Below are positions 1 to 49,752 of a DNA stretch of 49,752 nucleotides, in pieces. The translations under genes and the position numbers were made by a program. The stretch comes from Myxococcaceae bacterium (lineage in GTDB: Bacteria; Myxococcota; Myxococcia; Myxococcales; Myxococcaceae), in NCBI GenBank assembly GCA_016926755.1, contig JAFGNZ010000268.1:1-49752 (forward strand), in the 5' to 3' direction. The notes under the pieces are model-generated. The model made no database searches. It worked only from the letters and a program-made list of their open reading frames with translations, and was not told the origin of the DNA. Within the stretch, counting starts at the first letter, position 1, and each line of letters opens with the position of its first letter.

Positions 1-966
<966 letters not shown>

Positions 967-1030
967 GGGTGGGGTGGGGGCGCGGCGGCGACTCGACGGC
1001 GGGCCGGGGCTGCGCTATGTCCCCGGCCCC

Positions 1031-1372
1031 GTGAACGCCCAAACCCAAGACGAGCTGCGGTCCCAGCTCGAGCGCCTCCAGGAGCGCCTCGCCGTGCGGC
1101 AGAGCGTCCTGCACTTCGCCCACACGGGCGTCTCCGTCATCATCGCCCTGCTCCTCGGGGGCGCGGCGGCCAAGCTGTTCTGGGACTCCTCGAAGGTGCC
1201 GCTGCTGGCCTTCGCGGCCACCGCGGTGGCGGTGGGGCTGGTGCTCTATGCCCTGGTGCGCTACCGCAAGGGGCGCCGGGAGCTGGCCGAGGAGCTGAAG
1301 CGCTACAGCGATCTGCTGGAGCTGCGGCGCCAGCTGCGGCTGGACAATCCCTCCGCGCTGCTGCCCCGGTGA
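1031..1372 (+). CDS. Small two-helix membrane protein of unknown function
   Basis: The protein has 113 residues from a GTG start. Its first 30 residues are charged, with heptad-like leucines (DELRSQLERLQERL), and look like a short coiled coil. Two hydrophobic stretches follow, roughly residues 35-55 (VSVIIALLLGGAAAKLF) and 60-80 (LLAFAATAVAVGLVLYALV). The protein ends in a basic, Leu/Arg/Glu-rich helix. I do not recognise the family. It overlaps the thymidylate kinase start by four bases (GTGA), so the two are probably translationally coupled. An in-frame upstream start at 974 would add a low-complexity Arg/Gly segment and is less likely. Confidence 0.6.
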   Translation: MNAQTQDELRSQLERLQERLAVRQSVLHFAHTGVSVIIALLLGGAAAKLFWDSSKVPLLAFAATAVAVGLVLYALVRYRKGRRELAEELKRYSDLLELRRQLRLDNPSALLPR

Positions 1373-2031
1373 GCACGCTTCGCCGAAAGCCCGGGCGCGG
1401 GCGCTTCATCGTCCTGGAGGGGCTGGACGGGGCGGGCACCACGACGCAGGCCGAGCGCCTGGCCGCGGCGCTGCGCTCCGAGGGCCACGCCGTGCTGACG
1501 ACCCGGGAGCCCTCGGACGGGCCCATTGGGACGCTGATCCGCCAGGCCCTCACGGGGCGGCTGGTGCTGCCGGGAGGCGCGGGGCCGCTGGCGCAGGAGA
1601 CGCTGGCGCTGCTGTACGCCGCGGACCGCACGGATCACCTGAAGGCCCAGGTGCTCCCGGCGTTGGAGGCGGGGCAGATCGTCATCAGCGACAGGTACGT
1701 GCTGTCCTCGCTGGCCTACCAGGGAGCGTCGCTCTCCATGGCGTGGGTGGAGGCGGCGAACGCGTACGCGGTGCCGCCGGATCTCACGCTGTTCGTGCAG
1801 GTGTCCGCGACGGTGGCGGCCCAGCGGCGGGCAGCGCGGGGTGGGGCGAAGGAGCTGTTCGAGGAGGATACGCTCCAGCGGCGGATCGCCCGGCAGTACG
1901 AGGAGGCCATCCGTCGGCGCGAGGCGCAGGAGCACATCGTCCGGATTGACGGAGCGCAGTCTGTCGAGGCGGTGACGGACGCGGCGCTGACGGAGATCCG
2001 CGCGATGCTCGGGCGCAAGCGAGTGCGTTAG
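1369..2031 (+). CDS. tmk: Thymidylate kinase (dTMP kinase)
   Basis: The enzyme phosphorylates dTMP to dTDP with ATP, an essential step of dTTP supply in the cytoplasm. The 220-residue length is normal for the family. The P-loop region EGLDGAGTTTQ lies at residues 17-27. The substrate-binding REPSDGPIG segment follows at about residue 46, and the DRY motif (ISDRYVLSSLAYQG) at about residue 106. A basic LID-like stretch lies near residues 145-185. The Walker A lysine is replaced by Thr24 (G-A-G-T-T-T instead of G-x-G-K-T-T). The start is a GTG inside the stop codon of the preceding gene. Everything else fits Tmk, so the family call is secure even though the P-loop is unusual. Confidence 0.9.
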   Translation: MSTLRRKPGRGRFIVLEGLDGAGTTTQAERLAAALRSEGHAVLTTREPSDGPIGTLIRQALTGRLVLPGGAGPLAQETLALLYAADRTDHLKAQVLPALEAGQIVISDRYVLSSLAYQGASLSMAWVEAANAYAVPPDLTLFVQVSATVAAQRRAARGGAKELFEEDTLQRRIARQYEEAIRRREAQEHIVRIDGAQSVEAVTDAALTEIRAMLGRKRVR

Positions 2032-2034
2032 AGT
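2029..2034 (+). promoter_or_regulatory. Possible -10 element (TAGAGT) of a leaderless transcript
   Basis: TAGAGT overlaps the tmk stop codon and lies exactly 10 bases before the ATG of the CinA-like gene. No ribosome binding site is visible there. The lipoprotein gene at 19622-20200 has the same hexamer at the same distance. Reading this as a TANNNT-type -10 box with transcription starting at or near the start codon is an inference. Confidence 0.3.
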
Positions 2035-2044
2035 CCGGCTCCTT

Positions 2045-2776
2045 ATGGAGCGCACTGGCGCAGCGGCGGTCATCATCGGCAATGAAGTCCTCACCGCGAA
2101 GGTGGTGGACGCCAACGGGCCCCACCTCATCCGACGGCTGCGCGAGGTAGGCATCCCTCTGCGCTCCGTGGAGATCGTCCTGGATGACGTGGACGCCATC
2201 GTCGATGCGGTGGCGCGGGCTCGCTCACGCGCCGCCTACGTCTTCACCAGTGGAGGCATCGGCCCCACCCATGACGACGTCACCGTGCGCGCGGTGGCCC
2301 TGGCCATGGGGCGCAAGGTGGTGCGCCTGCCCGAGATGGTGGAGCTCATCCGCAACCGCTCCGATCACATGACGGAGGAGGCCCTGCGTCTGGCAGACGC
2401 GCCCGAGGGGGCCGTGCTGCTCCCCCTGCAGGGCACCTGGTTCCCGGTGCTCACCGTGGACAACATCTTCCTCCTGCCCGGAGTGCCCCAGCTCTTCAAG
2501 TTCCAGCTCGAAGCGGTGCTGGAGCGGCTGCGCGGGAGGCCGGTGCACCTGCGCTGCCTCTACGTGAGGCTGGGGGAGAGCGCCATCGCCGCCATCCTGG
2601 ATCGGGTGGCCCTGGACATGCCGCATGTGGCCATCGGCTCGTACCCGGTGTTCGACGCGACGCTGGACTACCGCGTGAAGGTGACGATCGAGTCCGCCGA
2701 GCCGACGCCCGTGGAGGACGCCCTGGCGCGCATCCGCGGCGGGCTGCCCGCGGATGCGATCGTCCGCCAGGAGTAG
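2045..2776 (+). CDS. Molybdopterin-binding (MoaB/CinA-N type) domain protein
   Basis: The 243-residue protein consists mainly of a MoCF_biosynth domain. The N-terminus (IIGNEVLTAKVVDANG) resembles the GxEIL-G-x-xxDxN start of CinA. TSGGIGPTHDDVT near residues 69-81 is the family's signature loop, which binds the dithiolene or nucleotide phosphate. It has the N-terminal CinA domain plus a short C-terminal region. It lacks the separate C-terminal amidohydrolase domain of full-length CinA, so a nicotinamide-nucleotide amidase function is unlikely. Related stand-alone proteins are annotated as competence/damage-inducible protein A or molybdopterin-binding protein; the true substrate is unknown. 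It follows tmk by 13 bases. Confidence 0.8.
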   Translation: MERTGAAAVIIGNEVLTAKVVDANGPHLIRRLREVGIPLRSVEIVLDDVDAIVDAVARARSRAAYVFTSGGIGPTHDDVTVRAVALAMGRKVVRLPEMVELIRNRSDHMTEEALRLADAPEGAVLLPLQGTWFPVLTVDNIFLLPGVPQLFKFQLEAVLERLRGRPVHLRCLYVRLGESAIAAILDRVALDMPHVAIGSYPVFDATLDYRVKVTIESAEPTPVEDALARIRGGLPADAIVRQE

Positions 2777-2781
2777 CGCGG

Positions 2782-5700
2782 CTACAGCGAAAGCCCCAGC
2801 CGCTGCCGCAGCCGGAAGTAGTCATCCGACAGCGAGAAGGCCAGCAGATCCCTCAGATCTTCGCGCTGCTTCAGCGCCTGGATCACCGGATCCGCCGTGT
2901 CCACCTTCGAGTTCGCCAGCGTCGGATCCTCGCGCAGCACCAGGCCCAGGCCCACCGAGACGTCGCCGCACATCAACATGCCGGCCCGATCCGCGGACAG
3001 GGAGAGCCCCTCCGTCAGCCTCTTCAGATCCACCCGCGGCTCGGACCCGATCGCCAGGGCGGACGGCTCCAGCGCCTTGAGCGCCTTGCGCGAGTACGCC
3101 TTGCGCAGCTGCTTCACCATGTCGTCGTTCTTCCGTCCCAGCGCCGTGAACTGCGGGGCGAAGATGCGGATGGAGTTGCCGAACAGATCGGCCGTCTCGC
3201 CCTGCGACAGCTTGGAGAGCACCGCCGTCTTGTTCAGCAGCCCCAGCACCGCGCGGCCGATGAGGAACTTCTGCTCGCGGGCGTTGAACTTGCGCACCAC
3301 GTCCTGGCCCACGCACACCGCCAGCGGCTCGGTCGTCTCCAGCGTCATCAGCCCGCGGCGCGCCTGGTACACCTCGAACTCCTCCACGCCGAGCACCTGC
3401 GCCACGGCGCGGATCGCCTTGAACACCGCCGTGTCCGGCTTGAGCTTGTCCGCCCGCTTGTCCACCCCCAGCATCTCGAACTGGGGCGGGTGCAGCTTGC
3501 CGAGCTGATCGCCGATGGCGCGCAGCACCTCCAGCAGCGATCCTCGCACGGACGGGTGCAGCAGCGTGCCGTCCAGATCCACCTGCGTCAGCTTCTCCCT
3601 CGCGTCCTGCTCCAGCCGCGCCTTGGCCTCGTTGTAGAAGACGACCTCTACCTCGTTGGCCGAGCGCAGGAACTGCAGCACCGCCGCCGCGGAGAAGGCC
3701 TTGTCGTGCTGCTTGAGGCCCTCCCACAGCTTGAAGAGGGCGTGCAGGCTCTCCACCCGCGTCGGGTCCAGCCTGAGCAGCTGCCGGTGCTCCTCGATCG
3801 CCAGCGCCGAGGAGGCGGTGTCTCGCATGTAGAGCTCGGCCAGCGCCGCGCGGGCCGGCACGTGGGCGGGCTCATGCTCCAGCACCTGCCGGTACACGAC
3901 GATGGCGCGCGCCGGCTGCTCCAGCTGCCGGGCATACAGCTCCGCCAGCCGCAGCCGCACGCTCTGGGCCCGCCGCTGATCCCCCGCCGCCAGCATGGCC
4001 ACCTGGGCCTCCAGCATCTGCGCCAGCTCCGGCAGGTTGTGGGCGCGCTCGTAGAGGACGACGAGCCGGTCCACCAGCTCCGAGTCCCCGGGGCTCAGCT
4101 CCAGCGCCTTGCGGTACAGCGCGGAGGCGCCGGGGACATCGCCCAGGCCCTCGTCGTGGATGCGCGCCAGCTCCACCGTGTGGCGCGCCCGATCCACCGT
4201 CGGCAGATCCAGATCCAGCAGGCGCTTGAGGCAGTCCACCGCGCCGGACCAGTTGCGCGCCTGCGCGTGGAGGGTGGCCAGGCGCTCCAGCGCCTCCTCG
4301 TTCCTGGGCATCGCGGCCAGCGCCGTCTGCAGGTGCGCCGAGGCCCGGCTCGGCTCCTGGAGGTGCGTCTGGTACACGCCGCCCAGGGTGAGGTGGAGCT
4401 GCGCCAGCACGCGCGGATCTCCGCCCTGCTGCACGCGCAGGGCGAGCGCCGCGGCGGCCTCGGCGTACTGCTGGCCGTCCAGCAGCAGCCGGCCCTTGAG
4501 CTCCAGGGCGTCCGGATAGTTCGGCTGCGCGGAGAGCGCCCGCTCCACCAGCGCCATGGCCTTGGCCCGATCGCTCAGGGCGGTGACGTAGAGCTTCGCC
4601 CCGCTGATGAAGGCCGCGGCGGCCGCGGCGGGATCCCGCTGGGCCAGCCGGGCCTCGCCGCGCCGCTCGTGCAGGGCCGCCAGATCCGAGGTGCCGCCGC
4701 GCTGGGCCAGCAGATCCTCCAGGCCGGTGGTGGCCACGGCGTTGAGCGGCTCGCGCTCCAGCGCCTGGCGGTAGAGGGCGGCGGCGCCGTCCAGATCGTT
4801 GAGCCGGCCGGAGGCGAGCTTCGCGGCGGAGATGAAGGCCTCCACGGCGCTGCGCGGATCGCGGCTGGCGAGGGCCTCGGCCTCCAGGGTGGCGCGGGCG
4901 GCGGCGGCGTTGCCCTGCTTGAGCTGCACGCGGCGCGAGCCCATGAGGGCCGGCAGGCACTGCGGTTGCGCCTCCAGCGCGGCCCGGTAGAGCTGGCCCG
5001 CGCGCTCCAGCTCCCCCAGCTTGTGCTCGGCCAGATCGGCGCTGCGCAGCATCAGCTCCACGCGCTCGATGGGCTCCGTCACCACCTCCAGGCGGCGGCT
5101 GTAGAGCCAGGCCAGGCCGGCGACATCACCGGCCTGCCGCAGGGCGCGCTCCAGGGAGAAGGCCACGCGCACGTCCGCGGGATCCTCCTGGAAGGCCTGC
5201 TTGTACTCATCCAGCGAGGCCTCGGCGGAGCCCTTGTCCTGATCGGCCGTGGCGGCCAGGCGCAGCGCGGTGCGCAGGCGCGCCTCCGGCACCCGCTCGG
5301 AGAGGCGGAAGCGCAGCTCGGCGCGGCGCGGCCGATCCCCGGCGCGGATGCGCTCGAGCATCTTCAGGGCGGTGAAGTTGCCGGCCTCCAGCTGGAGCAC
5401 GGCCTCGCAGCACTGGGCCGCGCGCGCCGGCTCCTGGAAGCGATCCAGGTACAGCCGCGCCAGCTTGAGGTAGGCGGCCACCTTGGCGCCCGGCGTCTGG
5501 CCCACCTGGGTCTCCCGATCCAGGATGGCCACCACCTCCTTGATCTTGTCCTGGGTGGTGTACAGCCGCTCCAGGGCGCGCAGCGAGGCGGCGTGGCCCG
5601 GCGTCACCTTCAGCACCTCCTGGTAGCCCTCGATGGCCAGCTCCGGGCGCTGGAGCTGATCCTCCCAGATGGCGGCGGCCTGGAAGAGCGCGTTGGCCCG

Positions 5701-7842
5701 CTCCACCGGATCGGTGCGGTTGGCGGCCTCGGCGCGCAGCACCTCGATCAGCTTCTCCCAGTGGGTGTTGGCCCGGTAGATGCGGGCCAGCGCGCGCAGG
5801 GCGGGGAAGTAGCTGGGCGCCAGCGTCAGCGCCTCCTCGTAGGCGGCGACGGCCTCGTTCTGGCTCTTGAGCCGGTGCTCGTACAGCTCGCCGATCTTGA
5901 ACTGGAGCGTGGCGGCCTGCTCGGTGGAGGGAGAGATCTCCGCCTCCGCCCGGTACATCTTGATCAGCTCGTTCCAGTGCCCCTCCTGCGCGTACAGCCG
6001 CCCCAGCGCCTTGAGCGCCGGCAGGTAGGAGGGGGACAGGGCCAGCACGCGCTCGTACACGGTGATGGAGCCGGTGCGATCCTTGAGGTGCTCGTCGAGG
6101 ATCTCCGCGTTGCGGTGGTAGAGCGACAGCACCTGCTTGGTGTCGCCCGCGAAGGAGGCCTCCAGCTCCTGCGTCTCGATCAGCTCGCGGTAGCGCCCGG
6201 CCCGCTCGTACAGGCGCGCCAGGTTGCGGATGGTGGGCAGGTGATCCGACGCCAGATCGAGGATGCGCTTCATGCACTCGATGGCGTGATCCAGATCGCT
6301 CAGGCGATCCTCGTAGATCACCGCCATCTTGTTGAGCGTGGTGATGAGCTGATCGCGGTCAGAGGTCTGCAGCAGATCCTGCTCGTACATGGCCACCAGC
6401 TCGGCGAAGCGGCCCTGGCGCTCGTAGAGGCGGGAGAGGGCCTTCTGCGCGGGGAGGTAGCCGGGCTGGAGCTGGAGGCAGACGTTGTAGCGGGAGATGG
6501 CGTCCTCCTGCCGCCCGAGCCGCTCCTCCAGCACCTCGGCCGCCTTGTACATGCGGGCGGCCTTCTGCCGGGCGTCCTCGGCGGCGGCGATCTCCGCGTC
6601 GAACACGGAGACCAGCCCCTCCCAGTTCTGCAGCCGGTGGTAGAGCTTGCCCAGGCCCGCCAGCGCCGGGCCGTGGCCGGGGATGCGCGAGAGGATCGCC
6701 TGGTAGCGGGCGATCGCGTCCTGCTCGCGCTTGAGATCCTCCTCGTAGAGGGCGGCCAGGCGCAGGTTGATCGCCACCAGCTCGCCCTCGTCATTGATGG
6801 AGCCCACCCACGACTGGAGCACGTCCGACAGCTCCTCGTAGCGGCCCTGCGTCTCGTAGATGCCGGCCAGCTCGGAGAGCACCAGCGGCTCCTGGGGGGT
6901 GACGCGGCGCGCGGCCAGCAGCGCGGCCAGGGCGTCATCCTTGCGCCCCATGCGCTCGTAGACCTTGGCGATCTGGAGGTAGGCGGGCGTGGCCTGGGTG
7001 CCCAGCACGTGGGCCTCGGCGGCCAGGGCGGCCAGCAGCTCGTCGGTGCGGCCCTCGCGCTCGGCCACGCGCTTCACGGCGGACAGCAGCAGCAGGTCCG
7101 AGCGATCCAGCGCGAAGGCCTCGCGGAAGCAGGCGGCGGCGGCCTCGCCCTGCTTGAGGCGATCCTCCAGCACCAGGCCCGCCGAGGTGAGGTAGTGGGC
7201 GCGCAGGGCGGGGTGCTCCAGCGAGGAGGCCAGCAGCCGGTACACCTCGATGAGCGACTCGTAGTCTCCCCGGGCCGCGTAGTGCGCCTCCAGCTGGGTG
7301 AGCAGCGCCACCTCTGTCGGCTTCAGCTCCAGGCACAGCTTCCAGGCGGCCTTCGCGTCCTCCTCGCGCGACAGGCGCTCCTCGAGGATGGTGGCCTTCT
7401 CGAACAGGAGCGTGGCCTTCTGGCGGGGCTCGTCGGTACCGCTCAGCTCCGCCTCCAGCAGCTGGATGACCATCTGCCAGTTGCCCACGTCCGCGAAGAG
7501 GCGGCGCGCGGCGCGGATGTTCACCAGGAACTTCGGCGCCAGCTTGTAGGCGTTCTGGAAGGCGACGGCCGCGTTGCGCGGGTTCTTGAGCGTCTCCTCC
7601 CAGAGGAGGCCCAGCTCATGGAAGAGCAGGGCGGCCGCCTGGGGATCCGTGGCGCTCATCGCGCGGGCCTCGCGCTCCAGCGCGGCGATGCGCTCGCGGG
7701 CCTCATCCTCGGGAGTGCTGGCCGCCGGCATCGTGCCGATGTTCTGGGCGAGGACCTCCGTCGCGGGCTTCGGAGGAATCCCTCCAGACGCGGGGGTGGA
7801 GGCAGAGGACGAGGTCCTCGTGAGATCGTTCTGCTCGCTCAT
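2782..7842 (-). CDS. Giant TPR-repeat protein (1,686 residues)
   Basis: The start chosen is the ATG encoding MSEQND at 7842. Upstream in-frame sequence to 8064 is Arg/Pro-rich and would run into the promoter region of the divergent oxidoreductase. After a Ser/Pro-rich N-terminus of about 50 residues, residues ~60-1350 are tandem tetratricopeptide units. They are spaced about 36-40 residues apart and read like LARLYERAGRYRELIE or LGKLYHRLQNWEGLV. The last ~300 residues are not TPR. They form a distinct, well-conserved-looking domain (for example HPPQFEMLGVDKRADKLKPD) that I cannot name. There is no signal peptide or membrane helix, so the protein is probably cytoplasmic. TPR arrays are protein-binding scaffolds, but nothing nearby identifies the partner. 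Confidence 0.85.
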   Translation of the reverse strand: MSEQNDLTRTSSSASTPASGGIPPKPATEVLAQNIGTMPAASTPEDEARERIAALEREARAMSATDPQAAALLFHELGLLWEETLKNPRNAAVAFQNAYKLAPKFLVNIRAARRLFADVGNWQMVIQLLEAELSGTDEPRQKATLLFEKATILEERLSREEDAKAAWKLCLELKPTEVALLTQLEAHYAARGDYESLIEVYRLLASSLEHPALRAHYLTSAGLVLEDRLKQGEAAAACFREAFALDRSDLLLLSAVKRVAEREGRTDELLAALAAEAHVLGTQATPAYLQIAKVYERMGRKDDALAALLAARRVTPQEPLVLSELAGIYETQGRYEELSDVLQSWVGSINDEGELVAINLRLAALYEEDLKREQDAIARYQAILSRIPGHGPALAGLGKLYHRLQNWEGLVSVFDAEIAAAEDARQKAARMYKAAEVLEERLGRQEDAISRYNVCLQLQPGYLPAQKALSRLYERQGRFAELVAMYEQDLLQTSDRDQLITTLNKMAVIYEDRLSDLDHAIECMKRILDLASDHLPTIRNLARLYERAGRYRELIETQELEASFAGDTKQVLSLYHRNAEILDEHLKDRTGSITVYERVLALSPSYLPALKALGRLYAQEGHWNELIKMYRAEAEISPSTEQAATLQFKIGELYEHRLKSQNEAVAAYEEALTLAPSYFPALRALARIYRANTHWEKLIEVLRAEAANRTDPVERANALFQAAAIWEDQLQRPELAIEGYQEVLKVTPGHAASLRALERLYTTQDKIKEVVAILDRETQVGQTPGAKVAAYLKLARLYLDRFQEPARAAQCCEAVLQLEAGNFTALKMLERIRAGDRPRRAELRFRLSERVPEARLRTALRLAATADQDKGSAEASLDEYKQAFQEDPADVRVAFSLERALRQAGDVAGLAWLYSRRLEVVTEPIERVELMLRSADLAEHKLGELERAGQLYRAALEAQPQCLPALMGSRRVQLKQGNAAAARATLEAEALASRDPRSAVEAFISAAKLASGRLNDLDGAAALYRQALEREPLNAVATTGLEDLLAQRGGTSDLAALHERRGEARLAQRDPAAAAAAFISGAKLYVTALSDRAKAMALVERALSAQPNYPDALELKGRLLLDGQQYAEAAAALALRVQQGGDPRVLAQLHLTLGGVYQTHLQEPSRASAHLQTALAAMPRNEEALERLATLHAQARNWSGAVDCLKRLLDLDLPTVDRARHTVELARIHDEGLGDVPGASALYRKALELSPGDSELVDRLVVLYERAHNLPELAQMLEAQVAMLAAGDQRRAQSVRLRLAELYARQLEQPARAIVVYRQVLEHEPAHVPARAALAELYMRDTASSALAIEEHRQLLRLDPTRVESLHALFKLWEGLKQHDKAFSAAAVLQFLRSANEVEVVFYNEAKARLEQDAREKLTQVDLDGTLLHPSVRGSLLEVLRAIGDQLGKLHPPQFEMLGVDKRADKLKPDTAVFKAIRAVAQVLGVEEFEVYQARRGLMTLETTEPLAVCVGQDVVRKFNAREQKFLIGRAVLGLLNKTAVLSKLSQGETADLFGNSIRIFAPQFTALGRKNDDMVKQLRKAYSRKALKALEPSALAIGSEPRVDLKRLTEGLSLSADRAGMLMCGDVSVGLGLVLREDPTLANSKVDTADPVIQALKQREDLRDLLAFSLSDDYFRLRQRLGLSL

Positions 7843-8025
7843 GTGGAAGCAGGCTCCGGCAGTGGGGAAGGCTCGGCTGGTGCGGCGCGGGCCGTCGCGG
7901 TCGTAACACGTGGCTGCCTGCCCTCTCAAGTCCTCGACTTCCTTGGTGAAAAGGGCAGCTCTCGGGAGGGCGTCGGATTGGCGGGAGAGCGGGCGCGCGG
8001 GCTTGGGGTGGATGCCGCGGCGCGC

Positions 8026-8031
8026 TACCCT
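8026..8031 (+). promoter_or_regulatory. Possible -10 box (TACCCT) before the oxidoreductase gene
   Basis: TACCCT ends seven bases before the GTG start at 8039, and no Shine-Dalgarno sequence precedes that start. The 196-base gap between the divergent TPR and oxidoreductase genes must hold both promoters. Assigning this hexamer is tentative. Confidence 0.25.
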
Positions 8032-8038
8032 CCCAGCG

Positions 8039-9079
8039 GTGCCCACCTCGCCCCCGAAGCGCAAGGTTTTCCGCGTTGGCCTGCTGGGCTACGGCCTGGC
8101 TGGCGCCAGCTTCCATGCCCCCCTGCTCTCGGCGGAGCCGGCCTTCACCCTGAGTGCGGTGGCCACCCGCAAGGCCGAGGCGGTGGCGCGCGACTGGCCC
8201 CAGGCACGGGTGTTGTCGGTGGAGGCCCTGCTGGCGGATCCGGAGCTCGAGGTGGTCATCGTCGCCACGCCCAGCGACAGCCACGCGGCGCTGGCGGAGC
8301 AGGCGCTGCTGGCCGGCAAGCATGTCGTCGTGGAGAAGCCCTTCACCGTGGACTCGGGGGATGCCGCGCGGCTGGGAGCTCTGGCCCGCGAGCGGGGGTT
8401 GTGCCTGACCGTCTTCCACAACCGGCGCTGGGATGGGGACTTCCTGACCGTGCGTCAGCTGGTGGAGCAGGGGCGGCTCGGGCGGCTCTACAGCTTCGAG
8501 AGCCACTTCGATCGCTTCCGGCCGCAGGTGAAGAAGCGCTGGAAGGAGGAGGCGGGGCCGGGTGGGGGCACGCTGTGGGATCTGGGGGCCCATCTGGTGG
8601 ATCAGGCGCTGCAGCTCTTCGGCCTGCCCGAGTCGATCCAGGCCGATGCAGGGATGCAGAGGCCCGGGGCGCAGGCCGTCGACTGGTTCCACCTGCTGCT
8701 GCGCTATGGCGAGCTGCGCGTCATCCTGCGCTCGGGCTCGGTGGTGCATGAGCCGTGGCCCCGCTTCGTGCTGCAGGGGGAGGCGGATGCGTACATCAAG
8801 GAGGGGTTGGATCCGCAGGAGGAGCAGCTCAAGGCCGGGCTGAGGCCGGGGATGGCGGGGTGGGGTGTCGAGCCGCCCGAGCGGCATGGGCGGCTGAGCC
8901 GCGGCGGGAGCGTGCTCACCGTGCCGGGGTGCTACGAGCAGTTCTACCGCGAGCTCGCCGCGGCCCTGGCCGGGGAGGGGCCGGTGCCAGTCACCGCCGA
9001 GAGTGCTGCACAGGTGATCCGGGTGCTGGAGGCCGCGCTGCGCAGCGCCTCCGAGGGACGGAGCGTCTCGCCAGGCTGA
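8039..9079 (+). CDS. Gfo/Idh/MocA family NAD(P)-dependent oxidoreductase
   Basis: The protein has 346 residues. The N-terminal Rossmann fold shows the dinucleotide loop GLLGYGLAGASFHAP. The family's EKPFTVD motif lies near residue 100, with the lysine that contacts cofactor and substrate. The GGGTLWDLGAHLVDQAL segment near residue 175 is the C-terminal domain's conserved Gly/Asp/His region with the catalytic-site histidine. Members oxidise or reduce sugars, inositols or related alcohols; the substrate cannot be told from the sequence. The GTG at 8039 puts the Rossmann strand about 10 residues in, as usual. An in-frame ATG at 8012 would add nine residues. The protein is cytoplasmic. The gene stands alone, divergent from the TPR gene. 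Confidence 0.88.
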   Translation: MPTSPPKRKVFRVGLLGYGLAGASFHAPLLSAEPAFTLSAVATRKAEAVARDWPQARVLSVEALLADPELEVVIVATPSDSHAALAEQALLAGKHVVVEKPFTVDSGDAARLGALARERGLCLTVFHNRRWDGDFLTVRQLVEQGRLGRLYSFESHFDRFRPQVKKRWKEEAGPGGGTLWDLGAHLVDQALQLFGLPESIQADAGMQRPGAQAVDWFHLLLRYGELRVILRSGSVVHEPWPRFVLQGEADAYIKEGLDPQEEQLKAGLRPGMAGWGVEPPERHGRLSRGGSVLTVPGCYEQFYRELAAALAGEGPVPVTAESAAQVIRVLEAALRSASEGRSVSPG

Positions 9080-9165
9080 CACATCCTCTCCAGGGGGGCT
9101 GCCTCCCCGGCCACGGGCGGCTGGAGAACAGGCGACCGAGCGCTCTGCCCGGGCCGCTCGCAGCA

Positions 9166-9191
9166 CCCCCTCTCTCAGCGGAGAGAGGGGG
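9166..9191. terminator. Perfect 11-bp hairpin between convergent genes
   Basis: CCCCCTCTCTC pairs perfectly with GAGAGAGGGGG around the loop AGCG. The hairpin lies between two convergent genes that end at 9079 (plus) and 9220 (minus), so it probably terminates both. No U-tract follows, which is common in GC-rich genomes. Confidence 0.65.
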
Positions 9192-9219
9192 CGCACCCCA
9201 GGGCAGGGGAGCGGCGGGA

Positions 9220-9912
9220 TCAGGCCTTGGCGATGGCCTGCTCGACGTACTTGATGCCCTTGGCCGTGATGGCCCGGCCCTTCTTCGTCTCCGAGGCGTA
9301 GCCGGTGTGGATGCGCAGCGCCTTGGCGGCGTTGGGCGCGGCGTAGGACACGCCCAGCTTGTCCCAGAACCGGGAGGTGGTCCCCGACGTCACCGCCAGA
9401 TCCAGCGAGCGCGCGAGGTAGAGCGGGATCAGCGAGCGCAGGAGCTGATCCTTCTGCTGCCCCGCGGAGACGATCCCCTTCTGCTGGGGATGGGACTGCA
9501 GCGCGTCCACCAGCATCTTCACGGCCGCGGTGGTCTTCGCCGTGGCGCGGCCCGGGCTCGACGCGGAGCCGCGCTTCGCCGCAGCCTTCCGGGCGGCCGG
9601 CCTGGCCGTCTTGGCGGTGCGGGTCTGGCTCTTCGCTCGCTGAGGACGGGCGGAGGAGGTCTTCTTGCTCTTGGCTTGTGGCTTCTTGGGCATGATGGGC
9701 TCGCTGACAGAGGACTGCGGACGCTCACTGCGAGCGTCGCGTTTGCTGTCCAGGGGCTCGTTGACCGGGGGCGACGAGAAGCTCGTCGTCCTCGTGTCGC
9801 CAGGCGTTCTCCCGTCCCACGCCCGCCGCACCCGCGCGCGGAGCTCTCTCACCCACTCGGTGAGTCCGAAGCGCTTGAGCAGCGAGTCCAACCACCCGGA
9901 ACTGAAGAACAC
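9220..9912 (-). CDS. Basic histone-H1-like protein with a C-terminal globular domain
   Basis: The protein has 230 residues from a GTG start preceded by AGGAGG at nine bases. A later ATG (9693, MPKKPQAKSKK) has no ribosome site but would give a 157-residue protein starting exactly at the basic segment. Residues 1-35 form a hydrophobic/basic helix region (WLDSLLKRFGLTEWVRELR). Residues ~74-125 are Lys/Ala/Arg/Ser-rich, like eukaryotic H1 tails and bacterial Hc1-like proteins. Residues ~126-230 look globular (LRSLIPLYLARSLDLAV, KGRAITAKGIKYVEQA). The tail suggests nucleic-acid binding. The globular domain is not one I recognise. It is probably a nucleoid-associated protein, at modest certainty. 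Confidence 0.65.
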   Translation of the reverse strand: MFFSSGWLDSLLKRFGLTEWVRELRARVRRAWDGRTPGDTRTTSFSSPPVNEPLDSKRDARSERPQSSVSEPIMPKKPQAKSKKTSSARPQRAKSQTRTAKTARPAARKAAAKRGSASSPGRATAKTTAAVKMLVDALQSHPQQKGIVSAGQQKDQLLRSLIPLYLARSLDLAVTSGTTSRFWDKLGVSYAAPNAAKALRIHTGYASETKKGRAITAKGIKYVEQAIAKA

Positions 9913-9921
9913 CTGACGAGT

Positions 9922-9927
9922 CCTCCT
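9922..9927 (-). promoter_or_regulatory. AGGAGG ribosome binding site that sets the GTG start of the histone-like gene
   Basis: The minus strand reads AGGAGG, then nine bases, then GTG at 9912. This favours the 230-residue form over the internal ATG at 9693. Confidence 0.6.
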
Positions 9928-10046
9928 GGAAGACGGGCGGGAAGGTACTACACCTCACGCGGACATGATCATCCTGTCTACCGTGGCAGGTAGGATGGAT
10001 CACACCCGCAGTGGCTGGATCCGGCCTGATCAGCCTCTGGAGGGGC

Positions 10047-10535
10047 TCAGATCCGGGTGAACGTCCAGCTCAGCGCGCGGCCTCCGGCGTAGGGCATCAC
10101 CCCGTGGAATGCGCGTGGATCCGCGTCGAACACCAGCGGGAGGAAGTGCCGATCCCCGTCCCACAGGGGCAGGCTCAGGATGTCCTTCACGGGGACCCAG
10201 GACAGCGTGCCCTCCGGGTTGCGCTCCAGCGGCGTGCCCGTGAAGCGATCGATGAGGAAGACGAAGCCCAGCCAGTCCTCCCCCTTGGGGCCGAAGCCGG
10301 GCCAGCTGATCGTGCCGCGCAGCCTCAGCTCCACGCACTCGATGCCCGCCTCCTCGCGGATCTCCCGGCGCATGCAGGTGACGACGTCCTCGTCCCGCTG
10401 CATCTTCCCGCCGAGGCCGTTGTACTTGCCCAGGTGCGCGTCGTCCTCGCGCGCGTTGCGGTGGATGAGGAGCACCCGCGTCCCGTCAGGGGACAGCACG
10501 TAGCCGAGGGTGCCGATGATGGGGGTGTAGGGCAT
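10047..10535 (-). CDS. NUDIX hydrolase, MTH1/8-oxo-dGTP diphosphatase-like
   Basis: The protein has 162 residues from the MPYTPI start; an in-frame ATG four codons earlier (10547) is the alternative. The Nudix box GX5EX7REUXEEXGU is complete at residues 43-65, ending REIREEAGI. The preceding KYNGLGGK and the following WPGFGPKGEDWLGFVF resemble MutT/MTH1-type enzymes that hydrolyse oxidised purine nucleoside triphosphates to monophosphates. The role would be sanitising the nucleotide pool in the cytoplasm. The exact substrate is an inference. The gene is a separate unit convergent with nothing; the hemerythrin-like gene lies 65 bases further upstream on the same strand. Confidence 0.88.
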   Translation of the reverse strand: MPYTPIIGTLGYVLSPDGTRVLLIHRNAREDDAHLGKYNGLGGKMQRDEDVVTCMRREIREEAGIECVELRLRGTISWPGFGPKGEDWLGFVFLIDRFTGTPLERNPEGTLSWVPVKDILSLPLWDGDRHFLPLVFDADPRAFHGVMPYAGGRALSWTFTRI

Positions 10536-10600
10536 GCCCCGATGCATACCCCAACCCGGCCCGAAGCCGGGCCTCGCGCTTCGCTCCCGCGCCGCGTGGC

Positions 10601-11035
10601 TCAGGCGCCGTGCACGCCGGAGGCGATGGACTCCGGCGTGAAGAGGACCAGCTCCTCGTGCTCCATGTCGATCAGGACGGCCGTGGCCATGGCCTGGATG
10701 ATCTCCCCGAGCCGCCGCGAGACCTGGATGCTGTCAACGCGCTGGAGGAAGTGGGTGAGGAGATCGCGCTGATGGAGGTGATGGTGCTTGAAGTCGCGCA
10801 GGTGCTCTGCCCACCGGGGGCTGCCGCCACGGCTGAGCGCGGCGAGGTGCCTCTCCTCGGACTCCATGTGGCGCGTGAGCTCGGCGGCGAGCTGGTGGGC
10901 CCCCTCGCGGAGGGCCGGCTCCGCGGAGACATCTTCCGCGGAGACCCTTTCGGCCAGCGTGGACACGTTGATCAGGATGCGGCGCAGGCCGCTGTGCTCC
11001 GAGAGGATCTCCTTCTTGATCGACTCCATCTTCAT
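10601..11035 (-). CDS. Hemerythrin-like (HHE) metal-binding protein
   Basis: The 144-residue all-helical protein has the His/Glu pattern of the hemerythrin HHE family. His14 follows the first helix, H56-x3-E60 (RHMESEERH) lies in the second, a HHHLH cluster at 84-88 in the third, and H126-E-E (MEHEELVLF) in the fourth. This set can bind a di-iron centre, giving O2, NO or redox sensing or iron storage. The start MKMESIKK at 11035 is chosen because it begins the first helix and is preceded by a purine-rich stretch; the longer form to 11116 adds a Pro/Arg-rich tail. The protein is probably cytoplasmic and single-domain. Confidence 0.8.
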   Translation of the reverse strand: MKMESIKKEILSEHSGLRRILINVSTLAERVSAEDVSAEPALREGAHQLAAELTRHMESEERHLAALSRGGSPRWAEHLRDFKHHHLHQRDLLTHFLQRVDSIQVSRRLGEIIQAMATAVLIDMEHEELVLFTPESIASGVHGA

Positions 11036-11223
11036 GATGCGTGAATCCCTTCTTCCGGGCTCTGGCCCCGGTCTATGCCCCCGTTCGAGAGGGAAGCGTT
11101 GCAAGGGGTGGGCCACGGCGCCCGCTGAGCTCCCTGGGAGGAGGGCCGAGGGGCCGCGCGACGAAAAATCTGCGGGGAGCGCGCTCGTGCCTGCGTATTC
11201 TGCGGCACAGCCAAGGAGGGTAC

Positions 11224-11445
11224 GTGGGAATCGGCCGGATCTTGGGAGTGATGCTCGCCGTTGCGGGGGCCGTGGTGCTGTGGTCCGGGATGAAGGCGAG
11301 GGACTCGTTGACGGAGCGGGCCACCGCGGCGCTCACCGGACGCAACACCGACCGCACCACCTGGGAGATCGCGGGCGGCGGCGCGGCGGTGGCCGGGGGC
11401 GTCCTGTTGATGCTCTTCGGCGGAGGCGGGCGCCGGCGGCGGTAG
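11224..11445 (+). CDS. DUF3185-like two-helix membrane protein
   Basis: The protein has 73 residues from a GTG start with a strong AAGGAGG four bases upstream. An in-frame ATG at 11041 would add an implausible Arg/Gly-rich segment. Two hydrophobic helices (ILGVMLAVAGAVVLWSGM and AGGGAAVAGGVLLMLF) flank a short polar segment, TALTGRNTDRTTWE. The helix, then TGR-xTD-xTTW, then helix layout matches DUF3185 small membrane proteins. Function is unknown. The gene is divergent from the hemerythrin-like gene. Confidence 0.65.
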   Translation: MGIGRILGVMLAVAGAVVLWSGMKARDSLTERATAALTGRNTDRTTWEIAGGGAAVAGGVLLMLFGGGGRRRR

Positions 11446-11546
11446 GCCGTGCTCGAGGGGAGTAGGGGATCCTGAGGGATTGTGGGTGTGGCTGATCGGG
11501 TCCTGGCCGGGTCTTCCCGCGCAGACCCCACACCGGAGATCCCCGA

Positions 11547-12950
11547 ATGCTGAAGCGAATCGTACCTGCGCTCCTGGCGCTGCTGGGCACGGCTTGCGGC
11601 GACGACAACGAGTGCAAGCTGGATGATCCGAAGTCGTGCTCGGAGGAGCGGGTCTGCGAGCGGGTGAGCGGCCAGGAGCAGGCGAGGTGCTTCGCGCCCT
11701 TGCAGCTCCAGGGCAAGGTGTTCGATCTGTCCTCGGGCGCGGCGGTCGCGAACGCGGAGCTCACCGCGCTGGACATCAATGGCGCTCCCGTGACGGGCGT
11801 GGCGGTGAGCGGCGCGGACGGCCGGTACTCGCTGCGCATCCCGACGGAGCGCTCGGATGACAAGGGCACTCCGGTGGGGGCGCGGCTGACGCTGCGGGCC
11901 GGCGCGCAGGACTACCAGCCGTTCCCGGCCGGCCTGCGCGTGGCGCTGCCCATCGACACGGCGGCGGCCGCGAGCGCGGGTGAGGAGGAGCCCTGGGTGT
12001 TCTCCTCGGCGCAGACGGACGTGGGGCTGATCGCGGTGGAGGATGGGGCGCGGGGGCGCCCCGCGGTGTCCGGCACCGTCGAGGTGGCGCAGGGCCAGTC
12101 GGCGCTCGTCGTGATCGAGGGCAACGGCAGGGTGTACTCGGCCGTCGCCGACACCTCGGGACAGTGGAAGGTGTTCAACGTGGAGCCGGACGGCGGGTAC
12201 CAGGCCCAGGCGTACGTGAAGGGCGCCAACTACACGCCCGCGGACGTCACGGTGCAGGCGGGGGTGCAGAAGACGGGCGTGGCCATCCGGAAGGCCGGGG
12301 CCTCGAGCGCCACGCTGAGCGGTGACATCAACCTCGTCGCGGGGGCCAACGGGGCGGGCACCAGCGTGGTGATGGTCGTGGAGAGCACCTTCAACGAGGC
12401 GCTGGTCCGTGGCGAGGTGCCGCCGGGACTGCGCGCGCCGGAGCCGGGCATCGCTCCGAACATCACCGGCGCGTTCTCCATCACCGGCGTCCCGGATGGG
12501 AAGTACGTGGTGCTGGCGGCCTTCGAGAACGACGGCAATGTGCGCGATCCCGACCCGAACATCTCCGGCACGCAGATCGCCCGCATCACCGTGGCCAACG
12601 GCACGCCGAGCGCCAGCCCGTCCTTCAAGGTGACGGGCGCCATCCAGATGGTGGGGCCCGGCGCGGGCGAGTCCAGCGAGGAGGTGGTGGGCACGCCGAA
12701 GTTCACCTGGAAGCCCTACTCCAGCGCCAAGCTCTATGAGCTGCGTGTGTTCGACGTACAGGGCAACAAGGTCTGGGAGAACACCTCGATCTCCGACGTG
12801 AAGAACGCCGAGGGCAACATCGAGGTGAGCTACGCGGGCTCGGCGCTGACTCCGGGCGTGATCCATCAGTGGCGCGCCACCGCGAAGGGCCAGGCGGGCA
12901 ACCCCATCTCCGTGACCGAGGAGCTCCGCGGCCTGTTCACCGTGAAGTAG
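11547..12950 (+). CDS. Surface lipoprotein with carboxypeptidase-regulatory-like domains
   Basis: The 467-residue protein opens with a lipoprotein signal peptide; the lipobox LGTAC puts the lipidated cysteine at residue 17. CGDDNECK follows, a Cys-rich N-terminal linker typical of myxobacterial lipoproteins. Residues ~50-130 (GKVFDLSSGAAVANAELTAL, GADGRYSLRIP) look like a carboxypeptidase regulatory-like (transthyretin/Ig-like) module. Similar modules recur near residues 170-240 and 300-350. The C-terminal ~90 residues (KFTWKPYSSAKLYELRVFD) resemble an FN3-like domain. No enzyme motif is seen. It is probably an adhesive or structural surface protein. The next gene starts 38 bases downstream. 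Confidence 0.75.
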   Translation: MLKRIVPALLALLGTACGDDNECKLDDPKSCSEERVCERVSGQEQARCFAPLQLQGKVFDLSSGAAVANAELTALDINGAPVTGVAVSGADGRYSLRIPTERSDDKGTPVGARLTLRAGAQDYQPFPAGLRVALPIDTAAAASAGEEEPWVFSSAQTDVGLIAVEDGARGRPAVSGTVEVAQGQSALVVIEGNGRVYSAVADTSGQWKVFNVEPDGGYQAQAYVKGANYTPADVTVQAGVQKTGVAIRKAGASSATLSGDINLVAGANGAGTSVVMVVESTFNEALVRGEVPPGLRAPEPGIAPNITGAFSITGVPDGKYVVLAAFENDGNVRDPDPNISGTQIARITVANGTPSASPSFKVTGAIQMVGPGAGESSEEVVGTPKFTWKPYSSAKLYELRVFDVQGNKVWENTSISDVKNAEGNIEVSYAGSALTPGVIHQWRATAKGQAGNPISVTEELRGLFTVK

Positions 12951-12988
12951 TTGAGCCTCCGGGACGGCAGTGCCATGGTCGCCGGGCC

Positions 12989-15784
12989 ATGAAGCGCTTC
13001 CTGCCATTCCTTGCCCTGATCTCCTGTGCCACTCCGTCCTCCACCGGACCCACCCCGGAGCCTGAGTCGGCCGCCGCCACCTCGAAGGTGACCCTGCTGC
13101 CCGAAGAGGTGCGGCTGGCCGAGCTGCGCCAGCTCACCTTCGGCGGCGAGAACGCCGAGGCCTACTGGTCCTTCGACGGCAAGCAGCTCTCCTTCCAGGC
13201 GAGCCGCGGCGACATGGGCTGTGACCGCATCTTCCGCATGACGGTGGATCCGGTGGCCGAGGCCCAGGTCTCCAGCGGCAAGGGCGCCACGACGTGCGCG
13301 CACTTCCTGCCCGGGGACAAGGAGCTGATCTTCGCCTCGACGCACCCGAGTGGAGACGCGTGCCCGCCCAAGCCCGATCACTCGATGGGCTACGTCTGGG
13401 CGATCTACGACTCGTACGACATCTTCAAGGTGGGCGCCGATGGCAGCGGGCTGACGCGGCTGACGGAGGCCCCCGGCTACGACGCGGAGGGCACGGTCTG
13501 CGCCAGGGACGGCTCCATCGTCTTCACCTCGACGCGCGACGGAGACCTCGAGCTGTACCGCATGGACAAGGATGGCAAGAACGTGCGCCGGCTGACCCAC
13601 TCGCCGGGCTACGACGGGGGCGCGTTCTTCAACGCCGACTGCACGAAGATCGTCTGGCGCGCCTCGCGGCCCCAGCCGGGCAAGGCGCTCGAGGACTACC
13701 AGGCCCTGCTGGCGCGCGGGCTCGTGCGGCCCTCGAAGCTCGAGCTGTACGTCGCCAACGCCGATGGCTCCGACGCCCGGCAGATCACCTGGCTGGACTC
13801 GGCCGCGTTCGCGCCCTTCTTCCACCCGAACGGCAAGCGCATCCTCTTCTCGACGAACTACGGAGACCCGAAGGGCCGCGAGTTCGACATCTATGCCGTG
13901 GACATCGACGGCTCGAACCTGGAGCGCATCACCCACGCGCCGGGCTTCGACGGCTTCCCCATGTTCTCCCCCGACGGCAAGTGGCTGGCCTTCTCCAGCA
14001 ACCGCTCCACCGCCCCTGGGCAGCACGACACCAACATCTTCCTCGCGCGCTGGGTGGAGGACGCGAAGCCGGCCGCGCCCATCGCCGAGACCGCCGTGGA
14101 CCGGGTGGCCAGGGACGTCTCCTTCCTCGCCGCTCCGGAGCGGGAGGGGCGCGGCATCGGCACCTCTGGCATCGACGCGGCGGGCGCCCACGTGGAGGCG
14201 CGCTTCCAGGCCCTGGGGCTGAAGCCCGCGGGGGACAGCGGCTCCTTCCGCCAGTCGTTCCCGGTGACCACCGCGGTGAAGATCGGCCCGAAGACCCAGG
14301 TGAGGCTGGGCGGCACCGTCCTCCCGGGTGATGCGTACACGGCGCTCGGGTTCTCCGCGCAGGGCGTGGCGCAGGCGCCGCTGGTGCTCGCCGGCTATGG
14401 GATCTCCGAGCCCTCCCTGAAGGTGGATGACTACGAGCAGCTCGACGTGAAGGGGAAGATCGTGGTGGTGCGGCGCTTCGTGCCCGACTCCCCCGCCTTC
14501 TCCGAGACCGATGCGCAGCGCCGTCACGGGGATCTGCGCCACAAGGCCTGGACGGCGCGCGAGAAGGGGGCCAAGGCGCTCGTCGTCGTCGACTGGCCGG
14601 CGCCGCCTTCCCCGGCGCCGAAGGACTGGAAGCTGCCGTCCGAGGCGTCGCTGCCGGCGCTCGCCTCCGAGGGCCCCAGCGACGCCGGCATCCCGGTGGT
14701 GATCGTCAAGCGCGCCGCGCTCGAGCCGCTGATGGGCAAGCTGACCGAGGGCAAGCGCGTGGACGCGCGGCTCGAGGTGCACCTCGACTTCGAGCGGCGC
14801 CCGGCGTTCAACGTGGCCGGGCTGCTCGAGGCGGGCGCGCGCAAGCTGCCGGGGGCGATCGTGATCGGCGCCCACTATGATCACCTGGGCTTCGGCGGGC
14901 GCTACTCGCTCTCGCCCGACAAGCATGAGCCCCACGTCGGCGCGGACGACAACGCCTCCGGAGTGGCCGCGCTGCTCGAGATCGCCCGCTCCCTCTCGGA
15001 GCACCGCGCGCAGCTGGAGCGCGACGTGCTCTTCGTGGCCTTCTCCGGAGAGGAGACAGGGCTGCTCGGGTCGACCCACTTCACGCGCCTGCGCGGTGAC
15101 ACGGGCATGAAGGAGATCGCCGCCATGCTGAACCTGGACATGGTGGGGCGGCTGCGGACGAGCGGGCTGTCGGTGCTCGGGGCCGAGTCCGCCGCGGAGT
15201 GGGGCCCGCTCATCGCCGCCGCCTGCGAGAAGGCGCGAGTGGGGTGCTCGCCCAGCGGAGATGGCTACGGCCCGAGCGATCACTCGCCGTTCTACGCGTC
15301 GGGCGTCCCGGTGCTGCACTTCTTCACGGGCGCCCACTCCGACTACCACAAGCCCACGGACCTGCCCGGCGCCGTCAACGCCGCGGGCGCGGTGCAGGTG
15401 GCTCGCATCGTCTCCTCCATCGTCCAGGGGCTCGGCGAGAGGGCCACGCTCACCTACCGGAAGGTGCGCTCGCCAGCGCCGCGCGGCGACATGCGCAGCT
15501 TCAACGCCTCGCTCGGGACCATTCCAGACTACGCGGGGCTGCCCGGGGGCCAGAAGGGGATGATGTTGGCGGGCGTGCGCGGGGGCGGCGCGGCGGAGCA
15601 GGCCGGCATGCAGCGCGGTGACATCATCGTGAAGCTCGGCACGCACCCCATCGGCGGCGTGGAGGATCTGATGTACGTGCTCAACGCCTCCAAGCCCGGC
15701 GAGACGGTGACGGCGGTGATCCTCCGCGACGGCAAGGAGCTCAAGCTCGAGGTGACCTTCCAGGAGAGCAAGAGGCCCCGCTGA
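12989..15784 (+). CDS. M28 metallopeptidase lipoprotein with TolB-like propeller and PDZ domain
   Basis: The 931-residue protein starts at MKRFLPFLALISC, a lipoprotein-type signal with Cys13. Residues ~45-365 hold TolB/PD40 propeller repeats (AYWSFDGKQLSFQ, FSPDGKWLAFSSN). Residues ~370-610 hold an inserted PA-like region. Residues ~615-820 are an M28 aminopeptidase domain. Its dizinc ligands are visible: His in GAHYDHLG, bridging Asp in GADDNASG, catalytic Glu and Glu ligand in FSGEETGLLGS, Asp in LNLDMVGR, and His in SDYHKPTD. Residues ~840-931 form a PDZ domain (GAAEQAGMQRGDIIVKLG). It should be an exported peptidase that removes N-terminal residues from peptides. The in-frame start at 12869 would lie inside the upstream gene and is rejected. 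Confidence 0.9.
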   Translation: MKRFLPFLALISCATPSSTGPTPEPESAAATSKVTLLPEEVRLAELRQLTFGGENAEAYWSFDGKQLSFQASRGDMGCDRIFRMTVDPVAEAQVSSGKGATTCAHFLPGDKELIFASTHPSGDACPPKPDHSMGYVWAIYDSYDIFKVGADGSGLTRLTEAPGYDAEGTVCARDGSIVFTSTRDGDLELYRMDKDGKNVRRLTHSPGYDGGAFFNADCTKIVWRASRPQPGKALEDYQALLARGLVRPSKLELYVANADGSDARQITWLDSAAFAPFFHPNGKRILFSTNYGDPKGREFDIYAVDIDGSNLERITHAPGFDGFPMFSPDGKWLAFSSNRSTAPGQHDTNIFLARWVEDAKPAAPIAETAVDRVARDVSFLAAPEREGRGIGTSGIDAAGAHVEARFQALGLKPAGDSGSFRQSFPVTTAVKIGPKTQVRLGGTVLPGDAYTALGFSAQGVAQAPLVLAGYGISEPSLKVDDYEQLDVKGKIVVVRRFVPDSPAFSETDAQRRHGDLRHKAWTAREKGAKALVVVDWPAPPSPAPKDWKLPSEASLPALASEGPSDAGIPVVIVKRAALEPLMGKLTEGKRVDARLEVHLDFERRPAFNVAGLLEAGARKLPGAIVIGAHYDHLGFGGRYSLSPDKHEPHVGADDNASGVAALLEIARSLSEHRAQLERDVLFVAFSGEETGLLGSTHFTRLRGDTGMKEIAAMLNLDMVGRLRTSGLSVLGAESAAEWGPLIAAACEKARVGCSPSGDGYGPSDHSPFYASGVPVLHFFTGAHSDYHKPTDLPGAVNAAGAVQVARIVSSIVQGLGERATLTYRKVRSPAPRGDMRSFNASLGTIPDYAGLPGGQKGMMLAGVRGGGAAEQAGMQRGDIIVKLGTHPIGGVEDLMYVLNASKPGETVTAVILRDGKELKLEVTFQESKRPR

Positions 15785-15883
15785 CCCAGGGGGCTCCCAT
15801 GATTGTATGGGGATGTGGTAAGATTGACGTGTGGCAAGGGTGGTATGGATCCACCCCAGGTTCACTCATCACCGAGGAAGCCC

Positions 15884-16087
15884 ATGCCGGATTATTCGAA
15901 GCCTCAGAACCCCTCCCGCGCGGCCAAGGTCTACGCGGCACTCCAGGGTGATGATGAGTTCAGCGTGTTCTCCATGGATCCGCGCAGGCCGGTGGTCGAT
16001 CTGAACCTCAAGGAGAACGTCACCCCCGTGGCCACGCCGCTGTCGCGCTCGATCGTGCGCCTGTTCCGCAAGATCTTCGGCGAGTAG
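15884..16087 (+). CDS. Small protein of unknown function (67 residues)
   Basis: ATG at 15884 is preceded by GAGGAAG at a good distance. The protein is soluble and polar, with a C-terminal basic amphipathic helix (SRSIVRLFRKIFGE). I recognise no family. GC-biased codon use and the ribosome site support it being real. It sits alone between the peptidase and lipase genes on the same strand, about 100 bases from the first and 134 from the second. Confidence 0.5.
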   Translation: MPDYSKPQNPSRAAKVYAALQGDDEFSVFSMDPRRPVVDLNLKENVTPVATPLSRSIVRLFRKIFGE

Positions 16088-16221
16088 GGCCAGCCCGCGT
16101 CGCTCCTGGACGCACCTGTGGGAAGTGAAGGCCCGGTTGATTCTCGAATCATGAGAGCTTCACACCGGGTATCATCTTCGAGTCCCCCGCGGGACAATCC
16201 CCCTACGTCAGGAGCAGGCGC

Positions 16222-17331
16222 ATGAGTGCAGTGAGAATCGCGCTCGCAGTATTGGTGTCTGGAGCCCTCGGGCTCTCCACTGGAGCCCAGGCTGGCGCGG
16301 CGAAGACGACCTATCCGGTCGTGTTTGCGCACGGCATGGGCGGTTTCAACAACCTCCTCGGGTATGACTACTGGGGCGACGACTACGGCACCTTCGTCGG
16401 AGATCCGTGCTCCTTCCTCGAGATCGGCTGCAACGAGGACATCGCCGGCAACCAGAAGGCCTACGTCGCCCAGGTGCAGGCGTTCCAGTCCTCGGAGGTG
16501 CGTGGCCTGGATCTGGCCAATGACGTCGAGGGCTTCATGGCCACCGCGGGCGCGTCCCACGTGAACCTCATCGGGCACTCGCAGGGCGGCATCGACGTGC
16601 GCAAGGCGGCGCGGGTGCTGTACGAGCGGCGCGGGTACACCGTCGTCCGGGTGCTCATCAGCGTGTCCTCGCCTCACCGCGGCTCGCCGGTGGCCAAGTA
16701 CATCCTCGGCCTGAACCCCGGCGTCACCAGCGTCATCGCCGCGCTGGCGACGTACTACGGCGACGTCATCTACCAGTCGGGCAATGACGCCTACGCGGGC
16801 GCCAAGCAGCTCATCTACGACGACGCGGATCCCAATGACGGGAAGGTGACGGGCATGAAGGCGTTCAACGCCGCCTACCCGGTGGATGCGCGGTTCGCCG
16901 CGCGCTACGCGTCGCTCATCACCGCGCAGAACGGGCTGAGCGTGAACCCGGCGCTCTACCTGCTGAGCGAGTTCCTCTTCGACATCGACGGGGACGGGGC
17001 CTGCACGGACGACTGTGACAACGACGGGGCCTGGGGCAAGGGCGACGGCATCCGCAACGAGGCGGATGACGACGGGCTGGTGGGCCTCAACTCCCAGCAG
17101 ATGGGCTACCGGCTCAAGTACACCGAGCACTTGCTCGGCTTCGACTCGGTGGGCACTGACAGCGACCGCGGCTACGTGAGCAACCTGAACGCGCCGGGGA
17201 CCACGCAGGCCTCCTCCACGGCGAGCGTCATCGGCCAGGATCACTTGGACGTGGTGGGCGTGGGGCCGGACACCTTCGATGAGCCGGAGTTCTACGCCGC
17301 CATCATCGACTACATCGCCGCCTACGACTGA
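16222..17331 (+). CDS. Secreted triacylglycerol lipase (alpha/beta hydrolase)
   Basis: The 369-residue protein has a Sec signal peptide (about residues 1-26, ending in AQAGA). VVFAHGMGG is the oxyanion loop, and the nucleophile elbow GHSQGG has Ser120. SSPHRGSPVAKY follows as in Pseudomonas/Burkholderia lipases. A late DHLDVVG supplies the likely catalytic His, with an Asp upstream. The enzyme should hydrolyse long-chain triacylglycerols outside the cell. Residues ~254-285 hold an unusual Asp-rich segment (DIDGDGACTDDCDNDG) like calcium-binding thrombospondin-type loops, an addition to the usual lipase Ca2+ site. No lipase foldase gene is adjacent. The start is supported by AGGAGC upstream. 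Confidence 0.88.
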   Translation: MSAVRIALAVLVSGALGLSTGAQAGAAKTTYPVVFAHGMGGFNNLLGYDYWGDDYGTFVGDPCSFLEIGCNEDIAGNQKAYVAQVQAFQSSEVRGLDLANDVEGFMATAGASHVNLIGHSQGGIDVRKAARVLYERRGYTVVRVLISVSSPHRGSPVAKYILGLNPGVTSVIAALATYYGDVIYQSGNDAYAGAKQLIYDDADPNDGKVTGMKAFNAAYPVDARFAARYASLITAQNGLSVNPALYLLSEFLFDIDGDGACTDDCDNDGAWGKGDGIRNEADDDGLVGLNSQQMGYRLKYTEHLLGFDSVGTDSDRGYVSNLNAPGTTQASSTASVIGQDHLDVVGVGPDTFDEPEFYAAIIDYIAAYD

Positions 17332-17343
17332 GGCGGCCCGGTT

Positions 17344-17377
17344 GCTCCTCTGCCTCCATGCTCGGAGGCAGGGGAGC
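17344..17377. terminator. 14-bp hairpin between convergent lipase and ATP-grasp genes
   Basis: GCTCCTCTGCCTCC pairs with GGAGGCAGGGGAGC (one G-U pair) around ATGCTC. It lies 12 bases after the lipase stop and about 85 bases after the ATP-grasp stop on the other strand, so it could serve both. Confidence 0.7.
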
Positions 17378-17461
17378 GCGCGCTGTGCGCGCCGCACCCG
17401 TCCGTCGAGTTCATCACCTCGGACGGAGCGCGCCACCCGGCCATCGGTGACGGAAGGCAGG

Positions 17462-18427
17462 TCAGCGCTTCTCGGAGGCCTCCGCTCGCCGAGCGCCCTC
17501 GATGATGTAGCGGGCCAGGGCGGCGGTGATGGCGTGCCCCAGCTTGTACTCGACGTCGTAGTACATGGGGGAGCTGTTCAGCTCGAGGAACACGTACTGG
17601 TCGCCCTGGTGCTTGATGTCGATGCCAGCGAAGTGCAGCCCGCACAGGCGCGCGGCCTTGCGGCACTGCTCCTCCACGGCGGCCGGCAGCTTCACCTCGC
17701 GGTACGTCGCCTCTCCCGACTTGTAGGCGGGGTCCGCCCGGAAATCGAGGTGCTGCTCGGGGGTGACGATGGCCACGCTGGAGACGATCTCGTCGCCCAC
17801 CAGCATCACCCGCAGATCATCCCCGGGGACGCACTCCTGGAAGGTGACGGGCGAGCGGGTGATCGCATCGAGTGACGCGAGCGCCTCCTCACCCAGGCGC
17901 TGGGTGATGGCTCCGCCCATCACGGGCTTGTAGATGACGTCCTTCACCTCGGCGTGGAAGGCGCGCACGCGCTCGGGATCATTGGAGATGAGCGTGCGGG
18001 GCACCCGGGCGCCCGAGGAGCGCAGGGCGTGGAGCTGGAAGGGCTTGAACTGGAGGACGCTGGCGGCGTGAGGGGGGTTCACCAGCATGGCGCCCTGGTG
18101 CTGGAGCTTGAGCAGCCAGGAGAGGAACACGGACGCGCGCTCGCGCGACTGCATGTAGTTCACGTACCAGTCGTCATAGAGGACGATCTCGTCGTCGCGC
18201 TGCAGCGTCGGCACGTGGGGCAGGGGGATGAAGCGCAGGAAGAAGCCGCGCAGGTCATCCATGCACTGGCGCCGGTAGAAGATGCTGCCGTCGTCGAAGG
18301 AGAGCGGCAGGCCCTGGTCCAGCGCGTCGCTCTCGATGATGACGCTGTCCACGCCGAGCGCCTTGGCCTCTCGGGCCAGGGACTGGCCCTGCAGATCGGT
18401 GCTGGCGCCGAAGATGCCGATTCTCAA
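17462..18427 (-). CDS. ATP-grasp peptide ligase, candidate graspetide macrocyclase
   Basis: The 321-residue protein starts with TTG, with GGGAG eight bases upstream; the reading begins directly with the first strand (MRIGIFGAS). The N-terminal pre-ATP-grasp region is followed by NPPHAASVLQFKPFQLHAL, then VIYKPVMGGAITQRLG (nucleotide-binding lysine and glycine loop), and FQECVPGDDLRVMLVG. The C-terminal metal-binding ELNSSP motif comes near residue 286. RimK, cyanophycin-type and MvdC/MvdD/PsnB-type enzymes share this fold and activate carboxylates as acyl phosphates. Its length matches graspetide ligases. The divergent neighbour, 131 bases away, encodes a repeat protein rich in Thr and Glu-Glu, which is how ring-forming precursors look. 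Ligase activity is well supported; macrocyclisation is an inference from context. Confidence 0.8.
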   Translation of the reverse strand: MRIGIFGASTDLQGQSLAREAKALGVDSVIIESDALDQGLPLSFDDGSIFYRRQCMDDLRGFFLRFIPLPHVPTLQRDDEIVLYDDWYVNYMQSRERASVFLSWLLKLQHQGAMLVNPPHAASVLQFKPFQLHALRSSGARVPRTLISNDPERVRAFHAEVKDVIYKPVMGGAITQRLGEEALASLDAITRSPVTFQECVPGDDLRVMLVGDEIVSSVAIVTPEQHLDFRADPAYKSGEATYREVKLPAAVEEQCRKAARLCGLHFAGIDIKHQGDQYVFLELNSSPMYYDVEYKLGHAITAALARYIIEGARRAEASEKR

Positions 18428-18558
18428 GGCGAAAACTCCCGGGAAGGAAAATTCGTCATGTGGGTCTGCAACTTTCTTTTGGATACCAGGAAAATCATTC
18501 TGGCGAGACTGTTTTTCAACCCGGATCCAAGGCGCGGTCAGGCCTGCTCGAGGATGCC
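18428..18558. promoter_or_regulatory. Divergent promoter region of the graspetide-like pair
   Basis: This 131-base gap is clearly more AT-rich than its surroundings (runs such as GGAAAATTC, CTTTCTTTTGG and CTGTTTTTCAA). It separates the divergent ATP-grasp and precursor genes, so both promoters should lie here. I could not assign a -35/-10 pair with confidence. Confidence 0.45.
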
Positions 18559-19539
18559 ATGAGCTCCAAGGTCGGTAGCAAGTCCTCTTCTTTCATCAAG
18601 TACGAGTCGCCCCGGAAGGCGGAGAGTGCCTCGGGCTCATCGGCCAAGAAGCTCGATTCGTCGGGAGGGAGTGCTGCGGGTCGGGTGAACCGCGACGGGT
18701 TCGATCGGCCGAAGACCGACAACCCCGCCGCTCGGAACCAGACGCATGGCATCCCCGAGGAGGGCGGCCGCGTTGGCGGCGGCGTCAAGCCGCCGATGAG
18801 GACGAAGGCGCTCCCCGAGGAGGGTGGCGGCATCGGGGGTGGCATCAAGCCGCCGATGAGGACGAAGGCGCTCCCCGAGGAGGGTGGCGGCATCGGGGGT
18901 GGCATCAAGCCGCCGATGAGGACGATGGCCTACCCCGAGGAGGGTGGCGGCATCGGCGGCGGCGTCAAGCCGCCGATGAGGACGATGGCCTACCCCGAGG
19001 AGGGTGGCGGCATCGGCGGCGGCATCAAGCCGCCGATGAGGACGATGGCCTACCCCGAGGAGGGTGGCGGCATCGGTGGCGGCATCAAGCCCCCGATGAG
19101 GACGCTGGCGATCCCCGAGGAGGGTGGCGGCATTGGCATCAAGCCCCCGCCGGCGCAGACGATGGCCTACCCCGAGGAGGGTGGCGGCATTGGCGGCATC
19201 AAGCCCCCGCCGATGCAGACGATGGCCTACCCCGAGGAGGGTGGTGGCATCGGCATCAAGCCCCCGCCGGCGCAGACGATGGCGTTCCCCGAGGAGGGTG
19301 GCGGCATCGGCATCGAGCCCCCGCCGGTGTACACGCTGGCGTTCCCTGAGGAGGGTGGAGGCATCGGCAACGAGCCCCCGACGATGCACACGCTGGCGTT
19401 CCCCGAGGAGGGCGGCGGCATCGGCATCGAGCCGCCTGTGATGCGGACGCTGGCCATCCCCGAGGAGGGCGGCGGCTTCGACATCAAGCCCCCTGTGATG
19501 CGGACGCTGGCCATCCCCGAGGAGGGCGGTGGCTTCTGA
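18559..19539 (+). CDS. Multi-core precursor peptide with 14 T-x-A-x-P-E-E-G-G-G units (candidate graspetide precursor)
   Basis: The 326-residue protein starts at ATG 18559, preceded by GAGG at seven bases; the in-frame ATG at 18460 lies in the AT-rich promoter gap. Residues 1-61 are a polar Ser/Lys-rich leader (FIKYESPRK) without a signal peptide or double-glycine site. From Thr62 on, 14 units follow, starting at T62, 82, 102, 122, 142, 162, 182, 201, 221, 240, 259, 278, 297 and 316; the last ends with the protein. All 14 have Thr at position 1 and Pro-Glu-Glu-Gly-Gly at positions 5-9. Units end in a Gly-rich spacer and (K/E)PP. Thr opposite paired Glu is the usual acceptor/donor set of ATP-grasp-made omega-ester peptides, and T-x-x-Y-P recalls the microviridin core T-x-K-Y-P-S-D. 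No peptidase or exporter is adjacent. Confidence 0.75.
   Translation: MSSKVGSKSSSFIKYESPRKAESASGSSAKKLDSSGGSAAGRVNRDGFDRPKTDNPAARNQTHGIPEEGGRVGGGVKPPMRTKALPEEGGGIGGGIKPPMRTKALPEEGGGIGGGIKPPMRTMAYPEEGGGIGGGVKPPMRTMAYPEEGGGIGGGIKPPMRTMAYPEEGGGIGGGIKPPMRTLAIPEEGGGIGIKPPPAQTMAYPEEGGGIGGIKPPPMQTMAYPEEGGGIGIKPPPAQTMAFPEEGGGIGIEPPPVYTLAFPEEGGGIGNEPPTMHTLAFPEEGGGIGIEPPVMRTLAIPEEGGGFDIKPPVMRTLAIPEEGGGF
18742..19539 (+). repeat. Tandem 60/57-bp coding repeat, 14 copies
   Basis: The first six units are 60 bases each; later units are 57 bases, except the eighth (60), and the last is truncated at the stop. Units 2 (18802-18861) and 3 (18862-18921) are identical base for base, and units 4-6 differ by single bases. 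Later units diverge in the Gly spacer and in Lys-to-Glu at the KPP site. The array has grown by internal duplication with selection on the T....PEEGG core. Confidence 0.92.
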
Positions 19540-19575
19540 GGCTGCCCCGCTGACAAAGTCCCGTAGGCAGTGCCA

Positions 19576-19605
19576 AGGCGCCTGGCTCGAGCGAGTCAGG
19601 CGCCT
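19576..19605. terminator. Hairpin after the precursor gene
   Basis: AGGCGCCTG pairs with CAGGCGCCT, and the inner bases CTCG/CGAG can extend the stem. It lies 36 bases after the precursor stop and 16 bases beyond the stop of the convergent lipoprotein gene. Confidence 0.65.
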
Positions 19606-19621
19606 CATCTGTTGGTGGTGC

Positions 19622-20200
19622 TCACAGGGCGGTGAGCACACCGTCCTTGAAGAGCTGCTCCACGAGCTGCTCCGCGCACGAGTCAAGCACGGTCTGGGGA
19701 GATCTCCCCGAGCGGCCGTAGTCGCAAGTAGCGCTCCAGACGCGCTGGTTCGAGCCGGCCAGCGTCAGGAGGGCTTCCACCCGGGCGGTCGTCGTGCGCT
19801 CGGCCGCCACCCCGCCCATGCCTCCCGCGGCTACCCAGCCCTCCACCGTCTCCACGGTGAGGGTCAGCACCCCGTCCGCCTTCCACTCCGCGATCCGCTG
19901 GCGTAGCGCCTCGGGGCTGCCTGCTTCGTGCGGCTCGATCACGTGCGCCGTGGCCGCGATCTGCCTCCCGAGCAGCTTGTTCATGACCGAGCTCGCCAGC
20001 TCGCCCAGGCGGGTAATGTCCTCGGAGCGGCTCCGGCTGCCAGGCTGGCCTACGACGAAGACGCGCGAGAGCCGCGGCAGCTCGCCCGGCTCGCGCTCCG
20101 AGCGAACGCTCGCGGAAGCACACCCGGTCGCGGCGAGCGACAGCACGGCAAACGACAGGACGATGAGGACAGCCACTCCACCCGTGCGCTCCATGTCCAT
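19622..20200 (-). CDS. Lipoprotein of unknown function (192 residues)
   Basis: The ATG at 20200 (or 20194, two codons on) begins a hydrophobic signal with the lipobox LAATGC, so the mature protein is lipid-anchored. The body (about 160 residues) reads like a periplasmic alpha/beta domain: RVFVVGQPGSRSRSEDITRLG, then RIAEWKADGVLTLTVETVEGW. Near the end come NQRVWSATCDYG and an amphipathic helix, SCAEQLVEQLFKDGVL. The pattern of a strand, a helix predicting 'ADGVL', and a C-terminal helix resembles small DUF4136-like or penicillin-binding-activator-like lipoproteins, but I cannot place it firmly. It is convergent with the precursor gene, so it is probably not part of that system. Confidence 0.65.
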   Translation of the reverse strand: MDMERTGGVAVLIVLSFAVLSLAATGCASASVRSEREPGELPRLSRVFVVGQPGSRSRSEDITRLGELASSVMNKLLGRQIAATAHVIEPHEAGSPEALRQRIAEWKADGVLTLTVETVEGWVAAGGMGGVAAERTTTARVEALLTLAGSNQRVWSATCDYGRSGRSPQTVLDSCAEQLVEQLFKDGVLTAL

Positions 20201-20210
20201 GGTGGCACGG

Positions 20211-20216
20211 ACTCTA
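20211..20216 (-). promoter_or_regulatory. Possible -10 element (TAGAGT) of a leaderless transcript
   Basis: On the minus strand TAGAGTCCG stands exactly 10 bases before ATG at 20200. This is the same sequence and spacing as before the CinA-like gene at 2045, and no ribosome binding site is present. Promoter assignment is an inference. Confidence 0.3.
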
Positions 20217-20410
20217 GCCGCTTGCTGTGCGAGCTTGGGGGCTCCTGGGGCCCTCGCGTCCCTTCTGGAAGCGGCTGCGTTCCCTCCAGACACGCGGGCC
20301 GTGCTCCCAGGGCCTTGAAAACACGAGGGTAGAGCGCCCCGAGCGGGGGCCTGGGCCGGTGGAACGCGCCTTGCTCCATGCTGCCTGGCATGGCGCAAGG
20401 AGCCAGCTGA

Positions 20411-21754
20411 ATGACCCTCTACAACAAGTTCCAGCTGATCGCGTACCACGTGCCGACCGACCGGCCCTTCAAGACGAAGGACGATCAGCTCCCGCAGGAG
20501 AACAGGCTACCGGCGGGAAAGCCCTGTCCGATCGAGTCCGACAGGCTGAAGGACCTCGAGCAGGAGCTGGCCAACGAGCTGAGCGCCGATGCGCTGAGCC
20601 GCCTCAAGCGGATGATCGCCGTGGTGGAGAAGGCCTCGGCGTCGCCCCTCATCGACCCCACGGCGAACACGCTGAAGATCTTCATGGCGCCGGAGTTCTA
20701 CTTCCGGCCGGAGGCGAAGGGGAACGCGTCCTGGAGCTACACCCAGGCCGAGAAGGGGCTCATCGAGCAGGCCCTGAAGAAGGTCTTCAGTGACGAGAAG
20801 AAGTACGCGAGCTGGCTGCTCGTCCTCGGCACCATCGTCTGGAACCAGAAGGCCAGCGATTTCTTGAAGCAGCTGCCCCAGCTGGACAACGCCCAGGACC
20901 CAGCCCTGGCGAAGATCGGGGACGCTCCGCTGCTCTGGAACGCGGCGCTCGTCATGGAGGGTGGCACCAACACCCTGGCCTCCTTGAACAAGAAGCTCTA
21001 CTCGGGCGCAGACGACATCGAGCCCGAGTTCCAGCCCAACGCCATGGCCAAGGACAAGACGAAGCTGGATCAGCTCGAGAAGAAGAACGCCATGAAGGTG
21101 AGGGACTATCTGCAGACGTTCAAGAATGAGAGGCAGCTGGAGTCCATCTTCCCGGTGGGCGACAACCTCACGGTCAGCCTCGAGATCTGCGCGGACCACG
21201 CCAGCGGAATGGCCAACCTGGCCTACAAGAAGCTGAAGAAGAAGTACCCCCAGGTCGATCTCCAGCTCGTGACGGCGTGCTCCGTGCGCGTGCAGCAGGA
21301 CGTCCTCGTCATCGGCAAGGACCAGTTCGTGCTCAGGATGGACGGGGCGGGCACGCTCACTCCGGAATGGCCAGGGCCCTGGGATCAGTCCGAGATCCAG
21401 AAGGTGCTGAGCAAGGTCAACGAGAAGTGCGTCACGAGCGCCCGCTACGACAGGGACAACCTGGCGGCGCAGAAGAGCCAGGTGTGGAAGGACATCAATG
21501 TCGTCGAGGACGAGATCCTCCTGGATGGGGCGCTGAAGCTCGACACGGGGAATCTGGTGGTCCGGCGCCTCAAGGAGGACAACCAGGGGCTGCATCACGC
21601 CTGGATGAGCGTGGACGAGGCCTTTCCCCAGAAGCTCGTCATCTATCAGCCGCGTGACTTCGAGCATGGGCTCGTGAAGGGGGACGAGTTGCCACCGCAG
21701 GGTGTCCAGCAGGACGCAGCGCCACTGAACGCAGCGCCGCAGGTCAACAACTGA
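20411..21754 (+). CDS. Nitrilase-fold (carbon-nitrogen hydrolase-like) protein
   Basis: The 447-residue protein starts at ATG with AAGGAGC upstream. The Glu-Lys-Cys triad of the nitrilase superfamily can be traced. Glu95 lies in IFMAPEFYF, like the 'FPE' motif. Lys194 or Lys195 lies in LNKKLYSGADDIE, and Cys260 in VSLEICADHASG, like the 'GxxICYD' motif. Family enzymes hydrolyse or transfer amides and nitriles through a Cys thioester. The protein is longer than most members (260-330 residues), with extra helices before the Glu and about 180 residues after the Cys. There is no signal peptide. It leads a four-gene operon; the next gene starts 21 bases on. Substrate is unknown. Confidence 0.7.
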   Translation: MTLYNKFQLIAYHVPTDRPFKTKDDQLPQENRLPAGKPCPIESDRLKDLEQELANELSADALSRLKRMIAVVEKASASPLIDPTANTLKIFMAPEFYFRPEAKGNASWSYTQAEKGLIEQALKKVFSDEKKYASWLLVLGTIVWNQKASDFLKQLPQLDNAQDPALAKIGDAPLLWNAALVMEGGTNTLASLNKKLYSGADDIEPEFQPNAMAKDKTKLDQLEKKNAMKVRDYLQTFKNERQLESIFPVGDNLTVSLEICADHASGMANLAYKKLKKKYPQVDLQLVTACSVRVQQDVLVIGKDQFVLRMDGAGTLTPEWPGPWDQSEIQKVLSKVNEKCVTSARYDRDNLAAQKSQVWKDINVVEDEILLDGALKLDTGNLVVRRLKEDNQGLHHAWMSVDEAFPQKLVIYQPRDFEHGLVKGDELPPQGVQQDAAPLNAAPQVNN

Positions 21755-21775
21755 TCCCCGCCCCAGGACACGACC

Positions 21776-24700
21776 ATGAACTCCCAGGAGCTGAAAGAGA
21801 AGCTGGCGATCTCCCAGGGCGTCCTCCGCCTCTCGCAAGGCGCGCTGACGGCGGCGGTGCGGGACTTCCTCAACACCTACTACGAGGGCCAGCCCCTCGT
21901 GATCACCGACGCCCAGCCCGGCCCGGAAGGGGAGCCCGCGGGCACGATCCAGCTCACGGGCCGCTCGAGCTTCCTCAACGTCCCCGATCTGCCGGTCTCG
22001 GCCCGCTTCTCCGTTGACGAGCAGGGCGAGGTCCACGCGCTGCTGAAGTACCGCCTGCGTGAGGAGGCCCCCGGACCGGCCGCGTGGACGTTCTCCCGCA
22101 GCTTCCCCAAGCTGCCCCCGGTCATCGACTACGACACCGAGCTGCCGAGGGGCTCCGCGCTGGGCAACTTCAGGCTGAGCGACAACCAGCGCCCCTTCCT
22201 GGACGCGCTCGATCTGTTCGACACGTACTTCGTCGTCTCCACGCACGCCGGGAAGGATCCCGAGCTGGGCGTGCCGCTGGAGGTGGGCCTCAACTTCGTC
22301 AGCAGGCTGCGGCCCCAGGGCATGTTGGGGGTGCTCGAGCACACCCTGGGAGAGGCGCCCTCGCTCCTGCTCTACGGCACCATCCGCCTCCCCAAGGCCA
22401 CGGACATCACGCTGCCGCTCCTGCCGATGCAGCTGCCCTGGGACCAGCCCACCGCGCCGGGCATCCACCTCCAGGCGGCGCTCGACGCGGACCTCGAGCT
22501 GGGCGGCCTGCGCTTCAACCGCGCGTGCTTCCGTGTCTACAGCCCTCCCTCCCTGGAGTGGATGGCCGCGAATCCCTCCTTCGAGCCCGTGCACGGCTAC
22601 GCGGGGACGCTCGCCATCCCGAGCGCGGGCATCGAGCTCCAGCTCGGGGCGCGGCTGCAGTGGAACCTGCCCCAGGCGCTCCTCTTCGCCGAGTGCAAGG
22701 GCATCACGCTCGGCAAGATGGCTCACCTGCTGGACCTCGCGGGCACCGGTGACCTCACGGCGTACCTGCCCGAGGAGCTGCGCAAGCCCATCGAGGCGCT
22801 GGGCTCATTGGAGCTCATGTACGTGGGCGTGGAGCTCGGCCTCTCGGGGCTCACCCCGGTGCTCGACACGGCCTACTTCACCGTGGGCTTCCCACGGCTG
22901 AAGTGGAAGGTCTGGGGGGATCACCTCGAGGTTGAGGAGCTCTCCTGCCACTTCGTGATCCCATCTCCCCTTGCTGCCAGCACTACTCCCACGAGCCAGC
23001 CCGCTGTCTCCGTCACGATGTTCGGCACCCTCGAAGTGGAAGGGGTGCCCCTGGCCATCCGTGCCAGCAATGATCGGGGCTTCACCGTCAGCGCCGCGAC
23101 GAAGGGGAAGGTGAGCCTGCCGCTCGACAAGCTGCTGGCGGCCTATGCGCCGGGTGTCCCCACGCCGAGCGCGCTCACCATCAACCAGCTGGGGGTGAAC
23201 GTCTCGCTGGGCAAGTCCTACTCCATGTCCGCGATCCTGGCGGGCGAGCCCGAGCCGTGGACCATCCCCCTGGGCCCCGAGAAGCTCGAGATCGCCGACG
23301 TGACGCTCAACTTCTCCTATCCGACGGGGGGCCCGCTCGCGGGCTCCTTCGGTGGGAAGATCACCTTCGCCGAGGGGATCCAGCTCCGCGCGAGGTATGG
23401 CATCCCGGGCAACTTCGCCGTCGAGGGCCACTTCCCGCGGGTGAAGCTCTCGAACCTGATCGAGAAGCTGTGTGATCAGAAGGTGGACCTGCCCGGTGGC
23501 TTCGACCTGGTCCTCGACGACTCGGCCGTGCTGATCCAGAAGCAGGGGGACAGCTACATCTTCCGGCTCTGCTGCGGGGTGAAGGACTTCGGGGTGTTCG
23601 CCTTCGAGGTGCGCAAGGTCAGCGGGGGCAAGTGGGGCTACGCCGCGGGCATGGATCTGAGCGGGGGCAGGCTCTCGCAGCTCCCTGGGCTCTCGGGCCT
23701 GCGCGTGATCGAGGACGCCTTCACGCTGCAGAAGCTCATGCTCGTGGTGTCCTCGTTCCAGGACGCGAGCTTCCAGTTCCCGACCCTGGCGCAGTTCAAC
23801 CGGCCGCAGCTCGCCACGAAGAATCTGGCCCTGCCAGCGCAGACGAGCGGCGTCAGCCCCGGGCTGATGCTGTTCGCCGAGTGGCGGCTGGACACCGGGG
23901 ACCGCCAGCAGAACCTGCTGTCGAAGCTGCTGGGGCTCGGCATCACTCAGTCGGTCACGCTGGCGGTCAGCCCGGATCCGATGAAGAGCTCCCGGCTGTA
24001 CGTGAGCCAGCGGGCCACGATCCAGGGACACCCGTTCTCCTGCACGTTCGGCGTCGAGCTCCAGAGCGGCAAGCCGAACCTGTTCCTGACGGGCTCGCTC
24101 ACCTGCAGGATCCAGGGGCAGCCCCAGACCTTCGACGTGACGATGGCGTTCGCGCCTGGCGGCGCCTTCTTCTCGGGGACGATGAAGGGCGCGACGGCGA
24201 TCAACTGCGGGCCGTTCAAGCTCAGCAACCTGGCGCTCGAGGTGGGCGTGAACTGGGCCGGCATCCCCAGCCTGGGCGTCGCCGCCACCATCGACGTGAA
24301 GAAGTTCCAGTCCTCGGTGGCGGTCTTCTTCGACTCCACGGATCCCTCCCGGAGCCTGGTGGCCGGCTCCTTGAGTGATCTGACGCTCGAGGACGTGGTG
24401 GACTCGCTGGTGGGCGGCGCCGCTCCGTCTCCTCTGGACGAGATCCTCGGGGGCATCGCCGTCAAGGGCACGCGCGAGTTCTCCATCCCGGGCGATCTGG
24501 CCGACGAGCTGGATGGGCTGGCCTTCGACAAGGTGTCATCCGCCTTCTCCACCGCCGCGAAGATCCAGATCCCGTCGTCCGCGTCGCAGCTGCTGCTCGT
24601 GGTGAACAAGAAGGGCTCGGCGTGGCACCTGACCGACCTGACCACGATGCGGCACTACCAGCTCGAGAAGCGCGGCGACACGATCGCCGTGTCGATCGCG

Positions 24701-25600
24701 CCGCAGTTCTACTTCGCGCCGCAGGCCACCTCCATCGGCAGCCTCCGCTATCCGCAGGGCTTCTACCTCAACGCCGCGATCGCGTTCCTGGGGTTCAAGG
24801 CCGAGGCCACGATCGACATCTCCACCAGCAAGGGGGCCTCGATCGACGCCCAGATGGACCGGATCGCCCTCGGCAACGAGAAGCTCTTCTGCATCTCGGC
24901 CGAGCAGGGCCCGGGCGGCCCCCGGATCTCGGCCTCGACGTTCACCCAGCCCGACCACCCGGTGAAGGAGTTCCGGCCCCCGCACTTCTACGTCAACGGC
25001 AGCCTCGTGCTGCTGGGCATCAAGCGCAGCGTGTACGCCAGCCTCAGCTCGAAGGGCCTGGTGTTCGATCTGCAGGGGCCACTCGTCCCGGGCGTGAACT
25101 TCAATGTCCAGGCGCGCCTGGGCGGCGATGGGCTGGACGCCAGCGGCGAGATCAAGGTCGGTGTCGGGACGCTCGATCTGGGTAAGCTGGGCAAGGTGCG
25201 CCTCCAGACCGAGCTGAAGGGCAAGCTGGAGCTCGAGATCAGCGCGAAGGAGATCGTGATCGCCGCCGAGGCGAGCTTCGAGTTCACCGGTCAGCAGGTG
25301 CACATCGGCAGGTTCAAGCTGGACGCGAAGCCCGATGTCCTCAAGGAGCTGCCCGAGCAGCTGGCCCGCAGGGCGGAGAAGGAGCTGACCGCGCTGTTCT
25401 CGGACATGGGCAAGTGGGCCAGCGCGGTCCAGGACGGCCTGGTCGACGGCGTCCAGGACACGGCGAAGGTGTTCGAGGACGTCTACGGCAAGGGCGCGAA
25501 GGAGGCCAGCAAGGAAGTCTCGAAGGGCGCCAAGAAGGCCGGCAAGGAAGTCTCGAAGGGCGCCAAGAAGGCCGGCAAGAAGCTCAAGAAGCTCTTCTGA
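21776..25600 (+). CDS. Very large beta-rich protein with Lys-rich C-terminal tail, function unknown
   Basis: The 1,274-residue protein has no signal peptide or clear membrane helix. Most of it alternates short hydrophobic strands and turns in repeated modules of about 100-150 residues (for example TLEVEGVPLAIRASNDRGF, ATIQGHPFSCTFGVELQSG, AFLGFKAEATIDISTSKG). The strands alternate polar and apolar residues, as in long beta-sheet or barrel-like folds. The last ~35 residues form a Lys/Ala/Gly helix with the unit KEVSKGAKKAG twice. I do not recognise a named family; similarity to uncharacterised long DUF proteins is possible but unverified. Position within the operon suggests it works with the nitrilase-like enzyme upstream and the two paralogs downstream. 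It may be a structural, carrier or toxin-like component. Confidence 0.7.
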   Translation: MNSQELKEKLAISQGVLRLSQGALTAAVRDFLNTYYEGQPLVITDAQPGPEGEPAGTIQLTGRSSFLNVPDLPVSARFSVDEQGEVHALLKYRLREEAPGPAAWTFSRSFPKLPPVIDYDTELPRGSALGNFRLSDNQRPFLDALDLFDTYFVVSTHAGKDPELGVPLEVGLNFVSRLRPQGMLGVLEHTLGEAPSLLLYGTIRLPKATDITLPLLPMQLPWDQPTAPGIHLQAALDADLELGGLRFNRACFRVYSPPSLEWMAANPSFEPVHGYAGTLAIPSAGIELQLGARLQWNLPQALLFAECKGITLGKMAHLLDLAGTGDLTAYLPEELRKPIEALGSLELMYVGVELGLSGLTPVLDTAYFTVGFPRLKWKVWGDHLEVEELSCHFVIPSPLAASTTPTSQPAVSVTMFGTLEVEGVPLAIRASNDRGFTVSAATKGKVSLPLDKLLAAYAPGVPTPSALTINQLGVNVSLGKSYSMSAILAGEPEPWTIPLGPEKLEIADVTLNFSYPTGGPLAGSFGGKITFAEGIQLRARYGIPGNFAVEGHFPRVKLSNLIEKLCDQKVDLPGGFDLVLDDSAVLIQKQGDSYIFRLCCGVKDFGVFAFEVRKVSGGKWGYAAGMDLSGGRLSQLPGLSGLRVIEDAFTLQKLMLVVSSFQDASFQFPTLAQFNRPQLATKNLALPAQTSGVSPGLMLFAEWRLDTGDRQQNLLSKLLGLGITQSVTLAVSPDPMKSSRLYVSQRATIQGHPFSCTFGVELQSGKPNLFLTGSLTCRIQGQPQTFDVTMAFAPGGAFFSGTMKGATAINCGPFKLSNLALEVGVNWAGIPSLGVAATIDVKKFQSSVAVFFDSTDPSRSLVAGSLSDLTLEDVVDSLVGGAAPSPLDEILGGIAVKGTREFSIPGDLADELDGLAFDKVSSAFSTAAKIQIPSSASQLLLVVNKKGSAWHLTDLTTMRHYQLEKRGDTIAVSIAPQFYFAPQATSIGSLRYPQGFYLNAAIAFLGFKAEATIDISTSKGASIDAQMDRIALGNEKLFCISAEQGPGGPRISASTFTQPDHPVKEFRPPHFYVNGSLVLLGIKRSVYASLSSKGLVFDLQGPLVPGVNFNVQARLGGDGLDASGEIKVGVGTLDLGKLGKVRLQTELKGKLELEISAKEIVIAAEASFEFTGQQVHIGRFKLDAKPDVLKELPEQLARRAEKELTALFSDMGKWASAVQDGLVDGVQDTAKVFEDVYGKGAKEASKEVSKGAKKAGKEVSKGAKKAGKKLKKLF
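25511..25576 (+). repeat. Perfect 33-bp tandem duplication in the Lys-rich tail
   Basis: Bases 25511-25543 and 25544-25576 are identical and encode KEVSKGAKKAG twice. A partial third unit follows (AAGAAGCTC...). The array encodes a charged helix at the end of the large protein. Confidence 0.95.
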
Positions 25601-25632
25601 TCAACGAAGCGGAAGCACAGCAGGAGGCACGT

Positions 25633-26466
25633 ATGGCGGACTGGTACCCCATCTCTCCCCGACTCACGAAGGAGGGAGCTTTCGAGGCATTCTCGGACCT
25701 GGAGAACGCAAAGGACATGAAGCCGGTGCCGCTGGCGCCGAACCAGCGGCAGTTCTCGGACTTCAAGGTACACTTCACCTCGGTGAGCCTGGACACCGCG
25801 TCCCGGCTCGGCATCGCGAGCATCGTGGACATCTCCTCCGCGTCGAACACGCTCGTGATGACCTACGACGCCATGCGCTACACCGAGACGAGCGCCGAAT
25901 CCCCCCTGGGCGGGGCGATCTACGGCACCCGCTGGGGCGCCGGCTTCCGCGTCATGGTCACCATCTGGGATCTCCAGGCCAAGCTCGAGGTGCAGCCCGG
26001 CATCATCGCCGCGGGCGTGGAGCTGGGGATGGTCAACGCCTCCTTCGAGATCGTCGGGTTCGGCATCGCCAACGGAGACATCTTCAAGGATCTCCCGGGC
26101 CCCGGGCGGTTCGACCGGAACAACTACAGCCGGCTGAGCAAGGCGGCGGACGCGATCAACGGCTACCTGCAGAAGAACGTGGACTCGCTCGTGCCGCAGC
26201 CGCTGCAGGTCTTCATGTCCGCGCCTCGCGTCCAGTCGCAGCTGGCCAGCTCGCAGGCGGCGCTCTACGCGGCCCGGCAGCTCTCCGCGGGCAAGACGTG
26301 CGTGGTGGCCCTGCTGGCCAACCGGGTGAAGTCGCGCTTCAACGAGGACGCCATCCGCAACGTCTACAAGGCGCTGATGGAAGACTTCGCCGAGAACAAG
26401 CTCCCGAGCAGCCAGGAGCGGGATCGCGCCAAGGACTGGCTCAAGTTCGAGCAGGTGGGAGGGTGA
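25633..26466 (+). CDS. Paralog A of the four-gene operon, unknown function (277 residues)
   Basis: ATG at 25633 is preceded by CAGGAGGC. The upstream in-frame ORF lies inside the previous gene. The protein is soluble with an alpha+beta character. Residues ~70-140 (TYDAMRYTET, GTRWGAGFRVMVTIWDL, GIIAAGVELGMVNASFEIVG) correspond closely in order and pattern to the next gene's product. Both also share a C-terminal helical part ending in a KDWL/ESWL motif. The family is unknown to me. The central YGTRWGAGFR segment is the most conserved-looking stretch. Co-transcription with the large protein is likely, since the start lies 32 bases after that stop. Confidence 0.7.
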   Translation: MADWYPISPRLTKEGAFEAFSDLENAKDMKPVPLAPNQRQFSDFKVHFTSVSLDTASRLGIASIVDISSASNTLVMTYDAMRYTETSAESPLGGAIYGTRWGAGFRVMVTIWDLQAKLEVQPGIIAAGVELGMVNASFEIVGFGIANGDIFKDLPGPGRFDRNNYSRLSKAADAINGYLQKNVDSLVPQPLQVFMSAPRVQSQLASSQAALYAARQLSAGKTCVVALLANRVKSRFNEDAIRNVYKALMEDFAENKLPSSQERDRAKDWLKFEQVGG

Positions 26467-26470
26467 GACG

Positions 26471-27253
26471 ATGAGCAACCTGATTCCAGTGGGCACTCAG
26501 CAGGGGCAGTCCCCCGTGGCGGCGGCCTCGGCCTCGCCGGCGGCGTCCTTCACCAGCTTCCGCGTGAGCCAGGACTTCTTCACGGGCGAGCAGGCCTTCA
26601 CCTCGAGCATCGGGAAGTTCAGCGACGCGAGCTCGGCGTCCAAGGGGGCGGTGGTCGTCTACGAGGCGATGATGCTCACCGATCAGGAGGAGACGCGGAC
26701 CATCGAAGGGGTGCGGTGGAGCGTGCGGTATGGCGCGGGCATCCGGCTGGAGATCACCGTCAAGGAGGCCAAGTCGGAGATGCGGTTCGACGCCTACGCC
26801 ATCGCGCTCAACGCCAGCATCAACAACACCCAGGCGGAGTACGAGGTGAAGCTGATCGGGCTGGACGCCGAGCGGCTCAAGGGGGTGAGCATCCCCGGGA
26901 TCGGCGAGTTCAACTATGACAGCTACGAGAAGCTCATCACGACGGTGGAGGCCGTGCGGCAGTACATGGTGAGCGACGGGGCCCAGCTGACGCCCTCGCT
27001 GAGCCACGTGCGGCTGGGCCGGGCCCCGGGCGCGGTGGATCTGCGCGAGGCCCAGAGCGTCATCTTCGGTGTCCAGAAGCTGGCCCGCGGGACGACGCTG
27101 CTGTCCGCGCTCGCCGACGCACAGGAGAAGCAGCTCAACGCCAACGTCATTCGCGCGGTCTACCAGGAGCTCGCCGGCAGCGCCTCCGAGCAGCAGGATC
27201 CCACCAAGGAGGCGAGGCGCCGCGCGGAGTCGTGGCTGGAGCTCGCCTCGTAG
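26471..27253 (+). CDS. Paralog B of the four-gene operon, unknown function (260 residues)
   Basis: It starts four bases after the preceding stop, with GGAGGG upstream. The region VVVYEAMMLTD, then VRYGAGIRLEITVKEAKSEM, then AIALNASINNTQAEYEVKLIGLD matches paralog A's TYDAMRYTE, WGAGFRVMVTIWDL and ELGMVNASFEIVGFG. Both proteins contain a SSAS segment before it. The N-terminus is Ala/Ser-rich (AAASASPAASFTSF) and low complexity. The two copies within one operon suggest a hetero-oligomer or two subunits of one assembly. It lacks an obvious enzyme motif. Confidence 0.7.
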   Translation: MSNLIPVGTQQGQSPVAAASASPAASFTSFRVSQDFFTGEQAFTSSIGKFSDASSASKGAVVVYEAMMLTDQEETRTIEGVRWSVRYGAGIRLEITVKEAKSEMRFDAYAIALNASINNTQAEYEVKLIGLDAERLKGVSIPGIGEFNYDSYEKLITTVEAVRQYMVSDGAQLTPSLSHVRLGRAPGAVDLREAQSVIFGVQKLARGTTLLSALADAQEKQLNANVIRAVYQELAGSASEQQDPTKEARRRAESWLELAS

Positions 27254-27258
27254 AGGCG

Positions 27259-27276
27259 GCCGGGCTTCTCCCCGGC
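27259..27276. terminator. Short GC hairpin between convergent operons
   Basis: GCCGGG pairs with CCCGGC around CTTCTC. It lies between the stop of paralog B (27253) and the stop of the convergent NTPase gene (27280). The six-base stem makes it a weak candidate. Confidence 0.35.
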
Positions 27277-27279
27277 GGC

Positions 27280-27936
27280 TCAGGGCGGTGGCGGCGGCTC
27301 GGCGCTTGGACGGAAGTGGGCGCGGCAGCACTCCGGGAGCTCCGTGCGGATGTGCATCAGCGCGTGCTGGGCCTTCTCCAGGAAGTCGCTCGTGTTGGGG
27401 ATGATGAAGCGCCGGGGGTGATCCCGCCACACGTGCTCGATGCGAGCGTCGATGGCGGCGGCCTCCTCGGGGGACTCGGTGCGCAGGGGGTTGTGGTGGT
27501 TGTAGCCGGCCTCTGCGGGCGGGGTCCGCAGGTGGATGACGGTGGCGTAGCGGGCCAGCTGCGCCTCTCGGGTGGTGCCCAGCTCGGCGAAGAAGTCCTC
27601 CGGGGAGCCAGGCCAGTACGCCAGCCCATCCAGCACGCCCCGGTCACACAGGGCGAGGGCCACGGGCTCCTCCTCGGTGACCCAGCGCTCCAGCTCCTGC
27701 TGGACGCGGGCGATGGCGCGCTGCGCGGCGCGGCGGGCGGGGCGGGTGTCCCGGCGGGGGAAGCCGCCGCCGAAGATGATGCTCGCGGACTCGGGGAGCA
27801 GGGCCACGTGCTGGCACAAGGTGCGGCGGACCAGCTCCAGCACGGCGGTCTTTCCGGCTCCCGGCCCACCCGTGAGCACGATCAGGCGCGTGGTGTGCGA
27901 GGTCCTGTCGCAGCCGCACTGCTGGTCACCCAACAC
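27280..27936 (-). CDS. AAA/P-loop NTPase (AAA_28, Ttd14/NadR-like)
   Basis: The 218-residue protein starts with GTG, with GGGAGGAG four bases before it. The Walker A GGPGAGKT lies at residues 23-30. A Walker-B-like strand with CDRGVLDGLAYWPG follows, and then the helical Arg-rich region DARIEHVWRDHPRRF. These features match the AAA_28 group, which includes the kinase part of NadR and Ttd14-like ATP/GTP-binding proteins. It could be a small-molecule kinase or a regulator. It follows the outer-membrane beta-barrel gene by 33 bases and may be the last gene of the cytochrome operon. Nothing in the sequence links it to heme or redox work. Confidence 0.8.
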   Translation of the reverse strand: MLGDQQCGCDRTSHTTRLIVLTGGPGAGKTAVLELVRRTLCQHVALLPESASIIFGGGFPRRDTRPARRAAQRAIARVQQELERWVTEEEPVALALCDRGVLDGLAYWPGSPEDFFAELGTTREAQLARYATVIHLRTPPAEAGYNHHNPLRTESPEEAAAIDARIEHVWRDHPRRFIIPNTSDFLEKAQHALMHIRTELPECCRAHFRPSAEPPPPP

Positions 27937-27969
27937 GTGGCTCCTCCCTTCTCGGTAGCGCGGCCGGGC

Positions 27970-29760
27970 TCAGAAGGTACCGCCGAGGCTCGCGTGGCCG
28001 ACGAGCCCGCCGGACGGGGTGGCGTCCTCGCCGGGAGGGGTGAGATCGAACCGGCCCAGCACCGAGAGGCGCACGGTGAGCCAGCCGGCGGGGGCGATCT
28101 CTGCGCTGGTGTAGAGGGACATGTCGCGCGCGGGGAGGGCGTCCGTCGCCTCGGGGATCGGCGAGTCCTCGAAGTAGCCCACGCGCGTCAGCAGGCGCAG
28201 GGCGGAGAAGGGCTGGAGCACCGCCTGGACATGGGCGCTGCGGCCCTTCTGCCAGCCCAGCTCCTCCAGGTAGCCCAGGGAGACGCCGCCCCGCGAGCCG
28301 AAGAGGCGGGGGAAGGACAGCTCGGGGCCCGCGAGCTGCCGCGCGAGCGCCGTCTCGATGTCGCGCGCCAGCAGCCCCGTCAGCCCCGCCGAGAACCACG
28401 GCGCCGGCTGCCAGGCGGCCACCACGTCGGCGTGGAGCGCCCGGGTGCCCAGGTCCAGGCCGTCCAGCGGCGGCATGTCCAGCAGGGTGGTTCCGTCGTA
28501 GCGGACCGCGCCCGAGAACCTCAGGGTGTCATGAGGGCGGAGCTCCACGTCCACCCGCGCCGCGTCCACGGCCGCCGGGGCCTGGGCATCACCGATCCCC
28601 AGGCGCACCCAGGCGCCCACGTCCGTGTGCCGTCCCAGCCAGGCCCGCCCGCGGCCCTCCACCTCGACGCGCGTGGAGGACTCGGGGAAGGACATGTACG
28701 AGACGCGGGTCTCGTACTGGAGCAGCCGCACCGTGGCGTCCTCCTCGCCCGAGTGCCGCCCCGCCAGGTACACGCCCGCGGCCAGCCGCTGGAACGAGGG
28801 CCTGAGCGTCACCGGGTCCGGCACGCCGCCGCCGAAGCCACCCACCTCGAAGTCACCATCCCTGCTGCGCCAGCCGATCTGCGCGCCGTCGAACACGGCC
28901 ACCCCAGGCACGAACCAGGGCCAGACGCGGCCCACGGCGAGCGCGAGGCGCTGGCCGGGCTCCCGGGCCACCAGCTCGCCCTCACGGACGTAGAGCTGGG
29001 CCAGCGTGCGCGCCGGCGAGCGGAAGCCGCTCGGGCGCCGGGTCCACCCCAGCGCCGTGGCGTCGAGGTACAGGCGGAGCCCCAGCGCCACGGGCATCCC
29101 CTGCAGCCTCACGTCGGCGCGCTCCTGGTGGAAGGGGCTCGCGGTGTTGGTGACCCAGCTCGTGTGGCCCACGCGCAGATCGATAGGAGCGCGGGTGCTC
29201 GTGCGCTGGCCCTTGAACGAGATGAGCGGGTGGGGAGTGGCGTCGATCGCGGCGCGCCACTGGGCGATCAGCGCGGGGGCGGCGGGAGCGGGCCGTGGCG
29301 CGGGAGCGGGCTCCTCGGGGCGCTGCGGGAGGGCGAAGCGATCTCCCTGGCGGGACCCCTGACTCTGGCAGGTGGCGTGGTGATCGGCCACCCACTCCAC
29401 GCGGCAGCTCCCCGCGGACCGGCCGCGCCGGGTGAGCGCCAGCTCCGTGCCTGGGGTGAGCCCCTCCTCCTTGCCCCGATCCAGGTAGGCGCGGCCGCTG
29501 TTCACGTAGGTGACAGTGCCCTGCCCGGGCGAGCGCGGACGAGCAGGCGCGGAGGCGGGGCGCGCTTCAGCGGGAGGGGCGCTCGGGGGCGGTGGCTCCG
29601 CGGCCTGAGGGGGGGCGGCTGGGGCCTTGGGCGTGCGCTTGTTCGTCCTGGCGGGAGCGCGCTTGCGCCCCTGGGCCTCCGTGCGCCCATGAGAGGGCGC
29701 GGCGGAGACCTCCGCCCCCACGAGGAGCCCAAGCAGGAGGAGCACGGAGGTGCGCGTCAA
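27970..29760 (-). CDS. Predicted outer-membrane beta-barrel of a porin-cytochrome conduit
   Basis: The 596-residue protein starts with TTG, overlapping the stop of the upstream cytochrome gene by four bases (TTGA). A Sec signal peptide covers about residues 1-21. A Pro/Ala-rich linker spans residues ~25-88, and an SH3-like module (GTVTYVNSGRAYLDRGKEEG) residues ~90-155. From about 175 to the C-terminus, alternating amphipathic strands (VALGLRLYLDATAL, FEVGGFGGGVPDP, HADVVAAWQPAPWF) end in Phe, a typical barrel signal. It has no MtrB-type CXXC. Because it lies downstream of three multiheme cytochrome genes, I infer that it is the porin that lets electrons cross the outer membrane. An unrelated porin or lipid transporter cannot be excluded. 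Confidence 0.7.
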   Translation of the reverse strand: MTRTSVLLLLGLLVGAEVSAAPSHGRTEAQGRKRAPARTNKRTPKAPAAPPQAAEPPPPSAPPAEARPASAPARPRSPGQGTVTYVNSGRAYLDRGKEEGLTPGTELALTRRGRSAGSCRVEWVADHHATCQSQGSRQGDRFALPQRPEEPAPAPRPAPAAPALIAQWRAAIDATPHPLISFKGQRTSTRAPIDLRVGHTSWVTNTASPFHQERADVRLQGMPVALGLRLYLDATALGWTRRPSGFRSPARTLAQLYVREGELVAREPGQRLALAVGRVWPWFVPGVAVFDGAQIGWRSRDGDFEVGGFGGGVPDPVTLRPSFQRLAAGVYLAGRHSGEEDATVRLLQYETRVSYMSFPESSTRVEVEGRGRAWLGRHTDVGAWVRLGIGDAQAPAAVDAARVDVELRPHDTLRFSGAVRYDGTTLLDMPPLDGLDLGTRALHADVVAAWQPAPWFSAGLTGLLARDIETALARQLAGPELSFPRLFGSRGGVSLGYLEELGWQKGRSAHVQAVLQPFSALRLLTRVGYFEDSPIPEATDALPARDMSLYTSAEIAPAGWLTVRLSVLGRFDLTPPGEDATPSGGLVGHASLGGTF

Positions 29761-30767
29761 GGCTTGTCACCGTTCTGATGGCAGCCGCTGTTCACGCACG
29801 TGGCGGATTCGTAGCGGTAGGTGGCGAAGTTCTGGTGCTTGTCGTCCATGGCACCCTTGGAGTGGCAGGACAGGCAGTCGAAGGGATCGAAGTCCTGCGC
29901 CCAGGGCTTGTCCGTCCGGGAGACGGGGTGACACTCGAGGCACGACGTCCGGAAGTGCCCGGTGCCTTGGCGGATGGAGAAGGGCGTGTGGCCGGACACG
30001 GAGTGCACCTGCGAGTCGCCGTGGCAGCGGACGCAGCGGGCGGAGTCGCGGGCGTACCCGCCGACCTGGCTGTGCTCCGGATCCGTCTCGGCGGCGGTGT
30101 GGCACGTCACGCAGTCCAGCACCTTGCGGTTGGCGCGAGTCGGGTGACACTGGCGGCACGAGATCCCCCCGTGCGAAGTGCCCGCCTCGGTGGGGAACCA
30201 GGCGGTATGATCGACGCCGGTGATGTTGCCCTGGGGGTGGCACTCCAGGCACTTGGGGCTGGTCCAAGCGTAGTTCGCGATGCCGTTGTGGATCGCGTCG
30301 GTCTCGGCCGCCGAGTGGGTGTGACAGCCGATGCAGTCCACCACCTTCCGGTTGGTGCGATCCGTGTGGCAGGTGGCGCACGTGATGCCGGTGTGGATGG
30401 TGCCGGCGCCGATCGGGAAGCTGGTGTGATTCACCGCCGTGGCCGTGCCGTCGGGGTGGCACTCGTAGCAGCGGGTCCCGCTCCACGAGTAGTCCGCCAC
30501 GCGGACGTGGGTGGGGTCCGTCACCTCCTGCGCGTGATCGTGGCAGCTCACGCAGTTGAACTCCTTGAAGGTGTCGAACTCGCCGTGACAGGTGTTGCAG
30601 TCGGCGAGCGCGTGCACGCCCGTCGCAATCGGGAAGTCGGTGTGCGTCTCGTGATTCAGCGCCGTCACGGAGGGAGCCTTGCGGCCCCCCTCGTGCTCAC
30701 CGCAGGTGGTGAGCAGCAGGACTGACAGCACCACGCACGAGCACCGCACCAGGAAAGAGTCGGACAT
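29757..30767 (-). CDS. 12-heme c-type cytochrome lipoprotein
   Basis: The 336-residue protein begins MSDSFLVRCSCVVLSVLLLTTC, a lipoprotein signal, with GGAGGT upstream. Eleven CXXCH motifs (CNTCH, CVSCH, CYECH, CATCH, CIGCH, CLECH, CRQCH, CVTCH, CVRCH, CLECH, CLSCH) are followed by one CX4CH (CVNSGCH) at the end, so up to 12 hemes. Repeated H-T-xFP-x-x-xG-T-xHxG segments between motifs supply distal His ligands. It should be attached to the outer membrane, possibly facing outward, and pass electrons along the heme wire. It lies 22 bases downstream of the 10-heme gene and overlaps the barrel gene. It is not a known MtrC/OmcA type by sequence. Confidence 0.85.
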   Translation of the reverse strand: MSDSFLVRCSCVVLSVLLLTTCGEHEGGRKAPSVTALNHETHTDFPIATGVHALADCNTCHGEFDTFKEFNCVSCHDHAQEVTDPTHVRVADYSWSGTRCYECHPDGTATAVNHTSFPIGAGTIHTGITCATCHTDRTNRKVVDCIGCHTHSAAETDAIHNGIANYAWTSPKCLECHPQGNITGVDHTAWFPTEAGTSHGGISCRQCHPTRANRKVLDCVTCHTAAETDPEHSQVGGYARDSARCVRCHGDSQVHSVSGHTPFSIRQGTGHFRTSCLECHPVSRTDKPWAQDFDPFDCLSCHSKGAMDDKHQNFATYRYESATCVNSGCHQNGDKP

Positions 30768-30789
30768 GACTACCTCCGGACGCCGGGCC

Positions 30790-31689
30790 TCACGGATCCA
30801 CCGAGAAGCGGTGACACTCATAACACTTCTGATCCTTGCACTGGTACCCAGGGACCTCCCGGTGCTCCTCCTCGACACGGGAGCAGGTGTGCTCATGGCA
30901 CCCGCTGCATGCGGCCGTGTGGGTGGCGCAGGCACCGGTGACGGTGAGGTTGGAGAGCGAGGTGTGGCAGCGCAGGCAGGCAAGGCCGGCGTGCTCGCCG
31001 GCGCCGATCTGGAAGCAAGCCTCGTGCCCCGGGAAGCGGGCCCCCTTGAAGCGCCAGGCCTCGTGGCACTGCCGGCACTCCGTGCTGAAGCCGAGCGCCG
31101 CGTGATCGAGCGTGAGGAGCCTCGTGCGATCGTAGTCGCGCTGGTGGCAGCCGATGCACTCCACCGTCTTCCGGCCGAGCTGGGGGCCTCGCGTGTCCGT
31201 GTGGCACTCCTGGCAGGGGATGATCGCGTGCCGGCCCGAGAGCGGGAAGTTCGTGCGCCGGTGGGCATCCGCGGTGAAGAGGGCCTCCCAGCTGAGCGGA
31301 TTGTGGCAGCCCTCGCAGCGCTGGCCGAACTCGCCAGCGTGGGCGTCCCGGTGGCAGGAGTCGCACGAGCGCGCCAGGGGCTGGATGAAGTCCTGGGTGT
31401 GGCATGACTGGCAGGCCGTCAGCTGGTGCTTGCCGACCAGCGGGAAGCCGGTGCGCTCATGGGGGAAGCTCGCCGGCAGCCAGCCCGTGGGCTTGTGGCA
31501 GAGCTCGCACTGGGTGCCGTGGGCCGAGGGCTTCTTCGGGGGCGAGAGGTGGGGGGGCACGCTCGACAGATCCAGCGATGGCTTCGATGGCTTCTTCGCT
31601 GCTGGCGTACGGGCCTTCTGAGGCCCGGCGCCGAGCAGCGCGAGCGGTAGGAGGAGGAACAGGAGCGCGGAGGCGAGGCGCGCGTTCAT
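30790..31689 (-). CDS. 10-heme periplasmic c-type cytochrome
   Basis: The 299-residue protein starts at MNARLASALL with a Sec signal peptide of about 24 residues. A Pro/Lys-rich linker and then ten CXXCH motifs follow: CELCH, CQSCH, CDSCH, CEGCH, CQECH, CIGCH, CRQCH, CLRCH, CSGCH and CYECH. Between them are the FPLxGKH/FPLSGRH type segments that also occur in the 20-heme neighbour, so the two share ancestry. It should carry electrons across the periplasm. The start codon overlaps the preceding stop by four bases (ATGA), so translation is coupled. Confidence 0.85.
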   Translation of the reverse strand: MNARLASALLFLLLPLALLGAGPQKARTPAAKKPSKPSLDLSSVPPHLSPPKKPSAHGTQCELCHKPTGWLPASFPHERTGFPLVGKHQLTACQSCHTQDFIQPLARSCDSCHRDAHAGEFGQRCEGCHNPLSWEALFTADAHRRTNFPLSGRHAIIPCQECHTDTRGPQLGRKTVECIGCHQRDYDRTRLLTLDHAALGFSTECRQCHEAWRFKGARFPGHEACFQIGAGEHAGLACLRCHTSLSNLTVTGACATHTAACSGCHEHTCSRVEEEHREVPGYQCKDQKCYECHRFSVDP

Positions 31690-33512
31690 TGCTGGAACCC
31701 CTGGAAGGCGCCCTTGTGGGCGTCGGCGTGGCAGCCCTCGCACGTGCGCGGAGTGCCCTGGTACTTGCGCAGCTCGCGGCCACCGCCCACGGGGACGGCC
31801 GGGTGGCAGCGGGTGCAGGGGATGTCCGCGTGCCGGCCCTCCAGGAGGAAGTCGGTGAAGGGCGGCTGGTGGACGAAGCGGGTGGGCGTGAAGGCGGCCG
31901 TGTCATGGCAGCGGGTGCAGTCCGTGGGCTGCCCCGGCGCGGGCGCGAACTGGCCGGCGTGCACATCCTCGTGGCACGCGGCGCAGGTCGTCTCGAGCGG
32001 GCGGTAGCGCGGCACCTCCCGCCCCTTCTCCTTCACGGTGGGGTGGCACGCCTCGCACTGGACGGTGGCGTGCTTGCCGGTGAGCGGGAACCGGGTGTCC
32101 TTGTCGTGCTGGAAGCGCAGCGCGTGGAAGGACTCCACCTGATGGCACGTGTGGCAGCCCTCGCGCTCCGAGAACTGGCCCGCGTGGGGATCCACATGGC
32201 AGGACTCGCACCGCTCCAGGCGCGCTGGGAAGTCGAACACCATGAAGCTGAAGAGGGCCTTGCGCTTCTTTCGCGCCAGCTCCTGGCTCACCGCGTGGGG
32301 GATCTTCCGGGAGAGCAGGGGCTCCTGGCGGTGGCAGCCGATGCAGGCCACGGCCAGGTGGCTGCCCTCCAGCGGGTAGCGCGTCTTCGCGTGGTGCTCC
32401 ACGGTGAAGCGCGCGGGGCTGAAGCCGTCCACCGTGTGGCACTGATCACAGTCGGGCCTCTTGCCCCCGGCGCCCTCGAGCTGCCCCAGGTGCGCGTCCT
32501 CGTGGCACGCGTCACAGGTGCCGAAGGGCAGCCCTCGGAACTTCGCCGGGCGGCCTGGGAATGGGCCGTGGCAGCTCTTGCACTCCACCTCCAGGTGCAG
32601 GCCGCGCAGCGGGAAGCGCGTCTTCTCGTGGAACTCGCGATCCTTCAGCGCGTTGCGGATCTTGTGCCAGCTCTCCACGGTGTGGCAGCTCGTGCAGCGC
32701 TCGCCGAAGCGGCCTTTGTGGGGATCCTCGTGGCAGTCCAGGCAGCTCGCGTGGGGCAGCGACTCGTAGCGGGCGAAGGTGGCCGAGCGTGGCGCGGGGA
32801 AGGTGCCGGCGGGCGCGGGCGCCGTCTGCGTCGCGGAGTGGCACTCCGCGCAGCCCACCTTGCGGTGGGCGCCCTTCAGGGGGAAGTCGGTCTTGCCGTG
32901 ATCGAAGCCCGGCGCGGGCTTCCAGGCCCTGGGGGTGTGGCACTGCTCGCACCGGTCTCCCAGCTGCCCGCGGTGCTCGTCGAAGTGGCACGCCTTGCAG
33001 GCGGTGCCCAGGCCCAGGAAGCTCTTCTTGCCCGGCGTCTTCTTCAGCAGGGCGCGGACGCTCTCGTCAATGATGAGCCGCGGCTCATGGCACTTCTCGC
33101 AGCCGAGCTTCGCGTGCTCGCCCTCGAGCGGGAAGCCGGTCCTCGGGCCGTGCTCGAAGCCCGCCTGCTTCTTCGGCCCCCAGTCCACGAGGGAGGCATC
33201 ACGCCCGTGGTGCTCGCTGTGGCAGGACTCACAGGCGCGCTCGCTGGCGGAGAGGCGCCCGTGGAGGCCCTTGCGCGCGCGGATCTCCTCGCCCAGCTCC
33301 TTGTGGCAGGAGAGGCACTTCTCCTGGGAGAGCTTCTGCCCGGCCTCGTGGCACTGGGTGCAGTTCTTGAGGCCCTCCAGCGACTGGTGGGCGCGGGACA
33401 GCTCGCCCGGCGAGAAGAAGTCCGCGCGGGCCGACGAGGCGCAGAGCGCCAGCGCCAGCACGAGCAGCGCTCCGGCCCGGGGGCGGAGAAAGTAGCGCAG
33501 TGGGGCGCTCAT
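31686..33512 (-). CDS. 20-heme periplasmic c-type cytochrome
   Basis: The 608-residue protein has a Sec signal peptide (ending near ASSARA, residue ~29) and 20 CXXCH motifs from CTQCH to CEGCH, evenly distributed. The recurring unit (H-x-x-T-xFPLxGxHxxVxCxxCH) shows internal duplication of heme-binding modules, with the first His as a likely distal ligand. Such extended multiheme proteins act as electron wires. The start overlaps the preceding gene by four bases (ATGA). Homologous segments in the 10-heme protein point to gene duplication. I did not see a catalytic or substrate site, so a transfer rather than a reductase role is more likely. Confidence 0.87.
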   Translation of the reverse strand: MSAPLRYFLRPRAGALLVLALALCASSARADFFSPGELSRAHQSLEGLKNCTQCHEAGQKLSQEKCLSCHKELGEEIRARKGLHGRLSASERACESCHSEHHGRDASLVDWGPKKQAGFEHGPRTGFPLEGEHAKLGCEKCHEPRLIIDESVRALLKKTPGKKSFLGLGTACKACHFDEHRGQLGDRCEQCHTPRAWKPAPGFDHGKTDFPLKGAHRKVGCAECHSATQTAPAPAGTFPAPRSATFARYESLPHASCLDCHEDPHKGRFGERCTSCHTVESWHKIRNALKDREFHEKTRFPLRGLHLEVECKSCHGPFPGRPAKFRGLPFGTCDACHEDAHLGQLEGAGGKRPDCDQCHTVDGFSPARFTVEHHAKTRYPLEGSHLAVACIGCHRQEPLLSRKIPHAVSQELARKKRKALFSFMVFDFPARLERCESCHVDPHAGQFSEREGCHTCHQVESFHALRFQHDKDTRFPLTGKHATVQCEACHPTVKEKGREVPRYRPLETTCAACHEDVHAGQFAPAPGQPTDCTRCHDTAAFTPTRFVHQPPFTDFLLEGRHADIPCTRCHPAVPVGGGRELRKYQGTPRTCEGCHADAHKGAFQGFQQ

Positions 33513-35749
33513 AGGAGGATCCACCCGTAGCCCAGGTACAGCGAGATGCCGATGTGGACGGCGATCATCACCACCAGGAAGATGGCGAGCACGGCGTGGA
33601 ACACGCGCCAGCCGGACAGCAGCCGCTTGAGGCTCTTGTAGAAGCCCACCTGGGTGCGCAGGCGCAGCAGCCGGAAGAGATCCTCCCGGAACGCCCGGTA
33701 GTCCTCCCGCGAGGGGAACATCCGCCGCACCTGGGCGATGCGCAGGCGGGTGGAGATCGCGTCGAAGGGCATGCGCAGGAACAGCAGGAGCAGCCACATG
33801 CGGGGGGCGGGCGCGGTGGCGCGCTCCAGCAGCTGGCGCACGGCTTTCGGATCCGACACATGCTTCAGCGTCGGCTCCAGGCGGCTCTTGAGGCGCTCGA
33901 AGCGGCCGACGATGTCGGCGTACTCCTCCGCGCGCCCATCCCGGGTGGGCACCAGCCCGTAGACGAAGCGGCCGACGATGCCGGTGCACACCACCACCAG
34001 GAGCGAGCCCGCCGTCGCCGTGGCCAGGTGGTTGTTGGACTGGAAGGCCGCGTGGAAGGCGATCACCACCGGGCTCATGAAGCCGACGAACTGGTGGAAG
34101 ATGAGCCACCGGCGGATGGAGGAGATGCCCTTGAGCAGGCTCCAGCGCTTGCGCACGGCGTACAGGAAGTTGGAGAGCATGAACAGCGTGGCGATGATGC
34201 CCACGCCGTGCCCCCAGATCCCCGCGGGCCGCAGCATGTCGTGCAGCACGGAGGTGCGCCGCTCGTCCTTGGGCAGCAGGTAGTACTCCCAGCCCACCAC
34301 CGCGAGCGCCGCGATGATCAGCGCGCCGATCGTGAACAGGGTGAGCGCCAGGCGCCGCGACTTGCGATCCTCGGCGCTCTCCCTGGCGCTGCCGCGGCTG
34401 ACGCGGGGGCGGCCTGGCACGGGGGTGGCCTCCCCGAGCGCCGTGCCGTGGTAGCGCTTCAGCCCCACGCCCAGCTTCTTGAGGAACTCCAGCGGCAGCT
34501 CACCGCCGGCGCAGACGATCACGTAGTCGTTGGGCAGGACCAGCGGCTTGCCACCCAGCTCCAGCCGGACCTGATCGATCTGGATCTCCGCCACCTGGGA
34601 CTTCATCAGCAGCCGGATGCGGCGCTTCTCCGCCAGCGCGTGGATCTTCTGCCGGTTCGCGTCGCGGCACTTGCCGAACTCCTCGCCTCGGTAGGAGAGG
34701 GCGACCTCGGCGTCGGACTCCTCGGCCAGCTGGATGGCCGCCTCCAGCGCCGCGTCGCCGCCGCCCACCACGAGCACCCGGCAGCCCTCGTACTGCTCCG
34801 GATCGATGAGCCGGTAGCTCACCTTGGGCAGCTCCTCTCCCAGCGCGCCCAGCTTGCGCGGCGTGCCACGCCGCCCCGCGGCCAGCACCACCTTGCGCGC
34901 CTGCACGGGCCCCTGGGTGGTCTCCACCGTGAAGCGGCCGTCCTCACCCGCGATCCCGGTGACCTGGGTGCGCTCCTCGATCTGGATGTTGGCCTTGGAG
35001 ATGGCCTTCGTCCACATGCCGAGCAGCTCCTCCTTGGAGATCTGCCGCTTGCCGATCTTCCCGACGAGGGGCAGCTCCACGGCCTCCGTCATCACCAGCT
35101 TCTGCCGCGGGTAGTTGGCCACGGTGCCGCCCGCGGTGCCCTGCTCGAGGACGCGGAAGGTGAGGCCCGCGGCGCGGCACCCCAGCGCGGTGGCGAGCCC
35201 CGCGGGCCCCGAGCCCACGATGGCCACATCCACCACTCCGGGCTGCTGCCGGCGCTCCAGCACCTTCCCGAGCCGCTCGGCCACCTGGAGCCCCTGGACG
35301 GTGGCGTTGCGGATCAGGCCCATGCCGCCGAGCTCGCCCACCACGTGGACGCCGCGCCGGCTGGACTCGAAGAACTCGTCCACCTCCGGCAGATCCACGC
35401 CGCGCTCGCTGGTGCCGAACACGAGCCGGATGGCGCCCACGGGGCATTCCAGCGCGCAGCGCCCGTGGCCGATGCAGCGCGTGGGGTTGATGAGCTTCGC
35501 GGCCCCGTTGACGACGCCGAGGATGTCTCCCTCCGGGCACGCCTTGAGGCAGGAGAGGCTCCCGATGCAGAGATCGGGATCAATCACCGGGTGCAGCGAG
35601 GCGGGGATGTGTTGCCCGCGCTCCACCGCCAGGTTCCAGGCCGCTGTGTCCTGGGCCTGACGGCGGTGGCGCAGGAACAGCATCACGGCTCCGGCGGAGA
35701 TGAGGATCGAGGTGGTAGCGACGAGGCCGAGCGTGAAGGAGACGTCCAT
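33509..35749 (-). CDS. Membrane oxidoreductase: ferredoxin-like, FAD/NAD(P)-binding and cytochrome-b-like domains fused
   Basis: The 746-residue protein starts with a transmembrane anchor (residues ~6-26). Two ferredoxin-like motifs follow at residues 61-72 and 92-103. A pyridine-nucleotide-disulfide-type flavoprotein region comes next, with GSGPAG at 179-184 and a second dinucleotide motif VVGGGDAALEAA. From about residue 480 there are several membrane helices, with His pairs such as FHQFVGF...AFHAAF and VFHAVLAIFLVVMIAVH that fit heme-b ligands. It should take electrons from NAD(P)H or the quinone pool and pass them to the periplasmic cytochromes encoded next. Both Fe-S motifs lack the second Cys (Ser64 and His95). 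The order of events is inferred. Confidence 0.75.
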   Translation of the reverse strand: MDVSFTLGLVATTSILISAGAVMLFLRHRRQAQDTAAWNLAVERGQHIPASLHPVIDPDLCIGSLSCLKACPEGDILGVVNGAAKLINPTRCIGHGRCALECPVGAIRLVFGTSERGVDLPEVDEFFESSRRGVHVVGELGGMGLIRNATVQGLQVAERLGKVLERRQQPGVVDVAIVGSGPAGLATALGCRAAGLTFRVLEQGTAGGTVANYPRQKLVMTEAVELPLVGKIGKRQISKEELLGMWTKAISKANIQIEERTQVTGIAGEDGRFTVETTQGPVQARKVVLAAGRRGTPRKLGALGEELPKVSYRLIDPEQYEGCRVLVVGGGDAALEAAIQLAEESDAEVALSYRGEEFGKCRDANRQKIHALAEKRRIRLLMKSQVAEIQIDQVRLELGGKPLVLPNDYVIVCAGGELPLEFLKKLGVGLKRYHGTALGEATPVPGRPRVSRGSARESAEDRKSRRLALTLFTIGALIIAALAVVGWEYYLLPKDERRTSVLHDMLRPAGIWGHGVGIIATLFMLSNFLYAVRKRWSLLKGISSIRRWLIFHQFVGFMSPVVIAFHAAFQSNNHLATATAGSLLVVVCTGIVGRFVYGLVPTRDGRAEEYADIVGRFERLKSRLEPTLKHVSDPKAVRQLLERATAPAPRMWLLLLFLRMPFDAISTRLRIAQVRRMFPSREDYRAFREDLFRLLRLRTQVGFYKSLKRLLSGWRVFHAVLAIFLVVMIAVHIGISLYLGYGWILL

Positions 35750-35883
35750 GGTGCGCTGCGACGCGCAGTGTCAGTGCGTCGCGTCACGGGCATCCTAGGT
35801 TTTTCCGGGGAATTCTGCGAATTTACAAATGAGAAGGAGAATCAATTGCTTGAGGAGTCTCCTGGCGAGCAATCCGGGCCAGG
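35750..35883 (-). promoter_or_regulatory. AT-rich promoter region of the cytochrome operon
   Basis: Upstream of the oxidoreductase start the sequence becomes AT-rich (around 35800-35860: GGTTTTTCC, GAATTCTGCGAATTTACAAATGAG, CAATTGC on the plus strand). It contains no gene. It should carry the operon's promoter. I saw no clear regulator-binding palindrome beyond AATTC/GAATT-like short ones. Confidence 0.4.
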
Positions 35884-35906
35884 GGACCCGGCTGGCAGCC
35901 GGGTCC
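35884..35906. terminator. 10-bp perfect hairpin
   Basis: GGACCCGGCT pairs with AGCCGGGTCC around GGC. It lies about 90 bases beyond the TonB gene's stop, after the hairpin at 35942-35969, and could be a second terminator or an upstream element of the operon promoter. Confidence 0.4.
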
Positions 35907-35941
35907 GGCTCACCTGGCCGCGCTCAGGACGGAGAGGGCGG

Positions 35942-35969
35942 GGCTCAGGGCGGCATCCCGCCCTGAGCC
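35942..35969 (-). terminator. 12-bp perfect hairpin, terminator of the TonB receptor gene
   Basis: GGCTCAGGGCGG pairs perfectly with CCGCCCTGAGCC around CATC. It lies 26 bases after the minus-strand stop at 35996. A second copy of CCGCCCTGAGC follows at 35974-35985 and could pair alternatively. Confidence 0.7.
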
Positions 35970-35995
35970 TTCTCCCGCCCTGAGCGCGCGGGGGC

Positions 35996-38389
35996 TCAGA
36001 AGTTGAGCCCCTCGTACTTGTACGCGAGCTGGAGGTAGGCCATCAGACCACCTTCGGGGGAGCCGAGCTGGTCCACGCCGCGGTCATTGAAGACGTTGAG
36101 GACGTTGGCGCTCAGCGCGAAGCCACTGGAGAAGGTGTAGCCGGCCGAGACGTCCGCCACGAAGCGCGCCGGGACCTTGCCGTCCTGCAGGAACACGGCG
36201 CTGTCCCACCGGCCGGACCTGAACTCATAGGGCCCCTGATAGCGGCCGAAGATCCGGACGAACGAGTTCTGCACGAACAGGTTCTGCAGCGTGACGGAGG
36301 CCTTGAGCTTCAGATCCGGCACGTTCAGCAGGAGCGCCTTCTGGTTCGCGGCGGTGTTACTGAACTTGAGCAGCTTGATGTACGAGACACTGCCGTTGAG
36401 GGTGATCTCCGGCGAGAGCAGGTACTCCAGCCCGAGATCCGCTCCCGCCACCCGTGAGCGGCCGAAGTTGGTGTAGGTGGAGAGCATGCCCTCCAGCGGA
36501 GTCCCCGCCGCCACCGGCGTGCCATCCGGATAGAAGGCGAAGGTGCCCGCCGCGGGGTTGGCCTGAGAGCTCAGCGCGCTGATGAAGTTGCGGTACCACG
36601 AGTGGTAGCCGACGACATCCACCAGGAGCCTGTCCGCGAAGGTCGCCTTGTACCCCAGCTCGAACGAGTCCACGCTCTCGGGCACCAGCGGCGCGATCTC
36701 CGAGAGCACGTTCCCCGCCGCGTCCTTGATCGTGAAGCCGGTCCGGTTGCCGACCAGGACGTTGTTGATGAGCAGGTAGTTCTCGAGGATGGTGGGGCTC
36801 TTGAACGCGCGGTTGTAGCCGACCCGCAGGTGCTGGTTCTGGCCCACGTTGTAGACCACCGCGACCTTGGGGCTGAACTGCGCCGAGTAGTTGGAGTGGG
36901 TGTCGATCCGCGCGGCGGCCACCAGGCGCAGCTTGTCGCGCATCAGCGAGTAGTCGCCCTGCACGTAGCCACCGAGCTCGGTGGCGTTCAGCTCCTTGCC
37001 GTCCACGTCGGCCAGGTACGTGCCCTTGGAGCTCGGGTTGTACACGCGCAGCTGCAGGCCGGTGATGAGCTTCAGGCCCGCGAACTGGTTCTGGTACTGG
37101 ACCTCCGAGTCGATGAGCTGGCTCTGGTCGATGAACTTGATCTGATCCTTGATCGGGTCCAGCGAGGAGAGATCGCTCGGGACGCCGCCGTTCGTCTGCA
37201 CCACGCCCGCCAGCCGGTCCAGCTGGTAGGTGCCTCCCGCATTGCTATAGGTGCGGGACACCTGGGCGAACCAGTTCGGGTGGCTGGCGGACACCGTCTG
37301 CTGATGCACCTGCCAGCCGCGCAGGTGGTTGCGCCCGGAGTTGGTGAGCGTGACGCCGTCGGTGAGCGAGAAGCCGTAGCCGCCCTTGAAGTTCCAGTCC
37401 CCCAGCCGGTAGTACAGGAAGCCCTCGGCCTTGGCGGAGAGGACGTCGTAGTCCTCCAGCAGGTCGCCCTCGAAGACGAGCGGGTTGGCGCTGCTGCCGT
37501 AGTAGTGGGTCGGCTGATCCCGGTTCGGCGTGAAGTCCGTGCCGCGGACGAACTGGCCGGTCACCTTGTAGCCGAAGTCCTGGGCGGCGGTGCCCGCCAC
37601 GCGCGCGGAGACGTCGACGAGCTGCTGGGTGCCGCCGCGCAGCGCCACCGAGGCCCCCGACTCATCCCAGGGCGTCTTGGTGAGGACGTTGATCACGCCC
37701 GAGTGGGCGTTGGCGCCATAGAGCGCGGACGCCGGGCCGATCACCACCTCCACCGCCTTGACGTCGAGGTTGGGGGTCGGCAGCTGGGAGTTCAGCGGCA
37801 GGCCGCTGCCGGGCAGCTGCGCCAGCCGCCCATCCACCATGGTGAGCATGCGCGAGTTGAACTGGGTGTTGAAGCCACGCGTGGAGATCCGCTTCTCGTT
37901 GACGCCGGTGTCCGAGTAGTCGACGCCCTTCACCGACGAGAGGGCCGTCATGTACGAGGTGCCCCCGCTCATCTGGAGGGTCTTCGCCGAGACCGCCTCC
38001 ACCGTCACCGGGGACTCGAGCCGCTTCTCCCCGAACTTGGAGCCCGTCACCACGATCTCTTCACCGAACTGCTCGTCGAGCTGCAGGTCCGCTTCGAGCG
38101 AGACGACCTCGCCCGCCGCGACCTCCACGGGCTGGGTGAAGTCCTTGTAGCCTGGGAAGGAGATCTTCAGCTCATGCCTCGCGGGAGGCACGCCCCGGAG
38201 CTCGAACTGCCCCTCCGCATTGGTGGTGGCCGTCAGCTCCGTGCCCACCACGACCACCTGGGCCTCCGGGAGCAGCTCGTTGCCCAGAACGTAGACCGTA
38301 CCGCGGATCGTCCCGCTCTCCTGGGCCCCGGCCACAGTGGCAACCAGGCACAGCGAGACGAACAGCCCCCAACGTATCGTCACGTGCAT
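35996..38389 (-). CDS. TonB-dependent outer-membrane receptor with N-terminal carboxypeptidase-regulatory domain
   Basis: The 797-residue protein starts at MHVTIRWG with GAGGG upstream; an ORF start 22 codons earlier lies before the signal peptide. The signal peptide ends at VAGAQ. Residues ~25-105 form the carboxypeptidase-regulatory-like domain (GTVYVLGNELLPEAQVVVVG). The TonB-box-like EEIVVTGS and plug domain come next, to about residue 245 (RGFNTQFNSRMLTMVDGR, then GPASALYGANAHSGVINVLT). The rest is a 22-stranded-type barrel ending in aromatic Phe (AYKYEGLNF). It should import a large or scarce ligand (siderophore, vitamin or oligosaccharide) using TonB energy. The substrate is unknown. 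It is transcribed alone. Confidence 0.9.
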   Translation of the reverse strand: MHVTIRWGLFVSLCLVATVAGAQESGTIRGTVYVLGNELLPEAQVVVVGTELTATTNAEGQFELRGVPPARHELKISFPGYKDFTQPVEVAAGEVVSLEADLQLDEQFGEEIVVTGSKFGEKRLESPVTVEAVSAKTLQMSGGTSYMTALSSVKGVDYSDTGVNEKRISTRGFNTQFNSRMLTMVDGRLAQLPGSGLPLNSQLPTPNLDVKAVEVVIGPASALYGANAHSGVINVLTKTPWDESGASVALRGGTQQLVDVSARVAGTAAQDFGYKVTGQFVRGTDFTPNRDQPTHYYGSSANPLVFEGDLLEDYDVLSAKAEGFLYYRLGDWNFKGGYGFSLTDGVTLTNSGRNHLRGWQVHQQTVSASHPNWFAQVSRTYSNAGGTYQLDRLAGVVQTNGGVPSDLSSLDPIKDQIKFIDQSQLIDSEVQYQNQFAGLKLITGLQLRVYNPSSKGTYLADVDGKELNATELGGYVQGDYSLMRDKLRLVAAARIDTHSNYSAQFSPKVAVVYNVGQNQHLRVGYNRAFKSPTILENYLLINNVLVGNRTGFTIKDAAGNVLSEIAPLVPESVDSFELGYKATFADRLLVDVVGYHSWYRNFISALSSQANPAAGTFAFYPDGTPVAAGTPLEGMLSTYTNFGRSRVAGADLGLEYLLSPEITLNGSVSYIKLLKFSNTAANQKALLLNVPDLKLKASVTLQNLFVQNSFVRIFGRYQGPYEFRSGRWDSAVFLQDGKVPARFVADVSAGYTFSSGFALSANVLNVFNDRGVDQLGSPEGGLMAYLQLAYKYEGLNF

Positions 38390-38504
38390 GAGACGCCCTC
38401 GCGCTTCATCCAAGTTGAAAGATGATTCATATTTCGGGCGCTGCGTAGCATTCACGTTCCGTCGCTGTCATTGCGCGGTGAGTCAAGCCAACAGGAGGAG
38501 ACGC

Positions 38505-39350
38505 ATGGGGAACTTCGTCCAGGTCAACGGCATCCGGCTGCATTACCTGGAGCACGCCGGCGGGGAGCCGCTGGTGGTGCTGCTGCACGGGCTGACGGCC
38601 AACGCCCACAGCTTCGAGGGGCTGGTCCGGGCGGGGCTGAGCCCGCGCTTCCGGGTGATCTCGGTGGATCTGAGGGGACGAGGGCTCAGCGACAAGCCCC
38701 CGAGCGGCTACTCCATGGCGGAGCACGCGGCCGACATCCTGGGGCTGCTGGACACGCTGGGGGCGGCCGGGCCGGTGGTGCTGGGAGGGCACTCCTTCGG
38801 AGGCCTGCTCACCCTCTACATCGCCTCGCACTGGCCCGAGCGCGTCTCCCGCATGCTCGTCCTCGACGCGGCGGGCTCCATGCACCCTCAGGTGCGCGAG
38901 CTGCTCAAGCCGTCCCTGGCGCGGCTGGGCAGGGTGCTGCCCTCGGTGGAGGCCTCTCTGGCCGCGGCGAGACAGGCGCCGTACCTGGAGGGGCAGTGGG
39001 GCAGGGAGCTCGAGGACTACTTCCGCGCGGACGTGGCGGAGAACCCGGACGGCACGGCGCAGTCACGGGCGTCACCCCAGCCCATCGCCGAGGCGATGGA
39101 GGGGGCCCTGAGCGAGCCCTGGTACGAGCACCTGCCCCGCGCCCGGCAGCCCGCGCTCCTCCTCAACGCGCCCCGGGGCCTCGGCCCGCCGGACGCCCCC
39201 CCCGTCGTCCCGCGCGAGCTGGCGCTGGAGACGGCGAGGGCGCTGCCGGACTGTCGCTACCTCGAGGTGCCCGGCAACCACTACACCATGCTCTTCGGCG
39301 ATCATGCCGGCCACACGGTGAGGGCGATCACGGACTTCCTCTCCTCCTGA
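38505..39350 (+). CDS. Alpha/beta hydrolase
   Basis: The 281-residue protein starts at ATG 38505 after ACAGGAGGAG. The oxyanion-region VVLLHGLTANAHSF, the DLRGRGLSDKP loop and the nucleophile elbow GGHSFGG (Ser about residue 95) are typical of the family. A late GNHYTMLF supplies the catalytic His. Members include esterases, haloalkane dehalogenases and epoxide hydrolases, and the sequence does not separate these. There is no signal peptide. It is divergent from the TonB receptor and convergent with the CBS gene, 16 bases from its stop. Confidence 0.88.
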   Translation: MGNFVQVNGIRLHYLEHAGGEPLVVLLHGLTANAHSFEGLVRAGLSPRFRVISVDLRGRGLSDKPPSGYSMAEHAADILGLLDTLGAAGPVVLGGHSFGGLLTLYIASHWPERVSRMLVLDAAGSMHPQVRELLKPSLARLGRVLPSVEASLAAARQAPYLEGQWGRELEDYFRADVAENPDGTAQSRASPQPIAEAMEGALSEPWYEHLPRARQPALLLNAPRGLGPPDAPPVVPRELALETARALPDCRYLEVPGNHYTMLFGDHAGHTVRAITDFLSS

Positions 39351-39366
39351 CGACGGCCCTCCGGCG

Positions 39367-39792
39367 TCAGATCCTCGCTTCGCGCTCGCTGATCTGCCTG
39401 AGCGTCTCCAGGGCCCGCGCGGCGTCCCCCTGCTGGGCGATGTCCGAGAGGCTGATGATGCCGACCAGGCGACCGCCCTCGTCGAGGCACATGATGCGCG
39501 ACTTGTGCTTCTGGGCCATCAGCTGCTGCGCCTTCTGGATGTCATCCTGGGGCCGGCAGGCGACGACCTCCCGGGTCATGATGTCCTCCACGAAGGTGCT
39601 CCCGGCCTTCTTGGACGCGACGCCCCGGATGACGATGTCCCGATCCGTCAAGGTGCCGAGCGCCTTCTTGGACTGATCACAGACGGGCAGGAACCCGACG
39701 TTCTCATCCCGCATCCGGATGGCGGCATCCTCCACCGTATCCCGAGGAGACACGCACTCGACATCCCGCTTCATGATCTCTTCGCACCGCAT
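39367..39792 (-). CDS. CBS-pair protein
   Basis: The 141-residue protein consists of two CBS motifs (about residues 5-60 and 68-125). Each has the strand-helix pattern ending in D-R-D-I or S-x-S-D-I: TLTDRDIVIRG and IISLSDIA. Stand-alone CBS pairs bind adenine nucleotides or S-adenosylmethionine and act as energy or redox sensors by contacting partners. GGGAGGTC upstream supports the ATG start. It is transcribed towards the hydrolase gene. No partner is evident. Confidence 0.88.
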   Translation of the reverse strand: MRCEEIMKRDVECVSPRDTVEDAAIRMRDENVGFLPVCDQSKKALGTLTDRDIVIRGVASKKAGSTFVEDIMTREVVACRPQDDIQKAQQLMAQKHKSRIMCLDEGGRLVGIISLSDIAQQGDAARALETLRQISEREARI

Positions 39793-39916
39793 GATGACCT
39801 CCCGGTCTTGATAAGAGGAGGCCGGAACGTAGCTACCCGGTGACGGACGCCAACCTGTGCTCCAGGGCTGCCCCGTGGCGTCCCCAAGACAGTCTCCGCC
39901 TTGCGCCCACCCGCGC

Positions 39917-40933
39917 TCAGCCGGCGCGGACGACCAGCACCAAGGCGTCGTCGTGGTTCTTGGAGAAGCGGCCCATCAGATGGTGGGCCACCACCAGGGG
40001 GTGGCGCCGCAGGAGCACCGCGTCCTCCACGGTGGTGCGCGTGGAGAGGCCATCGGTGTGCATCACCAGCAGCTCCCCGGGCCGGAGCCAGGACTCGCCG
40101 CGAGCGGCCCGAGTCCATTGCCGAGGGATGCCCAGCGCGCCGGGAGAGCAGGACATGGCGTCCACCTGCCCGGGCCTGCACACCAACGTGGCGACGTTGC
40201 CAACGCACGCCTGGCTCAGCGCTCCGCTCCGGCGCTCCAGCCGCACGACGCTCAGGGCCGCGCCGCGCGTCCCCCTCAGCCCGGCATCACAGTGGGCCAT
40301 CATCTGCTCGGGCGCCAGGTGCGGCCGCTCGCGCATCAGCTCCATCGCCCGGTCCGCCGCCTCGCGCGCCTCGGGGCCGTGGCCCAGCCCGTCCACCACG
40401 CCCGCGACCAGCGCTTCCTCGCTCCATATCCACAGGGCGTGATCCCCGCTCAAGCGCTCGCCCGGGTATGGCCGGCCGAGCAGGCCCACCTCGGAGCGGT
40501 AGGGTGGGGGAGTGGCGTACTTGCGCGCGCGCACGCAGGTGCCCTCGCCCCAGCGCACGTCGAAGTCCACCTCGTCCGCCTGCCGCACCACGCTCGAGAG
40601 CCCCGCGCCCAGGGAGCCGGTGGTGCTCACCTGTCCGCTCAGCGCCGTCGTGGGATCGGCGATCCCCGGCCCCTTGTCGGCCGCGATCACCTCCACCCCC
40701 GGCACGCCTCTGCGCATCACCGGGAGCACCGCCACCGCGCCTCCGTGGGCGTGGGCCAGCTGGTTGCGGGCCAGCTCGCTCGCGACGATGGCCATCCGCT
40801 CCACCTCCGGCTCGGGCAGGCCCTGCGCGCGCCCCACGGCCCGCACGCGCTCCCGCGCCTCCGAGACGGAGCCTTCATCCAGGGTGAGGGCGGCGTCCAA
40901 CCCCTCCAGCCAGCGGCTCAGAAGCGTTTCCAT
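39917..40933 (-). CDS. ATPase-phosphatase fusion of the stressosome (RsbW-like HATPase plus SpoIIE-type PP2C)
   Basis: The 338-residue protein overlaps rsbT by 16 bases. Residues ~20-140 form a GHKL-type ATP-binding domain; the N-box reads VASELARNQLAH, followed by DKGPGI. Residues ~150-338 form a SpoIIE/RsbX-like PP2C phosphatase, with Asp in VVDGLGHG, HTDGL, and the last metal Asp pair in NHDDALV. In Bacillus RsbX dephosphorylates RsbR/RsbS to reset the stressosome. In this fusion the kinase-like and phosphatase-like domains are in one chain. No anti-sigma/sigma pair is adjacent, so the output is unclear. Confidence 0.85.
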   Translation of the reverse strand: METLLSRWLEGLDAALTLDEGSVSEARERVRAVGRAQGLPEPEVERMAIVASELARNQLAHAHGGAVAVLPVMRRGVPGVEVIAADKGPGIADPTTALSGQVSTTGSLGAGLSSVVRQADEVDFDVRWGEGTCVRARKYATPPPYRSEVGLLGRPYPGERLSGDHALWIWSEEALVAGVVDGLGHGPEAREAADRAMELMRERPHLAPEQMMAHCDAGLRGTRGAALSVVRLERRSGALSQACVGNVATLVCRPGQVDAMSCSPGALGIPRQWTRAARGESWLRPGELLVMHTDGLSTRTTVEDAVLLRRHPLVVAHHLMGRFSKNHDDALVLVVRAG

Positions 40934-41334
40934 TTGGTGATGCGGACGCTGGTCCCGCGTCCGACCTCGGACTGGAGCTGGAAGTCATCCACCAGGCGCT
41001 TGGTCCCGGACAGCCCCAGCCCCAGCGAGGAGGCGGTGCTGTTGCCTCCCGCCATGGCCCAGTCGATGTCCGGGATCCCGGGCCCCAGGTCCTTGAACTC
41101 CACGCGCACCCCCGGCCGCAGGCCATCCTCCAGCTCCTCGATGATGGCCATGCCGCTGCGGGCGTGCACCCAGATGTTGCGGCCCAGCTCGGTGACGGCG
41201 GTGGTGAGGGCCGCGGAGGCAAAGGAGTCGAACCCGCGCCGCTCGGCCAGGGCGCGCACGGCGCGGCGCACCAACACCACGTCATCCTCGCTGGCGATCT
41301 TCATCTCCTGGGTGGAGAGCACACGGGCTGCCAT
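40918..41334 (-). CDS. rsbT: Stressosome serine/threonine kinase RsbT-like
   Basis: The 138-residue protein is a single GHKL ATPase domain. The N-box is TTAVTELGRNIWVHA, followed by DLGPGIPD and the Gly loop SSLGLGLSGTKRLVDDF. This is the RsbT arrangement rather than the larger histidine kinases. It should phosphorylate RsbS/RsbR upon stress and then leave the stressosome to activate a downstream phosphatase. The start at 41334 has GAGGAG upstream. It lies 10 bases after rsbS and overlaps the fusion gene by 16 bases, so it is co-transcribed. Confidence 0.9.
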   Translation of the reverse strand: MAARVLSTQEMKIASEDDVVLVRRAVRALAERRGFDSFASAALTTAVTELGRNIWVHARSGMAIIEELEDGLRPGVRVEFKDLGPGIPDIDWAMAGGNSTASSLGLGLSGTKRLVDDFQLQSEVGRGTSVRITKWKRF

Positions 41335-41344
41335 GGCGCTCTCC

Positions 41345-41722
41345 TCAGGCCCTGCCCTGGGCGCCCTGGAGCTGGGCCAGCAGCGCCAGCCCTTCGTCCA
41401 CATTCAGCGCCGTGTGCACGCCCTGCATGGAGAAGCCCATGCGCACCAGCGTGGCGGCCACCTCCGGCCGCATCCCCACCAGCACCGTCTCCGTGCCCAT
41501 CAGCTTCGCCATGCGCCCGGTATCCGTGAGGATCCGCGCCACGAACGTGTCCACCATGTCCAGGCCGGTGATGTCGATGATCAGCCCCCGGCTCCGCGAC
41601 TTCTCGATGGCCTTGAGCACGTCCTCCTGGAAGGACTGGGCGGTCGTGTCTCGGAGCTCTATCTGGATGCTGGCCAGCAGCGTGGTGCCGATGCGCAGAA
41701 TGGGGATCTGTCCGGACTGCAT
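41345..41722 (-). CDS. rsbS: Stressosome STAS-domain scaffold RsbS-like
   Basis: The 125-residue protein is one STAS domain (IPILRIGTTLLASIQIEL, then GLIIDITGLDMVDTFVARIL). Position 59, the phosphorylated Ser of Bacillus RsbS, is Thr here (MVDTF), a conservative change that keeps a phosphoacceptor. RsbS forms the stressosome core with RsbR and holds RsbT. A longer reading frame to 42745 is an artefact running over rsbR. Its ATG shares one base with the rsbR stop (TGATG). Confidence 0.88.
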   Translation of the reverse strand: MQSGQIPILRIGTTLLASIQIELRDTTAQSFQEDVLKAIEKSRSRGLIIDITGLDMVDTFVARILTDTGRMAKLMGTETVLVGMRPEVAATLVRMGFSMQGVHTALNVDEGLALLAQLQGAQGRA

Positions 41723-42648
41723 CACGCCTCCTTCACCCGGATGGACCGGCCCGTCAGCCCCAGCGCCAGCTCCAACCCCTCCTCCAGGCTCGCGCGCGTG
41801 TGCATCTTCGAGAGATCCACCCCCAGCTGCACCATGGTCTGCGCCACCTGGGGGCTGATGCCGGTGAGGACGGTGCTCGCCCCCAGCAGCCGCACCGCCT
41901 CGGTCGTCTGCAGCAGGTGGTTGGCCACCCGCGTGTCCACGACGGGCACGCCCGCGATGTCCAGGATGATCACCTTGGCCTGCCGCTCCACCACCCGCAT
42001 CAGCACGTTCTCCATCACCTGCATGGCGCGCGCGGTGTCGATGGTGCCGATCAGCGGCAGCAGCAGGACGCGCTCGTAGAGCTGGATGACCGGGGTGGAC
42101 AGCTCCCGGATGGCCGCCTGGTGCCTGGCCAGCGCGTCCAGGCCCGCGGCGATATACGTCTCGATGGCGATGGCCATGTCGAAGAAGATGATCTTCTGGA
42201 GGCTCCGCAGCTTCTCCTGGGTCTCGGCGGAGGGGCCCTGCTCGGCCAGGAGCCGGTCGGAGATGAGCCGCAGGTAGTGGGCGTAGGCGCCCAGGTACCA
42301 CTTGGGGGCCACCCCAATGCGCTGGTGGGTGGTGCCCACCCGCAGCCGGTTCTCCATGTAGCTCAGATCGGCGACGCCGGAGAACAGCTCCAGGAAGTAG
42401 CGCTTCTGCGCGGCGACGGCCCGCTGCAGCGTGGCCTGATCCGTGAAGAACAGGCGGCTCTCCGCGTGCTTGAGGATCAGCTCCTGGTAGAAGGCGTCGA
42501 CGATGGCGTCGTTGTGCCGCTCGGCGAAGGGCCGCAGCGCGGCCAGTCGGGTGAGGTCCCCGTCGGTCAGCTGGAAGTAGGCACGCCGGCTGGCGAGCTC
42601 CTGCTCGGTAATCCCCAGCTTGTTCATGTATTCCAGAGTAGATGTCAT
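41722..42648 (-). CDS. rsbR: Stressosome sensor RsbR with globin domain
   Basis: The 308-residue protein has an N-terminal globin-coupled-sensor fold (residues ~1-170). THQRIGVAPKWYLGAY has proximal His108 and the R-I-G-x-x-P-K-W-Y motif typical of globin-coupled sensors such as HemAT, so it should bind heme and sense O2, CO or NO. Residues ~185-300 are a STAS domain (VIILDIAGVPVVDTRVANHLL) with a phosphorylatable Thr. A single RsbR is unlike Bacillus, which has several. It leads the rsbR-rsbS-rsbT-phosphatase operon. A ribosome site is weak. Heme binding is an inference from the motif. Confidence 0.88.
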   Translation of the reverse strand: MTSTLEYMNKLGITEQELASRRAYFQLTDGDLTRLAALRPFAERHNDAIVDAFYQELILKHAESRLFFTDQATLQRAVAAQKRYFLELFSGVADLSYMENRLRVGTTHQRIGVAPKWYLGAYAHYLRLISDRLLAEQGPSAETQEKLRSLQKIIFFDMAIAIETYIAAGLDALARHQAAIRELSTPVIQLYERVLLLPLIGTIDTARAMQVMENVLMRVVERQAKVIILDIAGVPVVDTRVANHLLQTTEAVRLLGASTVLTGISPQVAQTMVQLGVDLSKMHTRASLEEGLELALGLTGRSIRVKEA

Positions 42649-42764
42649 GGGCTTGCCGAAAGGTAGGTGGACGGGAGAACCGTGGACAAGGCCCTTGTTC
42701 GATCTTCCCGAAAGTACATATCGAGAATACGAAGGGCCCTTTCAAGGAGTTTCTTGGACAACGT
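42649..42764. promoter_or_regulatory. Divergent promoter region of stressosome operon and histidine kinase
   Basis: This 116-base gap separates rsbR from the histidine kinase on the other strand. It is comparatively AT-rich (GAAAGTACATATCGAGAATACG), and both promoters are expected here. A Shine-Dalgarno-like AAGGAG at 42743-42748 lies 16 bases before the kinase ATG, farther than usual. Confidence 0.35.
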
Positions 42765-43934
42765 ATGGATATTCCGGTTGATCAGGTCATCGGCACCTGT
42801 GTGCGCTTTGGTCGAATGATCTCCGAGGCGCATGACCCGGAGAAGATTCTGCCGCTCCTGGCGGAGGTCGCGGTGGAGCAGCTCGGGGTGGACGGGGCGC
42901 TGGTGCTCCGCGTGGGTGAGGGGGAGTTCCTCCGAGTCGCCGCCTCGCGTGGCATTCCCTCGGAGGACTGCTCGGCACGGTACTCGGTGGAGACGATCGG
43001 CCGGGAGATGGAGCAGCAGCTCCTGGGCGCCTGCGGGGAGCAGTTCGCCGAGGTGCGGACCCTGCCGCTGGTGAGCAGCGCCAACCTGTACGGGATCCTG
43101 GTGCTCTTCTTCAGCAAGCCGGGGCTGTTCGTCAACCACCTCCAGAAGCTGGCGCGAGGCGTCGCGGACCTGGCCGCGGTTGCGCTCGATCAGGCCTTCC
43201 ACCGGTTGACGCTGGAGAGGAGCCTGGAGGAGCTGCGCTCCACGCGAGAGCTGCTGGCGCGTACGGAGCGGCTGCGCGCGCTGGGGGAGCTGTCCACCAG
43301 CATCGCGCACGATCTGCGCAACATCTTCAACCCGCTCTCGCTCCAGATCGATGTGCTGAGGCGCGCGGCGAAGGAGCCGGAGCGGGTGCTGGAGCTCGCG
43401 GGGCAGATGAAGCAGGTGGTGAGGCGCGGCACGGAGACGGTGGAGCGGCTGCGGCTCTTCGGGCACCAGTCCCGGGAGGTGGCGACGGAGGTGGCGGACC
43501 TGGGGGTGCTGGTGGACGAGGCGGCGGCGCTGTGCCGGCCCCGGCTGGGAGAGGTCAGCCGGGCGTCCCTGGAGGTGGTGCACGGCGGCCCGGTGAGGGC
43601 GCAGGTGAGGGGAGCGGAGGTGGTGACGGCGCTGGTGAACTTGATCGTCAACGCCCAGGAGGCGTTGCCGCCGGAGGGGGGCACCATCACGGTGCGCGTG
43701 GGCGCCTCGGGCGAGGAGGCGTGGCTGCAGGTGGCGGACACGGGGGTGGGGATGCCTCCCGAGGTGAGGCAGCGGCTCTTCGAGCCCTTCTTCACCACCA
43801 AGGGGGAGAAGGGCACGGGGCTGGGGTTGGCGATGGTGGACACCTTCGTGCGCCGCAGCGGCGGCAGCATCACGGTCGAGTCCGAGCCCGGCAAGGGGAC
43901 GACGTTCATGCTGCGGTTCCCGCTCGCGCGGTAG
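42765..43934 (+). CDS. GAF-domain sensor histidine kinase
   Basis: The 389-residue protein has an N-terminal GAF-like domain (residues ~10-145: DGALVLRVGEGEFLRVAASRG). A short coiled coil (EELRSTRELLARTERLRAL) follows. The HisKA dimerisation domain has His182 in SIAHDLRNIFNP. The ATPase domain has the N-box LVNLIVNAQEAL, the G1 box DTGVGMP, FEPFFTTK, and the G2 box GTGLGLAMV. It should autophosphorylate and pass phosphate to an unidentified response regulator, since none is adjacent. It has no membrane segment, so it senses a cytoplasmic signal. It is divergent from the stressosome operon. Confidence 0.88.
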   Translation: MDIPVDQVIGTCVRFGRMISEAHDPEKILPLLAEVAVEQLGVDGALVLRVGEGEFLRVAASRGIPSEDCSARYSVETIGREMEQQLLGACGEQFAEVRTLPLVSSANLYGILVLFFSKPGLFVNHLQKLARGVADLAAVALDQAFHRLTLERSLEELRSTRELLARTERLRALGELSTSIAHDLRNIFNPLSLQIDVLRRAAKEPERVLELAGQMKQVVRRGTETVERLRLFGHQSREVATEVADLGVLVDEAAALCRPRLGEVSRASLEVVHGGPVRAQVRGAEVVTALVNLIVNAQEALPPEGGTITVRVGASGEEAWLQVADTGVGMPPEVRQRLFEPFFTTKGEKGTGLGLAMVDTFVRRSGGSITVESEPGKGTTFMLRFPLAR

Positions 43935-43940
43935 CCGTAG

Positions 43941-43964
43941 GGAGGCGGCGGGAATCGAACCCAC
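43941..43964 (-). other. 3' fragment of a tRNA, candidate integration-site scar
   Basis: On the minus strand the sequence is GTGGGTTCGATTCCCGC plus CGCCTCC, that is, a T-stem (GTGGG/CCCGC), a canonical T-loop TTCGATT and a 3' acceptor strand. The matching 5' acceptor (GGAGGCG), D-arm and anticodon arm are absent upstream, so this is not a whole tRNA. Isolated tRNA 3' ends are left where an element integrated into a tRNA gene. The intact tRNA would then lie beyond the far end of the element. Confidence 0.6.
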
Positions 43965-44421
43965 AGCAAGGCGGAAGCAAAACTCTCAGCAGGTCGCGCT
44001 GTTACCGGCTAACGCCTGGAGCTCACACCGGATCGTTCCCCTGCTCCGTCCCGTCTCGTCCCGTTTCGTCCCATTCAATTCCCCGCTGGAAGGTTACACT
44101 GGGGGCACATGCGGCCCAGTTGGGGCAAGCCACTCACGGACGAGAGCCGCCAGAGTTTCCCGGTTTCCCGGGCTCACGAGAGGCCCGTGGGGGCTACACG
44201 AAGCGGGCGCAGGTGACGGCCGCACACTTGGTGGAGCCGTGCTGCCTCACGTGCCTATCGGCAGTGGACGCTGTTCTTTCCGCACCAAGTGCGGTGGGTG
44301 CTGATGAAGGAGGCGGGATTTCTCTCCGATGTCCTTGCTAGTCCAGCTTCTGCTGACCGCTCTGTGCGGATTGTGCAGAATGCGCTCAATGACCTCGTCT
44401 GCACTCGACCCGCAGGAGCCA
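43965..44421. other. Gene-poor stretch at the left end of the candidate island
   Basis: This region holds a three-fold 10-base repeat (44047-44076) and a palindromic-looking GTTTCCCGGTTTCCCGGG segment near 44156. It also holds a small possible reading frame at 44289-44486 that overlaps the next gene in another frame. I see no convincing gene, integrase or RNA. It lies between the tRNA fragment and the defence gene, as element ends usually do. Confidence 0.5.
44047..44076. repeat. Three tandem imperfect 10-base repeats
   Basis: CGTCCCGTCT, CGTCCCGTTT and CGTCCCATTC follow one another directly. They lie about 85 bases inside the tRNA fragment. Short direct repeats like this can be arm-type recombinase sites, but that is only a suggestion here. 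Confidence 0.5.
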
Positions 44422-47400
44422 ATGGCAGTCCCGACGCGACTGGAGCTGCCGCCCGTGTCAGCTGGTACGATTACGCCACCTGTTGACACGCTGGACCAAG
44501 AGCTGCCGCTCGCGAAGCTACGGTGGGAGGACTTCGAGCGCCTTTGCCTACGGCTTGCTCGGAACGAGTCGGACGTGATCGGAGCGGAGCTGTACGGCAC
44601 AGCCGGCCAGGGCCAAGAGGGCATCGACCTCTACGCAAGGCTCGCGAATCCTGCCGGATATCGGGTCTACCAATGCAAGAAGGTCAATGAGTTGATGCCG
44701 AGCGACATCAAGAAAGCGGTGAAGCGCTTCACAGACGGCTCCTGGGCGAAACGAGCGCGCGAATTGGTGCTGTGCACCACCGACGAGTTGCGGACGACGG
44801 AACGTCTTGAGACGTTCGAGGCGGAACGAGAGAAGCTCGCGAAGATTGGTGTCTCCTTGATCCCCTGGGCTTGTAGCAACATTTCCGAAAAGCTGAAGAA
44901 TCATCCGCTTCTCGTCCACGATTTCTTCGGGCAGCCGTGGGTGGAGAGATTCTGCGGAGCGGCCGCAGCAGCCAGCATGGTAAACCGGTTGAGCCCAGTC
45001 AGCTTGGCCGACCTACGTATCAAGCTCGGCAGACTGTACCGAAACGTGTTCTCCGCTCATGATCCCGGTCTTCACGCGCTGCTCGACGAAAGACCGACCC
45101 CGTTGCGCGAACGCTTCATTGTGCCGGATGTACTTGAGAGCGATCCGATCGCACTGGCTGCGCGACAAGAGCCAGCAGTTCCCCCAGCCGGAACAAGCAA
45201 CGCGCCTGTTGATGTCGCCACGGCACAGCAGGACGCTGCGGTCGCGCCGGGGGCATCTCGTTCTGACTCCCTTCGCGTGCGCGTTCCGCTGTTCAGCCAC
45301 TTCGCTGGTTCGTCGAATGCGCGGCAGGTCATCCTGGGTGGCCCAGGCAGCGGGAAGAGCACCCTCCTCCGCTTCATTGCTCTCGACCTATTGAGCGAAT
45401 TCCCCCGTGAAGCGCAACTCGCGCAACTTTGGGGCACGCGGCTACCGGTGTGGATACCGTTTGGCGCGTGGGTCGACAGGATCCAGCGCGGTGATCAACA
45501 GACCCCGCTGACCGAGGTAGTGAGAACATGGCTGGAGCAATGGGGGGAGGGTGACTTCTTCCCTCTCGTTGAAGCCGCGCTGCGCGACAAACGCTTGCTG
45601 CTGCTCGTCGATGGGCTCGACGAGTGGTCGTCCCAGGACGCCGCCCGGATCGCACTCACGAGACTCCAGGTCTTTGTCGAACAGGCGGACGCCACTGCGC
45701 TCGTGACGTCTCGCCCCGACGGCTTCAAGCAGATCGCGGGCTGCCTCCAGGGTTGGAAAGCAGTCGACCTTGCAGCGCTTTCACATGCGCAACAGGTCGA
45801 CCTCGCCCACAGGTGGTTCTCCAAGCTTGCGGATGCAGACTCTCCGACCGGATCAGCACAGTCTCTTTCGCGGGCACCACTCCGGCAGGCGCAGGAAGCT
45901 ATCGAGGCAATCTCTCGCCTTCCGGATGCACAGCTTTTGGCAGAGGTTCCGCTTCTTCTATCTGCGCTCCTGCTTCTCAAGGTTCAGAACGTCGATCTCC
46001 CCAGTGATCGGTTCCGCGCCTATGCGCAGCTAACTCATCAATTGATGTTTGTCCATCCGAGTCGACGGCGGACGGCGGCACAGACCCAGACATCCTCCAT
46101 GCTCCGCGAGTCTGATCTCGAACAAGCGTTCGCGAACTTGGCATTTCGGACTCATTCCGATTCGCCGTCGGGGCTTTTCTCGCAACTGGTTGCGCAGCAG
46201 CATCTTGAGCGAGCATTGACTGACGATGAGTTCGGCATTGGCTATGCGCCGCAGGATGCGAAGCGCCTTGCACGTGAGATGGTCAACATCGGTGAGTCCG
46301 TGTCCGGTGTATTGGTTCGGCGCTCGCCGAACGAGTTGGGCTTCTTCCATCGAAGCATCCAAGAGCACCTTGTCGCGGTTCACGTGGCAGCGATGCCCCA
46401 GCAGACGCAACTGGAGTTGATAGGCACGCACGCAGGCAACCCGCAGTGGCGAGAGGTGGTCCTTGCGCTGCTCGTTCGCTCGCAGTCGCGCGACCTCGTG
46501 GAAAAAGCTGTGCAGACGATCGAGGGAAAGCTCTCTGTGGCTTCCCCGATGGAACGCCTGCAACTGACCGAGTTGCTGGCTGAAATCGCCTCCGGCCCGT
46601 CTCCGTGCCCTATTCAGACGCGGCGCCGCGTACTCGATGCGGCTGCAGACTTAATTGAACAGAGTTGGTCGCGCGACCATCGGAAGAATCTCCTTGCGAT
46701 CCTTCTGGACGGGCTCAGTATTCAGTCTGTTCGGTCTTCACTGCTGCCCAAACTTCAGTTGTGGTTCCCCGAGCGGGTCTGGATTCGCGATTCTCTTCTG
46801 CGCTCGCTGACCGACTGGCCCGACCACGAGGCATGGGATCATCTCTCTTTCGCTCTGCAAGGCGACAGCTTAACGGCTCAGCTGACAGCGGCCATGTTGA
46901 TTTCTCAGCGCTGGCGGGGCGACGTTGCTGCGCTTGATCGCCTGCGATCCATCATCAAAAGCCCAGTTGCCGCCATGACGAAGGCAGCGGTCATGAAGGC
47001 ATGGCTCGATGGCTGGGAGGCGAGCCAAGCTTTCCACGACGAACTGGACGCCGATGGAGCGGAACTCTGCACCGAAATGCAACTCGTGAAGCTTTTGGCA
47101 GCGGTCAAAGTTGGTGACCGTTCAAATGAGACCCGAGACAAGATCGCCGGATGCATCAACTATGATGGTGCCGACTATGCTTGGCACGACACCGCTGCTG
47201 CTGCCTTGGTGCAGCACTGGCGCGGCGACCCTGGTCTGCGCGACCTCTGTATCGCCAGTATCAATCGGAGCGTTCAAAGTGAACCGGTGATCGATTTTCA
47301 GCACGCGTGGTCGATCTTGTTTGCAGCGTTTCCGGGGGACGATGTTGTCGCCGACCTCCTCATTCATGAACTGGACGCCGGCCACCAAAGCTTTGGCTCA

Positions 47401-49329
47401 GTTGATTGGTCGCATCTGGCCCAGAGCTTCAGAGATCACCCAGCACTGACTGCGCGACTTGAGAAATGGATCGCCGATTCGGGTCCAATGGCCAACACGC
47501 GAATGGCAGGAGCAGCACTGGTGGGTCGCACGCCAAGCGGGAAGGCTGCCCTTCTCAATCTCCTCTCGGGCCATCTTCCGTTCTGGTCGGCCAGGGGCCT
47601 GCTCGACGGATGGGGTATGTCCGATCCCGAAGTTGCGGAAGCGCTGACAGCGCGCGCGTGGGGAGAGAACAATACAGCAGCCTCGATTGCTCATCTCCTC
47701 CCTCGCGTGATTCAAGATCCCGCCCGCTGCTACGCGCGGCTTCTTGAACTTCTACGAGACCGCGAGGCTCGCCGCGTCGACTTCGTGATGAGCGGTCTCG
47801 ATGCACTGGGGCGAGTTGCGGAGGTCGAAGTCGTCAACGCGGCCTTGGAACGCCTTGATGGTGGGCAGGGGTACGCAGATGGTTTCGTGGCCGAGATGCT
47901 CATTCAGCGCGCCGCTCACAACCCAGCGGTTCGCTCCTTGGCGTTGAATGCACTGCGCTGGGCCGAACCTCCGTATGCAGTTGTTGCGGCTGGCTTCGCT
48001 GCGGACTCTGAGATGCGAGCGCTCGTGGCACGTGCTCTTCGCCCGCTGCCACAGTCGTTTCGTCACTTCATTGCTCATCGTCTTGAGGAATCCACGCCAC
48101 CGGGCGAAGACATCGCTTCAATCTGCGAGGACTATCGAGGCGAGAGATTGATCGAAGTCGCTACCGCTGCAGCCATTGTCACCTTCCGAAACCGGGCCGC
48201 CCTTGGCTCTGTCGGCGAGGATCGCATTGAGTATCTTCGCAGCGAGTTGAGTTGCTACGGCCCCAGTTTTGAGCGGCGGCGCCAAGCAGCGTATGCAGCA
48301 GCCCTGGAGATCGGCAAACCCACATTAATCGACGAACTGAACGAGCGAATCGGTGAACCAACCAAGCTGCAAGTCGGTCTGGGTGACTCAATAGAAGCGA
48401 ACGTGCCCCTGATTCGCCAAGTCCTTGAGCGTTGGGAGTCTTTGCAGACACTGTACCCCGATGCAGTCCTCTCTCGCCTCGGTGGGCACCGATCGAGTTC
48501 AGCCCGCACGGATGCGGACGCCGATGACCACGAGTGGTCGCGGATTGCCGGGCACGCCGACAGCTATCCCTTGGTGCGCTCAAGGCTGGATCGATACTTG
48601 AGTGAACGCAGCGCCGGTCCGCTGCCCCCGCCGCTCTTGCGGTACTTCTCACGTCTCGCACCTCGTTCACAACGCTTGCGGGACTGGTGCCTTGAGGCGC
48701 TGAACGCGGAGAACAGAGGGATGTTTCGCCCACTAGAACTCGAACAAACTGCAGTCGACATACTCGTTTCGCAGTTCCACGACGACGACGCCTTGTGGGA
48801 GAGCATCGCGAAGGGATTGCCTGAGCAACCGTGGTCCATACAGGCGGGCAACTTCGTCGCTCTCGCGCGGGCCCGACCGGAGCATCCCAAGACAGTCGAG
48901 GTTGCCAAGGCCGTCGTTCAACATCCGCAGGGACACGAGCCGTATCTCGTTTTTCAGGCGCTGTGCTGCGTTGCCGATACGAAGCGACTGTACGACCGAA
49001 CGGTGTACTATTGGGGCCCGACGGGTCGCGACATCGGTGCATGGCTCTATCGCCCACTGGTGGAACGACTACGTCGCGATGAGACCGTTCTGCGCAAATT
49101 CCAAGGGACGATTGCATCCGAGCGGATCTCGACTCGCGTGAGTGTGTGTGTCGCGCTCGCAGCTGCCGCGCCGCTGCCCCCCATTTTGGTAACAGGGCTC
49201 GTCGACCTCTTGAAGGAAGAATTGGCTGGCTTGAGAGTGACGTCGTATGCGTTCGATCCCAGAAGCGGCACCATCGAACCAGCCGCTGCGTTGCTCGCTG
49301 AGCTACTCTCCGGCGCGGCCCTCGTCTGA
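44422..49329 (+). CDS. Nuclease-NACHT-repeat protein, candidate antiphage defence (Avs/bNACHT type)
   Basis: The 1,635-residue protein is taken from ATG 44422, three bases after AGGAG; ATG 44329 would add 31 mostly hydrophobic residues. Residues ~30-165 form an Mrr-like PD-(D/E)XK nuclease: RWEDFERLC, GQEGIDLYAR (Asp69) and YQCKK (Gln84-x-Lys86). The NACHT NTPase follows, with Walker A GGPGSGKST (Lys312) and Walker B LLLLVDGLDEW (Asp397, with Asp400-Glu401), then VTSRPDGF. Residues ~640-1635 are a long helical repeat array without named motifs. This is the effector-STAND-sensor layout of antiviral NACHT/Avs proteins, which cut DNA after sensing a phage protein. GC is visibly lower than in the flanking genes. 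The role is inferred from architecture. Confidence 0.85.
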   Translation: MAVPTRLELPPVSAGTITPPVDTLDQELPLAKLRWEDFERLCLRLARNESDVIGAELYGTAGQGQEGIDLYARLANPAGYRVYQCKKVNELMPSDIKKAVKRFTDGSWAKRARELVLCTTDELRTTERLETFEAEREKLAKIGVSLIPWACSNISEKLKNHPLLVHDFFGQPWVERFCGAAAAASMVNRLSPVSLADLRIKLGRLYRNVFSAHDPGLHALLDERPTPLRERFIVPDVLESDPIALAARQEPAVPPAGTSNAPVDVATAQQDAAVAPGASRSDSLRVRVPLFSHFAGSSNARQVILGGPGSGKSTLLRFIALDLLSEFPREAQLAQLWGTRLPVWIPFGAWVDRIQRGDQQTPLTEVVRTWLEQWGEGDFFPLVEAALRDKRLLLLVDGLDEWSSQDAARIALTRLQVFVEQADATALVTSRPDGFKQIAGCLQGWKAVDLAALSHAQQVDLAHRWFSKLADADSPTGSAQSLSRAPLRQAQEAIEAISRLPDAQLLAEVPLLLSALLLLKVQNVDLPSDRFRAYAQLTHQLMFVHPSRRRTAAQTQTSSMLRESDLEQAFANLAFRTHSDSPSGLFSQLVAQQHLERALTDDEFGIGYAPQDAKRLAREMVNIGESVSGVLVRRSPNELGFFHRSIQEHLVAVHVAAMPQQTQLELIGTHAGNPQWREVVLALLVRSQSRDLVEKAVQTIEGKLSVASPMERLQLTELLAEIASGPSPCPIQTRRRVLDAAADLIEQSWSRDHRKNLLAILLDGLSIQSVRSSLLPKLQLWFPERVWIRDSLLRSLTDWPDHEAWDHLSFALQGDSLTAQLTAAMLISQRWRGDVAALDRLRSIIKSPVAAMTKAAVMKAWLDGWEASQAFHDELDADGAELCTEMQLVKLLAAVKVGDRSNETRDKIAGCINYDGADYAWHDTAAAALVQHWRGDPGLRDLCIASINRSVQSEPVIDFQHAWSILFAAFPGDDVVADLLIHELDAGHQSFGSVDWSHLAQSFRDHPALTARLEKWIADSGPMANTRMAGAALVGRTPSGKAALLNLLSGHLPFWSARGLLDGWGMSDPEVAEALTARAWGENNTAASIAHLLPRVIQDPARCYARLLELLRDREARRVDFVMSGLDALGRVAEVEVVNAALERLDGGQGYADGFVAEMLIQRAAHNPAVRSLALNALRWAEPPYAVVAAGFAADSEMRALVARALRPLPQSFRHFIAHRLEESTPPGEDIASICEDYRGERLIEVATAAAIVTFRNRAALGSVGEDRIEYLRSELSCYGPSFERRRQAAYAAALEIGKPTLIDELNERIGEPTKLQVGLGDSIEANVPLIRQVLERWESLQTLYPDAVLSRLGGHRSSSARTDADADDHEWSRIAGHADSYPLVRSRLDRYLSERSAGPLPPPLLRYFSRLAPRSQRLRDWCLEALNAENRGMFRPLELEQTAVDILVSQFHDDDALWESIAKGLPEQPWSIQAGNFVALARARPEHPKTVEVAKAVVQHPQGHEPYLVFQALCCVADTKRLYDRTVYYWGPTGRDIGAWLYRPLVERLRRDETVLRKFQGTIASERISTRVSVCVALAAAAPLPPILVTGLVDLLKEELAGLRVTSYAFDPRSGTIEPAAALLAELLSGAALV

Positions 49330-49494
49330 CCGAGATACCCGACAGGCCGAAGCTGACCAATGGCTCAGCGCTACGGCTCCGTCGTGATGGGGGCCGACGG
49401 AGCAGGAGATCAGATCAGCGCATGCTGGCAGACTCCCGAGGGGAACTGGCCCAGCCTTGACCCGCCCCGCCCCTCTTCGATGAAAGGACGTGGA

Positions 49495-49752
49495 ATGAAC
49501 TTCCGAACTTGCAGCGCGCTCCGCCAAGCCGTTGCCGTTGCCCTAGTCGTAGCTGGGTGCGCCACTTCTCAAGAGGTGCCTGAGACTCAAGAGGCGCCTG
49601 AGACCTACGCTTGGGCGCCTGTGCGCCCACCCCCTGTGCGCGGCACGGGCCTCCCCACCTCCGGCCAGCCAGGGCAGGTTCGCCGCCAGCCCCTGCCTCG
49701 GAGCCCGCACAAGCGCGTGTTGCCGCCCACCCGGGAGCCGGGCCTTTGGGCC
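49495..49752 (+). CDS. Lipoprotein, 5' part (runs off the window)
   Basis: The ATG at 49495 is preceded by AAAGGACGTGG. The signal peptide ends in the lipobox VVAGC (Cys22). Then comes a Pro/Arg-rich region with EVPETQEAPET and RPPPVRGTG, and no stop within the remaining 86 codons. Lipoproteins with such Pro-rich linkers occur in myxobacterial contact-dependent SitA-type toxins and in many other secreted proteins. With only the N-terminus visible the function cannot be decided. It lies 165 bases after the nuclease-NACHT gene on the same strand. Confidence 0.65.
   Translation, partial: MNFRTCSALRQAVAVALVVAGCATSQEVPETQEAPETYAWAPVRPPPVRGTGLPTSGQPGQVRRQPLPRSPHKRVLPPTREPGLWA

Follow-up and report, generated by a model that had tools for sequence, protein, structure and literature searches.

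A gene pair of a Myxococcaceae bacterium encodes a graspetide-type ATP-grasp ligase and, on the opposite strand, a precursor protein with 14 tandem cores, each of which has a single Thr where most related precursors have two. The genes, their homology, their co-occurrence and the changes in the core are directly established. The pair is probably a simplified form of a ring-tied protease-inhibitor family in which two rings per repeat are the norm. My preferred reading, which I hold to be fairly probable, is a two-gene graspetide system of plesiocin-like derivation, in which one Thr-Glu7 ester ring would be formed per unit, up to 14 per chain, and whose product would probably be a multi-headed protease inhibitor.

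Organization of the locus and the precursor

The window is the whole stretch of DNA analysed, the 49,752 nucleotides of contig JAFGNZ010000268.1. The ligase gene (17462–18427, reverse strand; 321 residues, TTG start), identified by profile, PDB and fold matches, is separated by a divergent intergenic region of 131 bases (18428–18558) from the precursor gene (18559–19539, forward strand; 326 residues, ATG start). The initial annotation, made from the sequence alone, had described this divergent arrangement, the ligase motifs VIYKPVMGG and ELNSSP, and a repeat protein whose 61-residue leader precedes 14 units with invariant Thr and PEEGG; all of these features were confirmed. The leader (18559–18741, forward strand) contains SSSFIKYESP, which resembles the motifs SFIRYELP, SFIKYETP and PFTRYELP of the relatives' leaders. 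It is followed by 14 tandem units of the form [RQYH]-T-[MLKH]-[AG]-[YLIF]-P-E-E-G-G (18742–19536, forward strand).

Successive units are 20, 20, 20, 20, 20, 20, 19, 20, 19, 19, 19, 19 and 19 residues apart, and are thus 57 or 60 bases long. Thr at unit position 1 and P-E-E-G-G at unit positions 5–9 are found in 14/14 units. Ala occupies unit position 3 in 13 units, the other unit having Gly, and Gly occupies unit position 10 in all but one unit, which has Arg. The residue preceding Thr is Arg (eight units), Gln (four), Tyr (one) or His (one), the residue following it is Met (six), Leu (five), Lys (two) or His (one), and the residue preceding Pro is Tyr (five), Ile (four), Phe (three) or Leu (two). 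The codon changes within PEEGG are all synonymous (CCC/CCT and GGC/GGT/GGA), and the Thr and Glu codons are constant among the 14 units.

When the bacterium's own genome was searched with the DNA pattern for T-x-A-x-P-E-E-G, there were 14 forward matches (13 of them in the precursor gene) and one reverse match, against one forward and one reverse match for a control, the same pattern read backwards. Thus, the repeat array is not due to chance. Across 92 genomes of the family, the only other close pair among the matches listed consists of two units in genome G080; they stand beside the closest relative of the window ligase. The window precursor has no match in Pfam, NCBIfam, PADLOC or the PDB by sequence, and its only PHROGs match covers 12 residues of a family of unknown function (E 1.9e-4). 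A defence or phage origin was considered and set aside; no PADLOC model matched, and the ligase matches only a RimK-like PHROG (E 1.8e-13). A megablast search against plasmids gave no match.

The ligase and its paralogues

Pfam assigns the window ligase to the RimK-like ATP-grasp domain. In NCBIfam, its best model is TIGR04187 (GRASP_SAV_5884, ATP-grasp ribosomal peptide maturase; 110.8 bits against a curated cutoff of 350), followed by MvdC (73.9 bits) and MvdD (70.8 bits). Since all of these scores lie under the curated cutoffs, the ligase is a divergent member. In a sequence search of the PDB, the best entry was 7drm (E 2.8e-44; next-best 8.1e-17). The fold, predicted from 18 sequences with a mean pLDDT of 85.9, matched PsnB best (7drp, E 2.2e-25, TM 0.80/0.83); after the PsnB entries came MdnC, AMdnB, PruB, a Chryseobacterium ligase and RimK. 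Of the solved ligases, PsnB comes nearest both in sequence and in predicted fold, with 105 identical residues among 289 aligned. By sequence and predicted fold, the window ligase belongs to the graspetide ATP-grasp family. These matches, together with the core-bearing frames described below, support the graspetide reading of the initial annotation.

D270, E282 and N284, which I take to be the ATP-grasp metal site, are intact. Outside the C-terminal tail, the ligase departs from the columns that are at least 90% conserved among the two-Thr ligases at only 11 positions, a departure being a residue that none of the two-Thr ligases has. In a quick tree with long branches, PsnB clusters with L014–L017 (support 100), and the window ligase falls into the other clan, where it forms one clade with the G080 ligase (SH-aLRT 98, with 47% of the latter covered).

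Only one ligase match lies within the window. A further ligase of the clan (L002; G000:C279:9488–10426) is encoded in the same genome; it is 57% identical to the window ligase, clusters with the same-genus ligases L010 and L011, and adjoins a precursor with one core, TTLAVGEESG. Its Asp of the presumed metal site is replaced by Gln (GIDIK to GFQLK), so that it looks inactive; judging from this substitution, L002 is probably a dying copy. Elsewhere in the genome, an MvdC-like and an MvdD-like ligase adjoin each other (L003 and L004; G000:C245:22343–24267), which is likely to be a microviridin-type locus, and more MvdC/MvdD-like ligases lie on contigs C38, C156 and C310.

Conservation of the gene pair

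Is the pair conserved? A close ligase (E 1e-60 or better) was found in 25 of 96 family genomes, the bacterium's own included, and a ligase at E 1e-50 in 32 of 195 genomes of the phylum. A collection with organism names yielded 27 ligase loci, including those of Archangium, Pyxidicoccus, Hyalangium and Myxococcus, the weakest of them distant (26–34% identity). Two MAGs labelled as cyanobacteria (L099 and L101) have ligases 47–50% identical to that of the window and two and four two-Thr cores in longer frames; transfer between phyla is possible. The ligase of a Sericytochromatia MAG is 39% identical.

I examined 27 close loci, 26 from the family search and one from the phylum search. In 26 of them, a core-bearing frame stands beside the ligase, on the opposite strand every time. 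The precursor of L035 is convergent and downstream of the ligase, that of L037 is fused to the ligase, and those of the other loci are divergent, adjoining the ligase or overlapping its start. In the one exception (L036, genome G056), the contig starts inside the ligase; the rest of the ligase is found on another contig, together with an 11-unit precursor. The co-occurrence of repeat protein and ligase implied by the initial annotation therefore holds at these 26 loci, but not for a precursor homologue in genome G052, which has no ligase on its own 14.7 kb contig.

The two-gene relatives in Myxococcaceae mostly bear 1–18 T[TS]xAxGEE units. The number of precursors is a lower bound, because the two precursor searches scored no more than 11–12 candidates per genome, and more may exist. 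No precursor was recognised for the G183 ligases L140 and L141, and an L014-type precursor had no match in the PDB. Weak precursor matches in G156, G025, G049 and G103 (25–28% identity) were set aside as probable low-complexity matches; the core-pattern match of L016 and L017 was also rejected, since it falls inside their ligase.

All frames of at least 100 codons were compared all-against-all among 21 loci, 20 from relatives plus 10 kb of the window. At E 1e-10, the window shared only its ligase frame and the antisense shadow of that frame with the others, apart from a 64-residue stretch of one frame shared with L085 only. This comparison gave no sign of a conserved third gene such as a peptidase or a transporter, and the conserved system thus seems to be ligase and precursor alone. 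Nor did a peptidase, a transporter or a target protease turn up in linkage with the pair. Among nine window neighbours (Pfam, E 1e-4), there are an M28 peptidase, a palmitoyl-thioesterase-like lipase and a carboxypeptidase-regulatory-like domain, and the other six have no match. The M28 peptidase, with PD40 repeats and PA and PDZ domains, lies upstream of the pair (12869–15784) and is shared by none of the 20 relatives' loci compared. Long frames at 20411–21754, 21776–25600 and 27232–29778 (447, 1274 and 848 residues) have no Pfam match at E 1e-4.

Two-Thr and single-Thr cores

The initial annotation had likened the core to the TxKYPSD core of microviridin. This was corrected; the window core is closer to the plesiocin-like T[TS]xAxGEE, of which it is a single-Thr form. 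Core position 1 is here the first Thr of TTxAxGEE, and single-Thr units are numbered to match (Thr2, Pro6, Glu7 and position 8). I counted units behind named leader anchors, which gave 184 from 24 precursors of the two-Thr kind and 31 from four of the single-Thr kind (14 in the window, 11 in G052, four in G087 and two in G080). False matches were dropped from the two-Thr set (ESGGPRPR in L002 and GSKGKPKP in L011) and from the single-Thr set (two past the L154 array, at residues 309 and 317, and MTKALPEL before the L143 array, which might itself be a unit).

Core position 1 is Thr or Ser in 184/184 two-Thr units and in 0/31 single-Thr units, and Pro6 is present in 0/184 and 31/31, respectively; units inside one precursor are not independent, and the single-Thr precursors come from perhaps two or three lineages. 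Glu7 is present in every unit of both sets. Core position 8 is Glu in 183 two-Thr units and Asp in one, versus Glu in 16, Asp in 11 and Asn in four single-Thr units. This split follows the precursors: Glu in 14/14 window units and 2/2 units of G080, Asp in 11/11 of G052, and Asn in 4/4 of G087. The residue after Thr2 in the 184 two-Thr units is Leu (64), Met (54), Lys (45), Gln (9), Ala (4), Arg (4), Glu (3) or His (1).

Nine further precursors (L014–L017, L038, L099, L101, L102 and L145), which are unanchored or stand beside more distant ligases, have 24 two-Thr units, none of them with Pro6 and 23 with Glu7. The sole unit without Glu7 is TTLAVGKEGG, with Lys at position 7, one of the two units of L038. 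L102 (the Sericytochromatia MAG, 2375–3001) mixes four units of the TTxAxGEEGG type with three single-Thr units TK[MA]IGEN, which have Gly at position 6. In L146, VTIQPIEED units have a single Thr and a Pro one place earlier. Pro6 thus accompanies the single Thr in two ligase lineages but, judging from L102 and L146, is not required in all. The VTIQPIEED protein of L146 (739–1446, genome G181) and a VTSQAVGEED repeat protein (2185–2826), the second with a masked stretch, lie near a distant ligase. In L144 (4977–5564, genome G113), VTTLPAGGAEEAGG units have their Thr and Glu pairs further apart and stand beside a 38% identical ligase.

Three loci besides the window have single-Thr units with Pro6. 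The G080 locus (L081:2151–2733, G080:C321) has the closest relative of the window ligase, 74% identical over its second half. The locus is broken, by decay or misassembly: the ligase is fused to the final two units and lacks a stretch of its interior. In G087 (L143:3319–3948, G087:C547), four TxAxPENP units with a single Thr and a single Glu stand beside their own ligase, which is 40% identical and on a separate branch, and the leader is of another type. The G052 precursor (L154:4295–5986, G052:C175) has 11 units RTMA[HF]PEDGG and, behind them, 252 residues that match nothing in Pfam. It counts 530 residues from the ATG before SSSFVNY, and a 564-residue frame containing it also has no Pfam match. 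The only close ligase of G052 adjoins a two-Thr precursor with a similar leader, SSSFVRY; from this likeness of leaders, it is possible that the ligase acts in trans on the orphan precursor.

Comparison with known graspetides

The core motif of group 2, plesiocin-type graspetides is TTxxxxEE. The window system would work like plesiocin (PsnA-PsnB), with tandem cores per precursor, Thr donors before a Glu pair and one ligase, but it falls outside group 2: the first Thr is missing in 14/14 units, which have Pro before Glu-Glu, and the ligase lies outside the PsnB clade. It has 14 units, against four in plesiocin. Each plesiocin repeat has two esters, a ring within a ring, and serine-protease inhibition rises with repeat number (PMC13097080; PMC12291112).

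Close relatives are the Myxococcaceae graspetides with the T[TS]xAxGEE core, which may correspond to group 34 or 35 of Carter et al. 2026. They have ligases 56–68% identical to that of the window over full-length matches, and share with it the opposite-strand two-gene layout, the leader motif, the unit frame and the small residues after the Glu pair. Unlike the window units, theirs always have Thr or Ser at position 1 and never Pro6.

Fewer linkages have precedents, and Zhao et al. 2021 is, by its title, one for single-ring cores. Multi-core microviridins (chryseoviridin and AMdnA) likewise have several cores per precursor, but the cores are of the microviridin type and the ligases of the MvdC/D type. 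Membership in the microviridins was rejected; the window core has no Lys or Ser-Asp, and there is one ligase, not MvdC plus MvdD. In chryseoviridin cores, one linkage was lost more than once, independently (PMC8939145). Gra-5 (group 2, Glaciecola sp. KUL10) is like the window units in having one donor-acceptor set fewer than the group 2 norm; one dehydration was observed, and its authors judged the modification inefficient and did not place the ring (PMC9576775, Nat Commun 2022). Corallotide (group 15, Corallococcus) is, like the window system, myxobacterial, with a long precursor and one ring per repeat, five repeats in this case (PMC13097080). It differs in having a KxxxD lactam, hydroxylation by an oxygenase and a beta-lactamase homologue in the cluster; membership in group 15 was rejected, since the window cores are TxAxPEEGG and Pfam found no oxygenase among the nine neighbours. 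These precedents of fewer linkages (Gra-5, chryseoviridin and corallotide) indicate that the window system is a variant of a known graspetide kind.

Proposed mechanism and alternatives

The ligase would dock onto the conserved leader motif SSSFIKYE, use ATP to activate a Glu side chain, form an ester with the Thr of the same unit, and proceed unit after unit along the precursor. The product would have one six-residue Thr-x-Ala-x-Pro-Glu ring per repeat, at most 14 rings per chain, with a mass loss of at most 14 x 18 Da. From the nesting of the rings, I infer that the two-ring core pairs Thr2 with Glu7 (inner) and Thr1 with Glu8 (outer). The window core is related to, and probably derived from, this two-ring TTxAxGEE core; if the change ran in this direction, the outer donor Thr1 would have been lost and Gly at the turn replaced by Pro, with Thr2-Glu7 retained as the inner pair. 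The drift of position 8 to Asp or Asn fits an acceptor whose role is lost. The loop may be preorganised by Pro at the turn. More tentatively, and with somewhat less than an even chance, the chain of 14 single-ester rings would come from a two-ester ancestor in which Pro at the turn took over the loop-shaping of the outer ester. By analogy, the product is likely to be a long multi-headed serine-protease inhibitor, in which the residue after Thr (Met, Leu, Lys or His) would set the specificity.

One point stands against the Thr-Glu7 pairing: Glu8 is kept in 14/14 window units though it would have no Thr partner, and the two G080 units keep it as well. It is conceivable, if unlikely, that the same system forms a Thr-Glu8 ester, or uses either Glu to give mixed ring sizes, Glu8 being an acceptor or a binding need. 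Against Glu8 as an acceptor, the G052 and G087 units have Asp or Asn at position 8, whereas Glu at position 7 is found in all 31 single-Thr units.

Quite improbably, a second bond per unit could come from another donor, the Lys of a K-P-P spacer or the Lys or Tyr of some units, so that the units would still be bicyclic. A spacer Lys does lie at most eight residues before Thr in 10/14 window units, but three units are preceded by Glu instead, and unit 1 lacks it. The same spacer Lys is also found in two-Thr relatives, e.g., IKPPPMTTKALGEEGG, so that it looks like a linker feature and is unlikely to be a replacement donor. The residue at position 1 is also too variable in the window (Arg, Gln, Tyr or His) to speak for a second donor.

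I also give little credence to the pair being inactive, with repeats expanding by slippage beside a relic ligase, as seems to be under way at L002 and G080. The substituted paralogue L002, the broken G080 locus and the departure of the window core from the family motif would agree with such decay. However, the window ligase retains its presumed metal site and is unusual at only those 11 positions, the in-frame repeats retain Thr and PEEGG with synonymous changes only, and G052 and G080 have the altered core as well. Lastly, a RimK-like glutamylation, in which the ligase adds free amino acids to the repeat protein without a crosslink, would suit the RimK domain found by Pfam but is very improbable, since TIGR04187, MvdC and MvdD outscore the RimK models and PsnB is nearest by fold (30–34% identity, versus 16–20% for the RimK, LysX and ArgX entries listed).

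Significance

A literature search that covered openly readable main texts found no paper describing the TxAxPEEGG core. As a literature term, PEEGGG matched only a paper on lipid nanoparticles, and neither PEE nor EEG occurs in the main text of PMC8939145. If all 14 rings form, the protein would be crosslinked very heavily for a graspetide, and its repeats together would make a multi-headed protease inhibitor, with a presumed specificity residue that differs from unit to unit. The family offers a natural comparison of two-ring and one-ring forms of one graspetide scaffold with related ligases, so that one can test directly what the outer ester does and how the ligase selects its donor and acceptor. 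A missing Thr1 combined with Pro is found in two distinct ligase lineages, so that bicyclic and monocyclic forms of the inhibitor loop may be interchangeable in evolution.
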